Origin: an uncultured delta proteobacterium
Lineage (GTDB): Bacteria; Desulfobacterota; Syntrophia; Syntrophales; UBA8958
NCBI GenBank assembly: GCA_903885795.1
Contig: CAISJV010000066.1
Location: forward strand, 1 to 64,000
Length of the DNA stretch: 64,000 bases
Direction: 5' to 3'
This document shows, piece by piece, positions 1-64,000 of the stretch. Made by a program: the position numbers and the translations under genes. Position 1 is the first letter of the stretch; each line of letters opens with the position of its first letter. The notes under the pieces are model-generated. The model had not been told where the DNA came from and searched no databases. It saw only the letters and a program-made list of their open reading frames with translations.

Positions 1-2
1 AC

Positions 3-131
3 AATAATGAGATATGTCAAGCATTAAATGAATATCCAGTGGCACTACGCTTTTTAAATTATCAAAGAGCACACCCAATATTTACAATGGGTTACAAAAA
101 ATATTTTGGCGACTTACACATCAAGTGTTAA
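3..131 (+). CDS. possible 3' end of an unidentified gene (partial)
   Basis: An open frame runs from the window edge to a TAA at 129-131, giving 42 residues with many aromatic and basic residues (ending YKKYFGDLHIKC). I do not recognise it. It could be the C-terminus of a gene that starts upstream, or chance, because a short open frame at an edge is weak evidence. The stretch is more A/T-rich than the downstream genes. Confidence 0.25.
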   Translation, partial: NNEICQALNEYPVALRFLNYQRAHPIFTMGYKKYFGDLHIKC

Positions 132-400
132 AGATGAGTCTAAATTACAAGGCGGGAAGTGTCTCATTCACATTGGCACAGAGGGATTGATATGAAAATG
201 CGGATGAAGGGTGCCCGGCGCTATCAGGCACAATGTATTTGACTTAATACCGCATCTCTTTCGAGTGCCCCTTTGAAAAATGTCTGCTCATGAATTTGCC
301 GAACACCCGACTTCGATGTTCATGTTGAAAACAGCCGGAGGTTCTGTTAAGGTTCTTCCCGATATTAATGGTTCTACTGAAAAAACTGAGGTAGGAGATC
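132..400. other. intergenic region upstream of the TRAP binding protein
   Basis: No gene longer than a mini-ORF is supported here. An ATG at 192 with an upstream GAGGG opens only 16 codons and is probably meaningless. A TTGACT at about 239 has no good -10 partner. The promoter for the gene at 401 must lie here or upstream, but I cannot place it. Confidence 0.4.
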
Positions 401-1411
401 ATGCTGAAAAAAATAATATTTATGCTGCCTGTTTTAATTTGGTCACTGATAATCATCGGTTGCGGCGGGGGACAGGAGAAGGCGCACCCCAAAGGGGAAG
501 GCAAAATCACCTTTAAACTGGCGTCGATGACGGCGATGGATCACACCTATAACCAGGGGGCATCCAAATTTGCCGAACTGGTCAGGGAGAGGAGCAAGGG
601 CCGGATAGAGGTTACCATATTCCCCGATGGAAAGCTTGGCAAGGGGGAAAAGGAGCTTCTGGAAGCTATCCAGCAGGGAACGATCGACTTCTATGTCGGC
701 TCTACCGGACCCGTCGGCGGTTTCAGTCCCTCCATGGGCATCCTCGATCTTCCCTTCCTGTTTCGCGATTACGCCCATGCCGACAAAGTTCTCGACGGAC
801 CTGTCGGCCGCCGGCTTCTCGAAGACCTGGGGAAGGGCAACCTCAAGGGATTGGCCTTCTGGGAGAACGGTTTCCGGAACCTGACCAACTCGAAAAAGGC
901 CGTGAAAGTCCCCGCCGATGCCAAAGGCCTGAAGATCCGGACGATGGAAAACAAGATCCACCTGGCCGCCTGGAAGGCCGTGGGGGTTAATCCCGTTGCT
1001 CTTCCCTTTGGGGAGTTGTACGGCGATTTGCAGAAGAAGTCCCTCGACGGACAGGAAAATCCCGTGGCTGTCATTTATTCCTCCAAATTCAACGAGGTAC
1101 AAAAATACCTCTCCCTGACCCAGCATGTCTATTCCCCGGCTCTGATTATCGTCAGCCCCAAGACCTGGCAGACCCTCGCCAAGGAAGATCAGGACATGAT
1201 TTTGAAGACAGCGGCGGAAGTAGCCCAGTACCAGCGCAAACTCGGGCGGGACAGCGAAGAGAAACAAATTGCCGATCTGGCCGCCAAGGGCATGGACGTG
1301 ACTAGGGACATCAACAAGGGAGCGTGGTATAAGGTCATGGAAGGGGCAATGGGCGAATTTATCCAGTCATTGGGCAAGGACAAAGTGGATGCCATAATCA
1401 ACACAAAATGA
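401..1411 (+). CDS. dctP: TRAP transporter solute-binding lipoprotein, DctP family
   Basis: A 336-residue DctP/TeaA-type periplasmic binding protein, the family that captures C4-dicarboxylates or other organic acids for TRAP transporters. The N-terminus is a hydrophobic signal ending in a lipobox (IIGC, Cys at about residue 21), so it should be a lipoprotein. The family hallmarks are present: the substrate-carboxylate-binding Arg in GLKIRTMEN and the later DGQENP segment. The start has a good ribosome site (GGTAGGAG, 5-6 bases before ATG 401). No dctQ or dctM membrane subunit follows; the next gene is a histidine kinase. It may serve a transporter encoded elsewhere or act as a ligand sensor. 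The ligand cannot be read from the sequence. Confidence 0.9.
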   Translation: MLKKIIFMLPVLIWSLIIIGCGGGQEKAHPKGEGKITFKLASMTAMDHTYNQGASKFAELVRERSKGRIEVTIFPDGKLGKGEKELLEAIQQGTIDFYVGSTGPVGGFSPSMGILDLPFLFRDYAHADKVLDGPVGRRLLEDLGKGNLKGLAFWENGFRNLTNSKKAVKVPADAKGLKIRTMENKIHLAAWKAVGVNPVALPFGELYGDLQKKSLDGQENPVAVIYSSKFNEVQKYLSLTQHVYSPALIIVSPKTWQTLAKEDQDMILKTAAEVAQYQRKLGRDSEEKQIADLAAKGMDVTRDINKGAWYKVMEGAMGEFIQSLGKDKVDAIINTK

Positions 1412-1465
1412 CCATATCGTGGCTTCCGGATCAAACCCGGAATAATGGAGATGGAATGAGAGAGA

Positions 1466-3709
1466 ATGAAATACGATAAATTGCAAGACCTGACCCCAGT
1501 TTTGAAGGAGGTTCAGGAGATACGACGGACCGTTGAAGAGATCAAGAAACTTGAAACGGACCGTCTCTTTGAAGAAGGCCTCTTCCGAACCCTTGAGAAT
1601 AGTTCCCTCATGGGCATCTATGTGGTCCAGGACGGCATCTTCAAGTTCGTTAATCAGCACACCTCCAATTATTGGGGATACGCCCGGGAAGAGCTTCTAG
1701 GGATGGCCTCCATGTCCATCGTCCATCCTGAAGACCGGCACATCGTTATAACCTGCGCCATCGACATGCTCAAGGGAACCCGCTTCTCGCCTTACGTCTT
1801 CCGGACCATCGCCAAAAACGGAAGTATACGCTGGATAACTGAAACGGTAACCACCATCCATTACCAGGGCAAGCGTGCCGTTCTCGGCAATTCCATGGAC
1901 ATCACCGAACAGATCAACGCCCGGAACAAGCTTGCCGAACTCGAAGCCCTTGAGGCGTCCATCCTCGAAGCCATCCCCCATGCCGTTATTGGCCTGAAGA
2001 ACCGGCGGATCATCTTCGCCAATGAGGGGGTCATCTCAGTTTTCGGCTGGAAGGCAGAGGAACTGATCGGACAGCGGACGCGCCGCCTCTACCGCTCCGA
2101 GCGAGACTTCGAGGAGATCGCCGGAAAGCTCTACACCACCCTTGAGAAGGAGCGGACCGTCTCTCTCGAATTCCCCTGCCGACACAAGGACGGCAAAGAC
2201 ATCGTCTGCATGATAAACGCCTCCCGTATCGGCGAGACCCTGACGGAGAAACAGATCGTCATCACCTACGAGGACATCACGGACCGCAAGCAGGCCGAAG
2301 AAGTTTACAAGACCCTGGCCAACAGCTCCCAGGCGGGGGTCTATGTCGTCCAAAGCGGGGCATTCCAGTTTGTCAACCATCACGCCGCCGCTTACGCCGG
2401 CTACGGCGAAGAAGAACTGGTTGGGATGGACTCCATGAGCCTCGTTCATACCGAAGACCGGGCGACGGTCCGCAAAAACGCCAAGAACATGCTCTCAGGG
2501 AAACGTAAGGCCCCCCACGAATTCCGGATCATCACCAAAAACGGCGATACCCGCTGGATCATGGAAACGGTCACGATGATCCCTTTCCGGGGGGAAATGG
2601 CCGTCCTCGGTAATTCCATGGACATCACTGAACAGATAAGCTCCCGGGAAAAACTTGAAGAGCTGGAAGCGCTGGAGGCCTCGATTCTGGAGGCCATCCC
2701 CCATGCCGTTATCGGCCTGCAGGACCGGCGGATCATCTTTGCCAACGACGGCGTCCAGACCGTCTTCGGCTGGAAGGCCCGAGATCTTATCGGTATGAGC
2801 ACCCGGGTCCTCTACAGGACAGACAGGGACTATGAAGAGATGGCCAAGGCCCTTTACAGCGCCCTGGAAAAAAAAAGGACCGTCACTCTCGAATTCCCCT
2901 GCCGCCGCAAGGACAGCAGCAGCATTGACTGTATGGTTACCGCCGCACGAATCGGGGACAGCTTGCGGGAAAAAAATATCGTCATCACTTACGAAGACAT
3001 AACGGACCGCAAGTTTGCCGCCACAGAGCTGGAAAACTCCCGGAAACAATTACGGAGCCTCACGGCCCATCTCCAGTCCGTCCGGGAAAAGGAGCGAACC
3101 CGTATCGCCCGGGAACTCCACGATGAGCTCGGCCAACTCCTCACTGCCCTCAACACAGAGATCATCCTCCTGGGGAAAAAGATCCCTCCGGAGTTGACAT
3201 CCCTTGTTGAACGGACCCAGTCTCTCTCCAGCCTTATCGACATGACCATGGAGACCCTCAAGCGGATCTACATGGCCTTGAGGCCGGGAATGCTGGACCA
3301 TCTGGGCTTGACGGCCGCCATCGGCTGGCAGGCGGAGGATTTTGAAAAACGCACGGGCATCCGCTGCCAGGTCAGTTTCGCTCCGGAAGACATCGTCCTC
3401 GATCCCGATCTGACGACTTCCCTGTTCCGGATCTTTCAGGAAACCCTGACCAATATCTCCCGCCACGCCGAGGCCTCCCGGATCGTCGCATCCCTGAAAG
3501 CCAACGACAGGAAGATCCAACTCACGGTCAAAGACAACGGCAAGGGCATCACCCGGGAACAGATGACCAAACCCAACTCTTTCGGTTTATTGGGTATTCG
3601 GGAACGAGCGGAATACTGGGGAGGAGAAGTGACCATAAAAGGGAAACCCGGGGAGGGAACGACGGTCAGCGTCGCCATTCCTCTGATCAAGAAAGGAAAC
3701 ACATCATGA
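1466..3709 (+). CDS. soluble PAS-PAS-PAS-PAS histidine kinase, NarX/DegS (HisKA_3) type
   Basis: A 747-residue sensor kinase with no signal peptide or membrane segment, so probably cytosolic. Four PAS domains occupy about residues 40-150, 155-275, 280-390 and 395-516. A HisKA_3 dimerisation/phosphoacceptor domain follows with the motif RIARELHDELGQ (His552), then a HATPase_c domain with N-box Asn663 and DNGKG at 690-694. PAS1+2 and PAS3+4 are copies of one another with an exact offset of 241 residues. The 4-base ATGA overlap with the next gene makes that regulator its obvious partner. No haem- or flavin-binding signature could be assigned to the PAS domains, so the signal is unknown. The preceding binding protein could be functionally linked, but this kinase has no periplasmic domain to contact it. 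Confidence 0.93.
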   Translation: MKYDKLQDLTPVLKEVQEIRRTVEEIKKLETDRLFEEGLFRTLENSSLMGIYVVQDGIFKFVNQHTSNYWGYAREELLGMASMSIVHPEDRHIVITCAIDMLKGTRFSPYVFRTIAKNGSIRWITETVTTIHYQGKRAVLGNSMDITEQINARNKLAELEALEASILEAIPHAVIGLKNRRIIFANEGVISVFGWKAEELIGQRTRRLYRSERDFEEIAGKLYTTLEKERTVSLEFPCRHKDGKDIVCMINASRIGETLTEKQIVITYEDITDRKQAEEVYKTLANSSQAGVYVVQSGAFQFVNHHAAAYAGYGEEELVGMDSMSLVHTEDRATVRKNAKNMLSGKRKAPHEFRIITKNGDTRWIMETVTMIPFRGEMAVLGNSMDITEQISSREKLEELEALEASILEAIPHAVIGLQDRRIIFANDGVQTVFGWKARDLIGMSTRVLYRTDRDYEEMAKALYSALEKKRTVTLEFPCRRKDSSSIDCMVTAARIGDSLREKNIVITYEDITDRKFAATELENSRKQLRSLTAHLQSVREKERTRIARELHDELGQLLTALNTEIILLGKKIPPELTSLVERTQSLSSLIDMTMETLKRIYMALRPGMLDHLGLTAAIGWQAEDFEKRTGIRCQVSFAPEDIVLDPDLTTSLFRIFQETLTNISRHAEASRIVASLKANDRKIQLTVKDNGKGITREQMTKPNSFGLLGIRERAEYWGGEVTIKGKPGEGTTVSVAIPLIKKGNTS
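1568..3013 (+). repeat. tandem 723-bp duplication of a PAS-PAS unit inside the kinase gene
   Basis: Residues 35-275 and 276-516 align without gaps at a constant offset of 241 residues. Landmarks are GIYVVQ/GVYVVQ, VLGNSMDITEQI, LEALEASILEAIPHAVIGL, RRIIFAN, VFGWKA and IVITYEDITDRK. The DNA is also clearly similar, for example around 1960-2025 and 2680-2745. This indicates internal duplication of one double-PAS unit rather than four independent domains. Confidence 0.93.
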
Positions 3710-4344
3710 AGAAGATCAGGATTCTAATTGCCGATGACCATCCCATTGTCCGGGCTGGATTCAAACTCGTCATCTCCGATACCCAGGATATGACAATCGC
3801 CGATGAAGCAGAGAACGGCCAGGAGGTCCTAAACCTGATCAGGAAAAAGGATTACGATATCGTCCTCCTCGACATCTCCATGCCGGGAAGGAACGGGCTG
3901 GAAGTCCTCAAAGACTTGAAGGTTGAAAAACCAAAGCTGCCGGTGATGATCCTGAGCATTTACCCCGAAGAGCAATACGCCATCCGTGCGCTCCGGGCGG
4001 GGGCCTCGGGATACATGACCAAGGCCAGCGCCCCTAATGAACTCATCGCCGCCATTCGCAAGATTTCCCAGGGAGGGAAATATATCAGTTCGTCCCTTGC
4101 GGAAAAGCTTACGGATTACCTGGGTGAGGACGCTTCCAAGCCTCTTCACGAAAAACTCTCGGACCGGGAATACCAGGTTATGCTCCTCATCGCTTCCGGA
4201 AAGACCGTCACCGACATCGCTGACCAGCTTTGTCTGAGCGTCAAGACAATCAGCACGTACCGAAGCCACATAATCGACAAAATGAGGCTGAAGAACAATG
4301 CTGAAATCACCCTCTACGCCGTCCAGAACAAACTCGTAGAGTAA
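3706..4344 (+). CDS. response regulator, NarL/FixJ family
   Basis: A 212-residue two-domain regulator. The receiver domain (about 1-125) has the acidic pair ADD at 9-11, phosphoacceptor Asp56 in VLLDISMP, and the conserved Thr/Lys region. The C-terminal LuxR-type helix-turn-helix (about 148-208) reads LSDREYQVMLLIASGK...IADQLCLSVKTISTYRSHI. The start codon overlaps the kinase stop as ATGA, so the two are translationally coupled and form a cognate pair. Likely action is phosphorylation-dependent DNA binding. Targets are unknown; the exported protein, porin and binding-protein genes nearby are candidates by proximity only. Confidence 0.93.
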   Translation: MKKIRILIADDHPIVRAGFKLVISDTQDMTIADEAENGQEVLNLIRKKDYDIVLLDISMPGRNGLEVLKDLKVEKPKLPVMILSIYPEEQYAIRALRAGASGYMTKASAPNELIAAIRKISQGGKYISSSLAEKLTDYLGEDASKPLHEKLSDREYQVMLLIASGKTVTDIADQLCLSVKTISTYRSHIIDKMRLKNNAEITLYAVQNKLVE

Positions 4345-4502
4345 ACGATGGGGACGGTTATATTCATCAGCTTGGGAAATACATATCTATTGACTTAAAA
4401 TTAATCTTTCCTTATACTGCACTGCGGTTAGAGGAGACAATATTGGACAAACGATGGAGCGAACGGGAGACAATCCCAAAACAAAAAAAGGAGGTATTGT
4501 TT

Positions 4503-4940
4503 ATGAAGCGTGCACTAAAGTTGGCTGTTCTGGTTATGGTAATGTGTTTTTTGATCTCCGGACCGGCATTCAGCCAGGATAAGCCGGACGCCACTCTCAA
4601 GCTCTCACAGGGGCAGGTTGCTGTTGGCATCGGCTATAGCTGGGGAAAGGGCGTTTTAACTTTTCAGGGAAAAGACTATCCCTTCAAGATTAAAGGGCTG
4701 TCTGTCGTTGATGTGGGTATCAGCAGTGCGGATGCAAACGGCAATGTCTTTGGCCTGAAAAAACTCAAAGACTTTAACGGAACCTATACGACCGTCTCGG
4801 CAGAGGCCACGGTTGCGGGAGGCGCCGGCGGCACTACGATGAAGAATCAGAACGGGGTTCTAATCAAACTCGTTTCCACAACGCAGGGGATCAATTTCAA
4901 GCTCGCACTGGAAGGCGTAAAGTTTACACTGACAAAATAA
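4503..4940 (+). CDS. small exported protein of unknown function
   Basis: A 145-residue protein with a clear Sec signal peptide (MKRALKLAVLVMVMCFLISGPAFSQ). The mature part is Gly-rich and probably all-beta (VGIGYSWGKGVLTFQGKDYPF, FNGTYTTVSAEATVAGGAGG). I do not recognise the family with confidence; it recalls small periplasmic domains such as DUF1134/EipA, but I would not assign it. The start at 4503 is chosen because a strong site (GGAGGT, 7-base spacing) precedes it and the signal peptide begins there; an upstream TTG at 4443 is in frame but has neither. It is a single-gene unit followed by a strong terminator. Confidence 0.8.
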   Translation: MKRALKLAVLVMVMCFLISGPAFSQDKPDATLKLSQGQVAVGIGYSWGKGVLTFQGKDYPFKIKGLSVVDVGISSADANGNVFGLKKLKDFNGTYTTVSAEATVAGGAGGTTMKNQNGVLIKLVSTTQGINFKLALEGVKFTLTK

Positions 4941-4962
4941 TTATGCCCCACCGAGACCCATG

Positions 4963-4997
4963 CACCCGGCCTCCCCTATCGAAGGGTAGGCCGGGTG
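4963..4997 (+). terminator. intrinsic terminator-like hairpin
   Basis: A perfect 10-bp stem (CACCCGGCCT paired with AGGCCGGGTG) encloses a 15-base loop that can itself pair ccc/ggg. It lies 22 bases after the stop of the small exported protein and is followed by TTTCATTT. The T-run is interrupted, but stem strength and position support termination. Confidence 0.75.
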
Positions 4998-5084
4998 TTT
5001 CATTTCCCCTTCAAGAGAAGTCAATATTACCATCTTCGCGAACCTTTTCCCTCCCCTTCAAAGGCCTCCGCTGTCCCTATCTTG

Positions 5085-5208
5085 TTCCGTTTCTAAATCA
5101 AAGATGAAATCAAGGCGGCAAGGCAGAGGCGACTGAGGCGTATTTTTCATACGTCGAGGAGCCGATTGCCGATGCCAACGAAGATAGCGCTTTGATTTAG
5201 AAACGGAA
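5085..5208. repeat. 124-bp palindromic element abutting the porin stop codon
   Basis: Perfect 19-bp terminal inverted repeats (5085-5103 and 5190-5208, containing TTCTAAATCAAAG and its complement) flank a core with GGCAAGGC and GAGGCGTA...TACGTCG. The element ends at the base before the porin TAA (5209-5211, minus strand). The core resembles the element at 21817-21942 although the terminal repeats differ. There is no coding capacity. It lies between convergent genes and could fold into a terminator or mRNA-protecting structure. Confidence 0.8.
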
Positions 5209-6135
5209 TTAGAAACTCAGTTGCACGGACGCCCCGCCCACCAGATAGGCGCTCTGACGGTCGACAAATGTCGTATCCACCTGCATGCTCCTGCCCTTCA
5301 TATCATATCTCGCATCATCGCACATGGGGAAGATGTAAGAAATCTGGGGGGTAATCGTCAGATACGAAGTCGGCTTGATGGGAAGGTTCAACGAAATCAC
5401 GGCGTCATGGAAATTATTATAACGATCGTTTTTCGATCCATCCGCCTTTCTGTCCGTTCCGTCACTATTGATTTTCAAGCGGTTGTCATCCTGGCTGATC
5501 AGATAACTTCCCGAGGCGGCAAACGTCATCCCGACGACTTTGTTGAACTCAAAGGTATGGGACAGACCCAGCAGCAAGTACCAGACCTGGCTGCTGTCAA
5601 AGGACCGCGCCACTTTGAGGTTAGGCGAAAGGATCGTATTCAAGCCCAGCGACAGGGAGACCTCCTGGTCATCCTTTTGGTCCGGTCCGGCGCCGGTGGT
5701 GTCCGAGTTCCAATAAGCGGCGTTTCCGAAATAGGTATAGGCAATCCCCGCATTCACGATCCCGAAGTCCCGGTTGTAACCAAGGGTCAAATCCGTCTCC
5801 GTCCAGTTGTGCCTTTTGTCTCCCTTGTAGGTTGACGTTTCGGCCTGATAGGGCCGCGTATCCAGATTTCCCCACATATTAAGAGAAAAACCCTTGTAAC
5901 CAAGCACAATCTGGGGCTGAATTACAATACTGTTGCGGGACTGTTCATCGCCCTTGGAAATATAGGCACTCAGAACGCTGATCGTCAAATCGGTTGTTGG
6001 TTTTGCTTCCTCAGCTTTTTGCTCTACCTTTGTCGTCCCTTCCACCGGTGTTACCTCCGCAGCAACCGCATCCACAGCACCAATCAAGAACAATATCAAC
6101 GATAAAATAATTACGGCACTTTGCTTGAATCTCAT
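5209..6135 (-). CDS. TorF-like putative outer-membrane porin
   Basis: A 308-residue exported beta-barrel protein. It has a signal peptide (VIILSLILFLIGAVDAVAAE), a short Glu/Lys/Thr-rich linker, then alternating amphipathic strands with the hallmark SAYISKGDEQSRNSIVIQPQI of the TorF/MltA-like putative porin family. The C-terminal residue is Phe (VQLSF), the usual signal for the barrel-assembly machine. The ATG at 6135 is preferred over that at 6144 because AAGGA lies 8 bases before it, whereas the upstream ATG has the site directly adjacent. Substrate is unknown. It is transcribed alone, divergently from the YihY fusion gene, and its stop codon touches a palindromic element. Confidence 0.82.
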   Translation of the reverse strand: MRFKQSAVIILSLILFLIGAVDAVAAEVTPVEGTTKVEQKAEEAKPTTDLTISVLSAYISKGDEQSRNSIVIQPQIVLGYKGFSLNMWGNLDTRPYQAETSTYKGDKRHNWTETDLTLGYNRDFGIVNAGIAYTYFGNAAYWNSDTTGAGPDQKDDQEVSLSLGLNTILSPNLKVARSFDSSQVWYLLLGLSHTFEFNKVVGMTFAASGSYLISQDDNRLKINSDGTDRKADGSKNDRYNNFHDAVISLNLPIKPTSYLTITPQISYIFPMCDDARYDMKGRSMQVDTTFVDRQSAYLVGGASVQLSF

Positions 6136-6483
6136 CACGACCATCCTTAACTACTTATCTATTCGTTACTGGCAATCTTCAATAACCTGAACGCTCGCCC
6201 TATAACCGATTTATGGCTAAAAATAAAGTGGTGATGCAAAGGGATGGGGATTAAGGACAAGCTCTTAACTTTCGCTTGACGTTTACGATAGTAAACGGCA
6301 ATAAACAGGGCCAGGAATGAACGGCTATTCGGTACGGACCCATTCGGAGCTGATCCACAAGCCGGAAAGTTGGAAGTGACGGCTTTTCGCGAAGCCATAA
6401 TCGACCTGGATCTGAGGAACGTTATCGCCAGGACTTGGGTGGGAGAAGAGCAGTTAGAAGCCGAGGAAGGAATCCTTGCGAAA
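6136..6483. promoter_or_regulatory. divergent intergenic region between porin and YihY fusion
   Basis: About 350 bases without a convincing gene. It should carry promoters for both neighbours. A perfect 6-bp inverted repeat with a 4-base loop (GTTTAC GATA GTAAAC, 6281-6296) lies just after a TTGACG and could be an operator. An in-frame TTG at 6370 would extend the YihY fusion by 38 residues, but that extension looks unlike the family and has no good ribosome site. Confidence 0.4.
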
Positions 6484-8025
6484 ATGACCGATAGAAGTTT
6501 TTATGGGAGATTCTACGAAATGCTCGTTCCCCAGGCGTGGATCTCCCGAGTCAGGATCCGCCTGATGGGTGGATGGGATGTCTTCGTGGACGCAGTCATA
6601 AACTTCGATAAGAACGGGAATGCAAACCAGGCAGCAGCCATTGCCCTTTACTCCATTCTTTCTTTCATACCCATGTTCATTTTAACCATCATCATGGTGA
6701 ATCAGATTCTTGGCGCCTTTCCTCATGTTCAACACGAAATGGTGGAAGGCGTAAAAAAATTGACCCCCTATTTCTCCGGCCCTCTTCTTGATCAGCTTGG
6801 CGGCGTCGAGGAAAAGAAGCATGTCCTGGGTTGGATCGGAATCATCTCCCTGATCTGGTTTTCCTCCATGATTTTCGGGGCTATTGAAACAGCCATGAAC
6901 ATGATCTTCCATTCCCACAGCCCCCGAAATTATCTTACATCGAAACTTCTGGCTATTGCTATGATTCCCGCCGGCTGGGCGGTGGCGCTGGCCAGTATAA
7001 TCGTTACCTATGTAGTCGCACTCCTCGCCAAACAACCATTGCTGGCAGAGACTGTTTTCCAGAACTTCCCCATGATAAATGGCGTCTTCTTTCAGCATGC
7101 CCTCCCGTTCCTGGTCACGGTACTATTCTTCACGATCCTGTATAAAGTTATTCCCACGGGAAAAATCCCCTTGGGGATAGCCATCACCGGTGGGGCGATC
7201 TTTTCCGCCCTCATGGAAATTGCCAAGCATTTCTTTGCATGGTATGTCGCCAACTATACTCGCTATAATGTGATCTTCGGTTCTCTGGAAACTGTTGTCA
7301 TCCTTGTGATCTGGGTATTCTACATCGCCCTGATCCTGCTTTTTTGCGCCGAGTTGATGGCCTCCTTCATGAGAAGGGATTTAATCCTCCTGAAAAAGGC
7401 CTTCTTCAAGCCTGGCAAAAAATGGTTAGCCAGGGATGAGAGGCTCTTCCATAAGTTCGGCCGCATGTATCCCAAGAATACCTACGTCTTTCAAGAAGGT
7501 GATGCAAGTGATGAGATGTACTATATCCTGTCCGGAAGGATACAACTGGAAAAGACATTGGGGACGACAAGAAAAATTTTGACCGATATGAGGCCGGGCA
7601 ATTATTTTGGTGAAATAGCAGCGCTTATCGACGCCAGGAGAACTGCATCAGCAAAGGCAAGCGAGGACACAGAGCTGGCGGTAATTGACGGGGACACTTT
7701 CCGAAACCTGCTGAGAGAAAGCGACGACGCTTCTCTCCTCATGCTCAAGGAATTTTCCCGCCGGATCAAAAAAAGCGATGAAGTCCTCGAAGATACGACC
7801 CATACCTGGCTCCGCCTGGTCCTGATTGTGTATTTCCTGAAAAACGATCCATTTCCCCAAAAGTGGGATCCCGTGGCCGAATTGACGTCCCTCACCGGAA
7901 AAGACGATAGCGAGATTGTAGATATTCTCAATGAACTCAATCGGTCAGATGTACTGCAATATAAGGAGGGCCGAATTACCGGTTTCGACAAAGAAAAGGC
8001 TTGGCAGATCATTTTCAAAAAATAA
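6484..8025 (+). CDS. YihY/BrkB-family membrane protein fused to a CRP/FNR-like regulator module
   Basis: A 513-residue fusion. Residues about 30-300 form the YihY/BrkB (formerly RNase BN-like) domain with about six membrane helices, including ALYSILSFIPMFILTII and the terminal VVILVIWVFYIALILLFCAEL. Residues about 318-430 are a cyclic-nucleotide-binding domain with phosphate-cassette-like GEIAALIDARRTASA at 376-390. Then comes a long helix and a winged-helix-like segment (about 462-505, ELTSLTGKDDSEIVDILNEL). This is the domain order of CRP, attached to a membrane protein. The recognition-helix position is acidic rather than basic, so DNA binding is doubtful and the module may instead gate the membrane part. 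Start ATG 6484 begins the family-like N-terminus and has GGAAGG upstream, though with long spacing. Confidence 0.88.
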   Translation: MTDRSFYGRFYEMLVPQAWISRVRIRLMGGWDVFVDAVINFDKNGNANQAAAIALYSILSFIPMFILTIIMVNQILGAFPHVQHEMVEGVKKLTPYFSGPLLDQLGGVEEKKHVLGWIGIISLIWFSSMIFGAIETAMNMIFHSHSPRNYLTSKLLAIAMIPAGWAVALASIIVTYVVALLAKQPLLAETVFQNFPMINGVFFQHALPFLVTVLFFTILYKVIPTGKIPLGIAITGGAIFSALMEIAKHFFAWYVANYTRYNVIFGSLETVVILVIWVFYIALILLFCAELMASFMRRDLILLKKAFFKPGKKWLARDERLFHKFGRMYPKNTYVFQEGDASDEMYYILSGRIQLEKTLGTTRKILTDMRPGNYFGEIAALIDARRTASAKASEDTELAVIDGDTFRNLLRESDDASLLMLKEFSRRIKKSDEVLEDTTHTWLRLVLIVYFLKNDPFPQKWDPVAELTSLTGKDDSEIVDILNELNRSDVLQYKEGRITGFDKEKAWQIIFKK

Positions 8026-10108
8026 CGGGGTCAGACCCCGTAAGCAACTGCAAGGGGGCATGGTTGGATGTGAAGATTCGAGGGACCCGATTAAGGATTG
8101 CAGCAATCGCTGGATGCTTCCTGAACTCCTCGGCGATAAAACGCCGTACCTCCCGCCGGTTCCACCCCCGGGGATGTTCAAAATCCGTATAGAGAGAAAG
8201 ATCTCCAGCGGAGAAGGGACGGGTCACAAGATCGGCAGCACCAAAAACGGGCATGTTAAAAATTGCCACATTAAGGAAATCTATCCAGCGACTGTTCTCC
8301 ACGACATATTCCCTGGTCCGACTAGCGGCAGACTGATCCTCGGGGGGAGTCCCAAATAGAAGGTACACGTAAGTACCGATACCTGCCTCCTTCAGATTCC
8401 TGAGTACTAAGGAGGCCGTCTGCAGGGATATTCCTTTCTCCAGAATATCAAGAACTCCCTGATCTCCCGATTCAAGGCCCAATTTCAACATCACACACCC
8501 GGCGGCATGCAAGCGGCGACAAAATGCCGGGTCTGCCATATCTTCCGTAATACGGACAAACCCATACCAGGGCACGCCTATCCGCTGTTCGGCAAGGGCA
8601 GGCAGTAAAACGGGACTGATAGCGTTATCGAGGAAATGGATCAGGACGGGTTTCGATTCATTCTTGAGACGCTCCAGATCGGCAAGGACTTTTTTCACCG
8701 GCAGAGGTCGATAGGGATTCTTTTCCTCCGTCTCCGGACAGAATCGGCAACGCCGCCAGTAGCAGCCTGTCGAGGCGCTATAGGGAATGATCGCCCCGGG
8801 GGAGAGGTACAGATCCCATGGAAAAGACCGGTAATCGGGACAGGGAACGGTAAACGTTGGATGACCGGAGGGGGGTGGCAAATCTGAGGTCCCCTTAAAA
8901 ATCGCAATTCCTGCCCCCTGGCGGTCGGCGGAGGGGCCTTGAGAGCTCTCCTGAAGCGTCGATTCGCTTCCCTGACCACGGCGGGCGGAAATTGAGTGGA
9001 AGGGGAGTGCTAATAAGGGGGGGCAAAGGGCCTTTCGTGAAAACCCCGAATCAAAATCAGACAAGTCCTTGTAATCGTCGCGGGAAGTGGTCTCCCGACT
9101 ATCTTTTGATACGAGGGAGATGAGATATTCTTCTCCCGGACCGGCGACAAGATCATCGACAAGACCGGTGAAGAGATCATTCCCTCCGGACCGATGCGAC
9201 AATACATCAACTCCGAAATCAGTCACCCCTACGGCCATATTACCCCTGCAGGTGCTCTGCCATTGTGGTTGTCGCAACCAAGAGGTGATCAGACCTCCAC
9301 CTAAAATGATCCTACCGTGGGGGAGCGTAGAACGGACGACACCGATCATGGCAAAGGCGCAAAGGGCCTGGCTGAGATAATTTACGGATATGCCGATTAT
9401 TTCCGGATTTTGCTCCTTCAGCAGAGACATGAGGTGCATGCGGAAATAGGGATAAAAGGGATTTTTCTCCGGCTGGGCGGCGGACTGGAGGAGATCGGCG
9501 GATTGGAGGGGCGATAATGCCGCATCCTCGTAATCGGCCAGACTCACCGTAACCTGCTGTGAATTATCCCGCCGGCGCAGGGATGACTTCCTCCCTTTCA
9601 AGGGAATGGGTGGTGTGGGGATGGGGTTGAAGACTTGATTTTCACCCTTGGCAACGGTTAACTGAGACGAGCCCCCGGCCAGAACACGGTTGATATCGGC
9701 AACGGCCCGCCGGTAACGATCAGCATGACCGTATAGAGGCCAGGAGCGAAGGGATTGGAGATGCCGCGGCAGACTACGGATGGCCCTTTTCGTCCATGTA
9801 CTCCCGGCCCTGTCCCTGCCTCCGACCTTGAGCGCCTCCGTTAAATCCGGGGAGATGGCCCTAATTTCCGACGAAATGCTGAAATCTGGTGAGACGATCC
9901 CGTTTTCTGAGGCAATTGGGTTATGTCCCCGGATTTCAGCCCCTGCCCTGACACGCGGAGAATTGAGAAGAAAGTGCAGCCCCTCGACATTGGCATCAAT
10001 CACAGTGCAGGGAATGCCGTGTTCCCGCAAGGCCCCTGCCAGGCGGGCAATTCCCGCCGGCGGCTCACAGGGCTTGGAAACGGGTGGATGGATTAGAAGC
10101 ACCTTCAT
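8015..10108 (-). CDS. B12-binding radical SAM protein with in-frame low-complexity inserts
   Basis: A 697-residue protein. The N-terminus (MKVLLIHPPVSKPCEPPAGIARLAGAL) is the cobalamin-binding domain typical of BchE-like radical SAM enzymes. The iron-sulphur cluster motif is STGCYWRRCRFC, that is CX4CX2C rather than the usual CX3CX2C. GLESGDQGVLDILEKGI and YVYLLFGTPPE are typical of the Elp3/B12 subclass. Two Pro/Ser-rich stretches interrupt it, at about residues 159-173 (FNPIPTPPIPLKGRKSS, encoded by a repeat) and about 364-408. The last residues are encoded by the hairpin at 8026-8040, and the 3' end overlaps the convergent gene by 11 bases. Start 10108 was chosen because the B12 domain begins there; its ribosome site is weak. 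The reaction is unknown. Confidence 0.8.
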   Translation of the reverse strand: MKVLLIHPPVSKPCEPPAGIARLAGALREHGIPCTVIDANVEGLHFLLNSPRVRAGAEIRGHNPIASENGIVSPDFSISSEIRAISPDLTEALKVGGRDRAGSTWTKRAIRSLPRHLQSLRSWPLYGHADRYRRAVADINRVLAGGSSQLTVAKGENQVFNPIPTPPIPLKGRKSSLRRRDNSQQVTVSLADYEDAALSPLQSADLLQSAAQPEKNPFYPYFRMHLMSLLKEQNPEIIGISVNYLSQALCAFAMIGVVRSTLPHGRIILGGGLITSWLRQPQWQSTCRGNMAVGVTDFGVDVLSHRSGGNDLFTGLVDDLVAGPGEEYLISLVSKDSRETTSRDDYKDLSDFDSGFSRKALCPPLLALPFHSISARRGQGSESTLQESSQGPSADRQGAGIAIFKGTSDLPPPSGHPTFTVPCPDYRSFPWDLYLSPGAIIPYSASTGCYWRRCRFCPETEEKNPYRPLPVKKVLADLERLKNESKPVLIHFLDNAISPVLLPALAEQRIGVPWYGFVRITEDMADPAFCRRLHAAGCVMLKLGLESGDQGVLDILEKGISLQTASLVLRNLKEAGIGTYVYLLFGTPPEDQSAASRTREYVVENSRWIDFLNVAIFNMPVFGAADLVTRPFSAGDLSLYTDFEHPRGWNRREVRRFIAEEFRKHPAIAAILNRVPRIFTSNHAPLQLLTGSDPVIF
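8026..8040. repeat. REP-like hairpin GGGGTCAGACCCC
   Basis: A perfect 5-bp stem (CGGGG / CCCCG) with loop TCAGA directly follows the TAA of the YihY fusion. It also encodes the last residues (GSDP) of the convergent radical SAM gene. Similar short palindromes are common dispersed repeats in Proteobacteria; that identification is from memory. It may act as a bidirectional terminator. Confidence 0.55.
9589..9630. repeat. G-rich hairpin repeat inserted in-frame in the radical SAM gene
   Basis: A short inverted repeat (CCCTTTCAAGGG) is followed by a G-tract series ending GGGGATGGGGTT. The minus-strand reading gives Pro-rich PIPTPPIPLKGR inside the B12/radical SAM protein. The same architecture (inverted repeat, then GGGTGGT and ATGGGGTT) recurs at 43999-44040 between lpxL and waaF. 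Confidence 0.65.
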
Positions 10109-10187
10109 TGACTGGCCAAACCCATGAACATTACCCCAAACTGCTTCCTCTTGCCTTCTCCCTGCCCTATGGACCTTTGCCTGTGGA

Positions 10188-12263
10188 CTATTGATCGAAG
10201 AAAATTCTTGCATCCACCAGGGAGACGCCCTTCCCGGACGGATGGACAATAACCGGATTCAAATCCAGCTCGGCGATTTCCGGGGCCGCTGCCAACAGGG
10301 CGGATACCTTGCCGATCACCTCCACCAGGGTCTCAACGTCTGCGGCCTGCCTACCCCGGACGCCTTGGAGGAGCGGATAGGCCTTCAGCTCCCCGACCAT
10401 GTCCCAGGCTTCTGCCTTTGTTACCGGGGCCAGGCGGATGGCCGTATCCTTGAATACTTCAATGAAAATCCCTCCCAGGCCGACCATAACGACAGGACCG
10501 AATACGGGATCCTGTCGACCTCCGACAAAACACTCCACTCCGGGGGCAGCCATTTCCTGGATGAGAAAGGCGTCGGCAATATTGCCAAAGGTTTGTTGCA
10601 TCTCCGCCAGTACTTTCCGGAGGGAGAGCCGGGTTTTAATATTCAGGCGCACCCCGCCCACATCGGTCTTGTGGGAGGCCTGGCGGGATATCAGCTTCAC
10701 CGCTACAGGAAAACGAGGGAAGATGGCATCCGCCTCCTCAGGGTTTCGGACCGTCCATCCTTTTACGGTTGTCAGACTGGCGCTCCGGCAAATGTCAAGG
10801 GCCTCGTCTGTAAGGGGAATCCGTTGCTCCTGACGGCAGAGCTGCTTGAGGGAATCAATTAGCCGCTTATCCGGCAGCGCCGCCGGCAATAATCCCCGCT
10901 TGTCCCGCCGTGTCTTCCTTTCGTAATACATCGCGGAAATGTCCAGGGCCGCTGCTGCCTCCATCGGCGATGTAAAGATAGGATAAGGCTGGCTCCTGGC
11001 GACATCGAGGAGTTCCGCGGGATCGGAGAGCATGGCCACGGCAACAGGTTTCCCGTACTCCTTGACCAGTTTCTCCACCCCGGCCAGGAAGGTCCGGGAC
11101 ATTTCCGCCTCGTAGGTGGAGGCGTATAAATGGTTGAACAAAACGCCGTCGATATTGTCGAGCTTCAGAGTTTCCTCAAGAATGCGAATAAAGATCGTGT
11201 AATCAAAAATCTCTCCTAAATCCAGAGGGTTCTGATGGGCGATAACACGGGTCAGATAGAGGGTCTTGAGCTTTTCAAGAAAGGCGGGCGGGAAAGGGAC
11301 CATATCGAAGCCGAATTTATCGCAGGCGTCGGCGGAAAGGACGGCGTGGCCTCCGGACCGGGAAAGGACGGCGACGCGTCGCCCCTTCATGAGGGGCAGG
11401 CGGATGATCTTGACCGCGTTTAGGAACTCCCGCTCCTCCTCGGCGCGAATGACGGCGGCCTGACGGAAGAGGCCGTCCACGACATCATCGCCCGTGGAGA
11501 GGGCAGTGGTATGGGATTGGGCGATCTTCGCGCTTGCCTCGCTTCGGTTTGATTTCTGGACAATGACAGGTTTGTCCGCCTGGACGGCGAGATCATAGAA
11601 CGCCCGGCCCCGCTTGAAGCCTTCAAGATACATGGTCACGACGTCTGTTTCATCATCCTTGAGGAAATAATCGAGAAAATCGACCTCATCGAGCTGGAGT
11701 TTGTTGCCGATACTTACAAATTTGCCCGGAATGATGGCGTTCTCGGGAAGGGCGTGGAGATAGGTGCCCCCGACCCCGCCGCTCTGAGCAATCATGGCTA
11801 CCCGGCCTCCGGAAGGGGGATTCTTGAAAAAGGCGAAGGGCATCATCATCTTGATGTCAAAATTGACCGTCCCCACGCAGTTGGGACCGACAAACTTGAT
11901 CCCGTATTTAGCGGCAACGTCGAGGACTTCCTCTTCCAGGGAATGATCGCCGTGGGAATATTCGCTGAAGCCACTGGATTCGATAACGACACGGCGTATC
12001 CCTTTCCGGCCGCAGGCGTCCATCAGGGCGGGAATGGTTTTGGCGGGCGTCAGGAAAATCGCCACCTCCGGGACTTCGGGAAGGCTCGCAATATCCGTGT
12101 AAATGGGGATCCCTGCCACCTCCCCTGCCTGGGAACCAACGCCGTAGAGACTCCCTTGGTAACCGCACTGTTTGTTGTTGAGGAGAATGATCTGTCCGAG
12201 GTTCATCTTCGTGGCCGAGGCCCCGACCACAACCATGCTTTTCGGGAAAAAAAATGTTTTCAT
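10188..12263 (-). CDS. ADP-forming acyl-CoA (acetate-CoA) ligase
   Basis: A 691-residue single-chain NDP-forming acyl-CoA synthetase, interconverting acyl-CoA + ADP + Pi and acid + CoA + ATP. Domain order: CoA-binding Rossmann fold (about 1-130, VVVGASA), two succinyl-CoA-ligase-like domains (about 150-460, with the phosphorylated His251 in AQSHTTAL), then an ATP-grasp domain (about 480-691, PVAVKLISRQASHKTDVGGV). It lacks the C-terminal GNAT domain of Pat/PatZ-type relatives; notably a GNAT is fused to the divergent neighbour instead. In an anaerobe this would conserve energy from acyl-CoA as ATP. Substrate (acetyl, propionyl, aryl) cannot be read. The radical SAM gene follows on the same strand after 79 bases. 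Confidence 0.92.
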   Translation of the reverse strand: MKTFFFPKSMVVVGASATKMNLGQIILLNNKQCGYQGSLYGVGSQAGEVAGIPIYTDIASLPEVPEVAIFLTPAKTIPALMDACGRKGIRRVVIESSGFSEYSHGDHSLEEEVLDVAAKYGIKFVGPNCVGTVNFDIKMMMPFAFFKNPPSGGRVAMIAQSGGVGGTYLHALPENAIIPGKFVSIGNKLQLDEVDFLDYFLKDDETDVVTMYLEGFKRGRAFYDLAVQADKPVIVQKSNRSEASAKIAQSHTTALSTGDDVVDGLFRQAAVIRAEEEREFLNAVKIIRLPLMKGRRVAVLSRSGGHAVLSADACDKFGFDMVPFPPAFLEKLKTLYLTRVIAHQNPLDLGEIFDYTIFIRILEETLKLDNIDGVLFNHLYASTYEAEMSRTFLAGVEKLVKEYGKPVAVAMLSDPAELLDVARSQPYPIFTSPMEAAAALDISAMYYERKTRRDKRGLLPAALPDKRLIDSLKQLCRQEQRIPLTDEALDICRSASLTTVKGWTVRNPEEADAIFPRFPVAVKLISRQASHKTDVGGVRLNIKTRLSLRKVLAEMQQTFGNIADAFLIQEMAAPGVECFVGGRQDPVFGPVVMVGLGGIFIEVFKDTAIRLAPVTKAEAWDMVGELKAYPLLQGVRGRQAADVETLVEVIGKVSALLAAAPEIAELDLNPVIVHPSGKGVSLVDARIFFDQ

Positions 12264-12316
12264 CCTTATACCACCATATATCTTAAATTATCATGCATAA
12301 TGATCAGTCCGGACTT

Positions 12317-12345
12317 CCTATAAATAAATCGCCCCTCCCTGTCAA
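12317..12345 (-). promoter_or_regulatory. sigma70-type promoter for the ADP-forming acyl-CoA ligase
   Basis: On the minus strand, TTGACA (12345-12340) and TATAGG (12322-12317) are separated by exactly 17 bases, about 54 bases before the ligase ATG. Confidence 0.6.
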
Positions 12346-12375
12346 TCTCTCCTTTCTCTCTTCCCTCCTTTCACC

Positions 12376-12403
12376 TTGACATCATTATGATTACCTGTAG
12401 AAT
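12376..12403 (+). promoter_or_regulatory. sigma70-type promoter for the CoA-transferase gene
   Basis: TTGACA (12376-12381) and TAGAAT (12398-12403) with 16-base spacing lie about 100 bases before the preferred ATG at 12505. It is divergent from the ligase promoter, so the two metabolic genes may share a control region. Confidence 0.6.
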
Positions 12404-12504
12404 TAACCTGTCGCTATATGGGACCATGAATGGCAAATCGGATTATGAACATTAATCTTCGATTTCCTGTTCAAACCCGGAATAAAGGGAGAAGGAGAAA
12501 AGCA

Positions 12505-14379
12505 ATGCCCCTGGAAAAATGGAAAGAGCAATACCCGGAAAAATTCGCCTCCGAAGGGGAAATTTTCAGCCATATCCATCGAGGCGATACGATCTTTATC
12601 GGTTCGGCCTGCGCCGAACCGCAGCATCTGGTGCAGGGCCTGATCCGTTATGTCAAATCCCATCCCAAGGCCTTTTTCGACGCCGAGGTACTCCATATCC
12701 GCTCCCTTGGCGTCGCCCCCTACGCCACAGAAAAGTTCAAACACAACTTCCGGCACAATTCCTTCTTCATCGGCGATAGCACCCGGGAAGCCGTCAATAA
12801 AGGCGTGGCCGATTACACACCCGTCTTTCTCTCCGAGACGCCGGAACTATTCCGCAGCGGCCTAGCAAGGGTGGACATCGCCCTCATCCAGACTTCCCTC
12901 CCTGACGATCACGGGTACCTGAGCCTCGGGATCAGCGTCGATATCGTCAAGGCTGCGGTCCAAAAGGCCTCAATCGTCGTAGCCCAGATGAACAAATTTA
13001 TGCCCAGGGTCCACGGCGACGCCTTTATCCACATGCGGGACATTGATTTTCTTGTCCACAATGACGAACACCTCCTGGAATACAGCAATGATGCGGATTC
13101 GGAAATAGCGCTCAACATCGGCAAATACGTCGCCCGTCTCATTGAAGACGGCGACACGATCCAGGTCGGCTACGGGCGCATCCCGAACGCTGTCCTGGCA
13201 AACCTGAAGGAAAGAAAACATCTGGGCGTCCACACGGAACTGATCAGCGACGGGATTATCGAACTGATGAAGTCAGGGGTCATTGATAATACAAAAAAGA
13301 CTGTCAATCCGGGGAAAACGGTGACGACTTTCTGCATGGGGAACAAGGCTACCTATGATTATCTCCATGACAACCCGGCCATCGAATTCCGGACTATCGA
13401 CTATACCAACAATCCCCTGGTCATCGCCCAGCATGATCACATGACGGCAATCAACAGCGCCCTGGAGATCGACCTTACGGGCCAGGCAACGGCGGAGTCC
13501 ATAGGCCGAATCTTTCACAGCGGCGTCGGGGGACAGGCGGATTTCATGCGCGGGGCCGTCTTCGCCAAGGGTGGCAAGTCCATTCTCACCATTCAATCCA
13601 CGGCGGCCTGCGACGTCGTCTCCCGGATCGTCCCCATGCTCAGGGAAGGTTCCGGCGTTACCCTGACCCGGGGGGATCTTCACTATGTGGTTACGGAATT
13701 CGGCATCGCTTACCTCCACGGAAAGAGCATCCGGGAACGGGCAATGGAACTCATCGGCATCGCCCATCCCAAATTCCGGCCCTGGCTCATTGACGAGGCC
13801 AAAAAGTTAGGGCTGATCTACAAGGATCAGGCATTTATCCCCGGCGTCCGTGGTGAGTATCCTGAACACCTTGAGAGTTACCGGACAACCAGAAAAGGTT
13901 ACAATATCCTCTTTAGGCCCATCAAAATCAGCGATGAACCGCTGTTGAAGGACTTCATCTACTCCCTTTCGGATCAGAGTCTTTACCGCCGGTTCATGTC
14001 GGTCCGAAAGGATGTCCCCCATGAGGTGCTGCAAAAGCTTGTCGTTATTGATTACACCGTCGAAATGGCCATTCTCGCCATCCTGCCCCAGGGCGAAAAT
14101 GAAGAGATCGTCGGTGTTGGCAGATACTATACCGATGAAGCGACGCATGCGGCAGAAGTTGCCTTTGCCGTAAAGGATACACATCAACAACTGGGGATCG
14201 GAACGGAACTTCTCGCCTATCTGACGTATCTGGCTAAAAGACAGGGTCTTCTCGGCTTTACGGCAGAGGTCCTCTCGGATAATCAGCCGATGATGCACAC
14301 CTTTGAAAAGGGCGGCTTCGACCTGGAAAAAAAGAAAGTCGCCGGTCTCTGGGAACTGAAGATGACCTTCCGGGAGTAA
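12505..14379 (+). CDS. acetyl-CoA hydrolase/CoA-transferase fused to a GNAT acetyltransferase
   Basis: A 624-residue bifunctional protein. Residues about 1-440 are a family I CoA-transferase of the Ach1/4-hydroxybutyrate CoA-transferase type (VTEFGIAYLHGKSIRERAMELIGIAHP is characteristic), moving CoA between acyl groups. Residues about 460-624 are a GNAT domain with the acetyl-CoA loop HQQLGIGTELL, similar to the GNAT of protein acetyltransferases Pat/PatZ. ATG 12505 is chosen because GGGAGAAGGAG precedes it and family similarity begins at MPLEKWKEQ; an upstream ATG at 12430 would add 25 unconserved residues. Divergent from the ADP-forming ligase and only 3 bases from the following caspase gene. 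Possibly the GNAT acetylates the transferase or ligase; that is inference. Confidence 0.9.
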   Translation: MPLEKWKEQYPEKFASEGEIFSHIHRGDTIFIGSACAEPQHLVQGLIRYVKSHPKAFFDAEVLHIRSLGVAPYATEKFKHNFRHNSFFIGDSTREAVNKGVADYTPVFLSETPELFRSGLARVDIALIQTSLPDDHGYLSLGISVDIVKAAVQKASIVVAQMNKFMPRVHGDAFIHMRDIDFLVHNDEHLLEYSNDADSEIALNIGKYVARLIEDGDTIQVGYGRIPNAVLANLKERKHLGVHTELISDGIIELMKSGVIDNTKKTVNPGKTVTTFCMGNKATYDYLHDNPAIEFRTIDYTNNPLVIAQHDHMTAINSALEIDLTGQATAESIGRIFHSGVGGQADFMRGAVFAKGGKSILTIQSTAACDVVSRIVPMLREGSGVTLTRGDLHYVVTEFGIAYLHGKSIRERAMELIGIAHPKFRPWLIDEAKKLGLIYKDQAFIPGVRGEYPEHLESYRTTRKGYNILFRPIKISDEPLLKDFIYSLSDQSLYRRFMSVRKDVPHEVLQKLVVIDYTVEMAILAILPQGENEEIVGVGRYYTDEATHAAEVAFAVKDTHQQLGIGTELLAYLTYLAKRQGLLGFTAEVLSDNQPMMHTFEKGGFDLEKKKVAGLWELKMTFRE

Positions 14380-14382
14380 ATA

Positions 14383-17300
14383 ATGAGAAAAACAGTCACG
14401 GGAAAAACAATTATTGTATGGATCATCCTGTTGCTCCTTGGCCTTCCCGCCGCCACAACGGCCCAGGAAAAGGCCTGGCTGGGAGCCCAGGTGCAGAGTT
14501 TGACGCCGTCGGCCTCCATAGACAACGCAAGACGGTCGAGACCGGGAGGAGAGTCGGGTCTCATGGTGACAGGTGTGGATCAGGGAAGCCCTGCCCAATT
14601 GATGGGATTGAGAAAGGGAGATGTGATTCTCACGGCAAATATGCGCAAGCTCGCCAGTCCTGTTGATCTTAATAATGTCGTCGCCACCCTGCAACCCGGA
14701 GAAGAGATAGATTTCTCGGTGCTCCGGGCCGGACAACAATACACTTTCTTCGGAAGATTGATGGCGGCGCCGCAGCCGCCTTCACCAACCACGTCAAGGG
14801 TTCCGAAGACGAGCATTTCCGACGATACGGAAATTTTTGTTCAGATGGGGCATACCTCCCGCGTTGTTTCTGTTGCCTTTTCCCACGATGGGCAGTTTAT
14901 TCTTGGCGGCGATTCCGGCCCCTCGGCCATGCTCTGGGATACATCAACGGGCAAGGAAATAAGATCGTATAAAGACTTTGATGGCTATATCACTAAGGTA
15001 GCCTTTTCACCGGACGGACGATTTGTCCTGGCGGGCGGTTACGGAGGCATGAGCCTGAAAGTATGGGACTTTATCACCGGCAAGGGCATCTGGTCCGTCA
15101 AGGGACACGCCAACATGGGGATCGCCTGCATGACTTTTTCTCAAGACGGCAGATACGTCCTGTCGGGAAACGCTGATAATACGATGAGGCTCCGTGACGC
15201 CACAAGCGGGAAGGAAATCAAGACCTTCACGCTTAGAGACGGCGCGGAGGCCGCGATGGCCGTCGCCTTATCTCCGGATACAAAACATGCCCTGTCAGTC
15301 GGCAAAGACGGCATTCTGCGGCTTTGGGACATTGCCTCCGGCCATGAGATCAAGTCCTTCCATGGTCGGCCGGGGTCGGTCCGGGCTGTTGCTTTTTCTC
15401 CCGACGGCAGGCATGTCTCCTCCGGAACCGGCAAAACCCTCATCAAGACATGGGAGATTGCCAGCGGGCGGGAAACGCGGTCTTTTTCCATGGAGACGGA
15501 CGACGACGTCTCCGGTGTATCCTTTTCTCCGGACGGCAAATACGTCCTTTCCGTCGGCACGGACCGGGTCTTCAGATTATGGGATCTCCGGTTTGGAAAG
15601 GAAATCAGGACCTTTTCGGGACATTCCATCCTGATTTATGACACCGCCTTCTCCAGCGACAGTAGATATATCGCCTCCGGCAGCGAGGACAAAACCATCA
15701 AGCTCTGGGATACCGCCACGGGCAGAGAGATAAGAACGTTTTCCGGTAACGCCTCCTGGATCTACTCGACCAAATTTTCCCCCGATGGCCGGCAGGCCGT
15801 CTCCGCCAGCGGAGATATAACGGTCAAACAATGGGATATGGCTGCGGGCAGAGAGATTGCGGCCTTTCCCATCCACAAAAGCAGGGTTAGATGGGCCGAT
15901 TTTTTACCTGATGGACGGCGCGTCCTATCCATCTCCGCCGGCATGAGGGACAACTTCCGGCTCTGGGACACCACGACCGGGAAAGTTGAATTAACACTGA
16001 CAGGACACGCGAGCTTTGTCAATGCCGCCGCTATTTCGCCGCACGGGAAGTATGCCATCTCCGGCGGCCAGGATAAGCTCTTGAAACTTTGGGATCTTTC
16101 TTCCGGCTTGGAGCTGAAAACCTTCCACGGTCATACCAGCGAAGTGAACTCCCTATCCTTCTCTCCCGACGCAAAATTTGTTCTGTCGGCAGACAACAGT
16201 GTCTTACGATTATGGGAACTCTCCACCGGACGGGAGATAAGAACCTTTTCGGGACACAGGGGAAAGATTTTCTCGGCTGCCTTTTCTCCGGATGGTAAAT
16301 ATGCCGTCTCCGGAAGCGTGGATAAGACAATAAAGCTCTGGAACATTGCCACAGGTCAGGAGATAAAAACTTTTTCCGTTCATGGGGGAAGCGTCACCAG
16401 TGTCGCCTTTTCCCATGATGGCAGGTTTATCTCGTCGGGAAGCGGTGATAATTCAGTGAGATGCATAGAAACTGCAACGGGCAGGGAAATCTCGACCTTC
16501 ACCGGCCATAGCACCTGGGTCAATTCAGTGTCCTTTTCACCGGATGATAAATATCTGTTATCCAGCAGTTTCGACGGCACCACGAGACTCTGGGATCGCG
16601 CTACCGGCAAGGAAATGGCCCGATTCATCGGCTTCAACGATGGCGAATGGATCGTCATCACCCCGGAAGGCTACTACAATTCCTCCCCCAACGGCCACAA
16701 GCATCTGAGCATCCGCATGGGGAACAGTATTTACGGCATTGATCAGTTCTATGACGTCTTCTATCGCCCCGACATCGTCGCCACCAGATTGAAAGGCGAA
16801 GACATCAGCGGACTGGTTACCCTGACCATCAATGAGGCGATCAAGAATCCACCACCTGTCGCTCAATTTACCTCGGCGCCATCTGACGCCGCCATGCAAC
16901 CGCTGGTTAAGGTCTGCTATCGGGCGGAAAGCACCGGCGGCGGCATCGGAGAGATCCGGTTGTTTCATAACGGAAAGCTTATCCAGTCCGACGGCTTTTA
17001 TCGAGGCACTCTCAACACCGCAGGAAAGGTTCAACTGGCGGCAGTGAACAGCAAGGCCATCTACGAGGAAATGCGGAGCATCACCATAAAGGGCAAAGCC
17101 GAATCCGGTGCGCTCCTGAGCCGCGCCAAGGGAGAGATCTACGAGGATTGCCGGGAGGTCGAGGCCGTTCCCGGTGAAAACGAAGTGAGCGTCATGGCAT
17201 TCAACAGCAACAACACCGTTCAGGGTCAGATGAAAACGATCAGTTTCCATTCCCGGCTTCAACCCCGGGAGCCTCACCTATATGTATTATCCGTCGGTAT

Positions 17301-18012
17301 TGATCGGTATAAAGATCCGGGCGTCAATCTGAAATATGCCGTGAAGGATGCCCGAGACATAGAGGATAAGCTCCTCCGGCAGTCTGCTACTATATATAAA
17401 CTGGGAAATATTCACCATGAACTGTTGACCGATGATAAAGCGACCAAGGAAAACATCACCGCCCGAATCGCTGAGCTTTCGCGCTTGGTCAAGCCTGACG
17501 ACGGCTTTATTCTTTTTGTCGCCGGCCACGGTGTGCTCCTCCAGAATCAATACTATATGCTCACCCATGACTACAACGGCCAGGTCAGTGACCAAAGCCT
17601 GATCAGTTCCAATGAAATCGTGGATATGTCCAAGAAAATTAAATCGCTCCATCAGTTGTTAATCTTCGATACCTGTCATGCCGGCGGCGTCGATTACATT
17701 GTCAGCGGTCTATATGACGCCCGCATCTCCGTACTGGCCAAGAAGATGGGATTGCACATCTATGCCTCGGCAAGCGACAAACAAGCGGCTATGGATGGAT
17801 ATAAGGGGAACGGGCTGTTCACTTATACCCTGCTGGACGGTCTGGCAAACAACCGAGAGGCCGACAAGTACAAAGACGGGCTGGTCAGCGTCGTTGGTCT
17901 TGGCGGCTACTCTAAAAAGACAACCGCTGCCATCTCGAAAGAAATCGGCCACAGTCAGACGCCATTGATTATCAATTTCGGGAAGGATTATCCTCTATAC
18001 AAGCTGCCGTGA
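14383..18012 (+). CDS. secreted PDZ - 14x WD40 - caspase (C14) protein
   Basis: A 1209-residue multidomain protein. A signal peptide (IIVWIILLLLGLPAATTAQ) predicts export. A PDZ domain follows (about 35-125, GLMVTGVDQGSPAQLMGLRKGDVIL). Then about 14 WD40 repeats (about 155-755, pattern FSPDGKY...LWD...TGREIRTFSGH), enough for two seven-bladed propellers. A connecting region starts GEWIVITPEGYYNSSPNG, and the C-terminal caspase-like domain (about 963-1209) has an intact dyad: His1049 in FVAGHGV and Cys1098 in FDTCHAGG. It starts 3 bases after the CoA-transferase stop, with the ribosome site inside that gene's last codons, so the two are co-transcribed. The likely role is regulated proteolysis in the periplasm with the propellers as sensor; the target is unknown. 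Confidence 0.92.
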   Translation: MRKTVTGKTIIVWIILLLLGLPAATTAQEKAWLGAQVQSLTPSASIDNARRSRPGGESGLMVTGVDQGSPAQLMGLRKGDVILTANMRKLASPVDLNNVVATLQPGEEIDFSVLRAGQQYTFFGRLMAAPQPPSPTTSRVPKTSISDDTEIFVQMGHTSRVVSVAFSHDGQFILGGDSGPSAMLWDTSTGKEIRSYKDFDGYITKVAFSPDGRFVLAGGYGGMSLKVWDFITGKGIWSVKGHANMGIACMTFSQDGRYVLSGNADNTMRLRDATSGKEIKTFTLRDGAEAAMAVALSPDTKHALSVGKDGILRLWDIASGHEIKSFHGRPGSVRAVAFSPDGRHVSSGTGKTLIKTWEIASGRETRSFSMETDDDVSGVSFSPDGKYVLSVGTDRVFRLWDLRFGKEIRTFSGHSILIYDTAFSSDSRYIASGSEDKTIKLWDTATGREIRTFSGNASWIYSTKFSPDGRQAVSASGDITVKQWDMAAGREIAAFPIHKSRVRWADFLPDGRRVLSISAGMRDNFRLWDTTTGKVELTLTGHASFVNAAAISPHGKYAISGGQDKLLKLWDLSSGLELKTFHGHTSEVNSLSFSPDAKFVLSADNSVLRLWELSTGREIRTFSGHRGKIFSAAFSPDGKYAVSGSVDKTIKLWNIATGQEIKTFSVHGGSVTSVAFSHDGRFISSGSGDNSVRCIETATGREISTFTGHSTWVNSVSFSPDDKYLLSSSFDGTTRLWDRATGKEMARFIGFNDGEWIVITPEGYYNSSPNGHKHLSIRMGNSIYGIDQFYDVFYRPDIVATRLKGEDISGLVTLTINEAIKNPPPVAQFTSAPSDAAMQPLVKVCYRAESTGGGIGEIRLFHNGKLIQSDGFYRGTLNTAGKVQLAAVNSKAIYEEMRSITIKGKAESGALLSRAKGEIYEDCREVEAVPGENEVSVMAFNSNNTVQGQMKTISFHSRLQPREPHLYVLSVGIDRYKDPGVNLKYAVKDARDIEDKLLRQSATIYKLGNIHHELLTDDKATKENITARIAELSRLVKPDDGFILFVAGHGVLLQNQYYMLTHDYNGQVSDQSLISSNEIVDMSKKIKSLHQLLIFDTCHAGGVDYIVSGLYDARISVLAKKMGLHIYASASDKQAAMDGYKGNGLFTYTLLDGLANNREADKYKDGLVSVVGLGGYSKKTTAAISKEIGHSQTPLIINFGKDYPLYKLP

Positions 18013-18018
18013 AGGAGC

Positions 18019-18091
18019 AACAGTTAACTGTTCATCAGCAATATTGAAGTGTTCAAGCCGCATGATACTTTCTTCCGAACAATCGATTGTT
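18019..18091. other. two 14-bp palindromes between convergent caspase and oleD genes
   Basis: AACAGTTAACTGTT (18019-18032) and AACAATCGATTGTT (18078-18091) lie in the 77-base gap between converging genes; the second overlaps the oleD stop. Neither has a T-tract, so they are poor intrinsic terminators. They may be coincidental or protein-binding sites. Confidence 0.3.
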
Positions 18092-19133
18092 AATTTGAAC
18101 CCTTCAACCAGGTCTGCAATCGAAGCAGCCCTTCTTCCATGGAAACTCGGGGTTCGTATTTCAGCTCCCGCCGGGCGGCGGAGATGTCGAACCAGTGGGA
18201 CGTCGAGAGTTCCTCAGCGAGAAACCTCGTCATCCGTGGCTCTCCCGGCAACTTCAGGGCCAGATGGATGCTTTCGGCCATGGCTCCCAGGATGACGGCG
18301 ACGGATTTCGGGATGCCCCGGCGAATCGGCGTAATACCCGCCATCGCCAGGATACGGTTGACAAAATCCCAGAGATTTACCGGCTCGCCATTGGAGATAA
18401 AATAGGCCCGGCCCGAGGCTTGCGGGTTGTCCATCAGGGCAGTTGCTGCCAGGAGATGGGCGGCGGCAACGTTGTCTATGTAGGTCGTATCGATGATGTT
18501 TTTCCCTGCACCCACGCGGATGATCTTTCCCGCCCTGGCCTGGGCGAGGATGCGGGGAATGATCTGGGTGTCCCCCGGTCCCCAGATGAGGTGGGGGCGC
18601 AGGGAAATGGTCCGCATGGACGGGGAGTCGGCGGCGAGGACCAGGCGCTCCCCTTCCGCCTTTGTGGCTGTGTAGGGAGAACGTGGATGGGCCGGATATG
18701 GAACGGATTCATCGGCTCCTTCCATGTCGGCATCGCCGAAAACAACGCTTGCGGAACTCGTAAAGACCAGCCTGCCGACGCCGACGCGACCGCAGGCAGC
18801 CAGGATATTCTTCGTGCCCACAACGTTCGGCCGATAAAAGGAATCGAAATCGCCCCATACACCGGCCTTGGCTGCATTATGGAAGACAATGGCGCAGCCT
18901 TCGCAGGCCCGCCTCACCGCATCAGGGTCCGTCAGATTCCCCCTGATCACTGTCACGCCCCGCTGCCGCAACTCCGGATAGTCTCCCCGGGCGAAACTCC
19001 GCACCTCATATCCGGCAGCCAAGAGGTGCTCGACAACGGCCCGGCCCAAAAATCCACCGCCGCCGGTGACCAGGACTTGCTTCACTGCCGGTCGGAGCGA
19101 TTCGGAACTGAATTCTTTTTTTTCAGTGCTCAT
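18090..19133 (-). CDS. oleD: OleD, 2-alkyl-3-ketoacid reductase
   Basis: A 347-residue extended short-chain dehydrogenase of the 3-beta-hydroxysteroid dehydrogenase type. It carries the nucleotide motif TGGGGFLG near the N-terminus and a YxxxK catalytic pair (SPYTATKAEGE). In the known ole pathway OleD reduces the 2-alkyl-3-ketoacid made by OleA to a 2-alkyl-3-hydroxyacid, using NADPH. It is the last gene of the minus-strand operon. ATG 19133 lies inside the end of oleC (11-base overlap, AATGAGCACTGA), indicating translational coupling; more upstream starts would run deeper into oleC. Assignment rests on fold plus operon context; alone it could be any 3-beta-HSD-like reductase. Confidence 0.88.
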   Translation of the reverse strand: MSTEKKEFSSESLRPAVKQVLVTGGGGFLGRAVVEHLLAAGYEVRSFARGDYPELRQRGVTVIRGNLTDPDAVRRACEGCAIVFHNAAKAGVWGDFDSFYRPNVVGTKNILAACGRVGVGRLVFTSSASVVFGDADMEGADESVPYPAHPRSPYTATKAEGERLVLAADSPSMRTISLRPHLIWGPGDTQIIPRILAQARAGKIIRVGAGKNIIDTTYIDNVAAAHLLAATALMDNPQASGRAYFISNGEPVNLWDFVNRILAMAGITPIRRGIPKSVAVILGAMAESIHLALKLPGEPRMTRFLAEELSTSHWFDISAARRELKYEPRVSMEEGLLRLQTWLKGSN

Positions 19134-20799
19134 TAAGCTTTTCCGCCGCCCAGACAGTAAGCTTCTCCCGGAATATCTTGGCATTGTGGCGGATGTCAAC
19201 GGGGAAACCGGAATGATAGAGAACCGTCCTTATCTCCCGGGTTATTTCGCTGGTCCGGGCAATCGCCAGGATTTCCGCCGTCAGCTTCTCTTTATCCTGC
19301 CCCGCGTCTCCCTGTTTGAGTTCAATGATGATTACCGGCCGCTTCTTTCCCGTCACCCCGACGCCTACAAGGGCCGAGCGCCTTACCCGGGGATGTCCGT
19401 TGAAGAGGGCCTCGCAGGGGATGGTGAAAAGGATTCCCCCGGCCGTTTCCACCCGGTGAGTCTTCCGGCCGCAGAACCACAACCGTCCCGTATCATCCAG
19501 GTAGCCAAGGTCCCCCATGCGGTGCCAGATGCCACCGTCGGCGTCCTTCATTTTAGCCACCCGGGTCGCCCCGGGATTCTGGTAATATTCCTTCGTCGTC
19601 ACCGGTCCCCTGACGACAATCTCTCCGATCTGTCCTTGGGGCAGGATAGTCGCGTCATCGATCCTTGCCAGCGGTTTTTCCGTAATCTCGACAATCCGGA
19701 CCTCCATCCCTGCCAGGGGCCTGCCGACACAGGTCCCACCGCCCGTTTCGGAAATTCTTCTGGTCTCGGAAAGGATCTCTTTACTATCGATATCGCTGAC
19801 GGGGAGGACCTCCGTCGCCCCATATGGGGTATGGATCCGGGCGTCGTCTGGCAACATGCGGTGCATGGCCTCCATGAGATCCGGCCGCACCGGGGCTCCG
19901 GCGGTGATTATCCGCTTGACGGCAGGAAGCTTCTTCCCTGTCTCCAGCCCGTAACGGGCCAGATTTTCCAACAATGCGGGCGATCCGTACATGCTTTTAC
20001 AGTTGTGCATCTCGAGGGCCTGAATGATTTTCTTTGGGTCCGCAGCACCGGGACGGGTGGGATCCATGTCGGGAATGACCGAGGTCATCCCCAGGACGGC
20101 GTCAAAAAGGGAGAAGAGGGGGAAGGTCGCCAGATCTACCTCATCCTGACCATAGCCGAAGTGGGTGCTCAGGTAACGGACCTGGGCGTCAAACATCCCG
20201 TGTTCATAGACGACGCCCTTGGGAGGCCCGGTGCTGCCGGTGGTAAAGAAGATAGCGGCCCGCTCATCGGGGCGGGCGGGAACGGGGGTAAAAGGCTGCC
20301 AGGGGGCCTTGCGAAAATCATTAAGGGTATATCCACCCCAGAAAAAGCGCCTGCCGACAGTAATCTTTACCTTCACGGTCGAGAATTTACCCGGTGAGAG
20401 GACCCTCAGGATATGGGCCAGGGGGATGCCGATGAAGGCCTCGGCGCCAATGGAGGAAAGATTATCCACCAACTTCTGCCGACCCATGCCCGGATCGATC
20501 ATCACCGGGATAGCCCCCACCCGGAAGAGGGCAAAGGTGACGGCAAACAACTCCAGGGACGGCCGGACCATGAGGATCGTCTTGACCCCCTTGGTAATCC
20601 CTACCTTCTGGAAACCGTGGGCCAGGCGGTCCGTTTCCTCCTCCAGTTCCCGGAAGGTCCAGTGGACAAAGGTTCCGGAGTTGGGAGCAGATGGACAGAT
20701 AACGGCCTTCTTGTCCGGAAGGAGGCGGGCGACGCGGGAGAGATGCTCACTGAGGTTCGAGGTGCTGTTGATATTTGGGGTGCTGGCTGGATCTTCCAT
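19123..20799 (-). CDS. oleC: OleC, beta-lactone synthetase (AMP-dependent ligase family)
   Basis: A 558-residue ANL-superfamily adenylating enzyme. The P-loop-like motif is IFFTTGSTGPPKGVVYEHG, followed by the PYGATE motif and the late Arg/Lys region (MGDLGYLDDTGRLWFCGRKTHRV). In the ole pathway OleC converts the 2-alkyl-3-hydroxyacid to a beta-lactone with ATP. ATG 20799 gives an N-terminus (MEDPASTPNINSTSNLSEHLSRVARLLPDKKAVIC) of normal length and lies 8 bases after the oleB stop; an upstream frame would overlap oleB by 130 bases. GGATAAG serves as a weak ribosome site. A long-chain acyl-CoA ligase role would be the alternative, but gene order oleB-oleC-oleD argues against it. Confidence 0.9.
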   Translation of the reverse strand: MEDPASTPNINSTSNLSEHLSRVARLLPDKKAVICPSAPNSGTFVHWTFRELEEETDRLAHGFQKVGITKGVKTILMVRPSLELFAVTFALFRVGAIPVMIDPGMGRQKLVDNLSSIGAEAFIGIPLAHILRVLSPGKFSTVKVKITVGRRFFWGGYTLNDFRKAPWQPFTPVPARPDERAAIFFTTGSTGPPKGVVYEHGMFDAQVRYLSTHFGYGQDEVDLATFPLFSLFDAVLGMTSVIPDMDPTRPGAADPKKIIQALEMHNCKSMYGSPALLENLARYGLETGKKLPAVKRIITAGAPVRPDLMEAMHRMLPDDARIHTPYGATEVLPVSDIDSKEILSETRRISETGGGTCVGRPLAGMEVRIVEITEKPLARIDDATILPQGQIGEIVVRGPVTTKEYYQNPGATRVAKMKDADGGIWHRMGDLGYLDDTGRLWFCGRKTHRVETAGGILFTIPCEALFNGHPRVRRSALVGVGVTGKKRPVIIIELKQGDAGQDKEKLTAEILAIARTSEITREIRTVLYHSGFPVDIRHNAKIFREKLTVWAAEKLNEH

Positions 20800-20807
20800 G
20801 TTTTTTC

Positions 20808-21758
20808 TTATCCGGAAAGGGGATGTTTTTTCAGGAATACCTGGATCAGTTGAATAATTGCTTCCCCTTCGTCTTCGAGAATATAATGCCCTCCCTTGGA
20901 AAATGTGTGTACCTCCGCTTCTGGAAATCGTCTGCACCATTCGGCCAGGATAATCTCGTCAAAGACAAAATCCCTCATCCCCCAGCAAATCATCATAGGG
21001 ATATGACTCAGGAGGTGGAGGTGCTCATCTGTCCACTTCACGAGGGCGTAACTCTTGTCTTTTGGATAAACGGGGATATCCTGGACAAAGCGCAAGGTAG
21101 CAATCCGGTTTTCCCAGGAGTCGTAAGGGGCCGTCAGGGCCTCCCTCACCTCCCCGGACATCGTCTTGGCAACGCCTAGAAAAGTGGCGCCATAGGAAAA
21201 GGCGTTAAAACCGCGCACCAGCAGTGCCGGAATGGCCGGAAAATGGCGGATGAACGATAATTGCCAGGGCAACTCCTTCCCTGCGGGGATGAGAAAGGCT
21301 CCCGTATTGAGAATGACGATCCGGGCGATCCGTTCCGGCCTCCGGGCGGCGCAGGCCATCCCGATCATCCCTCCCCAGTCGTGAACGATCAGGGTGACGT
21401 TGCTCGTCAGCCCTAAATGATCCAGGAGGGCTTCGAGATTATCGACATGGCTCTCTACGGTGTAATCAAAAATCTCGTCCGTCGGTCGCGAGGAAAGTCC
21501 GCAACCCACATGGTCCGGAACAATCACACGACAAGATGGACTCAGCGCCTTCACGATCTCGCGGTAATAAAATGACCAGGTGGGATTGCCGTGGACGGCC
21601 ACCACGGATGCCCCCTGCCCTTCATCCAGGTAGTGATAGAAATAACCACAGGCAGCCTTCAGCCAATGGCTCGCGAAAGGATATAAACGACGGTGCGGGG
21701 TGATATCAAAGGGGGGGGTGATTTTGTCCGCAACAGCATCAGCTGGTTCTAATTTCAT
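20808..21758 (-). CDS. oleB: OleB, beta-lactone decarboxylase (alpha/beta hydrolase)
   Basis: A 316-residue alpha/beta hydrolase resembling haloalkane dehalogenases. The oxyanion segment is VHGNPTWSFYYREIV and the nucleophile is Asp127 in IVHDWGGMIGM; a late acid/His pair is visible (FSKGGHYILEDEGE). In Ole systems OleB decarboxylates the beta-lactone to a cis-olefin. The Asp nucleophile, unlike the Ser of esterases, fits OleB. It is followed 8 bases later by oleC. A 126-bp palindromic element lies between it and the upstream ketosynthase gene. Confidence 0.9.
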   Translation of the reverse strand: MKLEPADAVADKITPPFDITPHRRLYPFASHWLKAACGYFYHYLDEGQGASVVAVHGNPTWSFYYREIVKALSPSCRVIVPDHVGCGLSSRPTDEIFDYTVESHVDNLEALLDHLGLTSNVTLIVHDWGGMIGMACAARRPERIARIVILNTGAFLIPAGKELPWQLSFIRHFPAIPALLVRGFNAFSYGATFLGVAKTMSGEVREALTAPYDSWENRIATLRFVQDIPVYPKDKSYALVKWTDEHLHLLSHIPMMICWGMRDFVFDEIILAEWCRRFPEAEVHTFSKGGHYILEDEGEAIIQLIQVFLKKHPLSG

Positions 21759-21816
21759 GATCCCGATATGAATAACATTTGATGAACTCGTAAAAAGTTA
21801 AAAAACAGTCACAATC

Positions 21817-21942
21817 GACGGCTTCGTAAAAAGATCCGCAGGCAAGGCGCGCAAGTCCTGAGGAATGAGGCGTACTTGTCGTACGCCGCAGTGACGAAGG
21901 ATGCCGCGCAACGCAGCATCCGGATCTTTTTACGAAGCCGTC
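21817..21942. repeat. 126-bp palindromic element between oleA' and oleB
   Basis: Perfect 21-bp terminal inverted repeats (21817-21837, 21922-21942; GACGGCTTCGTAAAAAG and complement) enclose a core with GGCAAGGC, GAGGCGTACTTGTCGTACGCCG and GACGAAGGATGC. The last bases overlap the TGA stop of oleA'. The core resembles the element at 5085-5208. There is no coding capacity. Inside an operon it could attenuate transcription between the ketosynthase genes and oleBCD or protect the upstream mRNA segment. Confidence 0.85.
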
Positions 21943-22825
21943 ACAGATTTCGGTAGAGGGCGAGAGAGACTGTTATCCCTGCTCCGACGGTCAGGAACAA
22001 ACAATTTTTCGCTGCGGAGAAGCGTCCCGAACTCATGGCCCGTTCCAGGGCAAAACCGATGCCCGCCGTGTGCACATTCTCCAGTTTGTCGGTCACGTCA
22101 ACGAGCTTCTCTTCCATACCCTTCTTCTTTTTGAGCTCACCAAGAAAGCCGGTCGGACTCTGGGATGGAATGATAAGATCTATGTCCTTCATTTTGAGAG
22201 AAGTCTCCTTTAAAAAAGCATCCAGGTTTTCCATGGTAAACTGGGCGCATGCTCTGGCAAATCCTTCTGCCTGGCTCATCACCAGGATATTTTTCATCTT
22301 CCGCTTATGCTGCTTCCATTCGATTCTGCCACGCAGATCATCAATAAAACGAGCCTCCGTAGCTGCCTTGAAATGGATGAATCCTCCCCCTTCCGCGCTG
22401 CGGGACAGGAGCATGGCGGCGGCGGCAGGGGTATAGTTGTAACCCTGGCTTTCACCGGGAACCGGGTCGGTATCGGCAGTAACGACCATACCGTAATCAA
22501 TCGTACCTGACTGGAGAAAGCCGTCCACGACCATCACACCGGTAAGCATCCCGCAGCCCCCGTTGGTCAAGTCAAAGGCAAAGGTGGTGCGATCCCCGGT
22601 AAAGAGCTCATTGGCGCCGATAGCCCGTTGAATGAAAGTAGCAATGGCGGGCTCCCCGATATGATGATCACGGTAAATACCTGTATTGACGAGGATACCC
22701 AGCATATTCGGGTCCAATTCAGCGTTTTTCAAGCAGTCTTTTGCCGCCTTTATTTCCATCTCAATGGAACCACGTCGGAAAAATCCCGGAGTGCTTAAAC
22801 CAACCGCATCAATTTTCGATCCCAT
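21941..22825 (-). CDS. degenerate ketosynthase III-like partner of OleA
   Basis: A 294-residue thiolase-fold protein of the FabH/OleA type. Aligned with the neighbouring OleA, the catalytic Cys position is Gly90 (FDLTNGGCGMLTG; a Cys sits one residue later) and the catalytic His is Ser221 (IIPSQSP instead of LVPHQTS), while Asn250 is kept. It also lacks about 45 residues near the N-terminus. It therefore looks catalytically inactive as a condensing enzyme. ATG 22825 overlaps the oleA end by 17 bases, so the two are made together, suggesting a heterodimer comparable to PqsB with PqsC or a chain-length factor. Alternatively it is a decaying paralogue, but the frame is intact. Its TGA stop falls on the end of the palindromic element. 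Confidence 0.85.
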   Translation of the reverse strand: MGSKIDAVGLSTPGFFRRGSIEMEIKAAKDCLKNAELDPNMLGILVNTGIYRDHHIGEPAIATFIQRAIGANELFTGDRTTFAFDLTNGGCGMLTGVMVVDGFLQSGTIDYGMVVTADTDPVPGESQGYNYTPAAAAMLLSRSAEGGGFIHFKAATEARFIDDLRGRIEWKQHKRKMKNILVMSQAEGFARACAQFTMENLDAFLKETSLKMKDIDLIIPSQSPTGFLGELKKKKGMEEKLVDVTDKLENVHTAGIGFALERAMSSGRFSAAKNCLFLTVGAGITVSLALYRNL

Positions 22826-23915
22826 AACGATCCACCAAATCATCCATAGTAAAAATTACGAAGCCAACAGTCAAACCCGAAGCCAAGGCCATAAGCATCA
22901 TCTTCTCTCCGGGCTTGAAACGCTTTTCATTAAGATAACTGTACAGGGCCAGGAAGTGGGATGTTGACGCGGTATTTCCATATTCCTGCAGGATCACGAC
23001 CATGTTCTTCACCCGCTTACCAAAATAATGGCCCAGTCTCTTGCCTCCCGAATAGACGGCCCGCATGGAGGTCTGGTGAGGAACGAGGTGATCGATATCC
23101 CCGCATTCTATTCCGAATTCTTGCAATGCCCTTCCCATAATAGGCGGCGTATCAGCGATTGCCACCTTATGAATCTTCCTGGCCTGAGTGGTCATTTGCG
23201 CCCCTGGCGCATCGCGACAAGGCCCGCCGATACAGAGATCGCTGTACTTGGACAGGGTGACAAAATTCGATACCTCCAATCTTGCTTTACCTTCCCCGGA
23301 TCTTTCTAGAATCACCGCGGCGCCACAGTCGCCGACGGTTAACGATGCCAATTGTCCGCTGAGAATGGTTTTAACGCGGGGAACGGCGTTACGGCTCGCT
23401 GATGTGAGGTTCTCACCGGAGATGACCATACCGCACTTGATGACCCCACGGCGGATAAAATCATCCATAATAAATACACCCGTAAGCATCCCGGCGCAGG
23501 CATTGGCGATGTCGAAATTCAAGGCCCGGGGCGCCCCGATGGCCTCCTTGACATACAGGGAAAAAGGTGGCTCCCAAACGTAAGTCGTGCCATCCTTATA
23601 CTTGGTAATGGAGCAACATATGATCATCTCCAGGTCTTCGGCCTTGTGCGTCGAATGCTTGAGACAGTCCAGGGCGGCATTGAGGGAAAGATCATAGGAA
23701 TCTTCTGTCTCCGAGCACACCCGGCGTTCCTTGATGCCGGTCAGACGTTCGAGATCGAGCTTTCCCCACATTTTTACCCCCTTCATTAAATCCTTCGTGG
23801 ATAGGCGTTGTTCAGGAACCTTGACGCCGATGCTCTCAAAGCGGCTGGCAAAGGGGGGAGATGAAGATGCGGAAGGGCCGGACGGACTTCCTTCTTTCGT
23901 TTTCTCAGTTTTCAT
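22809..23915 (-). CDS. oleA: OleA-like ketosynthase III (acyl-CoA condensing enzyme)
   Basis: A 368-residue thiolase-superfamily enzyme with the full triad: Cys140 in FDIANACAGMLTG, His280 in LVPHQTS, Asn314 in YGNTAST. In Ole systems OleA joins two long-chain acyl-CoAs head to head to a 2-alkyl-3-ketoacid. It is first in a minus-strand operon whose later genes match oleB, oleC and oleD in order, which supports OleA over FabH. An extra Ser/Pro-rich N-terminus (about 1-25) precedes the fold. ATG 23915 has GGAGGTG upstream with longer than usual spacing (about 14), so a start inside the Ser/Pro segment is possible. Product chain length is unknown. Confidence 0.88.
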   Translation of the reverse strand: MKTEKTKEGSPSGPSASSSPPFASRFESIGVKVPEQRLSTKDLMKGVKMWGKLDLERLTGIKERRVCSETEDSYDLSLNAALDCLKHSTHKAEDLEMIICCSITKYKDGTTYVWEPPFSLYVKEAIGAPRALNFDIANACAGMLTGVFIMDDFIRRGVIKCGMVISGENLTSASRNAVPRVKTILSGQLASLTVGDCGAAVILERSGEGKARLEVSNFVTLSKYSDLCIGGPCRDAPGAQMTTQARKIHKVAIADTPPIMGRALQEFGIECGDIDHLVPHQTSMRAVYSGGKRLGHYFGKRVKNMVVILQEYGNTASTSHFLALYSYLNEKRFKPGEKMMLMALASGLTVGFVIFTMDDLVDRYGIEN

Positions 23916-23941
23916 AATCTGCTCGGAACACCTCCAGTAAG

Positions 23942-23961
23942 GAAGGTTAAAAGGTTAACCT
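23942..23961. promoter_or_regulatory. operator-like palindrome at the ole transcription start
   Basis: The 10-bp palindrome AGGTTAACCT (23952-23961), with a second AAGGTTAA half site at 23943-23950, falls at the expected +1 of the ole promoter. A site there is well placed for a repressor of the TetR, FadR or similar type. No regulator gene is adjacent. Confidence 0.5.
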
Positions 23962-23967
23962 AGGGGC

Positions 23968-23996
23968 ATCATATTGGAATCACCCTGCCCTGTCAA
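23968..23996 (-). promoter_or_regulatory. sigma70 promoter of the ole operon
   Basis: On the minus strand TTGACA (23996-23991) and TATGAT (23973-23968) are separated by exactly 17 bases, a near-consensus promoter about 53 bases upstream of the oleA ATG. Confidence 0.75.
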
Positions 23997-24020
23997 TGGG
24001 AAATCCCTCCGAAATGGCCA

Positions 24021-24051
24021 TTGACACAACGGCATTTCATAGTATATGAAA
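24021..24051 (+). promoter_or_regulatory. promoter for the phasin-like / LolA-like / barrel genes
   Basis: TTGACA (24021-24026) and TATATG (24043-24048) with 16-base spacing, overlapped by the inverted repeat TTTCAT...ATGAAA (24036-24051). It faces away from the ole promoter, 25 bases further left, so both units could be co-regulated. Confidence 0.55.
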
Positions 24052-24097
24052 GCTCCACGATGGGGGATTCCGATAACGGATCAGAAGGGAGAAAGCG

Positions 24098-24478
24098 ATG
24101 CTGGATCTGGCAAAAAAAGCAGCCCTGATCGGCGCAGGGCTGGCCCTTGCGGCGACGGACAAAATTCAAGGCGTCGTTGACAATCTGGGAGAAAAAGGAG
24201 AAATCGGGCGCAAGGAAGCCCGGGAAGCCGTCGAAGGTCTCGTGGAAAAAACACAAAAAACTCGCCATGCCATCGAAAGCGAGACGGAAAAGGTTATGAC
24301 TGACTTTACCGCCTTCTGGTTCTATGCCAACTGGACGGATGAAATGGAGGATCAGGTGGAGAAAGTCGTAACCCTCCTCTTGAGGAAACTCCACATTCCG
24401 GAACGGCGGGAGTTGGAGGACATCAAGGCCAGGATTGAAGGGCTGGAGAAGGAAGCAACCCGGGATAATAAAAATTAA
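24098..24478 (+). CDS. small phasin-like (granule-associated) protein
   Basis: A 126-residue mostly helical protein. A short hydrophobic N-terminus (AALIGAGLALAATDKI) is followed by charged amphipathic helices (EIGRKEAREAVEGLVEKTQKTRHAIESETEKV) and a terminal coiled-coil stretch (LHIPERRELEDIKARIEGLEKEA). This resembles small PhaF/PhaI-type polyhydroxyalkanoate granule proteins, which coat hydrophobic inclusions. No PHA synthase is in the window, but the divergent ole operon makes hydrophobic hydrocarbons. Good ribosome site (GAAGGGAG). It is the first gene of a three-gene unit. Confidence 0.7.
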   Translation: MLDLAKKAALIGAGLALAATDKIQGVVDNLGEKGEIGRKEAREAVEGLVEKTQKTRHAIESETEKVMTDFTAFWFYANWTDEMEDQVEKVVTLLLRKLHIPERRELEDIKARIEGLEKEATRDNKN

Positions 24479-24509
24479 TCAATATTCAGTTTATCAAAAG
24501 GAGGCAGAT

Positions 24510-25325
24510 ATGACAAAAAGGACTGTTATTATATGGGTTATCGGCGTTTTATTTCTTTTCACCGCTTCCGTTGTCTCGGCGCAGATGACGGGAAGACAGG
24601 TCATGGAAAAACAGAAGGAACGCCATAAGGTCAAGACTGAAGTCGGCAATGAGGACATGATGCTCGTCGACAAGAGCGGGTCCAAGGAAAATCGCCAGGT
24701 CGTGCGCTATGCAAAGGAAGTCGGTAAGGACGTGCACCGCTATCTCGTGGTGTTTCTGAGCCCCGGCGACATCCGCGGGACGGCTCTGCGGACTTGGGAG
24801 AAAAAAGGCGGAGACAACGATCAGTGGCTCTACCTGCCGGCAAAGAAAACGGAGCAGCGCATTGCCAAGGCGGGGAAGAAAAATTACTTCATGGGCACCG
24901 ATTTTACCTATGAAGACATGGAGCCGGAAGATCTGGACAATTTCAATTACAATATCCTCCGCTCGGAGCAGTTCAGCCATGAGGGAAAAGCTTATGACTG
25001 TTATGTGATCGATGCCCTTCCCGCCAATGACAAGAAAAAGCAGGAAACCGGCTATGCCAAGCGAATCATGTGGATCGAAAAGGTCAACCTGACCACCTTG
25101 AAGACGGATTTCTACGACAAGCGTGAAAAACATCAGAAAACCCAAATTAATTACAAGTATGAGAATGTGGGCGGAGACGTCATGCGCCCCAAGCAAACCA
25201 TTATGAATAACATGGAAAAGAGCCACAAAACGGTGACGTCGACCACATCCCGAAAGATAAATGTCACTATGGCAGATTCCACCTTCACTGATGCGTTTAT
25301 TCTATCAGGCAAACATCTCGAGTAA
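24510..25325 (+). CDS. outer-membrane lipoprotein-sorting (LolA-like) protein
   Basis: A 271-residue exported protein with signal peptide (VIIWVIGVLFLFTASVVSAQ). The mature part matches the LolA-like 'outer membrane lipoprotein-sorting protein' family (PF17131 type; YLVVFLSPGDIRGTALRTWEKKG, QWLYLPAKKTEQRIA, FMGTDFTYEDME). Members often sit beside MMPL/RND exporters and beta-barrel partners and are thought to carry lipids in the periplasm. ATG 24510 is preceded by AAAAGGAGG, which fixes the start. The next gene, 15 bases on, is an outer-membrane barrel. No RND permease is present here. Confidence 0.85.
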   Translation: MTKRTVIIWVIGVLFLFTASVVSAQMTGRQVMEKQKERHKVKTEVGNEDMMLVDKSGSKENRQVVRYAKEVGKDVHRYLVVFLSPGDIRGTALRTWEKKGGDNDQWLYLPAKKTEQRIAKAGKKNYFMGTDFTYEDMEPEDLDNFNYNILRSEQFSHEGKAYDCYVIDALPANDKKKQETGYAKRIMWIEKVNLTTLKTDFYDKREKHQKTQINYKYENVGGDVMRPKQTIMNNMEKSHKTVTSTTSRKINVTMADSTFTDAFILSGKHLE

Positions 25326-25340
25326 AGGAGTCCGTTACCG

Positions 25341-26831
25341 ATGAGAATAAGCCCGTTTCTCAAAAGTTTAGCCCTCCTGCTGGTCGTGTGTCTCCTCTCC
25401 CCCCCCTTCATTTGGGGGCAGACGGATTACCGTTTCCAGGAAGACGATCTGCTCAAGGAAATGGATAAGGCGGCGCCTGCCCCACCGGAGCAAAAAGGTC
25501 AGGAGAAGGTTCCCCAGGCGCCGGCAAAGCAGCCAACCGCTCTCTCAAAGCTGGTGGATGATTTCCACGGCAGCCTCCGTCTCCGCGGGGTGCAATACTG
25601 GCAGAATCCGCCGGAAAGGGAAGGGGCGGATACAAGAAATACTTTCGGCGAGACCCTTTTCAAGTTTTCCGACAAGATCAGTTACAAGAACTTCGCCCTT
25701 AATGTCGGCGGCTGGGTCGAGTACGGCAACCAGGAAAACACCTATTCCGGAACCTCTTTCAGTGAGTTCTGGCAGGACATGGACCGGCGCCGGCGTATCG
25801 TGGATGTAAGCGATCTTTACCTCAACTACAGCCGCGACACATTCAACTTTCTTATCGGGAAAAAGACCCTTACCAATGGTATGTCCACTCTGTACCTGCC
25901 CTCCGACCGGATGCGACCACAGGACCTCAATGATCCCATGGACGTCAAGGATCTCAACATCTGGCAGGCGCGAATGGATTTCGACATAGCGGAAGCGACG
26001 ACGCTAACGGCCGCCTTTCTCCCCATTTATCAGCCCCAGAAGACACCCAGCGAGACTTCACGCTGGATGGGAGAAAAGAAGCAGGGAGACTCCACGGAAT
26101 TCGACCTCTACGACGCGGGAAATGCCAATATGAGGGAAGATTATCCCCAGGGCGATGCCAACTTTGGCTATTTTGCCCGATTCAAGAAGAAGGGGTTTCA
26201 CGGCTGGGATCTCTTTGCCTCCTTTTATCACGGTCCCAATCCCTTCTATGTCATTCGGGAAGAACAAGTGCCGGGACCAACTCCAGGAAGCACCCAACCC
26301 CAGCGCATCAAGGAAGTTGTGACGGTGGATGACTACGCCGCCGGTTTCTCCACGACCTATGAAAGCTGGGAATTTCATGGAGAGGTTGTATATAACTTCA
26401 GCTACGATCGGAAGGATGACGACTATTTCAATTACGTAGGCGGATTTACTTACACTTTTGATGACTTTGCCAAAAAGCTCTGGCTGGAGAAGATCGAATT
26501 TACCGCCGAATACGCCAATGAGATCATCACCAGAGTTCAGAACGCGGCAAACTTTGTCTCCAGCTCCAAGAAATCGCGCCTGGGCCGTAATGACATCCTG
26601 AGCCGCATCAATTTTGAGTACAACAACAAGTTGTCTTTTCAGTTCGTCTGTAATTTTCAGGTCGACCAGATTGATTATGGACGGTTTCAGAGACTGGAGG
26701 CAAAATACAAATTACGGGATGGTCTGATTTCAAAACTCGCGGGTGAGTTCTTCGGGGGGCAAAACGACAGCACCTACGGCCGCTGGCAAAAAAACGACCG
26801 GCTCATCCTGGAGTTCGAGTATAGCTTCTGA
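25341..26831 (+). CDS. outer-membrane beta-barrel protein, DUF1302/alginate-export-like
   Basis: A 496-residue exported barrel. It has a signal peptide (SLALLLVVCLLSPPFIWGQ), a Pro/Gln/Lys-rich linker (about 38-75), then long amphipathic strands such as SLRLRGVQYWQNP, FALNVGGWVEYGNQ, VSDLYLNYSRDTFNFLIGKKTL and the terminal RLILEFEYSF ending in Phe. The segment LYLNYSRDTFNFLIGKKTL is typical of DUF1302-type porins, which commonly pair with the LolA-like protein found just upstream. Ribosome site AAAGGAG. Together with the two preceding genes it may move a hydrophobic compound across the outer membrane. Confidence 0.82.
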   Translation: MRISPFLKSLALLLVVCLLSPPFIWGQTDYRFQEDDLLKEMDKAAPAPPEQKGQEKVPQAPAKQPTALSKLVDDFHGSLRLRGVQYWQNPPEREGADTRNTFGETLFKFSDKISYKNFALNVGGWVEYGNQENTYSGTSFSEFWQDMDRRRRIVDVSDLYLNYSRDTFNFLIGKKTLTNGMSTLYLPSDRMRPQDLNDPMDVKDLNIWQARMDFDIAEATTLTAAFLPIYQPQKTPSETSRWMGEKKQGDSTEFDLYDAGNANMREDYPQGDANFGYFARFKKKGFHGWDLFASFYHGPNPFYVIREEQVPGPTPGSTQPQRIKEVVTVDDYAAGFSTTYESWEFHGEVVYNFSYDRKDDDYFNYVGGFTYTFDDFAKKLWLEKIEFTAEYANEIITRVQNAANFVSSSKKSRLGRNDILSRINFEYNNKLSFQFVCNFQVDQIDYGRFQRLEAKYKLRDGLISKLAGEFFGGQNDSTYGRWQKNDRLILEFEYSF

Positions 26832-26833
26832 AA

Positions 26834-27652
26834 TCAGGAGGTTGCCTCGCATAATACGGACAGGATCTGATCGTGTATCTTGCCGTTTGATGCGACGATG
26901 TGAGGGGCTGTCAGTGTGAACCCTTCACCATATAGGTCCGTAATGGCTCCTCCCGCCTCCTGCACCAGCAGACATCCAGCCGCAGTGTCCCAGGGACTAA
27001 GTTTCAATTCCCAGAAACCATCAAAGCGGCCTGCCGCCACGTAGGCGAGATCCAGGGCTGCCGAACCTGCACGGCGTATGGCCTGGGCCTTTAGGGCCAT
27101 AGATTCAAAATTATCCATGTTGTTATCTTTAGTCAAACGGATGTCGTAGGGGAATCCGGTCGCAAGCAGACTTCGGGAAAGTTCCGTCGTCTGCGAGACG
27201 GCGATAAGGTTGTCATTGAGGAAAGCGCCCTGCCCTTTTTCCGCCACAAACATCTCCTCCAGCATGGGATTGAATACCACCCCCAGGATGCAGATCCCTT
27301 CCCATTCCAGGGCAATGGAAACACAGAAGACGGGATAGCCATGGGCGTAGTTAGTTGTCCCGTCCAGGGGATCAATGATCCAGCGGTAAGGGGAACCGGT
27401 ATGCGTGGCCGGCGATTCTTCTGCCAAAATATCGTGATCCGGGTATTGTTTATGAATGGCAGCGATAATCATACTCTCGGCCTGCTGGTCCGCCTCGGTA
27501 ACGATATCGATCTCCCCCTTGAACCGGACAAGATGGCGGCCATGAAGATGATCTTTCAAGTACCCCCCGGCCTCCCGCGCCGCCGATACGGCCAGTCTTT
27601 TATAATCGGAACTGGCAGATGCAATCTCCCTCGTTTTTTCCACATTGATCAT
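26834..27652 (-). CDS. suhB: inositol monophosphatase family protein (SuhB-like)
   Basis: A 272-residue Mg-dependent phosphatase. Metal-site motifs are intact: EES in ILAEESPATH, DPLDGTTNYAHG, and the late WDTAAGCLLVQEAGG. Substrates in the family include myo-inositol-1-phosphate, and SuhB also has a role in rRNA antitermination. ATG 27652 (MINVEKTRE) is preferred because GAAGGA lies 10 bases upstream; a TTG six codons earlier is possible. It ends 2 bases from the convergent barrel gene, with no visible terminator between them. Confidence 0.9.
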   Translation of the reverse strand: MINVEKTREIASASSDYKRLAVSAAREAGGYLKDHLHGRHLVRFKGEIDIVTEADQQAESMIIAAIHKQYPDHDILAEESPATHTGSPYRWIIDPLDGTTNYAHGYPVFCVSIALEWEGICILGVVFNPMLEEMFVAEKGQGAFLNDNLIAVSQTTELSRSLLATGFPYDIRLTKDNNMDNFESMALKAQAIRRAGSAALDLAYVAAGRFDGFWELKLSPWDTAAGCLLVQEAGGAITDLYGEGFTLTAPHIVASNGKIHDQILSVLCEATS

Positions 27653-27730
27653 GATTAATAATTCCTTCAATCATTTTATTTGCATGGCTTCGTAATTGAT
27701 GTTAAGCGAAAATACAACAAGGAAACGACC

Positions 27731-28597
27731 ATGAAAGCCCCTGAACGCTTATCAACAGAAATTGCTGTGAACAAAGAGCCGGAATTTATCGATCTCAAGC
27801 GTCTCCGAGAAGCCAGGGGACTCACCCTGAAGGATGTTTTCTCGGTAACGAGAATCACCGTAACCAATCTTGAAGCCATCGAAGCAGGACATTACCACCT
27901 TCTCCCCGCACCGGTTTACGCGAGAACCTTTATTAAGACTTATGCCGGGATACTGGAAACCGACAGCAGGCCCATTCTTCAACAGTATGAGATCCACCTG
28001 AAATCACAAGATAAAATCCATGGAGTCTCTGAGGAAGACCAAAAAAAGCTACTTCGAAAAGAAAAAAAGACCAATAATGCCCATTTTATTTCTTGGATCA
28101 TCGCTGCGATCGTGCTCTCCGTTTTAATCGTTTTAATAATAATTATTGATGTCAACGATGTTATGGATCTCTTTTCAGCCCGTCAAATAAGTTCACAGAA
28201 AATTGCTTCTCCACCAATTCCTATAACGGTGCCTGCGACGACACCTGCCCCAACATCCCCACCAAACGTTCCAGTAACTGCACCCGCCGTATCACCGCCT
28301 CCTATCGTTACCCAGCCCGGGCAAAGTACTGCTAACCAGAACGTCGGCAGCCAGAAGCAAGACCAGACCTTTGATCTGAAGATTGAAGCGGTGGAAAAGA
28401 CATGGATCAGGATCTCCACCGACCAGAAGCAACCTGAACAAATGATGATGGAACCGGGAAACCGGATAGAACGTAAGGCCCGGGAATCTTTTATCATTGA
28501 CATTGGCAATGCCGGAGGCGTTCTGGTCTCATTCCAAGATAAAACCCTTTCTTCCCTGGGAAAGAGGGGAGAGGTTACACACCTCAAACTCCCCTGA
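27731..28597 (+). CDS. rodZ: RodZ-like membrane-anchored helix-turn-helix protein
   Basis: A 288-residue protein. An N-terminal HTH domain (about 18-85, LKRLREARGLTLKDVFSVTRITVTNLEAIEAGHYHLLPAPVYARTFIKTYA) is followed by one membrane helix (about 115-137, FISWIIAAIVLSVLIVLIIIIDV), a Pro/Thr-rich periplasmic linker and a C-terminal beta domain (DUF4115-like, TWIRISTDQK). This is the RodZ architecture linking MreB to the cell-wall elongation complex. ATG 27731 has AAGGAAA upstream; the frame could extend to 27680. It stands alone rather than beside ispG, where many rodZ genes lie. Confidence 0.85.
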   Translation: MKAPERLSTEIAVNKEPEFIDLKRLREARGLTLKDVFSVTRITVTNLEAIEAGHYHLLPAPVYARTFIKTYAGILETDSRPILQQYEIHLKSQDKIHGVSEEDQKKLLRKEKKTNNAHFISWIIAAIVLSVLIVLIIIIDVNDVMDLFSARQISSQKIASPPIPITVPATTPAPTSPPNVPVTAPAVSPPPIVTQPGQSTANQNVGSQKQDQTFDLKIEAVEKTWIRISTDQKQPEQMMMEPGNRIERKARESFIIDIGNAGGVLVSFQDKTLSSLGKRGEVTHLKLP

Positions 28598-28686
28598 TTG
28601 TCTTACTTGAAATATTGACAACCGTGCAACAATGCTTTAAAGGACGTCCGTAACAAATCGAGCAAGCTCCAGAAAGGAGAATATCC

Positions 28687-28872
28687 ATGTTTGGTATTGG
28701 CATGCCGGAACTTCTTGTTATCCTCGTAATCATATTGATAATCTTTGGCGCCGGGAAGCTTCCCGAAATCGGCGGCGCAATCGGGAAGGGGATAAAGAAT
28801 TTCAAAAAAGCGACCAGGGAACCGGAGGATATTGATGTCACTCCGGAAAACAAGAAGATCGACCCTAAGTAA
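28687..28872 (+). CDS. tatA: TatA/TatE twin-arginine translocase subunit
   Basis: A 61-residue protein typical of TatA: a short N-terminal membrane helix ([24 protein letters not shown], with the conserved FG hinge), an amphipathic helix ([10 protein letters not shown]) and a charged tail. It multimerises to form the passage for folded proteins. Strong ribosome site AGAAAGGAG. No tatB or tatC is adjacent. Confidence 0.93.
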
Positions 28873-28886
28873 TCATTATTCGTTTC

Positions 28887-29312
28887 TCAAAAGGGGACAT
28901 CATCATCGGGAAGGGATTCCGCGCTGAAGTAAGGAGGGGTTGAACCTGAACCCTCATTCGTTGCCGGACCCTGGGCCTTTTGCTGGCCCTTGGCTTCCAA
29001 CATCTGCATATTAGCGGCAATGATCTCGGTGGTGTATCGTTTTATCCCTTCCTTGTCTTCCCAGGCCCTGGTTTGAATCCTCCCCTCGATGAAAACCAGC
29101 CTTCCTTTTGACAGATAATTACCGCATATTTCCGCCAGCTTTCCAAAGGTTACGATCCGGTGCCATTCAGTCTTCTGTATTCGCTCACCATTCTTGTCCT
29201 TCCGTTGCTCATCTGTTGCGAGCGTGAAATTGGTGATCATGAGACCATCCGGCGTGTACTTCACCTCCGGATCGCCGCCTAACCTGCCTATCAGCATGAC
29301 CTTGTTGACCAT
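28887..29312 (-). CDS. ssb: single-stranded DNA-binding protein
   Basis: A 141-residue SSB. An N-terminal OB-fold (about 1-105, [22 protein letters not shown]...[21 protein letters not shown]) precedes a short Gln/Gly/Ser linker and the acidic tip DDDVPF that recruits repair and replication proteins. Ribosome site AAGGGGG. Convergent with tatA and divergent from lysS. Confidence 0.96.
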
Positions 29313-29472
29313 AAGTCCCCCTTTTCATAGAAGCGCAATTTCCTTTGAGCATACATAAGTTCATCCTTTATGGCAATATGATTTGTGAACTCTGTTCCAG
29401 AAATCCTCCTTGACTATTGGGAGAAAAAAATATAGCAGAATGCACTTTAATTAAGTGTGGGGCATTTGTCAG

Positions 29473-30954
29473 ATGGAAGAAAGCGAACTGATAAGAAAAC
29501 GCAAAGAGAAAATCGCCGGTATCAGAGCTGCGGGAATTGACCTCTATCCCAACGATGCCAGGGTTAAAAATACCTCGACAGAACTTAAGACCCGCTTCGG
29601 AGACATGGAGCAGGAATCCCTGACCCAGATCGAGGAAACATTTTCTCTCGCAGGGCGCTTGATGGCGGTCAGAAATTTTGGGAAAGCCTCCTTTGTAAGT
29701 ATTCAGGACCGCAAAGGAAGACTACAGGCCTTCATCCATAAGGGCCTTATCGCTGAGCAGGATTACGCCCTCTTTAAACGCCTCGATGTCGGAGATATCG
29801 TTTATGTGAGCGGCAGAATCTTTAAAACCAAAACAGGGGAATTGACGATTGAAGCCCAGGAGGTACGTCTGCTTGCCAAATCCGTTTACCCCCTTCCCGA
29901 GAAGTGGCACGGGTTGACGGACGTCGAAACGAGATATCGCCAGCGTCACCTCGACTTGATCATGAATCCTGACGTCAAGGAGGTTTTCTACAGGCGGAGC
30001 CGGATTATCAAATTGATGAGGGATTTCATGGAGGAAAGGGATTTTCTGGAGGTAGAAACTCCCATGATGCAGGCGCAGGCCGGCGGGGCAAATGCCAAAC
30101 CCTTCAAGACATATCATAACGCCCTTGGCATGGAACTGTATATGCGTATCGCCCCGGAACTGTATCTGAAGAGACTTGTCACCGGGGGACTGGAAAGGGT
30201 TTACGAGATTAACAGAAATTTTCGGAATGAGGGGATTTCCACCTTCCATAATCCCGAATTCACCATGATGGAATTCTACATGGCCTATGCGACCTACGAG
30301 GACCTGATGGATCTCACCGAGGAGCTCTTCATTTTCATCGCCCGCAATCTCTTTGGCATCCTCCAGTTCACCTACCAGGGAACAACGATCGATTTAACAT
30401 CCCCATGGCGGCGGATCACGGTTAAAGACGCCCTTATTCAATACATGGACGTCGCCCCGGGCGTTTTGGATGATCAGTCGCAGGCGGTCGCATTTTCCAG
30501 GCAGTTGGGGCTGGAAATAGATGAAAATGAGTCCCTGGGTAAAATACTCATGATCATCTTTGAGGAAAAGGTGGAAAAAAACCTTATTCAGCCCACCTTT
30601 GTCACCCAGTATCCAGTGGAGGTTTCTCCCCTTTCCCGGCGTAATGCCTCGAATCCAAATTTTACCGACCGATTTGAGCTTTACATCTGCGGCAAAGAAA
30701 TCGCCAACGCCTTTTCGGAACTCAATGACCCGGATGATCAGCGGGGTCGTTTCCTGATGCAACTTCATGATCGGGAGGCGGGAGATGAAGAAGCCCACCA
30801 GATGGATGAGGACTATATCAGGACCCTTGAATACGCCATGCCGCCGACGGCAGGGGAAGGCATCGGGATCGATCGCCTGGTGATGCTCTTTACTGACTCG
30901 GCCTCCATCCGGGATGTGATCCTCTTTCCCCAACTGAGAAACAGGGACGAATAG
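29473..30954 (+). CDS. lysS: lysyl-tRNA synthetase, class II
   Basis: A 493-residue enzyme charging tRNA-Lys. The N-terminal OB anticodon-binding domain (about 50-140, SLAGRLMAVRNFGKASFVSIQDRKG) is followed by the class II core with motif 2 (FRNEGISTFHNPEFTMMEFYMAY) and motif 3 (GEGIGIDRLVMLFTDSASIRDVILFPQLR). ATG 29473 gives the normal length; an upstream in-frame GTG (29455) lacks a ribosome site. lolC follows after 6 bases, so lysS appears to head the long envelope run. Confidence 0.96.
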   Translation: MEESELIRKRKEKIAGIRAAGIDLYPNDARVKNTSTELKTRFGDMEQESLTQIEETFSLAGRLMAVRNFGKASFVSIQDRKGRLQAFIHKGLIAEQDYALFKRLDVGDIVYVSGRIFKTKTGELTIEAQEVRLLAKSVYPLPEKWHGLTDVETRYRQRHLDLIMNPDVKEVFYRRSRIIKLMRDFMEERDFLEVETPMMQAQAGGANAKPFKTYHNALGMELYMRIAPELYLKRLVTGGLERVYEINRNFRNEGISTFHNPEFTMMEFYMAYATYEDLMDLTEELFIFIARNLFGILQFTYQGTTIDLTSPWRRITVKDALIQYMDVAPGVLDDQSQAVAFSRQLGLEIDENESLGKILMIIFEEKVEKNLIQPTFVTQYPVEVSPLSRRNASNPNFTDRFELYICGKEIANAFSELNDPDDQRGRFLMQLHDREAGDEEAHQMDEDYIRTLEYAMPPTAGEGIGIDRLVMLFTDSASIRDVILFPQLRNRDE

Positions 30955-30960
30955 ACATCC

Positions 30961-32238
30961 ATGTCCTTTGAATTTTTCATAAGCCTCAGGTATCTCAAGG
31001 CCAAGCGGAAACAGGTATTTGTCTCCATTATCACGTTCTTGTCGATTGGCGGTATCGCCTTGGGCGTTGCCGCTTTGATCATTGTCCTGGCTGTGATGAA
31101 CGGCTTTGAAACGGACCTCCGCAACAAGATTCTCGGGATGAACTCCCATGTACTGCTGATGGAGTATACGGGGCCAATGAAGGATTATGACAAGCTGGCA
31201 AAAAATGTAGAAGGATTAAGCGGCGTTGTTGCCTCGACGCCCTTCATATACAGCCAGGCGATGTTGAAAAGTAATCAGGGTGTTACGGGCGTTGTTTTAA
31301 GAGGTCTGGAACCGGAGAGTGCATTTCGCGTCATCAGCCTGGGAAAAATCAGAGACGGCAAAATAACCTATCTCAAGGTGACCGAACGGGCCCATTTAAA
31401 TCTTTCCAAAGATATTGCCGAGCTTCCCGGCATCCTTATCGGCAAGGAATTAGCTAAACATTTGGGCGTTTATCTTTTTGAAACCGTTACGGTCGTATCG
31501 CCCATGGGCATCTCAACGCCAATGGGGATAATCCCGAAAATGAAGCGCTTTTTGGTTGCCGGCGTCTTTGATTCGGGTTTTTACGAATATGATTCTACGT
31601 TGGCATACATTTCCCTGTCCGACGCCCAGGAATTTCTTAATATGAAAGGGGTGGCCACCGGTCTGGAAATTAAGGTTAATGATATTTATCAGGCTGATGT
31701 TATTGCCCGGGAGATGGAAAAAAAGCTGGGTTATCCTTACTGGGCAAGAAACTGGATGGAAATGAACAAGAATCTTTTCTCGGCCCTGAGGCTGGAAAAG
31801 CGTGTCATGTTCATAATTCTGAGTCTCATTGTCCTCGTGGCGGCGTTTAATATCATCACAACCCTGATCATGGTCGTTATGGAGAAGTCAAAGGATATTG
31901 CCATTCTCAAATCTATGGGGGCGACGTCTCATCAGATCATGAAGATTTTCGTTTTTCAGGGAATCATCATCGGCGCTATCGGAACCTTTTTCGGGACCCT
32001 TTTCGGATTACTGGTTGCCTTGAATCTGGCAAGTATATCGCTGCATGTGGAGCGTCTCTTGGGGATAAAAATCCTCCCGGGAGACGTTTACTATCTAACG
32101 GAGCTGCCTTCGAAAGTCAATTATGGAGACGTTGTCATGATCATCATCGGGGCCATGACGATCTGCTTCCTCTCGACAATCTATCCCTCACTGCGCGCAT
32201 CGAGACTGGATCCGGCCGAAGCTTTGAGGTATGACTAG
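30961..32238 (+). CDS. lolC: lipoprotein-releasing ABC permease, LolC/LolE family
   Basis: A 425-residue permease with one N-terminal membrane helix (VSIITFLSIGGIALGVAALIIVLAV), a large periplasmic domain and three C-terminal helices of the FtsX/MacB fold. The loop NGFETDLRNKILGMNSHV is characteristic of LolC/E. It extracts outer-membrane lipoproteins from the inner membrane with LolD. Only one permease gene is present, so the complex may be a homodimer (LolF-like) or a second subunit lies elsewhere. Its TAG overlaps the GTG start of lolD by 1 base. Confidence 0.94.
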   Translation: MSFEFFISLRYLKAKRKQVFVSIITFLSIGGIALGVAALIIVLAVMNGFETDLRNKILGMNSHVLLMEYTGPMKDYDKLAKNVEGLSGVVASTPFIYSQAMLKSNQGVTGVVLRGLEPESAFRVISLGKIRDGKITYLKVTERAHLNLSKDIAELPGILIGKELAKHLGVYLFETVTVVSPMGISTPMGIIPKMKRFLVAGVFDSGFYEYDSTLAYISLSDAQEFLNMKGVATGLEIKVNDIYQADVIAREMEKKLGYPYWARNWMEMNKNLFSALRLEKRVMFIILSLIVLVAAFNIITTLIMVVMEKSKDIAILKSMGATSHQIMKIFVFQGIIIGAIGTFFGTLFGLLVALNLASISLHVERLLGIKILPGDVYYLTELPSKVNYGDVVMIIIGAMTICFLSTIYPSLRASRLDPAEALRYD

Positions 32239-32915
32239 TGATTCGGGTTAATGATCTGAAAAAAACATTTATCAAAGACGGCAACCATATCGAGGTTTTA
32301 AAGGGCCTGAACCTCGATATCAGGAGGGGGGAGTCCCTGGCCATGCTGGGAGTTAGCGGGGCCGGGAAAAGCACCTTGATCCATATCTTGGGAGCACTGG
32401 ATCATCCCACTTCCGGAAAAGTTCTCTTTGATGATATCGACATCTTCTCCTGGAATGATAATAAAATTGCCGAGTTCAGGAACAGAAAGATCGGCTTTGT
32501 CTTTCAGCTTCACAATCTGCTACCCGAATTCAGCGCTCTGGAAAACACCATGATGCCGATCCTGATTCACGGTCTTTCCCGCAGAGAGGCGAAACAAAGG
32601 GCAGAATCTCTGCTCCAGAGCGTCGGTCTCGGTCACCGTTTTACACATAAATCCGGTGAGCTTTCCGGAGGGGAGCAACAGCGGGTAGCCGTAGCCAGAG
32701 CACTGATCATGGAACCCGACATTCTTCTTGCCGATGAACCTACGGGAAACCTTGACACGGAAACAGGAAAAAAGATAGAAGACATCCTGTTAGGACTCAA
32801 TATCTCAAAAAAAATTACGTTGGTGGTGGTCACCCATAACAAAAGTCTGGCGGACCGTATGCACAAAAAGGTCGGTCTCCGCGATGGAAGGACATATGAC
32901 ATCTCATCGACATAA
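32238..32915 (+). CDS. lolD: lipoprotein-releasing ABC ATPase LolD
   Basis: A 225-residue ATPase with Walker A GVSGAGKSTL, signature LSGGEQQRVAVARAL, Walker B ILLADEPTGNLD and the switch His in VVVTHN. It powers LolC. The GTG start overlaps the lolC stop (TAGTG). Its 3' end overlaps the start of bamA. Confidence 0.95.
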   Translation: MIRVNDLKKTFIKDGNHIEVLKGLNLDIRRGESLAMLGVSGAGKSTLIHILGALDHPTSGKVLFDDIDIFSWNDNKIAEFRNRKIGFVFQLHNLLPEFSALENTMMPILIHGLSRREAKQRAESLLQSVGLGHRFTHKSGELSGGEQQRVAVARALIMEPDILLADEPTGNLDTETGKKIEDILLGLNISKKITLVVVTHNKSLADRMHKKVGLRDGRTYDISST

Positions 32916-35574
32916 AATGGCGGCAACATCCATAGGCTGTATCATCCTTATCCTCGGGATGATCTTTCTTCACCCGGCAGCTGTCCCGGCGGCCGAACCC
33001 ATTAGGGTAACCATGCTTCCTTTCACCATATACAGTAAAAGTCCGGCGGCCTTTCTGCAGGGAGCGCTTTATGACAGCATTGCCCGAGAGTTGAATAAGG
33101 AAAAAAATGTTCAATTAACCCCAAAGGAAAAGATCATGCAGCTCATGGCGGATCGAAAGGCTGATGACGCAACCATCGTCACCATGGGCAAACTCACGGG
33201 GGCGGCATACGTCGTCTCCGGAACTCTGACTGAATTAGGGGAAAGACTGAATGTAGATGTCAAGATCTATGACATAACTGCTGGCAAATTTCTGCCGCCA
33301 TATTCTGCGCAGGGGAAAGGTCCGGAAAGCATCTCTTCTATAGCCGCCCAATTGCGCGGGGACATTCTGATCAAGTTATCAGCGACCCAACGAATCGCCC
33401 GCATCAGTTTTCAAGGAAACAAGAAGATTGAAAGCAGCGCTATCAACCAGGCACTCAAGAGCACCCAGGGAAGTATTTACTCCGAAAGCAGTCTTGCCGA
33501 TGACATCAAGGCAATCTACAAGCTTGGATATTTTGACGACGTGGTCGCCGACGTCACGGAAACAGCAGACGGCAGGGTCATAACATTTATCGTAAAAGAA
33601 AAGGGTCTCATCACTGATATTCAAATCAAGGGAAACAAGAAGCTTGACTCCAAAGATATTGAAACCGCCCTGACTTTCAAGACCCGCCAGGCCCTCTCTC
33701 GGGAAAAGATTACCTCCTCTATCGAGAAGATAAAAGTCCTTTATGATAATAAAGGCTATTATAACGCCGAAATCACCTATACCGTCGAGAAGGAAAAGGA
33801 AAAAGACATTCGTGTCATCTTCAGCATTAAGGAAAATGACAGGACCTACATTAAAAAGATCTCTTTCGAGGGAAACCAGTCTTACCGGGAAAAAGAACTC
33901 AAGGGGTTAATGAAGACTGAAGAACAGGGCTTTTTTCATTATTTTACCGATTCCGGCCTCCTCAAAAAAGACGATCTCAAGCAGGACGTCAGCAAGATCA
34001 ATGCCTTTTATCTGAATAACGGATTTATCAACGCCCACGTGGGGGACCCGAATATCAGCTTCGATAAAAAAGGTATCTACATCAAAATTCCCATCACCGA
34101 AGGCCGGAGGTTCAAAATTGGCAGGGTAGACATTGCGGGCGACTCTTTGAAGACAAGCCGTTCGGAACTCATGGGTAAGTTAAATATCAGGAAACAGGAC
34201 AATTTTGATCGCGGGGCCATCATTAAAGATATGGAACTGCTGACACAAGCCTGTAATAATGAAGGCTATGCTTACGCTGATGTATCTCCCATGACAAAAG
34301 TGAACGAGAAGGACCTTACCGTAGATGTCACCTACCAGGTCAAGAAAGGTAATACCGTTTATTTCAACCGGATATCTTTATCTGGAAACACGAAGACACG
34401 GGACAAGATCATCAGGAGAAATATCTTGATCACGGAAGGAGATCTTTACAATAGTACGAACCTGAAAGAAAGCTACACGAATCTGATGCGGATGAGATAT
34501 TTTGAGGAAGTGGACTTCCAATCCGAAAAGGGCCCGGACGACACCCTCGCCGATGTCATTATCCGCGTCAAGGAAAAACCGACGGGCATGATAAGTATGG
34601 GTGCAGGATATAGCGCCTTGGACCGGGCGATGGTAATGGCCCAGGTATCCCAGGAGAATCTCTTCGGCCGGGGGCAATCCCTGAGCCTTAAGGCCAATCT
34701 CGGCTCGGTGTCTAGCATGTATGATCTATCCTTTACCGAGCCTTGGCTTTTTGACATTCCCCTGTGGAGTAAGTTCGATCTCTGGAATTCCACCCGCGCC
34801 TACGATACCTACAACCTCGGTACGCAGGGCTTTGGCGCCGTTTTCGGATATCCCCTCTGGGAGAGAATCATGGGATACGTATCTTATACCCTGGCAAATA
34901 CGGATGTGAGGGATGTTTTACCCACCGCATCCAGTTATATCCAGCAGCAGGCAGGGACCGCCGTGACCAGTAGTATGGGGTTCACCCTCTCCCGCGACAC
35001 CACAGACGACAATTTTTTCCCCACCACCGGTTCAAAAAACGCAGCCACACTTCTCCAGGCCGGCGGGCCTGTGCTGGGGGGATCTACAAGTTTCACCAAG
35101 TATACAGGCACTACGGCCTGGTTCTTTCCTTTACCGTTAACAACCGTCTTTGATATTCGGGCACGAATCGGTTATCTCCAAGGCAACGATGATAAACCAC
35201 TTCCCGTTTATGAAAGATATTACCTTGGCGGAATGGGCACCCTGAGGGGATTAAGAGATATAGGGCCGAGAGACCCGGTAACGGGCGACCTGATCGGCGG
35301 CACCACCATGCTGTGTTTCAACACCGATTTCGTTTTTCCACTCATCAAAAATGCGGGCATGAAGGGCGTCGTGTTCTATGATACGGGCAACGCCTGGGGT
35401 GAAGGACAGTCATCGGGAGGGTATCATCTCGGTGATATGCGGCAAACCGCCGGGGCCGGTATCCGCTGGTATTCTCCCGCGGGACCGCTGCGCCTTGAAT
35501 GGGGCTATGTATTGGACAGGAAGCCTGGTGAAGATCCGAGCAGATGGGAATTCACCATGGGTATGAATATGTAA
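32896..35574 (+). CDS. bamA: BamA outer-membrane assembly protein with an extra N-terminal TolB/FlgO-like domain
   Basis: An 892-residue protein, about 100 longer than typical BamA. Signal peptide first; then about 33-160 is a TolB-N/FlgO-like domain (IRVTMLPFTIYSKSPAAFLQGALYDSIARELN...AAYVVSGTLTELGERLNVDVKIYDITAGKF). Five POTRA-like repeats follow (about 165-560, each with GNK/GNQ/GNT motifs) and a C-terminal Omp85 barrel containing YYLGGMGTLRGL and ending FTMGMNM. It inserts barrel proteins into the outer membrane. ATG 32896 is preferred (GGAAGGA just upstream, basic MTSHRHK before the signal helix); 32884 and 32917 are alternatives. The chain ends in Met rather than the usual Phe/Trp. Confidence 0.92.
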   Translation: MTSHRHKMAATSIGCIILILGMIFLHPAAVPAAEPIRVTMLPFTIYSKSPAAFLQGALYDSIARELNKEKNVQLTPKEKIMQLMADRKADDATIVTMGKLTGAAYVVSGTLTELGERLNVDVKIYDITAGKFLPPYSAQGKGPESISSIAAQLRGDILIKLSATQRIARISFQGNKKIESSAINQALKSTQGSIYSESSLADDIKAIYKLGYFDDVVADVTETADGRVITFIVKEKGLITDIQIKGNKKLDSKDIETALTFKTRQALSREKITSSIEKIKVLYDNKGYYNAEITYTVEKEKEKDIRVIFSIKENDRTYIKKISFEGNQSYREKELKGLMKTEEQGFFHYFTDSGLLKKDDLKQDVSKINAFYLNNGFINAHVGDPNISFDKKGIYIKIPITEGRRFKIGRVDIAGDSLKTSRSELMGKLNIRKQDNFDRGAIIKDMELLTQACNNEGYAYADVSPMTKVNEKDLTVDVTYQVKKGNTVYFNRISLSGNTKTRDKIIRRNILITEGDLYNSTNLKESYTNLMRMRYFEEVDFQSEKGPDDTLADVIIRVKEKPTGMISMGAGYSALDRAMVMAQVSQENLFGRGQSLSLKANLGSVSSMYDLSFTEPWLFDIPLWSKFDLWNSTRAYDTYNLGTQGFGAVFGYPLWERIMGYVSYTLANTDVRDVLPTASSYIQQQAGTAVTSSMGFTLSRDTTDDNFFPTTGSKNAATLLQAGGPVLGGSTSFTKYTGTTAWFFPLPLTTVFDIRARIGYLQGNDDKPLPVYERYYLGGMGTLRGLRDIGPRDPVTGDLIGGTTMLCFNTDFVFPLIKNAGMKGVVFYDTGNAWGEGQSSGGYHLGDMRQTAGAGIRWYSPAGPLRLEWGYVLDRKPGEDPSRWEFTMGMNM

Positions 35575-35599
35575 TGATTGATAAATAAGGAGGGTGATT

Positions 35600-36133
35600 A
35601 TGAGAAAATATCTATTTTTTTCAATTGTGGTTGGTATTGTTTTTTCCCTGTCCCTGGGAAATCCTCAATCATCAAGCGCCGAAAAAATCGGTTTTGTTAA
35701 TGTGGAAGAAGTCTTGATGAACTCTGACGTCGGAAAGGTAACTGGTGAAGATCTCAAAAAGAGCTATGAAAAAACCAAAAAGACCATTCAGGATAATGAG
35801 AAGGAGCTGCAGCGGCTGAAGGATGAGCTGGAAAAGCAGCGGCCCGTCCTGACCGAAAAAGCCATGAAAGACAAGGAGCAGGCATACCAGAAAAAGTTCC
35901 GGGACTATCAGGACCTAGTTAAAGACGCCAACGAAGACATTCAAGCCCGCCGCCAGGAATTCCTGTCCAAGAACGTCCCGGAAATCATGAAGATCGTCAG
36001 CAATATCGGCGATAAGGAAGGCTACACCCTCATCATGGACCTGAGCAACCCTACCATTGCCTACCATGCCAAGGACAATAACCTGACACAAAGGGTCACT
36101 CAAGAATTCAACAAGATCAAGAAATCAAGGTAA
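35600..36133 (+). CDS. skp: periplasmic chaperone Skp/OmpH
   Basis: A 177-residue exported protein. The signal peptide ends SSAEK; the start of the mature chain (IGFVNVEEVLMNSDVGK) and the long coiled coil (about 50-130, rich in Lys, Glu and Gln) are typical of Skp tentacles that hold unfolded barrel proteins. It follows bamA, the common order. ATG 35600 is set by AAGGAGG seven bases upstream. Confidence 0.93.
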   Translation: MRKYLFFSIVVGIVFSLSLGNPQSSSAEKIGFVNVEEVLMNSDVGKVTGEDLKKSYEKTKKTIQDNEKELQRLKDELEKQRPVLTEKAMKDKEQAYQKKFRDYQDLVKDANEDIQARRQEFLSKNVPEIMKIVSNIGDKEGYTLIMDLSNPTIAYHAKDNNLTQRVTQEFNKIKKSR

Positions 36134-36140
36134 CATATTC

Positions 36141-37196
36141 TTGGAAAAGACTTTAAGTGAACTGGCCGTCCTTCTGGATGGTAAAATCATTGGCGACGCC
36201 AACACCATAATCACCGGGATTAATAGTCTCGATGAGGCAATAAACGGGGAAATTTCGTTTTTGGCCAACCCCAAATACAGGGAGCAACTTGTAACTACAA
36301 AGGCTTCCGCAATCTTGGTAAAACCGGGGACCGAAAGCACCGGTAAAAACCTGCTCATTGTTCCTGATCCCTATGTTGCCTTCGGCAAACTGCTTGAATA
36401 TTTTCATGGACGACCACGTCCAAAGGCAGGCATCCACCCCCTGGCGTTCATAGGAGAAAACGCCATCGTCTCCGCTGAAGCCTCGATCTACCCCCATGTT
36501 TATGTGGGCGCCCGGGCCCGAATCGCAAAAGATGTCACCCTCTATCCCGGCGTAGTTATCGACTGCGATGTTACTATTGGCGAGGGATCTGTCGTGTATC
36601 CAAATGTCACGGTATACCGGGGATCTATTATCGGTAAACGGGTCATACTCCATGGGGGAGTTGTTATTGGCAGCGATGGTTTTGGTTTCGCCATGCCGGG
36701 GCAGGAAAACCGGAAGATCCCCCAGGTAGGGGTAGTACAGATCGATGATGATGTTGAGATCGGTGCCAATACAACTATTGATCGGGCGACCCTCGGCAGA
36801 ACATGGATACAAAAGGGCGTCAAAATCGATAATCTGGTCCAAATCGCTCACAACGTCGTGATCGGGGCAAACTCGATCATTGTCGCCCAAGTCGGCATTT
36901 CGGGGAGCACAAAAATCGGGGAAAGCGTCATGATCGGCGGTCAGGCCGGGGTGGTTGGTCACCTCAATATCGGAGACCATGCCATGATTGCCGCAGGAGC
37001 GGGCATCCATAAGGATATCCCCCCCGGGCAGATTTGCGCCGGTTCGCCCCAGCAGCCTTACCGCGAATGGCGACGGGTGGTTGCATCGCTTCCCCGGCTC
37101 CCGGAGATGAGAAATAATATCACCGCCCTCAAACGGCGCGTAGAAGTTCTTGAAAATATTATCAAGGAAAAAGAAGGGGGAAAAGCAAACCCATGA
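36141..37196 (+). CDS. lpxD: UDP-3-O-acylglucosamine N-acyltransferase LpxD
   Basis: A 351-residue trimeric left-handed beta-helix acyltransferase, third step of lipid A synthesis. The N-terminal uridine-binding domain (about 1-100, [20 protein letters not shown]) is followed by hexapeptide repeats ([21 protein letters not shown]...) with catalytic-type His in [11 protein letters not shown], and a C-terminal helix. It starts with TTG at 36141 with AGGTAAC upstream. It overlaps lpxA by 4 bases; the fabZ gene that usually separates lpxD and lpxA is absent. Confidence 0.95.
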
Positions 37197-37966
37197 AGAT
37201 CCATCCCACTGCCATCATCTCATCGGAAGCCCACCTGGAGGAAGGCGTCGAGATTGGCCCTTACTCTATCATTGGGTCTGATGTAAATATTGGTAAAAAT
37301 ACGATTATCGGCCCTCATGTTGTCATTGATACCCAGACGGATATCGGTGAGGGCTGCCGTATTTTTCAGTTCGCCTCCATCGGCGCCGCCCCTCAGGACC
37401 TAAAATTCAAAGGAGAGGCAACCCGGACAATCATCGGGAATCACAACACGATCCGGGAGTATGTGACGATTCACCGGGCAACCTCGGCAGACATCGGGGT
37501 AACCATTATGGGAGATCACAACCTGCTTATGGCCTATTGTCATGTTGCCCACAATTGCAAACTTGGCAATCGTATTGTCATGGCCAATGCGGCCAACTTG
37601 GCCGGCCACATCCATGTCGAGGATAACGCCATCATCGGGGGGCTGACGGGTATCCACCAGTTCGTCCGCATCGGCGCCCATTGCATCATCGGGGGCTGTT
37701 CTGCCGTAGCCAAAGACGTCCCTCCCTTTACCATGGCCTCAGGAAATATGGCCAAGCTATACGGTCTCAATATGATCGGCCTCAAACGTAGAAACTTCTC
37801 CCCAGAGACAATCCAGTCATTGAAGCAGGCTTACCGCCTTGTTTTCAGATCATCGCTGTTACTGAAAACAGCAATCGCGAAGGTGAAAACAGAAGTTGCC
37901 GATATTCCGGAAATTCGTCAGTTTATTGATTTTATTCAGAATTCAAAGCGAGGCATCTGCCGGTAA
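37193..37966 (+). CDS. lpxA: acyl-ACP--UDP-GlcNAc O-acyltransferase LpxA
   Basis: A 257-residue hexapeptide-repeat enzyme of the first lipid A step. Visible hallmarks are [28 protein letters not shown], catalytic His in [14 protein letters not shown], and the C-terminal helical domain [29 protein letters not shown] overlap with lpxD. The neighbouring Gfo/Idh gene raises the question whether it acylates a 3-amino sugar (amide) rather than GlcNAc (ester). Confidence 0.95.
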
Positions 37967-38931
37967 TGAAAGACCTCCGTATCGGCGTCATTGGCATCGG
38001 CCACCTTGGCAGTTACCACCTGCAAAAATACCATAATCTGGAGGGCTGCGTAATTACGGCCGTCGCAGATGTTATTGAAGACAGGGCATGCCAGGCCGCC
38101 AAACAATATAGTTGTCGTCCATTTATCGATCATCGTGAATTACTCGGTGCTGTAGATGCCGTGAGTATAGCCGTCCCGACGCCTTTTCATTATGAAACGG
38201 CCAAGACCTTTCTCGACGCCGGCGTTCATGTCCTGCTGGAAAAACCTATCACCGTTGCCCTTCATGAGGCCGATGAACTGATCGCCGTCGCCAAAAAAAA
38301 ACGGGCTCTCCTCCAGGTCGGGTTCGTCGAGAGATTCAATCCGGCGGTAATCGCTTTAGCCAAGGTAATAGACAAACCCCTCTTCATCGAAGCCCATCGC
38401 CTCCATCCCTTTTTCGAAAGAGGAACAGATGTGGACGTCATTCTCGATCTCATGATTCACGACCTCGATATTATTCTTCATTTTGTCAAGTCACCCATCG
38501 AGGCGATCGACGCCGTGGGTGTTTCCGTTCTCTCCGAACAAGCGGATATTGCCAATGTGCGCCTGAGATTCAAGACCGGTTGTGTCGCAAATATCACAGC
38601 GAGTCGCGTCACGGGAAAAACCATGCAGAAGATCCGCTTTTTCGGCATCGAAGGTTATCATGCCGTCGACTACAGTAAGCGGGAGCTTGTTTCCCTCAGC
38701 AAGAAGATCGGTGAAAACGGTAAGCTGGATATCATCAGCAATGACGTAGAAGTTATCCAGCATGACCCCCTGGAAGAAGAAATACGCTCGTTTGTCGATT
38801 CCATCCGTAACAACTCGACGCCTTTAGTCACCGGCAAGGATGGTCGGGACGCTCTGGAACTGGCGCTGAATATTTCCGGAGAAATGCAGAGGGCAAAGGA
38901 TAAAATGCTGCTTTCGATCCTTCATGACTGA
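37966..38931 (+). CDS. Gfo/Idh/MocA-family oxidoreductase between lpxA and lpxB (GnnA-like candidate)
   Basis: A 321-residue NAD-dependent sugar oxidoreductase. It has a Rossmann motif GVIGIGHLG, the EKP motif (LLEKPITVAL), and the C-terminal substrate domain with IHDLDIILHF. It overlaps lpxA by 1 base and lpxB by 8, so it belongs to lipid A synthesis. GnnA, a Gfo/Idh enzyme of Acidithiobacillus and Leptospira, oxidises UDP-GlcNAc at C3 before amination to the 3-amino sugar; that is the best guess. No GnnB-type aminotransferase is in the window, so the role is unproven. Confidence 0.88.
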   Translation: MKDLRIGVIGIGHLGSYHLQKYHNLEGCVITAVADVIEDRACQAAKQYSCRPFIDHRELLGAVDAVSIAVPTPFHYETAKTFLDAGVHVLLEKPITVALHEADELIAVAKKKRALLQVGFVERFNPAVIALAKVIDKPLFIEAHRLHPFFERGTDVDVILDLMIHDLDIILHFVKSPIEAIDAVGVSVLSEQADIANVRLRFKTGCVANITASRVTGKTMQKIRFFGIEGYHAVDYSKRELVSLSKKIGENGKLDIISNDVEVIQHDPLEEEIRSFVDSIRNNSTPLVTGKDGRDALELALNISGEMQRAKDKMLLSILHD

Positions 38932-40072
38932 CCATCTGAAAAGGAAGGTCATGATTGTTGCCGGGGAGGCCTCGGGGGATCTTCATGGGGCCAATCTCGT
39001 CTGTGCCATGCACCGTCTCGATTCTTCTCTGGAATTCTATGGCGTCGGGGGTCCGAAGATGAAAGCGGCGGGAGTCCGGCAGATCGCCGATGCCGCAGAC
39101 ATGGCCGTCGTCGGTCTGACCGAGGTGTTCTCCAAATTGGGCATGATCCTCCGGGTGATGAGGCGCCTGAAGAAATCCCTCCTTGAAGAGCGTCCGGCCC
39201 TGGTTATCCTGATCGATTATCCCGACTTCAACATGCCCCTGGCAAAGGCGGCAACAAAGAAAGGCTTCAAGGTATTTTACTACATAAGTCCCCAGGTATG
39301 GGCATGGCGCCGGGGGAGAATCGGGCAAATCAAGAAATACGTCACAAAGATGGCCGTCATCCTGCCCTTTGAAGCCGATATGTATCATCAGTCCGGGGTG
39401 GATGCCGTCTTCGTGGGACATCCGCTCCTCGATGTTGTAAAAACAGACTATACGAGACCGGAAGCATTGAAGAAATTCCATCTTGAAGAAGGAAAGAACA
39501 CCGTAGGTATCCTGCCGGGGAGCAGGTTAAGCGAGGTCACAAAACTGCTCCCGGAAATGCTCAAAACCGCTTTGATTTTAAAGGAAAAACTTCCGGCGGT
39601 GCAGTTTGTTCTCCCCTTGGCCGATACCCTGGATCGAGACTATATCGCGGAAGTGCTCCAGCCTTACCAGGAGGAGTTGGACATAAGGATCATTCACGAT
39701 GAGATCTACGATGTCCTGGCCGTCTGCGACGCCGCCATGGTCGCCTCGGGTACGGCCACACTGGAAACCGCGCTGATCGGGACACCCATGATCATTGTCT
39801 ATAAGATGTCACCTTTCTCCTTTCTGATGGGAAGACTGTTCGTGAGTGTAAGCCACATCGGCCTGGCAAATATCATTGCCGGGAGAACTATCGTCCCGGA
39901 GTTGATCCAGAGCGATGCCAACCCGGAGCGGATGGCTAAAGAGCTGCTGGCAATATTGATCGACGAAAGAAGAAAAACGCAGATCCGGAAGGACCTGTCC
40001 GAGATCAGAAAGAAACTGGGAACTCCGGGAGCGGCTGAGCGAACGGCCCAATCAGCACTGGAGATAATGTAA
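38924..40072 (+). CDS. lpxB: lipid-A-disaccharide synthase LpxB
   Basis: A 382-residue GT19 glycosyltransferase. The family N-terminus is exact (KVMIVAGEASGDLHGANLV), with YYISPQVWAWRRGRI, FVGHPLLD, GILPGSRLSEV and ASGTATLETALIGTPMIIVYK. It joins UDP-diacylglucosamine and lipid X. It starts within the last codons of the Gfo/Idh gene; msbA follows after 2 bases. Confidence 0.96.
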   Translation: MTDHLKRKVMIVAGEASGDLHGANLVCAMHRLDSSLEFYGVGGPKMKAAGVRQIADAADMAVVGLTEVFSKLGMILRVMRRLKKSLLEERPALVILIDYPDFNMPLAKAATKKGFKVFYYISPQVWAWRRGRIGQIKKYVTKMAVILPFEADMYHQSGVDAVFVGHPLLDVVKTDYTRPEALKKFHLEEGKNTVGILPGSRLSEVTKLLPEMLKTALILKEKLPAVQFVLPLADTLDRDYIAEVLQPYQEELDIRIIHDEIYDVLAVCDAAMVASGTATLETALIGTPMIIVYKMSPFSFLMGRLFVSVSHIGLANIIAGRTIVPELIQSDANPERMAKELLAILIDERRKTQIRKDLSEIRKKLGTPGAAERTAQSALEIM

Positions 40073-40074
40073 AA

Positions 40075-41820
40075 ATGGATATTTTTAAGCGCCTCTTGGG
40101 CTTGGCAAAGCCGCATGCGGGACGATTCATGATGGCCCTTGGCTGCATGCTCGTCGTGGGGGCATCCACTTCGGGTCTCGCCTTTCTCGTACAACCCGCC
40201 CTAGATGATATCTTCCTCAGGAAAGACATCCAGACCCTCATCTGGGTTCCCATTGCAGTCGTATTTATTTATGCGGCCAAGGGCCTGTGCAGTTACGGGC
40301 AGACTGTTTTGATGAACCAGATCGGTCTGCGGGTGGTAGCTGATCTGCGCAACAAGCTTTACCAGCAGATCCAGAAGCAGTCCCTGTCCTTTTTCACAAA
40401 ACATCCCACCGGGGTGTTGATGTCCCGGATCACAAACGATGTCGGCGCCCTTCAGGGTGCGGTCTCCGATGCCGTCACCAGTATGTTCAAGGATACGTTT
40501 TCATTGGTTGGCCTTGTTTTTGTCATTTTTTACCGGGACTGGAAACTGGCCGCCATCGCTATGGTTATTTTCCCCCTGATCATCTATCCCATCGCCAAGT
40601 TCGGCAAAAAGATGCGCTCTCTGGCCACCCGCTCCCAGATTACCATGGGCACCCTGACCACTCTTCTCCACGAGACGATCTCCGGCACGAGGATCGTCAA
40701 GGCATTTGGGATGGAAGACTATGAGAATAAACGTTTTTCAGAAGAGAATGAACGTTTTTTCAGATTGAATATCAAGGCCGTATCCATCAATGCCGCCTCA
40801 AGTCCCTTCATGGAGTTCCTGGGTGGGATCGGGATTGCTGTAATTGTTTTTTATGGCGGCCTCCAGGTTATCAAGGGCGGCGCCACCCCGGGCACCTTCT
40901 TTTCCTTTCTGGCGGCGCTGATCCTGCTTTACGAACCCGTCAAACGCCTGACAAACGTGAATAATACGATTCAGCAGGGTATTGCCGGGGCCGAGCGGGT
41001 ATTCAGTATCATTGATATGGAACCGGAAATCAGTAACAGCGAGCAGGCGGTACCACTTCCCAGAATCTCCCGGGGAATCGACATCGAGAATGTCACCTTC
41101 CGCTACGAGGAAACCGCTGTTCTGAAGAATATCAACCTTTCCATCAAGTCCGGCGAAGTTGTGGCCTTTGTCGGCATGAGCGGCGGCGGGAAAACCACCC
41201 TGGTCAACCTCATACCCCGTTTCTACGATGTCTCGGCAGGACGGTTACTGATCGACGGGCACGATGTCCGGGATGTCACTGTCGAATCCCTCCGCGAACA
41301 GATCGCAATGGTTACGCAACAGACCATCCTCTTTAACGACACGGTGAAAAATAACATTGCCTACGGTGATATTCAGAGAAGCGAGGAAGAAATCATCCAG
41401 GCCGCCCAGGCCGCGTACGCCCACGACTTCATCATGCAGCTTCCCCTGGGGTATGATACCATCATCGGGGAACAGGGAACGAAACTTTCCGGCGGCGAGA
41501 GGCAGCGGATTTCCATCGCCCGGGCCATCCTCAAGGACGCCCCTATTCTCATTCTCGATGAGGCCACCTCCTCCCTCGACACGGAGGCGGAAATCGAAGT
41601 GCAAAGGGCACTGGATAACCTCATGGCCGGCCGGACCACCCTGATGATCGCCCATCGTCTCTCGACGATCAGAAACGCCGACCGGATCATTGTCCTGGTT
41701 AACGGCAAGATCGTCGAGGAGGGAACCCACGAATCCCTTCTTGACAGAAAGGGCGAATATTTCAAGCTCTACCAGATGCAATTCAGCGAGGAAGACGACC
41801 AATCAACTAATCATCGTTGA
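40075..41820 (+). CDS. msbA: lipid A export ABC transporter MsbA
   Basis: A 581-residue half-transporter. Six membrane helices (about 20-300) precede an ATPase domain with Walker A GMSGGGKTTL, signature LSGGERQRISIARAI, Walker B ILILDEATSSLD and switch His in IAHRLSTI. It flips lipid A-core across the inner membrane. A nested palindrome follows 12 bases after the stop, separating it from lpxK. Confidence 0.94.
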   Translation: MDIFKRLLGLAKPHAGRFMMALGCMLVVGASTSGLAFLVQPALDDIFLRKDIQTLIWVPIAVVFIYAAKGLCSYGQTVLMNQIGLRVVADLRNKLYQQIQKQSLSFFTKHPTGVLMSRITNDVGALQGAVSDAVTSMFKDTFSLVGLVFVIFYRDWKLAAIAMVIFPLIIYPIAKFGKKMRSLATRSQITMGTLTTLLHETISGTRIVKAFGMEDYENKRFSEENERFFRLNIKAVSINAASSPFMEFLGGIGIAVIVFYGGLQVIKGGATPGTFFSFLAALILLYEPVKRLTNVNNTIQQGIAGAERVFSIIDMEPEISNSEQAVPLPRISRGIDIENVTFRYEETAVLKNINLSIKSGEVVAFVGMSGGGKTTLVNLIPRFYDVSAGRLLIDGHDVRDVTVESLREQIAMVTQQTILFNDTVKNNIAYGDIQRSEEEIIQAAQAAYAHDFIMQLPLGYDTIIGEQGTKLSGGERQRISIARAILKDAPILILDEATSSLDTEAEIEVQRALDNLMAGRTTLMIAHRLSTIRNADRIIVLVNGKIVEEGTHESLLDRKGEYFKLYQMQFSEEDDQSTNHR

Positions 41821-41832
41821 ATTGGGACCTTT

Positions 41833-41971
41833 GAAAGATGGCTTCGCTGCGGCTCAAAAATCTTTTTCGCTTCTGTTAAATTTACACGTAATTATGATTA
41901 ATAACGTGATGTTAAGATCAATCTCGGAACGGCGAAAAACATTTGATTCGCCGCATGCGAACCATCTTTCG
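41833..41971. repeat. nested imperfect palindrome (about 139 bp) after msbA
   Basis: The left arm (41833-41870, GAAAGATGGCTTCG..TGCGGC..TTTTTCGC) and the complement of the right arm (41930-41971, GAAAGATGGTTCG..TGCGGCG..TTTTTCGC) match closely. The centre contains a second imperfect palindrome (ACACGTAATTATGATTAATAACGTG). There is no coding capacity, and it fills most of the 188-base msbA-lpxK gap. Family relation to the other elements is not obvious, but its place just after a stop codon is the same. Confidence 0.7.
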
Positions 41972-42008
41972 CTGTTACGCAAAACTCCCGGCCCTTGTCT
42001 GATCAGCA

Positions 42009-43100
42009 ATGAAAAGCCTACATACTAAACTTGAATCATACTGGTATCCGGAAGGACCGCTCACACCCACCCATCCTTTCCTGATCACTATGATGCCCTT
42101 TTCCTTTACCTATGGGGCAATCATGGCATTAAGAAATCAATTGTATGATCGGGGTATTCTCAGACAGGTTAAACTTCCATGTCCGGTGATCAGTATCGGT
42201 AACATTACCGCCGGAGGCACTGGCAAGACGCCCATGACGGTCCTCACCGCCAACGGCTTGAAAGCATGCGGTTTCCATCCCGCTGTCCTGAGCAGGGGCT
42301 ATGGAGGCCGCCTGACAACCAGCGGCAATGTCGTCTCCGATGGAACAAGCAGCCTTCTGAGTCCCGAAGAAGCAGGGGATGAACCGGTTTTGATCGCCGC
42401 GGCAACCCCCGGCATTCCTGTGCTTACCGGTCCTGATCGCTGCGTTTCTGGTAAATTGGCCATCGATAAATTCGGCGCTGATGTTCTTGTGCTCGATGAC
42501 GCCTTCCAGCACCGGCGGCTCTTTCGGGACGTCAACATTGTATTGCTGGACGAGGATAGGCCTTTCGGCAACGGGCGCCTATTGCCTGCGGGACCTCTAC
42601 GTGAACCGCCATCCTCCCTCAGCCGGGCTAATGTTCTTGTAAAAACGGGAATTTCAAAGGAAGAAAACAGGCGAAAGCAACCAGCCGTGCATGATAGCGT
42701 ACCTGTTTTTCGAGCACAATATCAACCACTTGAAATCATTAAGGGAAGCTTTAATCAGATTCTTCCTCCCAGCGCGCTTCAGGGCAAGATAATCTATGGC
42801 TTCACCGGTATCGCCACACCCGACAAATTTCGCGCCACCCTGGAGGAACTGGGGGCAAAGATCATAAAATTCCTTGCCTTTCCCGATCATTATTTCTACA
42901 AGCAAGCAGACGTGCAGGCGATTACCGGGGAGGCAAAAGCCCTGAATGCAGAAATGGTTATAACCACAGAAAAAGACGGGGTGAAACTTCTGAAATTTCA
43001 AGATTTTTATGAGACCATCGTAATCATGAGAGTTGCACTCAGGATGGATCCTGATGAAAGAACTTTTCTTGATACCCTGATAAACCTATTGAAAAGATGA
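42009..43100 (+). CDS. lpxK: tetraacyldisaccharide 4'-kinase LpxK
   Basis: A 363-residue kinase adding the 4'-phosphate of lipid A. P-loop ISIGNITAGGTGKTPM, then SRGYGG, GDEPVLIA, LDDAFQHRRL and GIATPDKF are all family signatures. The N-terminus is membrane-associated. The ribosome site is weak. It overlaps lpxL by 4 bases (ATGA). The Kdo transferase gene waaA, often next to lpxK, is not in the window. Confidence 0.95.
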   Translation: MKSLHTKLESYWYPEGPLTPTHPFLITMMPFSFTYGAIMALRNQLYDRGILRQVKLPCPVISIGNITAGGTGKTPMTVLTANGLKACGFHPAVLSRGYGGRLTTSGNVVSDGTSSLLSPEEAGDEPVLIAAATPGIPVLTGPDRCVSGKLAIDKFGADVLVLDDAFQHRRLFRDVNIVLLDEDRPFGNGRLLPAGPLREPPSSLSRANVLVKTGISKEENRRKQPAVHDSVPVFRAQYQPLEIIKGSFNQILPPSALQGKIIYGFTGIATPDKFRATLEELGAKIIKFLAFPDHYFYKQADVQAITGEAKALNAEMVITTEKDGVKLLKFQDFYETIVIMRVALRMDPDERTFLDTLINLLKR

Positions 43101-43975
43101 AAAAAGAGAAATCCACAAGCATTATTATATTTCTTTTCAAATGCGTCCCTTTAACCTGGCGAAGGCTTTTCTTCCGGGGCTTGCTTCGGCTTTTTTACCA
43201 TCTCTCATCAAAGCAGCGCCTGATTACCATCAACAACCTTCGACAGGCTTATCCGGAAAAAGACGTTGGGGAAATCGTCCGCATTGCCAAAGGGGTTTAT
43301 CGCCATTTGGGCCTTGTGGCGGCAGATTTTTTCGAGATCCCATATATTACCAGGGATAATGTTCATGAGTGGGTGGAATTCGAAGGTCTGGAACATATTG
43401 ACCGGACCTTTGCAAAGGGCAAGGGGTTACTTTCGATTGTCGCCCATTTCGGCAACTGGGAGATGATGACGGTGGCCTTCCCGATGGTCAGAAAACCCAT
43501 GAATATCGTTTATCGTCCCCTTGATAGCCCGATGCTCGAAAACCTTACCGCCTGGGTGCGGACACTTAACGGCAATACGGTCATTCCCAAGGGCGGCTCC
43601 GGAAAGACAATAACCCGTCTTTTGGGAGAGAACTCGGCCCTCGGTATTCTAAGCGATCAAAATGTTTCGGCACGGGAAGGTGTCTTTGTGGATTTTTTCG
43701 GGAGACCGGCCTGCACCGCCGTGGGTCTGGCCGTCCTGGCCATGCGCACCGGCGCGCCGGTGATACCGGCCTTCATGCCCCGGATGCCCGACGGGAGATA
43801 CCGTTTCATCATCCAAGAGGCGGTCCAGATCGACGATACAGGCGATTATGAAAAAGACCTCTTTACCAATACCCAGCGCTTCACAAAAATCGTCGAAGCC
43901 ATGGTGCGGCGCTATCCCGACCAGTGGTTCTGGCTCCACCAGCGCTGGAAGACGAAACTGTGCCAGAAAGAGTAA
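43097..43975 (+). CDS. lpxL: lipid A biosynthesis acyltransferase LpxL/HtrB family
   Basis: A 292-residue lysophospholipid-acyltransferase-fold enzyme with the catalytic HX4E motif in VAHFGNWEMM and the late GILSDQNVSAREGVFVDFFGRPA. It adds a secondary acyl chain to lipid A. Only one such gene is present, so LpxL versus LpxM specificity is open. It ends YPDQWFWLHQRWKT, as in the family. Confidence 0.93.
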   Translation: MKKEKSTSIIIFLFKCVPLTWRRLFFRGLLRLFYHLSSKQRLITINNLRQAYPEKDVGEIVRIAKGVYRHLGLVAADFFEIPYITRDNVHEWVEFEGLEHIDRTFAKGKGLLSIVAHFGNWEMMTVAFPMVRKPMNIVYRPLDSPMLENLTAWVRTLNGNTVIPKGGSGKTITRLLGENSALGILSDQNVSAREGVFVDFFGRPACTAVGLAVLAMRTGAPVIPAFMPRMPDGRYRFIIQEAVQIDDTGDYEKDLFTNTQRFTKIVEAMVRRYPDQWFWLHQRWKTKLCQKE

Positions 43976-43998
43976 AGATATTAAATGTGTCCTGTAGC

Positions 43999-44040
43999 TC
44001 CCGCCCCTTCCAGGAAGGGGCAGGGTGGTAATGGGGTTAT
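43999..44040. repeat. G-rich hairpin repeat between lpxL and waaF
   Basis: GCCCCTT CCAGG AAGGGGC (44003-44021) forms a 7-bp stem with a 5-base loop, followed by AGGGTGGTAATGGGGTT. It shares this layout with 9589-9630. It could attenuate transcription in the 111-base gap between lpxL and waaF. Confidence 0.6.
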
Positions 44041-44086
44041 GGAAACCCACCACGAATGTTTCATATAAGTTCTGGATATTTTCCCC

Positions 44087-45169
44087 ATGCAAAATTCATA
44101 TTTACCTGAACCACTGATTGTCCGGGGCAACAAACGCCTTCCACGGGAAGGTATTAAGGAGATCCTTGTTCGGGGGACAAACTGGATCGGCGACGCCGTC
44201 ATGACCCTGCCTGCTGTCGCCGCTATCCGCAAAACCTGGCCAAAGGCGCAAATCTCTGTTCTTGCCAAACCATGGGTGGCTGATATATATAGAGAATCAA
44301 ACGATGTTGACCGGATTCTGAACTTCGAAGACCAGGGCCGCCATCAAGGAACTTTAGGTAAAATCCGCCTCGCAGGCGAACTTCGGCAATACCGTTTCGA
44401 CATGGCAATCCTCCTCCAGAACGCCATTGAAGCCGCCATCATTGCCCGGTTGGCAGGAATTCCTATTCGAACGGGCTACAACTCTGATGCCCGGGGATGG
44501 CTTCTGACCCATTCTGTTCGTCGCACATCGGCTATCCGAAAGATCCATCAGATTGATTATTACCTGGAGATGGTCAAGGCCCTCGGGTGCGATTCCGCTG
44601 GACGAAATCTCCTCTTGGATCTGCGGTCGGACACCCGTTCACTGGCAGATGAATGGTTAAAATTACGGGAGAGCCAGCATCAAATAATCATCGGCATGGC
44701 GCCAGGCGCCACCTATGGTCCCGCCAAAAGATGGCCACTAGAGCGCTTCGCCGCCGTTGCAGCAGAAATCATCAGGGAATATCCGGCAACTATAATCCTC
44801 TTCGGCAGCAAGCAGGATCAGGATGTCACAGACGCAATCGCAACAACCATCCAAGGCCACTGCCTGAATCTTGCGGGAAAAACATCGGTCCGGGAAGTCA
44901 TGGCCCTCATCGCCCGCTGTCACGCCTTCATTACTAATGATTCGGGGCTGATGCACGTTGCCGGCGCTCTGAATGTACCAAACGTGGCGATTTTTGGCTC
45001 CACGAATCCTGTCACCACGTCTCCCCCCGGCGAGAAGAATATTATCATCCGTAAACCCGTGGATTGCAGTCCCTGTTTGAAGACAGTCTGTCCAACGGAT
45101 TTCCGGTGTATGAATCTCATCGGCATCGATGAGGTCGTCGCCGCCGTTCGTCAAGCAATAAAAACTTGA
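44087..45169 (+). CDS. waaF: ADP-heptose--LPS heptosyltransferase II
   Basis: A 360-residue GT9 glycosyltransferase. The N-terminal signature LVRGTNWIGDAVMTLPAVAAIRK and the late GKTSVREVMALIARCHAFITNDSGLMHVAGAL are typical of WaaF. It adds the second inner-core heptose. An N-terminal extension (about 1-25) precedes the usual start, and the ATG has no strong ribosome site, so the start is somewhat uncertain. Its TGA stop coincides with the beginning of a half copy of the palindromic element. Confidence 0.93.
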   Translation: MQNSYLPEPLIVRGNKRLPREGIKEILVRGTNWIGDAVMTLPAVAAIRKTWPKAQISVLAKPWVADIYRESNDVDRILNFEDQGRHQGTLGKIRLAGELRQYRFDMAILLQNAIEAAIIARLAGIPIRTGYNSDARGWLLTHSVRRTSAIRKIHQIDYYLEMVKALGCDSAGRNLLLDLRSDTRSLADEWLKLRESQHQIIIGMAPGATYGPAKRWPLERFAAVAAEIIREYPATIILFGSKQDQDVTDAIATTIQGHCLNLAGKTSVREVMALIARCHAFITNDSGLMHVAGALNVPNVAIFGSTNPVTTSPPGEKNIIIRKPVDCSPCLKTVCPTDFRCMNLIGIDEVVAAVRQAIKT

Positions 45170-45190
45170 CGGCTTCACAAAAAGTGCCAA
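45168..45190. repeat. half copy (terminal repeat only) of the 126-bp element
   Basis: GACGGCTTCACAAAAAGTGCC resembles the terminal repeat at 21817-21837 (GACGGCTTCGTAAAAAG...) with few mismatches. As at oleA', the first bases overlap a TGA stop, here that of waaF (45167-45169). No opposite arm is visible before the toxin-antitoxin promoter, so it is a remnant or solo end. Confidence 0.55.
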
Positions 45191-45199
45191 TTAAACCAC

Positions 45200-45228
45200 T
45201 TGACATCTCTTATTGTCTGTATTACTAC
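45200..45228 (+). promoter_or_regulatory. promoter of the toxin-antitoxin pair
   Basis: TTGACA (45200-45205) is followed after 17 bases by TACTAC (45223-45228), about 32 bases before the antitoxin ATG. The pair therefore seems to have its own promoter inside the envelope run. Confidence 0.5.
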
Positions 45229-45260
45229 GTGTCGAATAATGACGCAAAGGGGGGATCGTG

Positions 45261-45512
45261 ATGGATCAAGTTAGGGTGAATTTGACGCTTGACGAAGCCG
45301 TATGGGAAACCTTTGCCCAATTGGTTCCCAAACGGAAAAAGAGCATGATTATCAATGACTTATTGAAAGAAGAGGTCGAAAAAATCAGGCGCCGGCAAGA
45401 AGAACAGGCCTTAGGCGCCGCCTTTCGTGAGGCCTCGGAAGACCTGGAGCGTCAGTCCGCAATTCAGGAATGGGAATCTCTCGACCTGGAAGATTGGGGC
45501 GCAAAATCATGA
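45261..45512 (+). CDS. antitoxin of a MazEF/PemIK-type pair (ribbon-helix-helix-like)
   Basis: An 83-residue acidic protein. The N-terminus (VRVNLTLDEAVWETFAQLVPKRKKSMIINDLLKEEVEKIRRRQ) has the strand-helix-helix pattern of ribbon-helix-helix repressors, and the Glu/Asp-rich tail would mask the toxin. ATG 45261 is preceded by AAAGGGGGG. The 4-base ATGA overlap with the toxin gene is typical. It presumably represses its own promoter. Confidence 0.82.
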   Translation: MDQVRVNLTLDEAVWETFAQLVPKRKKSMIINDLLKEEVEKIRRRQEEQALGAAFREASEDLERQSAIQEWESLDLEDWGAKS

Positions 45513-45865
45513 GGCAGGGCGATATCTATCTGATTAACCTGGACCCGGCCATCCACTCCGAAATCGGTAAAACCAGACCGGGAATGATTCTCTCCATCAA
45601 CGCCATGAACCTCCATTCGCCCAGGCTGATCATTACCCCGATCACGTCCTCGGTGGGAAAGATCTACCCTTTCGAGATATTGCTTGCCGGCGGGCAAGGC
45701 GCAACAGGTGGCCTCGATAATGATTCCAAGATCATGCTTGATCAAATGCGCAGTGTTGATAAACGGAGATTGATCAGGAAGATCGGCATGGTGGATCATG
45801 AACTACTTACGAAAGCTTGCGCCATCGCCCAGAAGCTCATCAATGCGCCAAGTACGACAAAATAA
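45509..45865 (+). CDS. MazF/PemK-family mRNA interferase toxin
   Basis: A 118-residue protein with the MazF fold signature RQGDIYLINLDPAIHSEIGKTRPGMILS, the following strand RLIITPITS, and DQMRSVDKRRL. Family members cut mRNA at short motifs. The start at 45509 is fixed by ATGA overlap and by the conserved RQGDIY start. It lies between waaF and gmhB, an insertion into an otherwise LPS-only run. Confidence 0.9.
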   Translation: MRQGDIYLINLDPAIHSEIGKTRPGMILSINAMNLHSPRLIITPITSSVGKIYPFEILLAGGQGATGGLDNDSKIMLDQMRSVDKRRLIRKIGMVDHELLTKACAIAQKLINAPSTTK

Positions 45866-45885
45866 AGACAAGCGATGAAGGAATA

Positions 45886-46455
45886 ATGACAAAGTTCGCG
45901 GCGGTTTTTCTTGACAGGGATGGAACGATTAATGAAGAGGTGGGGTACTTGGACAGCCTCGAGAAACTTCGTGTGTTTCCCGAGGCCTTTGAGGCCGTGC
46001 GACTGATTAATCAATCCGGGATGAAAACTGTGGTAATAACTAACCAGTCCGGCATTGGGCGGGGATTTTTTGACGATGCTTTCGTCGGCAGAGTTCATGA
46101 AGAAATGCGCCGTCTTTTCCTTAACAAAGGCGCATTTCTTGACGGCTTTTATTACTGCCCCCACCACCCTACGGAAGGTATGGGACAATACCGTCAAGTC
46201 TGCCCCTGCCGGAAGCCGGAACCGGGGCTCCTTTTGAAGGCGGCGGAAGATTTGGTTATAGATCTTGGCAAGTCGTACATGATCGGAGATACGCCCAAGG
46301 ACGTGGAGGCGGGACAAAAGGCGGGGGCAAAAGGAATCCTCGTCCAGACGGGTTATGGAAAGGTCGCCGATACGGGATCAACCCACCCGGATCATATTGC
46401 TCAGGATATCCTTGAGGCTGTTAAGTGGATCATGCAAGACAGGGGAAAAACCTGA
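45886..46455 (+). CDS. gmhB: D-glycero-D-manno-heptose 1,7-bisphosphate 7-phosphatase
   Basis: A 189-residue HAD-family phosphatase. The Asp nucleophile motif AVFLDRDGTINEEVGYL, the Cys/His zinc site (YYCPHHP...VCPCRKPEPG) and GDTPKDVEAG identify GmhB, which makes the ADP-heptose precursor used by the flanking heptosyltransferases. ATG 45886 has GAAGGA seven bases upstream; the frame extends further but into the toxin gene. Confidence 0.94.
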   Translation: MTKFAAVFLDRDGTINEEVGYLDSLEKLRVFPEAFEAVRLINQSGMKTVVITNQSGIGRGFFDDAFVGRVHEEMRRLFLNKGAFLDGFYYCPHHPTEGMGQYRQVCPCRKPEPGLLLKAAEDLVIDLGKSYMIGDTPKDVEAGQKAGAKGILVQTGYGKVADTGSTHPDHIAQDILEAVKWIMQDRGKT

Positions 46456-46531
46456 GAATGATTGCTCGGCAAAAAATCATCCATGACGCAACACCGGCAG
46501 GAACCGATGTCCAGAAATTCAGGTGTCATTA

Positions 46532-47635
46532 GTGAATATTCTGATTGTCAAACTCAGCGCCATCGGGGACGTGGTTCACACTCTGCCCTCTCTTGCAGCC
46601 CTGCGACGTCTCTACCCGCAAGCCCACATCACATGGGTTGTCGAAGAGGCGGCCGCCGATCTTATCGAAGGTCATCCCTATCTGGATCGCGCCCTGGTCT
46701 CCCGAAGAAAGCGCTGGCAACAGGATTTTAAAATGGGAATTTTCAGCACAAACATCAGGGAAATCAGGCTTTTTGTAAATGCCCTGAGAGATCGTCCCTA
46801 TGATCTGGTCATCGACTTTCACGGGCTTTTCAAAAGCGCCATTCTTGTGTGGCTGAGCGGCGGCGCCAGAAAACTGGGTTTCGATAGTATGCAGGAAGGA
46901 AGCGGGCTATTTTACACCGAAAAGATCCCGGAAGATATGGGCAAACATGCCGTGGATCGATATCTAGATTTTCTAGCCTACCTGGGGGCCCAAAGCGGAA
47001 AGGGAGATGGAGAGAACGCTCCGGTATTTCTCATTCCCTCCGATGATCGAAACCTTCAAAAAGTATCGACACTGCTTAGTAAAAGTCATCTTGACATCGA
47101 TGAGCCCTTTGTGGCCATGAATCCAGTGGCCTTATGGGATACCAAGCTCTGGCGGCAGGACAGATTCGCCATGCTGGCAGACAGGATTGCCGGAGAACTG
47201 AATATTCCCGTCGTCATAACGGGCAGCAACCAGGAAAAACCCTATGTCGAATCGATTCTCAAGGAAGCTAAAGTTAAAACAGCAAAAATCCTTAACCTGA
47301 CAGGACAGACGACCTTAAAGGATCTGGCATGTCTTTACCGGCAAGCCGCCGTGGTCGTGACCACTGACTCCGGGCCGATGCATATTGCCGCCGCCGTCGG
47401 AACACCCGTTGTAGCCCTTTTTGGGCCCACAGATCCCCGGCGCACGGGACCTTATGGGCCTGGTCACACCGTGATCAGCAAGGCGCTGCCGTGCAGCCCC
47501 TGCTTACTAAAACAGTGCCGGACTAAGGGGTGCATGGAGGGAATTACCGTGGAAGAAGTTTTGGAAGGGGTTAAGGAACAACTGGGAAAGAAAACTGAAA
47601 CTGATCAGGTGGGAAGAGAAGAGGAAAAACTATGA
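46532..47635 (+). CDS. waaC: LPS heptosyltransferase I
   Basis: A 367-residue GT9 enzyme. The N-terminus NILIVKLSAIGDVVHTLPSLAALRRLYP is the WaaC hallmark, with TTDSGPMHIAAAVGTPVVALFGPTDPRRTGPYGP near the C-terminus. It attaches the first heptose to Kdo. GTG 46532 is preferred, as AGGTG lies 6 bases upstream and the family start follows directly; a GTG at 46523 is in frame but has no site. It overlaps the next small gene by 4 bases. Confidence 0.93.
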   Translation: MNILIVKLSAIGDVVHTLPSLAALRRLYPQAHITWVVEEAAADLIEGHPYLDRALVSRRKRWQQDFKMGIFSTNIREIRLFVNALRDRPYDLVIDFHGLFKSAILVWLSGGARKLGFDSMQEGSGLFYTEKIPEDMGKHAVDRYLDFLAYLGAQSGKGDGENAPVFLIPSDDRNLQKVSTLLSKSHLDIDEPFVAMNPVALWDTKLWRQDRFAMLADRIAGELNIPVVITGSNQEKPYVESILKEAKVKTAKILNLTGQTTLKDLACLYRQAAVVVTTDSGPMHIAAAVGTPVVALFGPTDPRRTGPYGPGHTVISKALPCSPCLLKQCRTKGCMEGITVEEVLEGVKEQLGKKTETDQVGREEEKL

Positions 47636-47802
47636 CCATAAGTAAAGAACTGCTTGAAATTCTGGCCTGTCCCAAATGTAAGGGAGGGATTGTTCTCAAC
47701 GAAGGACAGGATGGCTTGATCTGCCATTCCTGCAAGCTGCTCTATGAAATAAGAGAAGGTATCCCGATTATGCTCATTGACGAGGCAAAAACTCTCGCAT
47801 AA
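47632..47802 (+). CDS. Trm112/YcaR-like small zinc-ribbon protein
   Basis: A 56-residue protein reading MTISKELLEILACPKC and then KGGIVL...GLICHSCKLLYEIREGIPIML. This is the Trm112/UPF0434 family, with four Cys in two CxxC pairs (ACPKC, CHSC). In Proteobacteria the family often sits near lpxK/kdsB. It is co-translated with waaC through an ATGA overlap. Its 3' end overlaps the convergent glycosyltransferase gene by 29 bases. Confidence 0.88.
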   Translation: MTISKELLEILACPKCKGGIVLNEGQDGLICHSCKLLYEIREGIPIMLIDEAKTLA

Positions 47803-48898
47803 TCGCCTCCTTCACGCTGTCGATGCTCATGTTTTCCAGACACCGGCTGCGTCCCTTACCATCGCACCCTTTTTGATGGCAGGGTGAGCAATCCATAGCC
47901 AAGGTTACCACTTGGTGCTGTTCACCCACCGGCGCCCAGTCCCTCCAGTCGGACGGTCCATAAAGGGTGGTGGTGGGCGTTCCCACGGCGGCAGCAATAT
48001 GTGGGGCCGCACTGTCCACCCCCACATGCAGACGACTGATGCTCAATAGGGCAGCTAACTCCGTCAGGTTTGTTTCACCCGCCATATTGTATATTTTTAC
48101 AACCTCACTCCCGCTCTGCACCAGCGCTTCCGCCCGTTCTCTCTCCATCACCGACCCGACAATTACAGCGGGTGTACGATATTCTGTCCATAACCACGCA
48201 ACGATGGCAATCCAGTTGTCCAGCGGCCATTCCTTGTAGGACCAACGCGAAAAAGGGTTTAAGGTAACAAAGCCGGTCGAGACGTCGTTTGGTGCGTCTT
48301 CCTGCGCCTTTGAATAAACCCCATGATTGCCTAAAAGGTTTTTCATCCTTACCAAGGTTTCCGGTTCGACAAATAACTTCGGAACCGTATCTTCCGAGGG
48401 TATCCCAAATCCCCTGACAATCCTCAGGGATTGTTCGGCCGCTCCCAGACTAATGCGGACATTTTCATTGGCTGGATAAACAAGGTGGGTAAATAGTAGA
48501 TTCCTATAAATAGGAACGTCTCGATATACCAGCGAGGCACGAAAAGGCGCCCCCGTCAGCCTTGCCATAAAAGCGCCCCGCTCGTCAGAGCGCAAATCAA
48601 AGACAAGATCAAATTTGGCCTTCCGGACTTCTTTCAGGAAAGCCAACTGCGAGAGCAATCTGCCCCCAAGTGCCCCCTGATATCTCTTTACTTCGAATAC
48701 CCGTTTAACGGCGGGATCAGCCTCGAACAGGTTGCCGATCCCTTCCCGCAGGAGCAGGGACAAGTTTGCATCCGGATAGGCATTCTTAACCGCCCAAAAC
48801 GTAGGAATCGACCAGACAACGTCACCAATATCGCCCAACTGAATGATGAGAATATTCTGAAACGACACTGGCAGGGTGAAATGTTCGGCTTTGATCAT
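47774..48898 (-). CDS. glycosyltransferase family 9 (heptosyltransferase-like)
   Basis: A 374-residue GT9 protein. It has the N-terminal ILIIQLGDIGDVVWSIPTFWAVKNAYP, and late VGVDSAAPHIAAAVGTPTTTLYGPSDWRDWAPVG. A Cys-rich C-terminus (CSPCHQKGCDGKGRSRC) is shared by many WaaF/WaaQ-like enzymes. It probably adds a further heptose or core sugar (WaaQ-like), but specificity is not readable. It is the first minus-strand gene of the O-antigen side and converges on the Trm112-like gene with overlapping 3' ends. ATG 48898 was used; a GTG one codon earlier is possible. Confidence 0.88.
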   Translation of the reverse strand: MIKAEHFTLPVSFQNILIIQLGDIGDVVWSIPTFWAVKNAYPDANLSLLLREGIGNLFEADPAVKRVFEVKRYQGALGGRLLSQLAFLKEVRKAKFDLVFDLRSDERGAFMARLTGAPFRASLVYRDVPIYRNLLFTHLVYPANENVRISLGAAEQSLRIVRGFGIPSEDTVPKLFVEPETLVRMKNLLGNHGVYSKAQEDAPNDVSTGFVTLNPFSRWSYKEWPLDNWIAIVAWLWTEYRTPAVIVGSVMERERAEALVQSGSEVVKIYNMAGETNLTELAALLSISRLHVGVDSAAPHIAAAVGTPTTTLYGPSDWRDWAPVGEQHQVVTLAMDCSPCHQKGCDGKGRSRCLENMSIDSVKEAIMREFLPRQ

Positions 48899-48948
48899 CA
48901 CTGATCATATATATGAATAATTTTATTTGGCAAATTTTCACACAATTG

Positions 48949-49986
48949 CTATTTCCTATTGCTAATATCCATACGGGATATTTTGCTTGAGTTACGAACT
49001 AGATAGCTAACGAAGCTGAATATTATAAAACAAGTCATGAGAAAAATGGCGACTTTTTGTATACCATGGGGCTTTAAAAATATTACACCCAAACCAATGG
49101 CCAGTTGTATTAATCCATACGAACATGAAACTATCCAGTGAGAGAATCCCATCTCATTGGCAAGCAACTGGTATAGATGCTTTCGGTGGGGAATGATAAG
49201 GTTGTCTCCCTGTCTCAATCGAACATACATCGTTGTTATTTCATCTGCATAAAAAGGAAAAATGAACGAAGCAAGACAGATAAAATCAAAAATGTTTTCC
49301 GACAGCATCAATACTATCCCGGAGAAAACGAAGCCCAACAATATGCTTCCAACGTCCCCCAAAAAGACCCTTGCCCTTGGTAGATTAAGGAAAAGAAAAC
49401 CGAGTGACGCAAGAGCCATACAAATTGCCAATGATGCATATGATGAAACTGGAAATGAAAATATTGGACAATTATGGCATGCAAGAAGCCCAAAACCCAC
49501 TACACTGGTGACACCTGCAATGCCATCGATACCATCCATAAAATTGTATAAATTCGTAGTACCAACAACGAAAATGAAAACAGGTAATAATAAAATTATT
49601 GGAAAACCTGTAGAACCCAAGAAAGGAACAGATAAAAATACAGCAGCAACGGACTGGATAACTAACCTAAAACGGACGGATAACTGAAAATTATCTCCAT
49701 AAAAACTAATAATAGATAGCATAATACCTGGAAACAAAAAAGTAGTAGGCAATTTTAAAACGAGTGAGCATAGAATGAAGGCTAAAAGGATTCCAACACC
49801 ACCACCGCGAGGGGTCGGAATATCGTGGGAGCTTCTCTCGGTCGGGTGATCCATAAGTAGGAGCATTATTCTGTGCGGTGTGGAACTTATAAGCCATGCT
49901 CCAGCCAATCCTAAGGAAAAACTGAGAAAATAAAGCAGAAAATCCTTATATTGGTTAACAAGACTAATTAATAATTGAATATCCAT
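48949..49986 (-). CDS. undecaprenyl-phosphate glycosyl-1-phosphate transferase (MraY/WecA/WbpL type)
   Basis: A 345-residue polytopic membrane enzyme with about 10 helices. The family motifs are DHPTERSSHDIPTPRGGG, NLYNFMDGIDGIAG (catalytic Asp pair), FLGDVGS and the cytosolic HRKHLYQLL. It starts O-antigen synthesis by transferring an N-acetylated sugar-1-phosphate to undecaprenyl phosphate. The gene is clearly more A/T-rich than the lipid A genes. The neighbouring reductase-like epimerase suggests a QuiNAc- or FucNAc-type first sugar, as with WbpV/WbpL; that is inference. Confidence 0.9.
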   Translation of the reverse strand: MDIQLLISLVNQYKDFLLYFLSFSLGLAGAWLISSTPHRIMLLLMDHPTERSSHDIPTPRGGGVGILLAFILCSLVLKLPTTFLFPGIMLSIISFYGDNFQLSVRFRLVIQSVAAVFLSVPFLGSTGFPIILLLPVFIFVVGTTNLYNFMDGIDGIAGVTSVVGFGLLACHNCPIFSFPVSSYASLAICMALASLGFLFLNLPRARVFLGDVGSILLGFVFSGIVLMLSENIFDFICLASFIFPFYADEITTMYVRLRQGDNLIIPHRKHLYQLLANEMGFSHWIVSCSYGLIQLAIGLGVIFLKPHGIQKVAIFLMTCFIIFSFVSYLVRNSSKISRMDISNRK

Positions 49987-50017
49987 TTGTTCAAATTGTG
50001 CCCTATAATCAGCATAG

Positions 50018-51076
50018 TCAAATTTCTCCCCTATCTCTCATCTTTTCAACCGTTTCAAGCCACCCGGAAACGAGATCATATTGTGGAAGAAATCCTAATT
50101 CATTTCTTATCCGGCTACTATCTACGGCAATATCTTCAGTGAATTTTTCAATAGTTTTCCTGCCAATAGGAGATGCTCTTCCCAACATCTTCATAAGGTC
50201 CTCAACAATGCCAGTAACGACGTAAGCGGGACAAACAGGAAGTTTAAAAACAGGCGGATCGCGATCTAAGGCTTTGCATATTACTTTTATGATATCATTC
50301 ATGGTATGGTAATGACCATCTGAGACATTATAAATACGGCCGGCAGCTTTTGAATGACCTGCTGCGAGGACTGCTGCTGTAGCGACATCCTTGTCATAAA
50401 TCAGCGTCCGCCGATTGAGACCATTGCCGATAGGAATAAAGGGTAATTTGGAGGCATGACCCAATTTCCTCAGAAATTGGGATCGTGTCCCCAAATTACC
50501 TGCTAAGGCATGTATCAGCCGTTCGTAGTTTCCCTTGATGCGAGAACCATAAACCGCACCCAAACGCAACACGGTTCCCAATGGTTGACCGTCGGCACCC
50601 TTCGCATTCAAGACAATCTTTTCGGCCGCGAGTTTTGCCTGGGCATAAAAAGTGTCAGGATGAGTTGGCGACATCTCATTGAGTACTTGCCTATTTGCCT
50701 GCCCATATACTGCAATCGTACTGAACAGAACAACACGCTTGACGCCTGCATGAATGGCGGCATCTACTACCACTGCTGTACCACCAACATTGATGCGTTC
50801 GTATTTTTCTCGACTTTCTGGCGGCGGATTGACAATATGCAGAAGCGCTGCCATATGAACGACTGCATCCACGCCTTGCATCGCAGATTCAACGGCCGCC
50901 TTGTCCGTTACATCACCAATTACAACCTCTACGTTCGGAGGGTACATGCCTGATTCAGGGGCGTCGACAGAAAAGGTACAAATCCGATATCCGGCCTGAC
51001 ACAGCGCATGGACGACACGTGGCCCGATGGCACCTGTGGCACCAGTAGCGAGAACAAGTTTATTCTTTTCTGACAA
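50018..51076 (-). CDS. NAD-dependent epimerase/reductase (WbpV/Gne-like)
   Basis: An extended SDR of about 352 residues. Nucleotide motif ATGATGAIG near the N-terminus, catalytic YAQAKLAAE (YxxxK) and FSTIAVYG. Similar proteins next to WbpL-type transferases include UDP-4-keto-6-deoxy-GlcNAc reductases (WbpV, WreQ) and UDP-GlcNAc 4-epimerases; I cannot separate these. The start is uncertain: a TTG at 51076 with GAGGAAC close upstream is used, and a TTG at 51106 is also in frame. Both lie inside the end of the preceding glycosyltransferase gene, so coupling is likely. Confidence 0.85.
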   Translation of the reverse strand: MSEKNKLVLATGATGAIGPRVVHALCQAGYRICTFSVDAPESGMYPPNVEVVIGDVTDKAAVESAMQGVDAVVHMAALLHIVNPPPESREKYERINVGGTAVVVDAAIHAGVKRVVLFSTIAVYGQANRQVLNEMSPTHPDTFYAQAKLAAEKIVLNAKGADGQPLGTVLRLGAVYGSRIKGNYERLIHALAGNLGTRSQFLRKLGHASKLPFIPIGNGLNRRTLIYDKDVATAAVLAAGHSKAAGRIYNVSDGHYHTMNDIIKVICKALDRDPPVFKLPVCPAYVVTGIVEDLMKMLGRASPIGRKTIEKFTEDIAVDSSRIRNELGFLPQYDLVSGWLETVEKMRDRGEI

Positions 51077-52340
51077 AGTTCCTCGATCTTCCTGATTTGG
51101 AAACAAGAGTTTCTATTAACTCATGATACTGATTGGTCACAGCCACGCGAGCGTAATGACGAACAACATGTTCGCGCCCGGATATGCCCATTTTCTGCCA
51201 TTCTTGCCGGTTCTGGTATGCTCGCATGATCATTTCGGCCAAAACTTCAGCCGAGCCAGGTAATACAAAAGCCCCACACGAAGCCTCTCTTACCAAGCGT
51301 GCCAGATCAGAATTCTGGTCTGTGACAGCCAACACAGGACGAGCACACGCCATAATGCGATACACTTTCGAAGGTACAGCTTCAAAGCCCGTCTCAATTG
51401 CCTGCGGCACCAAGCATAGATCAGATGCAGCATAAGCCTGCCCCATCAGCAAATATGGCTGATAAGGTAAGAAGACAAATTTTTCAAGATTATAGCGATC
51501 GATTTTCTGTCGGAGGAACTCACGGAGGATACCATCACCCATCATCAAAAAACAAATGTCTGCCTCCTCTTTTAAGATTTTGGCGGCATCAATGAAATGC
51601 TCCAGCCCCTGAGCTGGCCCCATGTTACCTGCATAACTAACAACAAATTTGGTATATAGATTGTGTTTCCGGCTGAAATCATTGTCTTTTGGCAAAGGTG
51701 CCAAATCACTTACATCAACAAAATTTGGTATGACATGAACTTTATCGTTCGTTATGCCCTTCTCCAAGAGTTGCTCGCGCATTCGCGATGCAATCACCGT
51801 CACTGCCGACGATTTAGAATACACAAATTTTTCTAAGCGATACAGAATATCAATGATCGAACGATTTCGAACCGCGCCCAGTCGAATGGCGATATCCGGA
51901 TAGATTTCCTGAACATTATAAATATATGGCGCTCGGCGCATCCTGCCGAGCAACCAAGCACATAGTCCAATTGTCAAAGGCGGAGACGGTGTAATAATAA
52001 CGGACGGGCGAGGCACGATCGTCAATCCAGCTATGACACTAATAATATGGAAAAATGCCCATGCCAGAAGTCGCCACAATATATTTTGTCCCTTGGGGGG
52101 CATGAAGGTGTGATAAACGGTCATGCCGTGGTATTCACTCTGGTACAGTATTTCCCCCCATTTTGGTAGTAGGGGCTGATATCGCTCACTTTCCAAATTC
52201 CGGTTGTAATGAGGTATCGTTGTGATCACAGTCACCCGATGGCCATGCTTGCCCAGATCAACGGCAAGCTCGCCCATAATCTGTGCTGTCGATACACTAT
52301 CCGGCGGAAAAACAAGAGATAGCAACAAGACGTCAGCCAT
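51060..52340 (-). CDS. wbuB: WbuB-like glycosyltransferase (L-FucNAc transferase candidate)
   Basis: A 426-residue GT4 enzyme with a two-Rossmann layout. The acceptor domain has PPDSVSTAQIMGELAVDLGKHGHRVTVIT, and the donor domain YAGNMGPAQGLEHFIDAAKIL and VPSKVYRIMACARPVLAV. The order fnlA-fnlB-fnlC-wbuB seen here is the same as in the E. coli O26 locus, where WbuB is the FucNAc transferase; this supports the assignment. A weakly hydrophobic segment (WAFFHIISVIAGLTIVP) suggests membrane association. Confidence 0.87.
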   Translation of the reverse strand: MADVLLLSLVFPPDSVSTAQIMGELAVDLGKHGHRVTVITTIPHYNRNLESERYQPLLPKWGEILYQSEYHGMTVYHTFMPPKGQNILWRLLAWAFFHIISVIAGLTIVPRPSVIITPSPPLTIGLCAWLLGRMRRAPYIYNVQEIYPDIAIRLGAVRNRSIIDILYRLEKFVYSKSSAVTVIASRMREQLLEKGITNDKVHVIPNFVDVSDLAPLPKDNDFSRKHNLYTKFVVSYAGNMGPAQGLEHFIDAAKILKEEADICFLMMGDGILREFLRQKIDRYNLEKFVFLPYQPYLLMGQAYAASDLCLVPQAIETGFEAVPSKVYRIMACARPVLAVTDQNSDLARLVREASCGAFVLPGSAEVLAEMIMRAYQNRQEWQKMGISGREHVVRHYARVAVTNQYHELIETLVSKSGRSRNFVRKE

Positions 52341-52391
52341 AAAATTTCAATTCATTAAGTGCAACGAGATGGTAGCCAAGACTTCAAACCA

Positions 52392-53513
52392 TTAATACTT
52401 CTGCCAGACCACCCTGTTGACATAATCCGTATAGCTCAAGATGATCCGGACAACTTTTTCCGAGACGTTGGGGACATCATAATCCCGGACCAGCCGAAGG
52501 GCACGATCCACGCCCCTGGGTTGGCTTTCTAGCATGGCGAGGCACTCCTGCACCCTCGCCCAGTTCAAACCGACCATCATCACGGCCCCTTCTTCCATTC
52601 CCTCCGGTCGCTCATGGGCCTGGCGAATATTAAAGGCGGGAAAATTCAGAATAGACGATTCTTCCGTAATCGTCCCGCTGTCCGACAAGACGGCACGGGA
52701 ATTCATCTGGAGTTTCACATAATCGATCAGCCCGAAGGGTTTTTGCAGTTCCACCAGCTTTGGCAGTTCGATTCCTTCCTGCTCTATCCGTTTTCGCGTG
52801 CGGGGATGGGTGGTCATGATGATGCGCCTGCCGTATGCGGTAACCAAGCCTTGCAAAATCTCGATGAGCCCCTGGAAGTTACCTTCATTATCGATATTCT
52901 CTTCCCGGTGACAGCTTAGAACGAAATAATCCAGAGGCCTCAAGCTTAACGCTTCAAGCACGCCCGATCGTTCAATCTTCGGCATGTAATAATGAAGAAC
53001 TTCGAACATGGGACTGCCCGTCTTGATCACGCGGTCAGGTGGCAAACCCTCGCGCAGAAGATACTCGCGGCCGATGGTACTGTAAGGCATGTTGATGTCG
53101 CTGATGTGGTCCACGATCTTACGGTTGATCTCCTCCGGGACGCGTTGATCAAAGCAGCGATTCCCCGCTTCCATATGAAAGACAGGTATCTTGCGCCGTT
53201 TCGCCGGATAGGCCGCCAGGCAACTGTTCGTGTCCCCGAGAATCAATACCGCATCCGGTTTCTCAGCCGCCATAACATCATCGACCTTCGCGATGACAAG
53301 GCCGACGGTTTCCGCCGGGGTTTTCCCAGCCGCCGCCAGAAAGTGGTCCGGCACACGGATCTCCAGATCATCAAAAAAAATCTGGTTCAATTCATAATCA
53401 TAATTCTGGCCCGTATGGACGATGATATGGTGTGTATAACGTTCCAGTGCGGCGATCACCCGGCTCAGGCGAATGATTTCAGGCCGGGTGCCAACAATTG
53501 TCATGACTTTCAT
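52392..53513 (-). CDS. wbjD: UDP-N-acetyl-sugar 2-epimerase, last step of UDP-L-FucNAc (FnlC/WbjD/Cap5G)
   Basis: A 373-residue non-hydrolysing 2-epimerase of the WecB superfamily ([59 protein letters not shown]). Position directly after wbjB- and wbjC-type genes points to conversion of UDP-L-PneNAc to UDP-L-FucNAc rather than the GlcNAc/ManNAc step. ATG 53513 has AAGGAG five bases upstream. Confidence 0.92.
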
Positions 53514-53533
53514 AGAGACTCCTTCCAAATTAT

Positions 53534-54649
53534 TCACACCACCATCCCAAAGGCATCAGGTATATCCGGATCAAAAATTTCATCCGCCCAGAAAAGCACG
53601 ATCAGATCGATTTGACCCACGTTCTCGATAGCATGGGTGTATCCTGGCGGGATATCGACCACGCGGAACTCACGGCCGGAAACGGGGTATTCGATGGCAT
53701 CTCCACCAAGTATATGGCGAAAGCGGATCACCGCATTCCCTTCCAGGACGACAAACTTTTCCACCTTTGTATCATGATAATGGTTGCCCCTCATGATCCC
53801 CGGTCGGGTACGCGATACGAAAATCTGGCCGATGTGGGGCGATTTAATCAGCTCAGTCAGCTCCCCCCGGGGATCGATGCGCTGGGTTAATGCATAGGCG
53901 AAGGAATCCGCGGGAAGATACGAAACATAGGTCGCATAGAGGGCGCGTACAAAAGGATCGCTAATGTCCGGCAGGACAAGGCTGACCCGGCCGTCCCTAA
54001 AGCCCTTGATCTTTTCGGCAAGGGCACCTAGGGATATTCGATACGTCGGTTTCACCAGGCAATACTTACCATCTGAAACAGGCAAGAGGCCATCCATGAC
54101 ACCGATAAAGGCGCGGATCACATCATCAACATAGATCAGTTCAATTTCTCTTGCCGAGTCAGAGATGGAAATGGGCAGATTGCGCGCGATGTTGTGAGAG
54201 AAAGTAGCTACCACGGAATTGTAATTGGGCAGGCACCATTTGCCGAAGACGCCAGACAGGCGAAAGACAAAGACCGAGGCACCCGTTTCCTTACCAAAGT
54301 CGAACACGGTCTCTTCCGCCTGTTGCTTTGAAACCCCATAAGGGTTATCCAGAGCAGCCTGTGTGGATGAGGAAAGCACAATCAAAGGTAAGCGTCCCAA
54401 CTGCCGTAAGCCATCGCAAACCTGCCGCGTCAAATCAAAATTTCCTGAGCTGAACTCCTCAACCCGCGCTGGCCGATTCACCCCGGCCAAGTGATAAATC
54501 ACATCCGCCTTGCCCAGCCCTTCCTCCAAGAGACCTGACAAGGAATCCAGATCGTGCTCGATGACGTCAACGTCTACCCTTCGCTTTAGCGCGACAATCA
54601 AGTTTTTTCCAATAAACCCCTTCGCACCGGTTACCAAAACAGACTTCAT
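53534..54649 (-). CDS. wbjC: bifunctional reductase/cupin epimerase (FnlB/WbjC/Cap5F)
   Basis: A 371-residue protein. The N-terminal SDR (about 1-245, [21 protein letters not shown]) is followed by a C-terminal cupin (about 270-370, [33 protein letters not shown]). This fusion is specific to Cap5F/WbjC, which handles C3 epimerisation and C4 reduction on the path to UDP-L-PneNAc. Ribosome site AAGGAAG. Confidence 0.93.
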
Positions 54650-54671
54650 TGCACTTCCTTTATCGCATCCA

Positions 54672-55715
54672 CTACAATGCGATCTTCCCCGTTTCCAGGG
54701 ACGACCTTACAAAATCCAGTTTAAGCAGCAATTCAATCATTCCATCCTCATCCAACTGTTGCGTATTGTGTGAATGATAATCCTCATGACCGGAAATCTC
54801 CGTTACGCCTTCAGTGAAATAGCAAGCATAGTTCAAGTCACGGATATCTGGAGAAATCCGGTAATAACTGCCCATATCTTCAGCACGTGCCATCTCTTCG
54901 CGTGTCAGTAACGTCTCATAAAGCTTTTCTCCATGCCTTGTACCGATGATGCGGATTTCATTTCTTCCTTTGAACAGCTTTTTTAGTGCTTTGGCCAATG
55001 TTTCAATTGACGCTGCCGGCGCCTTTTGGACAAAAATATCACCAGGATTGCCATTTTCAAAAGCATAGATCACCAGATCCACTGCATTATCAATGGACAT
55101 CATAAAACGGGTCATATTCGGATCAGTTATGGTCAATGGTTCACCGGCCAGAATCTGGCCGATAAAAAGAGGAATAACGGAACCGCGTGACCCCATGACG
55201 TTGCCGTAGCGGGTACCGCAAAATATCGTTTCCGCGGTCCCATTAGAACGCACTTGGGCAATCATCAGCTTTTCCATCAGGGCCTTGGACATGCCCATTG
55301 CGTTTATCGGATAAACAGCTTTGTCGGTACTCAGAACAATTACATTTTTAACATTACAAGCCAAAGCAGCCTTCATTACATTGTCCGCGCCAAGCGCATT
55401 TGTCCGGATTGCTTCCATCGGAAAAAATTCACAGGAGGGCACCTGCTTAAGAGCTGCCGCATGAAAAACCAGGTCAACATTTTCCATCGCGGAATGGATA
55501 CTGTCATAATCTCTGACGTCTCCTATATAGAATTTTACTTGCGGATTCTTCAAAGTATTGCGCATTTCATCATGTTTTTTTTCGTCACGGCTGAATATGC
55601 GAATTTCCCCGACTTCGGTTTGAAGAAACCTTCTTAAGACGGCATTCCCGAAAGTGCCTGTACCGCCTGTGATCATAATTGTTTTACCGGAAAACATACT
55701 GATTGATTTTTTCAA
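54672..55715 (-). CDS. wbjB: UDP-GlcNAc 4,6-dehydratase/5-epimerase (FnlA/WbjB/Cap5E)
   Basis: A 347-residue SDR. ITGGTGTFGNAVLRRFL is the NAD motif, and AALKQVPSCEFFPMEAIRTN and STDKAVYPINAMGMSKALMEKLM are the signature of inverting 4,6-dehydratases; the Met-Gly-Met-Ser-Lys variant replaces Tyr at the usual YxxxK position, as in Cap5E/FlaA1-type members. It starts the UDP-L-FucNAc pathway. TTG 55715 is preferred because AAGGAG lies 8 bases upstream; ATG 55697 has no site. Confidence 0.93.
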   Translation of the reverse strand: MKKSISMFSGKTIMITGGTGTFGNAVLRRFLQTEVGEIRIFSRDEKKHDEMRNTLKNPQVKFYIGDVRDYDSIHSAMENVDLVFHAAALKQVPSCEFFPMEAIRTNALGADNVMKAALACNVKNVIVLSTDKAVYPINAMGMSKALMEKLMIAQVRSNGTAETIFCGTRYGNVMGSRGSVIPLFIGQILAGEPLTITDPNMTRFMMSIDNAVDLVIYAFENGNPGDIFVQKAPAASIETLAKALKKLFKGRNEIRIIGTRHGEKLYETLLTREEMARAEDMGSYYRISPDIRDLNYACYFTEGVTEISGHEDYHSHNTQQLDEDGMIELLLKLDFVRSSLETGKIAL

Positions 55716-55809
55716 TTATTTTTCTCCTTCCAACTTAGGCCTGAACAAACACGCCGAATGCTGGCTGATTTTGAATGATTATAACTATACTTCGAGCCGC
55801 TTAATTTAA

Positions 55810-57192
55810 TCATTTCAACCAACCCGGCACCAATGAACGCATGTAGGAAAGAAACGGGTACCGGTAATAAATTTCCTTGAGATGAAAGTTCAAAAGCGGA
55901 ACAAGGCCACCCTTTTGTCTGGCAATCCCGCGCATCAACCTCTGACGAAGAGCACACATTTCCTTATATGAATATTCCTGCAGGTTATACGGTACATCAT
56001 CGGAGCGAAGCCAATAATCATGGCCTATAAACCCATTAGCACAAGCCTCGCTGAACACCCGGGTACCCGGCAAAAGCCAGAGAAGGGATGCTCCAATAGA
56101 TGAATGAGGCTTAATGGTTCCAGTCATATCAATCGTTTCATCAATGGTAGCTATCGTTTCGCCTTTATTTCCAACCATCAGATATGCCCGTGGTTTTATA
56201 CCGGCCTTGTGTACCAGTTCAAAAGCCCGTTCTATATCCGTGCGGGTTTGTTTCTTGTTGATATTTTTAAGGATGATATCGCTGCCGCTTTCTACACCAA
56301 AGTCTATGCTTACGCAGCCACTGCGGTGCATGAGTTCCAGTAATTCCCGATTCACCATTTTTACATGGCTGCAACAAGACCATGATACATTCCATCTTTG
56401 GCGGATAATTTCTTCGCAAATGGTTGATACTCGCTGATGGTTAACGAGGAAATTATCATCAAAAAAATAAATTGATCTTACTTGATGGGCTTCACTTAAC
56501 CACTTCATTTCCTTTATAATATTGTTTGCTGAACGATATCGCCATTTTTGCCCCCAGAATTGTGTTGATCCGCAATAGGTACAATCAAAAACACAACCAC
56601 GGGAGGAAATAATAGCGGCGGTAGGGCAGGGCAGGGTTGGAAACCCCGCATAGCGCGAGAAACTGAAGTGGGGGAAACCTTGATAAAACGGAAAAGGCAG
56701 ATCATCAAGATTTGAGATAAGCTCTCTCGCCGTAAAGTCTAAAACCGCATTTTCGGGACCACGCAGGGCAAGCCCCGGAATTCCTTTGAGATCCCGATTT
56801 TCTTTCCAAGCCGTCAACAGTTCCTGAAATGTTTGCTCGCCCTCCCCGACCACTACTGCTTCGGCGTAAGTTTTCAGGAAAACATGCACCGGATAAAGAC
56901 TGGCATGAGGACCGCCCAGAACAAGAAAAACAGATGGAAGCTTTTTTTTAAGCTCATGGCAAAGCTCCCAAACTCTACCCCGATCTATAGTCCAGCAGGT
57001 AATCCCGATTATATCGGGACTATAATAATAAGCCTGGCGGACAACGTCGGAAATTGTAGAAAACCCGCTATCGATAAGGAGAGTATCATACCCGGCATAA
57101 TGAGATATTGCCCCCAGAGACGCAATGCCCACTGGAGGGAAATCAGGCTTTTGTAAACGTGACGGTGGATTGCTGATCAAAAGGACTTTCAA
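55810..57192 (-). CDS. B12-binding radical SAM protein in the O-antigen locus
   Basis: A 460-residue enzyme. N-terminal cobalamin-binding domain (about 1-140, MKVLLISNPPSRLQKPDFPPVGIASLGA, VLGGPHASLYP, VVGEGEQTF) and radical SAM domain with standard CX3CX2C (SSRGCVFDCTYCG, about 195-205), then GVESGSDIILKNINKKQTR. Members of this class often methylate or rearrange unactivated carbons. Between sugar-nucleotide genes it may modify an O-antigen sugar or lipid carrier; that is inference. TTG start at 57192 with GGGAAA upstream. Confidence 0.88.
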   Translation of the reverse strand: MKVLLISNPPSRLQKPDFPPVGIASLGAISHYAGYDTLLIDSGFSTISDVVRQAYYYSPDIIGITCWTIDRGRVWELCHELKKKLPSVFLVLGGPHASLYPVHVFLKTYAEAVVVGEGEQTFQELLTAWKENRDLKGIPGLALRGPENAVLDFTARELISNLDDLPFPFYQGFPHFSFSRYAGFPTLPCPTAAIISSRGCVFDCTYCGSTQFWGQKWRYRSANNIIKEMKWLSEAHQVRSIYFFDDNFLVNHQRVSTICEEIIRQRWNVSWSCCSHVKMVNRELLELMHRSGCVSIDFGVESGSDIILKNINKKQTRTDIERAFELVHKAGIKPRAYLMVGNKGETIATIDETIDMTGTIKPHSSIGASLLWLLPGTRVFSEACANGFIGHDYWLRSDDVPYNLQEYSYKEMCALRQRLMRGIARQKGGLVPLLNFHLKEIYYRYPFLSYMRSLVPGWLK

Positions 57193-57207
57193 TTTAAATT
57201 TCCCAAT

Positions 57208-57990
57208 CTATAATACATTGTAATGTTCTCCGATGAGCGCATCTTTTTCCGCCCTGTCCGGATAATTTATGAGTACGGCCCTGTAAATACCTTTAAAAAC
57301 AAATAAACTGCCGGCGGCGGCACCAATTATGCCGTATTTCTTTATTAACTGGCCGAGATCATCCAGCGATCCTGCCCCCCCCAGCACAGTTATCGGCACA
57401 GTTACTGATTGCCGAATTTTATCAATTAACTTAAAGTCATAACCTTTCATAGTTCCGTCATTGTCAATAGAATTAACCACTATTTCGCCAACTCCGAGAT
57501 TTGCCAGCTGCTGAGAAAAATCTACCGGACAATTACCGGTGCTCCTTTTCCCGTTGTGAATCCGAACTTCATAATTTCCGCCGATCATTTTTTTCTTGAC
57601 GTCAATAACCGCAACCACGCTTTGGCTGCCGAGTTTAACGGCTATTTGGGAAACTAGCGCCGGGGTATCCACGGCGGCGGAACTTAACGCCACCTTCTCC
57701 ACGCCCAGACTAATAATTCTTTGGGCCTGCTCAACCGTCTTAACCCCGCCACCATAACACAGGGGCATGCGGCATTCGGCCGCAAGATTTTCAATCATTT
57801 TGAAGTCTGGTTCCAGATTGTGGGAAGAAGCATCAATGTCCAGAACCATCAGTTCGTCAACTTCCTTCTCATTGAAAATCCGCACCGCGTTAATGGGATC
57901 GCCCAGATACTTACCGTCTTTGAAATTGACGGTTTTTACAAGTCCTTTATTTCTGACAAGCAGGCAGGGGATAATTCTTGATCGCAGCAT
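57208..57990 (-). CDS. hisF: HisF-like cyclase subunit for sugar amidotransfer
   Basis: A 260-residue TIM-barrel protein of the HisF family (MLRSRIIPCLLVRNKGLVKT, LDIDAS, CYGGGVKTVEQAQRI, GGAGSLDDL). Adjacent hisH and wbpG genes show it is the LPS-type HisF paralogue, thought to deliver ammonia through its barrel to WbpG, rather than the histidine enzyme. ATG 57990 begins 1 base after the hisH stop with GGAATT upstream. Confidence 0.92.
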   Translation of the reverse strand: MLRSRIIPCLLVRNKGLVKTVNFKDGKYLGDPINAVRIFNEKEVDELMVLDIDASSHNLEPDFKMIENLAAECRMPLCYGGGVKTVEQAQRIISLGVEKVALSSAAVDTPALVSQIAVKLGSQSVVAVIDVKKKMIGGNYEVRIHNGKRSTGNCPVDFSQQLANLGVGEIVVNSIDNDGTMKGYDFKLIDKIRQSVTVPITVLGGAGSLDDLGQLIKKYGIIGAAAGSLFVFKGIYRAVLINYPDRAEKDALIGEHYNVL

Positions 57991-57991
57991 A

Positions 57992-58606
57992 TTATAATTC
58001 CGCAAAGTTTATTAAAAGCTGAATGCCCCATTGATGGCTCTTTTCCGGGTGAAATTGAACGCCGAAAATATTGTCGGAATGAACAGCCGAGGCAAACGGC
58101 CCGCCATAATCAGTAACAGCAAGGACATCCTCGCTTCTCTGACAATTAAAATAATAGGAATGCAAAAAATAAAAGCGGCTGACTGCGTCAATATCTTTTA
58201 ATAACCCGTTTTTTTTAACCGGCCCAACATTATTCCAACCCATATGAGGAAGGTGCGTGGCGGAAGTTAATCGGGAAGAGTCAAACTTTTTCACCTCGCC
58301 CACAATCCACCCCAACCCGGGTAATTTCCCCTCTTCGCTTGTGTGCGCCATAATCTGCATTCCAACGCAAATGCCCAACACAGGCAACCGCCGCGTAAGC
58401 GCAATTTCATCAAGAGACTGCCGCATACCTGATTGTTCCAGCAATCGTATCGCGTGATCAAAAGCTCCGACACCGGGCAGAATGATTTTAGTAACATTTT
58501 TTAAATCATCAGACCGGGAAACAATCAGGAAGGGAATACCTTCTCTGCTGTATATATTAGCAAAGGCTTTAATATTCCCCAGCCCGTAATCAATTATACC
58601 AATCAT
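57992..58606 (-). CDS. hisH: HisH-like glutamine amidotransferase subunit
   Basis: A 204-residue class I glutaminase. Catalytic Cys in LGICVGMQIM and His/Glu in FGVQFHPEKSH; it starts MIGIIDYGLGNIKAF. It should release ammonia from glutamine for the HisF/WbpG partner. Overlaps wbpG by 4 bases and is followed 1 base later by hisF, so three subunits are co-translated. Confidence 0.93.
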   Translation of the reverse strand: MIGIIDYGLGNIKAFANIYSREGIPFLIVSRSDDLKNVTKIILPGVGAFDHAIRLLEQSGMRQSLDEIALTRRLPVLGICVGMQIMAHTSEEGKLPGLGWIVGEVKKFDSSRLTSATHLPHMGWNNVGPVKKNGLLKDIDAVSRFYFLHSYYFNCQRSEDVLAVTDYGGPFASAVHSDNIFGVQFHPEKSHQWGIQLLINFAEL

Positions 58607-59742
58607 CGCATAACTCTTTTTTCCACACCGAGCATTTGCAGCACCCGCGTTCCTAAATTTATCAGTGCCAGATTGTTTTTGTAATCCCGGTAAGTTTTTT
58701 TTTCGCCATGGAACAGTTCCCAGAGTTCGGCAACCGTTAAATCCAGCTTTTTCGCAACATATTCAAATTCCTGAGAAATGGTTTGTTCGTCTAGATCCAA
58801 TTTGGCTATGCGTTCTATGGCCTCTTCCCGAGTCATCTGTTTAGTCAAAATCAAACTTGAAAAGTAAGTCCTTCGCTTATCATAACCAAACTTCTTAGGA
58901 AGCCAATAACCCTCATAGAATCTTGTAAAACGGGATTCATGGTGTTTATGTTCATATCGCTGCCAGCCAAAGCGGGCAACTAATTCTTGGATGGCATTCT
59001 CTTTTATATAGGGCATATAATCTAATGGTTTAATTACTCTTACACCCTTAACAAATCTGTAGTATAGTTTATACTTAAAAATATCTGCAGTCGGAAATGT
59101 TTTTAAAGGCCGTTGCCCAAAGCGTTGATGAATATCTCTAACATGACGCATATCCGTCAAATAGTATGTCCATTCTAATGGGCCACGTACACATTCAGTT
59201 GAATAGTTTGCTCCTGTTATAATGTACTTAAAATTATTTTTTGCCGCAAAGTTATAAAGAGCTGAAAAAATAGCGAGGTCCTGCGGCAAATCCTGATACG
59301 GAACCTGAGATTTAAGAAATGCAACTTGCAAATCTTTCATCTCAAGCCAGTCAACAACTTCCGTGTGCAAATCAAGATGGAGTCCATCTATCATCTTGTT
59401 AACGTTACTTACACTTAGATCCGAGTTCCATCCGGTATCGATATGAAATATCAAGGGTTTTAGACCAAATTTTTCTTTGGCAAGATAGGTTATGTATGAG
59501 CTGTCAACACCGCCGCTTATACCAATTAAACAATCATGGTCACGGCCTTGGCCGTCTTGTTTGATCTTTTCGATTACCGGGGCAAGCATCTTCTCCCCCT
59601 GCTCGTCGGGATGCCAATTGGGCAGAATATCATTATAGTAATTGCAGCAATAATCGCACCAGCCGCGCTCATCGAAAACGATGCCGGGGTCGGAGGTATC
59701 CATGATGCAATTAGAACATATTTGATATTTGCGTTCACTCAT
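58603..59742 (-). CDS. wbpG: N-acetyl sugar amidotransferase WbpG/PseA family
   Basis: A 379-residue PP-loop ATPase-type enzyme. N-terminal zinc-binding Cys motifs (CSNCIMDTSDPGIVFDERGWCDYC) and the PP-loop ISGGVDSSYITYLA are visible. In Pseudomonas WbpG with HisH2/HisF2, and in PseA, the family turns an acetamido group into an acetamidino group on a diamino sugar. The trio here therefore predicts an amidino-substituted O-antigen sugar. ATG 59742 is set by GGAG eight bases upstream and by the conserved MSERKYQICSNC start. Confidence 0.92.
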   Translation of the reverse strand: MSERKYQICSNCIMDTSDPGIVFDERGWCDYCCNYYNDILPNWHPDEQGEKMLAPVIEKIKQDGQGRDHDCLIGISGGVDSSYITYLAKEKFGLKPLIFHIDTGWNSDLSVSNVNKMIDGLHLDLHTEVVDWLEMKDLQVAFLKSQVPYQDLPQDLAIFSALYNFAAKNNFKYIITGANYSTECVRGPLEWTYYLTDMRHVRDIHQRFGQRPLKTFPTADIFKYKLYYRFVKGVRVIKPLDYMPYIKENAIQELVARFGWQRYEHKHHESRFTRFYEGYWLPKKFGYDKRRTYFSSLILTKQMTREEAIERIAKLDLDEQTISQEFEYVAKKLDLTVAELWELFHGEKKTYRDYKNNLALINLGTRVLQMLGVEKRVMR

Positions 59743-59791
59743 CTTTGAATCTCCAAAAGTAGACTTAACCAATACTCTTAATAAATTAGCT

Positions 59792-61000
59792 TCAGGGCAA
59801 CAATGCCCGAAACAGTTGACGGTTGGCCGCAAGTACGACCGGGTCCAGAAGACGCCCCATAATCTTGGCCTTGATCATAGTCCGCACCTGGTTGCGCTCA
59901 TCATCGTCTAATTCGGCTTGTCTCTCAATTATTTCCACGAAAGAATCTATTTCCTTCAAATCAATATCCCAACCCAACCCGTCCTCCGGCAAATTGCGCC
60001 AAGGTGTTTCCGTACTGAGCAGCACGGGAGTTCCTGCGATCAGGCATTCGGCGATTACATGGCCATAGGCTTCGCCGCCTGTCGGAAAAAAGAACAAATC
60101 ATAACGGCTGAAGACATTTACCACCTGACTTGCTTCCACACTGCCCCGATAATTCACCGTCACATTATACGGCAGCTGATCCAGCAAGGGCTGACATTCT
60201 TTCCAATAACTCTTGTTTTCTATCGGGCCGTAAATATCAAATACTATTCTGTCCTTAACCAGCCGCAAAACATTCAGGGCAAAATCCAAATTCTTCTCGC
60301 GGGAGATTCGGGATAAAAAAATGATTCTTAAATCCCGGTGGCCCGCTAATGGTTGGAAAGTAGAATCAGGAGTAATTTCCGGAATATTTTTAATCGGCAA
60401 GTCTCCTATTATTTTAATCGCCGCCGGTTTTATTTTCATGACTTTAATGATATCCGCCTTTTCATACTTGCTGGCGGCGCGCCAGACGACATTATCATAA
60501 AGTCCGATAAGTCTGGCCAATTGCATGAAAATAAATTTCTTGGGATACTTCTGCTTTAAGGAAGCCCATCCGAACTCACCCCACGGCACGACAATCGCAG
60601 GATTAAAGGCTGCGCTATGCAGCTTTCTGTTCCATAAAGCTTTGATCGTCAAAGGATCGAAAAAGCTGTTTAAATACAAAATATGATGGGACGTACCTAC
60701 TATTAAATAGAATATCTCTTTTATTGTGGTCGACTCAGGCGATAAATAATAAACTTGTACATTGCCAACCTGTTGCCATTGATTAGTCTTTATATTGGGA
60801 TAAGGCTTCTCATCTCCCAAATCACGATCCCTGGTTATTATTTTAAACTCAAATTCGTCGCACAAGTGATCGACAGTATTTATGGTTATCCGCAAAATAC
60901 CGCCTGATTTATCACCGGGAAGATAATGACCGACAAAGACAAGAATAACGGGTTTGCGAGGAAAGTTCGTCAAACTATCAGATTGTTGGTAATCGCTCAC
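59792..61000 (-). CDS. glycosyltransferase family 4
   Basis: A 402-residue GT-B enzyme. N-terminal GHYLPGDKSGGILRITINTVDHL; donor domain IIFLSRISREKNLDFALNVLRLV and the EX7E-like FPTGGEAYGHVIAECLIAGTPVLLS. It adds a sugar to the O-unit; donor unknown. It starts with GTG at 61000. The gene is moderately A/T-rich. Confidence 0.88.
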   Translation of the reverse strand: MSDYQQSDSLTNFPRKPVILVFVGHYLPGDKSGGILRITINTVDHLCDEFEFKIITRDRDLGDEKPYPNIKTNQWQQVGNVQVYYLSPESTTIKEIFYLIVGTSHHILYLNSFFDPLTIKALWNRKLHSAAFNPAIVVPWGEFGWASLKQKYPKKFIFMQLARLIGLYDNVVWRAASKYEKADIIKVMKIKPAAIKIIGDLPIKNIPEITPDSTFQPLAGHRDLRIIFLSRISREKNLDFALNVLRLVKDRIVFDIYGPIENKSYWKECQPLLDQLPYNVTVNYRGSVEASQVVNVFSRYDLFFFPTGGEAYGHVIAECLIAGTPVLLSTETPWRNLPEDGLGWDIDLKEIDSFVEIIERQAELDDDERNQVRTMIKAKIMGRLLDPVVLAANRQLFRALLP

Positions 61001-61016
61001 AGTATGTTCTATCTCA

Positions 61017-61940
61017 TTATTGCTGCGCCGCAGCTATGCTGCGAACAGCACCTTCTACGCCGAGACGGTAACGAAAGCCCGTTGATAACAATTTTTCTGA
61101 AGAATAGCGGACTTTACCGAAATTAATAGAGCCTCTCCACAATCTTCGTAAGATATATGGTATGATAATTGGCAAACAAATTTTCAGTTTAATTCCTTCA
61201 ACAGATCGATCTTGTTGAATTGCCTTATAGAGAGACCATAAGCCTCCGAATGTGTTGAATCGTTCATGATCACAAGAAACAAAAAAGTGTTCCGGTTTTT
61301 CAAAACTGCTATTTATAAAATAGATTGCTGCATCAGCAACGTCTTCAGCGTGAACAATGTTCGCACATTCATTCCCCTTCAAAAAAACGATAAACCTGTC
61401 GCGCCAATTACTCCTGATCGGTAGCGCCAAAGCACCTGGCCGCTGCTCATCAACGACATCAGTTGGTCTAAGTATCACTATACTGCAATCGCCGCTTCCC
61501 TTAGCCACCAATTTCTCCGCAGCTCTCTTCGATTTTTCGTAAGTATTTTGGGGGTCGCACTTACTTCTTTCGTCAACAAAGTGGTCATCCGTTAATCCTA
61601 TTACTCCGGCACTGCTCAAATAGCAAATGTACCGAATATTTGATTCCTCAGCTATACGTAAAAGTCGCTCTGTTCTGATAACATTAATGTCCCACATCTT
61701 AGACTCATCATATAATTCAGCAGCGCAATGAAAAAGAAGATCGGCATTAGACAAAAAGGATTCTAAAACTTCTTCATCCTCAAGTCCCCCGCGAAATAAT
61801 TCAACATCTGTATAGTCAAATTGCTCCTTCCGGCTTAATGCTCTAACCTCATACCCCTGCAATGTTAATCGCTGGACAATTCTACTTCCAACCAGCCCGG
61901 AAGCGCCAGTTACACAGGCAATTGTCTTGCTGTTATGCAT
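61017..61940 (-). CDS. NAD-dependent epimerase/dehydratase
   Basis: A 307-residue extended SDR (VTGASGLVGSRIVQRL; YLSSAGVIG; catalytic YEKSKRAAE). It resembles sugar-nucleotide 4-reductases/epimerases of O-antigen loci. The C-terminal part carries basic, partly hydrophobic helices (ICLPIIIPYILRRLWRG). Substrate unknown. Confidence 0.85.
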   Translation of the reverse strand: MHNSKTIACVTGASGLVGSRIVQRLTLQGYEVRALSRKEQFDYTDVELFRGGLEDEEVLESFLSNADLLFHCAAELYDESKMWDINVIRTERLLRIAEESNIRYICYLSSAGVIGLTDDHFVDERSKCDPQNTYEKSKRAAEKLVAKGSGDCSIVILRPTDVVDEQRPGALALPIRSNWRDRFIVFLKGNECANIVHAEDVADAAIYFINSSFEKPEHFFVSCDHERFNTFGGLWSLYKAIQQDRSVEGIKLKICLPIIIPYILRRLWRGSINFGKVRYSSEKLLSTGFRYRLGVEGAVRSIAAAQQ

Positions 61941-62015
61941 TTTCAGTTTTCGATGTAATCGACGAGGGATTCATTGTTTAACTATTTGTCCCCAAGGTAA
62001 AATTTAACGGTCTTC

Positions 62016-63443
62016 CTACAGGTCGACATGTTTGTCCTCATTTAAGGAAGAAAATATGAGCGCGATTAAGAGAAAATACAAAGGCGTCATCCACGTTCCA
62101 TAAACCATATTTTGGAAAAGAAGCACTATCCATGCTTGAAATATCCTCAACTGATATGCAGATGGTGGAAAAGCACTGACAAAGAACCAAATTACTTGCG
62201 ATTCCCTCAATAAGAGAATGATCAATCCAACAATCCCAGTGAAATATAACCACATGACAGGCGCAGAAGCAGAAACTACAACACCCCATCCTTTGCTGAC
62301 CACCCCTGGGATTCTAAACCCATGCCCTATTATACTTTCTTTAAAAGAAGATATATCGAAACAACTCTTTACAAGCGCAGCGCGCTGCATCATCGTATCA
62401 TCTAAACTTACGGACTTTGAAGGTTGAGATTGGTATCGGCCTGGGGCAAAAGTAAGCAATGCGCCGCGAACACCCGTGATTGCCTTCAGCATACTGTTGT
62501 CCGGCATATTTTTAATAACGACATACCGACCCAAAAGTGAAAATAATATCAGGAATATAGATGTCGCCATGAGAAGGTGATAGAAAGTGCCCCTCGAAAG
62601 AACAACATGAATAGTCCTATTTTTGTTACCGCGAATAAAGTAAAAAATTTGACCCACTAATAGTGAAAAGCCTAAAGCAAAATATCCGCCGTTGGCAAAA
62701 GTAAATATTCCGCCAATACAACATACACCGCTTGCAATAATCCACATTTTCTTTTCCGTAGAAATGTAGAGCGCCTCCGCGATGAAAGAAGACATAAATA
62801 AAAAGGCTGCAGCATTCGATGGCTCCAACCAGAAACCAGTCAATTGAAACTTTGGAACAACATAGAAAGAAGAAAATTGGGCAGTTCCATTGCCCAAGAT
62901 ACCATAAGGTCCATAAAAACGCCCCCCCTGAGGAATCGTGATTTCTATAGGGTTTGCCAACCATCCCATGCAGCTAAATAATTCTAAAACAAAATATTGC
63001 ACAACGGTAGCAACTCCTATCATCACTAAAACTTTCATTATGATTGTTTGGTAAGATATTGGACGCTTAATAAAATACAAACATACAGAAATACAAAAAA
63101 GGAACCTGAAAAATATTTTAATCCACTGAATAACTCCTTCTATAAAAAAGTTTGATGTACTTGTTGAAAATGCCCCCCAGGCCATGAAGATTGCAAAGCA
63201 ATAAATAAACCTCTTAAGCGGTGGAAAATAGAAATTCCCAGGGAAAACATTCAATAGTAAATATAAGGGAATTAATACTTTACATAACACTGCAACCGGT
63301 TGCAGTGCTTCTAACTCAAAAACACCCACCCACTCATAAAGAATGCAGTTTATAATAATAAGGAGAATCGGCACCCATTGAGGCAATTTATTGATTAAAC
63401 TCTTAATATTTAAAAAAATATGATGTAGGGGTAATTTATGCAT
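62016..63443 (-). CDS. wzy: O-antigen polymerase-like (Wzy) membrane protein
   Basis: A 475-residue very hydrophobic protein with about 11-12 membrane helices and one larger loop (about 330-390, VRGALLTFAPGRYQSQPSKSVSLDDTMMQRAALVKSCFD), the usual Wzy plan. Sequence conservation in this group is poor, so the call rests on topology and context. A Wzy-dependent pathway agrees with the WecA/WbpL-type initiator at 48.9 kb. Strongly A/T-rich. Confidence 0.75.
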   Translation of the reverse strand: MHKLPLHHIFLNIKSLINKLPQWVPILLIIINCILYEWVGVFELEALQPVAVLCKVLIPLYLLLNVFPGNFYFPPLKRFIYCFAIFMAWGAFSTSTSNFFIEGVIQWIKIFFRFLFCISVCLYFIKRPISYQTIIMKVLVMIGVATVVQYFVLELFSCMGWLANPIEITIPQGGRFYGPYGILGNGTAQFSSFYVVPKFQLTGFWLEPSNAAAFLFMSSFIAEALYISTEKKMWIIASGVCCIGGIFTFANGGYFALGFSLLVGQIFYFIRGNKNRTIHVVLSRGTFYHLLMATSIFLILFSLLGRYVVIKNMPDNSMLKAITGVRGALLTFAPGRYQSQPSKSVSLDDTMMQRAALVKSCFDISSFKESIIGHGFRIPGVVSKGWGVVVSASAPVMWLYFTGIVGLIILLLRESQVIWFFVSAFPPSAYQLRIFQAWIVLLFQNMVYGTWMTPLYFLLIALIFSSLNEDKHVDL

Positions 63444-63478
63444 CCCAACGAAATCTCGAAAAAGCGTTACATTTACTA

Positions 63479-64000
63479 TCAGACATCGATAACATGTTGA
63501 AATACTTTTGATAGCTGTATCGTGAGATTTTTCCGGCTGAATTGCTCTGTGAACTCATGAGATATCAAATTATTGTTTTTATGGGTTAACAGAAATGTCT
63601 GAAGTTTTTGTAGCTGAATATCCTCAGGCTCATCATAGAAAATGGTGATCCCATTTCCATATTCTTTCATTATTCTAGCGATTTCGCTCTCACGGGACGC
63701 TAAGCATATGATTCGACTATTGTTACCCATGTAATCATAAAACCTCGCTGGAATCCATGATGTAGTGTCCACATAATGAGGCATACACATAATGACATGA
63801 TCCATCGACTGAATGAGATCATAGAAGCTTTCATGGTCAAGATAGCCATGTATTTTAACGCTACCATTAATTTCTGCCTGATTACAAAGATCTATAAATC
63901 CCTTCCCCTCATTGCCGGCATAATTCAATTCCCAAGGCACATTTAAAAGGCCTTCGTCCTCCAACTTGGATAGTAATCTTAATATTGGTAATGGCGTATA
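63479..64000 (-). CDS. glycosyltransferase, C-terminal part (runs off the window)
   Basis: An open frame of 173 residues reaches the window end with no start, so the gene continues upstream of 64000. It looks like the C-terminal half of a GT4-type enzyme (SVKIHGYLDHESFYDLIQSMDHVIMCMPHYVDTTSWIPARFYDYMGNNSRIICLAS). A/T-rich like wzy. Confidence 0.75.
   Translation of the reverse strand, partial: YTPLPILRLLSKLEDEGLLNVPWELNYAGNEGKGFIDLCNQAEINGSVKIHGYLDHESFYDLIQSMDHVIMCMPHYVDTTSWIPARFYDYMGNNSRIICLASRESEIARIMKEYGNGITIFYDEPEDIQLQKLQTFLLTHKNNNLISHEFTEQFSRKNLTIQLSKVFQHVIDV

Follow-up and report, generated by a model that had tools for sequence, protein, structure and literature searches.

The window analysed here, a stretch of 64,000 nucleotides, carries on its minus strand a five-gene operon transcribed in the order A1, A2, oleB, oleC, oleD. 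The first gene, A1 (22809-23915, 368 aa), encodes an OleA/FabH-like ketosynthase with Cys140, His280, Asn314 and Glu115, which we take as the putative active subunit, and the second, A2 (21941-22825, 294 aa, ATG at 22825), encodes an LstB-like partner that has neither the nucleophile nor the His and bears Glu58. The two FabH-type frames overlap by 17 bp (22809-22825), as the first-pass annotation of this DNA had described; an alternative in-frame ATG for A2 at 22843 would lengthen the overlap to 35 bases, yet conservation starts at MGSKI. Downstream lie genes for an OleB-like alpha/beta hydrolase (20808-21758), whose HGNPTW, HDWGG, DFVFD and GHY motifs are those found in 12 OleB proteins from single-OleA clusters, an OleC-like beta-lactone synthetase (19123-20799; 716 bits on NF006754, cut-off 478) and an OleD-like 2-alkyl-3-oxoalkanoate reductase (18090-19133; 405.8 bits on an NCBI equivalog model with a cut-off of 580). 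The OleC-like protein likewise falls under both OleC equivalog cut-offs of the NCBI models, and it is with OleC and OleD scoring below these strict thresholds that genes for OleB, OleC and OleD adjoin the condensing-enzyme pair. A promoter-like site upstream of A1 (23968-23996, minus strand; 11 of 12 positions, 53-81 bp before A1) is weak, because the scan gave 7 sites where 3.7 were expected.

Several other features surround these genes. Between A2 and oleB, 27-bp inverted arms (93%) form a repeat at 21817-21942 that abuts the A2 stop codon, and a search for the arm pattern gave 19 hits across the 4.0-Mb genome (reversed control, 0). Divergent from the operon, the plus strand at 24098-26831 encodes a phasin, a LolA_like protein and a 496-aa protein (25341-26831) that matched no Pfam family and is barrel-like by reading of its sequence. 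This trio adjoins the operon in 7 of 9 host-family loci (the studied one included), is joined in one of them (L039) by an MMPL transporter and an ABC1 kinase, and was found in none of the 6 other pair loci and 34 single-OleA-type loci tested; its role is perhaps hydrocarbon storage or export. A further plus-strand ORF (14383-18012, 1209 aa) has, judged by eye, WD40-like repeats and a caspase-like C-terminal part.

A1 and A2 share 23% identity over 295 columns (E 4e-19). With 131 bits on NF006720 (cut-off 285), 145 on NF006829 (249) and 129 on TIGR00747 (292), A1 stays below the thresholds of the OleA-type models and of FabH alike. It is the sole NF006720 match in its own genome at E up to 1e-30; the NF006720 cut-off was reached in 0 of 11 pair-bearing genomes. 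Its predicted structure has a mean pLDDT of 88.6. In a tree of 91 rows, which holds 29 of our 33 A1/A2 pairs (four were added later), A1, A2 and the 21 single OleA proteins from Desulfobacterota are each set apart by one branch (95/95, 100/99 and 98/96, respectively), and the A2 clade is nested within neither A1 nor OleA. We consequently reject A1 as a canonical OleA, given its score on NF006720 and the separation of its clade from single OleA. The inner branching of A1 and A2 largely agrees, with disagreement for the Mycobacterium, Aminicenantes and Thermoplasmatota pairs, and pairwise distances within the two families correlate (Mantel test, r 0.938, 0 of 2000 permutations; 32 of 33 pairs, omitting G005, in which A1 is cut at a contig end), a correlation that linked inheritance alone could also produce.

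A2 retains the architecture of its family. At the aligned catalytic positions Gly90 stands for the Cys (a Cys follows at 91), Ser221 for the His, and an Asn is present at 250; here, as for Cys140, His280 and Asn314 of A1, the alignment bears out the residues named in the first-pass annotation. The same annotation had about 45 N-terminal residues missing from A2, a truncation that we reject in favour of an internal deletion: strand 1 is present, with residue 1 of the model aligning with residue 1 of FabH, and a net 32 residues, counted on the alignment, are absent between strand 1 and the next helix. The aligner sets the A2 motif GFFRR below part of the TGIxERR stretch, the column of the first Arg holding Arg in 13 of 29 A2, and we do not claim that A2 has lost every residue of that stretch. 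The predicted model of A2 (from a 22-row alignment; mean pLDDT 87.8, pTM 0.89) matches KAS-III chains end to end, with Z up to 32.9, and OleA structures in particular with Z of 30.9-32.0 and rmsd of 2.2-2.4. Its least certain part is the block around Glu58 (residues 51-60, mean pLDDT 55), as might be expected of an interface loop modelled alone. Comparison of the studied locus with five congeners gave dN/dS of 0.10-0.15 for A2, 0.07-0.14 for A1 and 0.08-0.15 for oleB, and 0.09-0.15 was obtained for oleC with four congeners; A2 is constrained like its neighbour genes. On the fold model, dN/dS and the residue columns described below, we reject pseudogene-like decay of A2.

The two genes also travel together. 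In a draw of Desulfobacterota genomes, A1-type proteins were found in 6 of 341 and A2-type proteins (scores of at least 199 bits, the next match having 116) in 6 of 345, and these are the same six genomes. Within the host's family, A2 occurs in 9 of 11 sampled genomes (E < 1e-90, studied genome included), and the two that lack it also lack A1, so that no relative carrying the first gene was without the second. Among 26 chosen genomes, 24 have A1, and all 29 A1 matches are adjoined by or fused to A2; most of these genomes were picked for carrying A2, and the fairer test is the phylum draw together with four extra A1 (from G400 and G402). Two natural fusions were encountered. One is a free-standing 666-aa A1-A2 protein (L114; 7140-9137, minus strand) on a 4.09-Mb contig of G522, a genome drawn from the phylum of a Bacteroidales genome; it is neighboured by a cytochrome P450, a phosphopantetheinyl transferase, an acyl-AMP ligase, a PKS-like protein and a 476-aa protein in which no Pfam family was found. 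The other, in the Mycobacterium nebraskense genome of record L058 (L204; 7064-12499, minus strand), is an 1812-aa NRPS frame with condensation, AMP-binding (adenylation) and PP-binding (carrier) domains that ends in A1-A2, and a PKS-like frame adjoins it.

These observations bear on a rival account of the locus, in which A1 forms an OleA homodimer of the usual sort and A2 is a duplicate that is dispensable or in decay. A1 does possess all the residues that a homodimer needs, and other Desulfobacterota ole clusters are served by a single OleA. However, such an account sits poorly with an A2 frame that is open and constrained and has a confidently predicted KAS-III fold, with the presence of A2 beside or within 29 of 29 A1 matches, with two fusions, and with an A2 clade lying outside both A1 and OleA, and we consider it highly improbable.

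Further evidence comes from the active-site columns of an alignment comprising the 33 pairs, 21 single OleA-type proteins from other Desulfobacterota ole clusters and 12 FabH-like proteins, one of which (L077) is long and poorly aligned and was counted as printed; a further record (L053), whose contig starts within A2 and holds no A1, lies outside the 33. A1 has Cys, His and Asn in all 33 pairs. In A2, the Cys column reads Gly (15), Ala (12), Glu (2), Thr (2), Ser (1) and Pro (1), where single OleA proteins have Cys in 21 of 21, and the His column has no His in any of the 33. Asn is found in only 9 of 33 A2, and the view that Asn250 is a kept catalytic residue, as the first-pass annotation had it, is rejected, the residue itself being Asn as stated. 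A fourth column behaves differently: Glu is present in every A2 (33/33), in 32 of 33 A1 (the remaining one has Lys, in G282, and its A2 has Glu) and in 21 of 21 single OleA, and is found in 0 of 12 FabH-like proteins. This is the column of Glu58 in A2, which is the equivalent of OleA Glu117; in one single OleA the Glu-Cys distance is 26 by our own count, the same as the E117 to C143 spacing of the residues named in PDB titles. Identity between A1 and A2 within pairs is 17-25% (n=33). As 14 of the 33 pairs came from a search with two patterns, either sufficient, that hold the Glu-Pro or the Cys-less loop, the residue pattern was partly selected for in those 14; the remaining 19 came from whole-protein or profile searches (four of them from the A1 profile alone), and the pattern is identical in all 19. 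Its recurrence in 33 pairs argues that the combination of an active and an inactive member is not due to chance.

The closest analogue of this arrangement is LstA/LstB, from lipstatin biosynthesis in Streptomyces toxytricini. According to a 2025 review (PMC12141560), LstA and LstB are 23% identical, require each other for solubility and co-purify; LstA has the catalytic residues C128/H271/N305, and in LstB Glu60 is essential, the E60A variant being soluble and inactive. The studied pair resembles it in consisting of adjacent KAS-III paralogues of 23% identity, the larger with a Cys-His-Asn triad and the smaller with a key Glu near residue 60, and the marks of an LstAB-type enzyme recur across our set as two adjacent diverged KAS-III genes, a triad in 33 of 33 A1 and a Glu accompanied by neither Cys nor His in 33 of 33 A2. 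The triad spacing is 140 and 34 in the studied A1, with Glu58 in its A2, and 143 and 34, as in LstA, in three actinobacterial A1 (L057, L059, L061), whose A2 have the Glu at 55-57 and which fall in the same clades as the other A1. From its position, we infer that Glu58 corresponds to LstB Glu60. The differences are that the lst pathway leads to a beta-lactone, whereas an OleB-like gene is present in the operon considered here, a system known from its genes, and that the lipstatin host is an actinomycete and ours a Syntrophales-like anaerobe. A heterodimeric relative of OleA thus has a precedent, since LstA/LstB is a characterised KAS-III heterodimer.

Two other systems invite comparison. With the OleA homodimer of Xanthomonas-type oleABCD clusters the pair shares the partners B, C and D, a Glu at the Glu117 position and, in the A2 model, the fold, but it comprises two genes instead of one, and A1 (131 bits against 285 on NF006720) belongs to another clade. 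PqsB/PqsC of alkylquinolone biosynthesis, the comparison drawn in the first-pass annotation, is similarly a FabH-like heterodimer of one active and one triad-less subunit (PMC4807248), yet PqsC has Val299 in place of the Asn that is present in 33 of 33 A1, uses another substrate, and has in PqsB a partner whose role is described as structural. Membership of the PqsBC family is rejected on the Asn, and PqsBC is a looser analogue than LstA/LstB, a nearer precedent (PMC12141560) that the first-pass annotation had missed.

We therefore consider it probable, from the LstA/LstB data together with the matching spacing and Glu position, that A1 and A2 pair as unlike subunits in an LstA/LstB-type KAS-III heterodimer, in which A1 is acylated and A2 donates in trans the Glu that removes the alpha-proton. 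Glu117 of OleA reportedly acts from the neighbouring monomer (Jensen et al. 2017), and nucleophile and base are said to be split between LstA and LstB (Zhang et al. 2019). By analogy, Cys140 of A1 would take an acyl group from acyl-CoA with the assistance of His280 and Asn314; Glu58 of A2, placed like OleA Glu117, would cross the dimer interface into the A1 active site and deprotonate the bound acyl chain at its alpha position; the chain would then attack a second acyl-CoA. OleD would reduce the resulting 2-alkyl-3-ketoacid, OleC would close the OleD product to a beta-lactone, and OleB would decarboxylate this to a long internal olefin, in line with the ole pathway as outlined in PMC7064751, where OleD, OleC and OleB carry the condensation product to the olefin. 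The earlier proposal that an active and an inactive member form a constant pair and act as a heterodimeric head-to-head condensing enzyme is in this respect strengthened by constant pairing, purifying selection and fusions, with LstA/LstB as its nearest analogue.

The role of A2 within such a dimer could nevertheless be conceived differently, as that of a non-catalytic structural or specificity subunit which, like PqsB or a chain-length factor, stabilises A1 and shapes its channel. PqsB has no triad residue and is assigned a supporting structural role (PMC4807248), A2 has lost both Cys and His, and the own Glu of A1 in 32 of 33 pairs makes its sequence compatible with an active A1 homodimer. 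What a purely structural role leaves unexplained is the retention of Glu in 33 of 33 A2 while the Cys, His and Asn columns drift, and the inactivity of LstB E60A in the nearest characterised pair (PMC12141560); we regard it as distinctly unlikely. Provision of the catalytic Glu58, a residue absent from the first-pass annotation, is to our mind the likeliest role of A2, ahead of the setting of chain length suggested there.

The distribution of the pair is scattered. OleC matches at E up to 1e-120 occur in 38 of 341 Desulfobacterota genomes; four of these have the pair, all in the host's family, and of the other 34 OleC stretches, 21 contain one OleA-type protein and 13 gave no KAS-III match, several of them reaching a contig end. 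For A2 at E up to 1e-40, the phylum of the Bacteroidales gave 2 positive genomes among 395 and that of the Thermoplasmatota 3 among 292 (centre genomes counted), and records with pairs include Bacteroidales, Chlorobiota, Aminicenantes, a Spirochaete, a Thermoplasmatota archaeon, Mycobacterium, Longimycelium, Dactylosporangium and Nocardia. In the host's family the order is A1-A2-B-C-D, with B and C in 9 of 9 loci and D in 7 of 9 (one is cut at a contig end, and in one D was not found in the stretch). A complete ole-type cluster is present in an archaeon (L118; contig 36 of G398), where A1-A2 (7571-9524, plus strand) faces D-C-B (9562-13140, minus strand). On the same contig are genes for RLI, V-type ATP synthase A and B and TFIIB, whose products each exceed the NCBI cut-off of at least one model, and the contig is therefore archaeal; Rfam found two tRNAs only in 139,001 bases of archaeal contig pieces. 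Two further genomes of that phylum have the pair with no oleBCD in the stretch, and a 253-aa neighbour of one archaeal pair (L112) has one match just under the Pfam cut-off.

Elsewhere, gene settings vary. The Spirochaete (G400) has four A1-A2 pairs (L056, L201, L202, L203), one accompanied by a fused OleB-OleC protein and OleD, and three with no recognisable oleBCD adjoining. In five loci (L048, L049, L050, L052, L060), and in L054 up to its contig end, the order is hydrolase-A1-A2-C-D; the hydrolase of these six differs from OleB in its motifs, exceeds in L049, the only one tested, the cut-off of the haloalkane dehalogenase subfamily NF002043, and is perhaps a separate stand-in for OleB. L057 and L059 have A1-A2-C-D with no B, and L061 has A1-A2-D with a weak C match. 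Recognisable oleBCD was not found beside the pair in the stretches fetched for L055, L058, L112-L117 and L201-L203, and that of L047 is too short to judge. In G090 a single contig holds two pairs, L116 and L117, separated by about 11 kb and with no oleBCD adjoining.

A condensing enzyme of the proposed kind might make mainly a beta-lactone, a ketone or another lipid instead of an olefin. The characterised LstAB serves a beta-lactone product (PMC12141560), some pairs have no recognisable oleBCD in the stretches fetched, and one resides on an NRPS. At the studied locus, however, OleB-, OleC- and OleD-like genes share one operon and OleB has the motifs of single-OleA clusters, and clusters with oleB are taken as hydrocarbon makers and those without it as beta-lactone makers (PMC7064751). 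A product other than an olefin therefore appears unlikely here, and the heterodimer would feed the ole pathway.

A KAS-III heterodimer with its catalytic Glu in the small subunit, and its wide occurrence, are already known from PMC12141560, which states that LstB counterparts are widespread and always next to LstA. The novelty lies in where the pair occurs: with a full oleBCD set in an operon of Syntrophales-like bacteria, alongside oleDCB in an archaeon, and in further versions from a Spirochaete and Bacteroidota. Among open-licence papers we noticed none that describes an ole cluster from an archaeon or an LstAB-type pair within a cluster that includes oleB, and nothing relevant on nocardiolactone NltA/NltB. 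A survey published in 2020 placed ole clusters in five bacterial phyla, including Deltaproteobacteria, and reported none from Archaea or Bacteroidetes (PMC7158056).

We lean, with some reserve, towards a broader view, in which these loci represent a second, ancient ole class that depends on an obligate two-subunit KAS-III, with the nucleophile on one chain and the base on the other. This class would span Desulfobacterota, Thermoplasmatota archaea, a Spirochaete and, with another hydrolase, Bacteroidota/Chlorobiota, and would have been missed by single-OleA surveys; because each dimer would have a single active site in which either acyl chain keeps its own role, the class may give directed, unsymmetrical olefins. 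The natural single-chain A1-A2 fusions are handy constructs for studying the LstAB-type mechanism, including the action of the Glu across the interface. If our reading is correct, head-to-head hydrocarbon synthesis extends to Archaea and Bacteroidota, beyond the range given in the 2020 survey (PMC7158056). This suggests that genome surveys keyed to single OleA under-count the pathway, which would in turn bear on the interpretation of hydrocarbon biomarkers from anaerobic settings.
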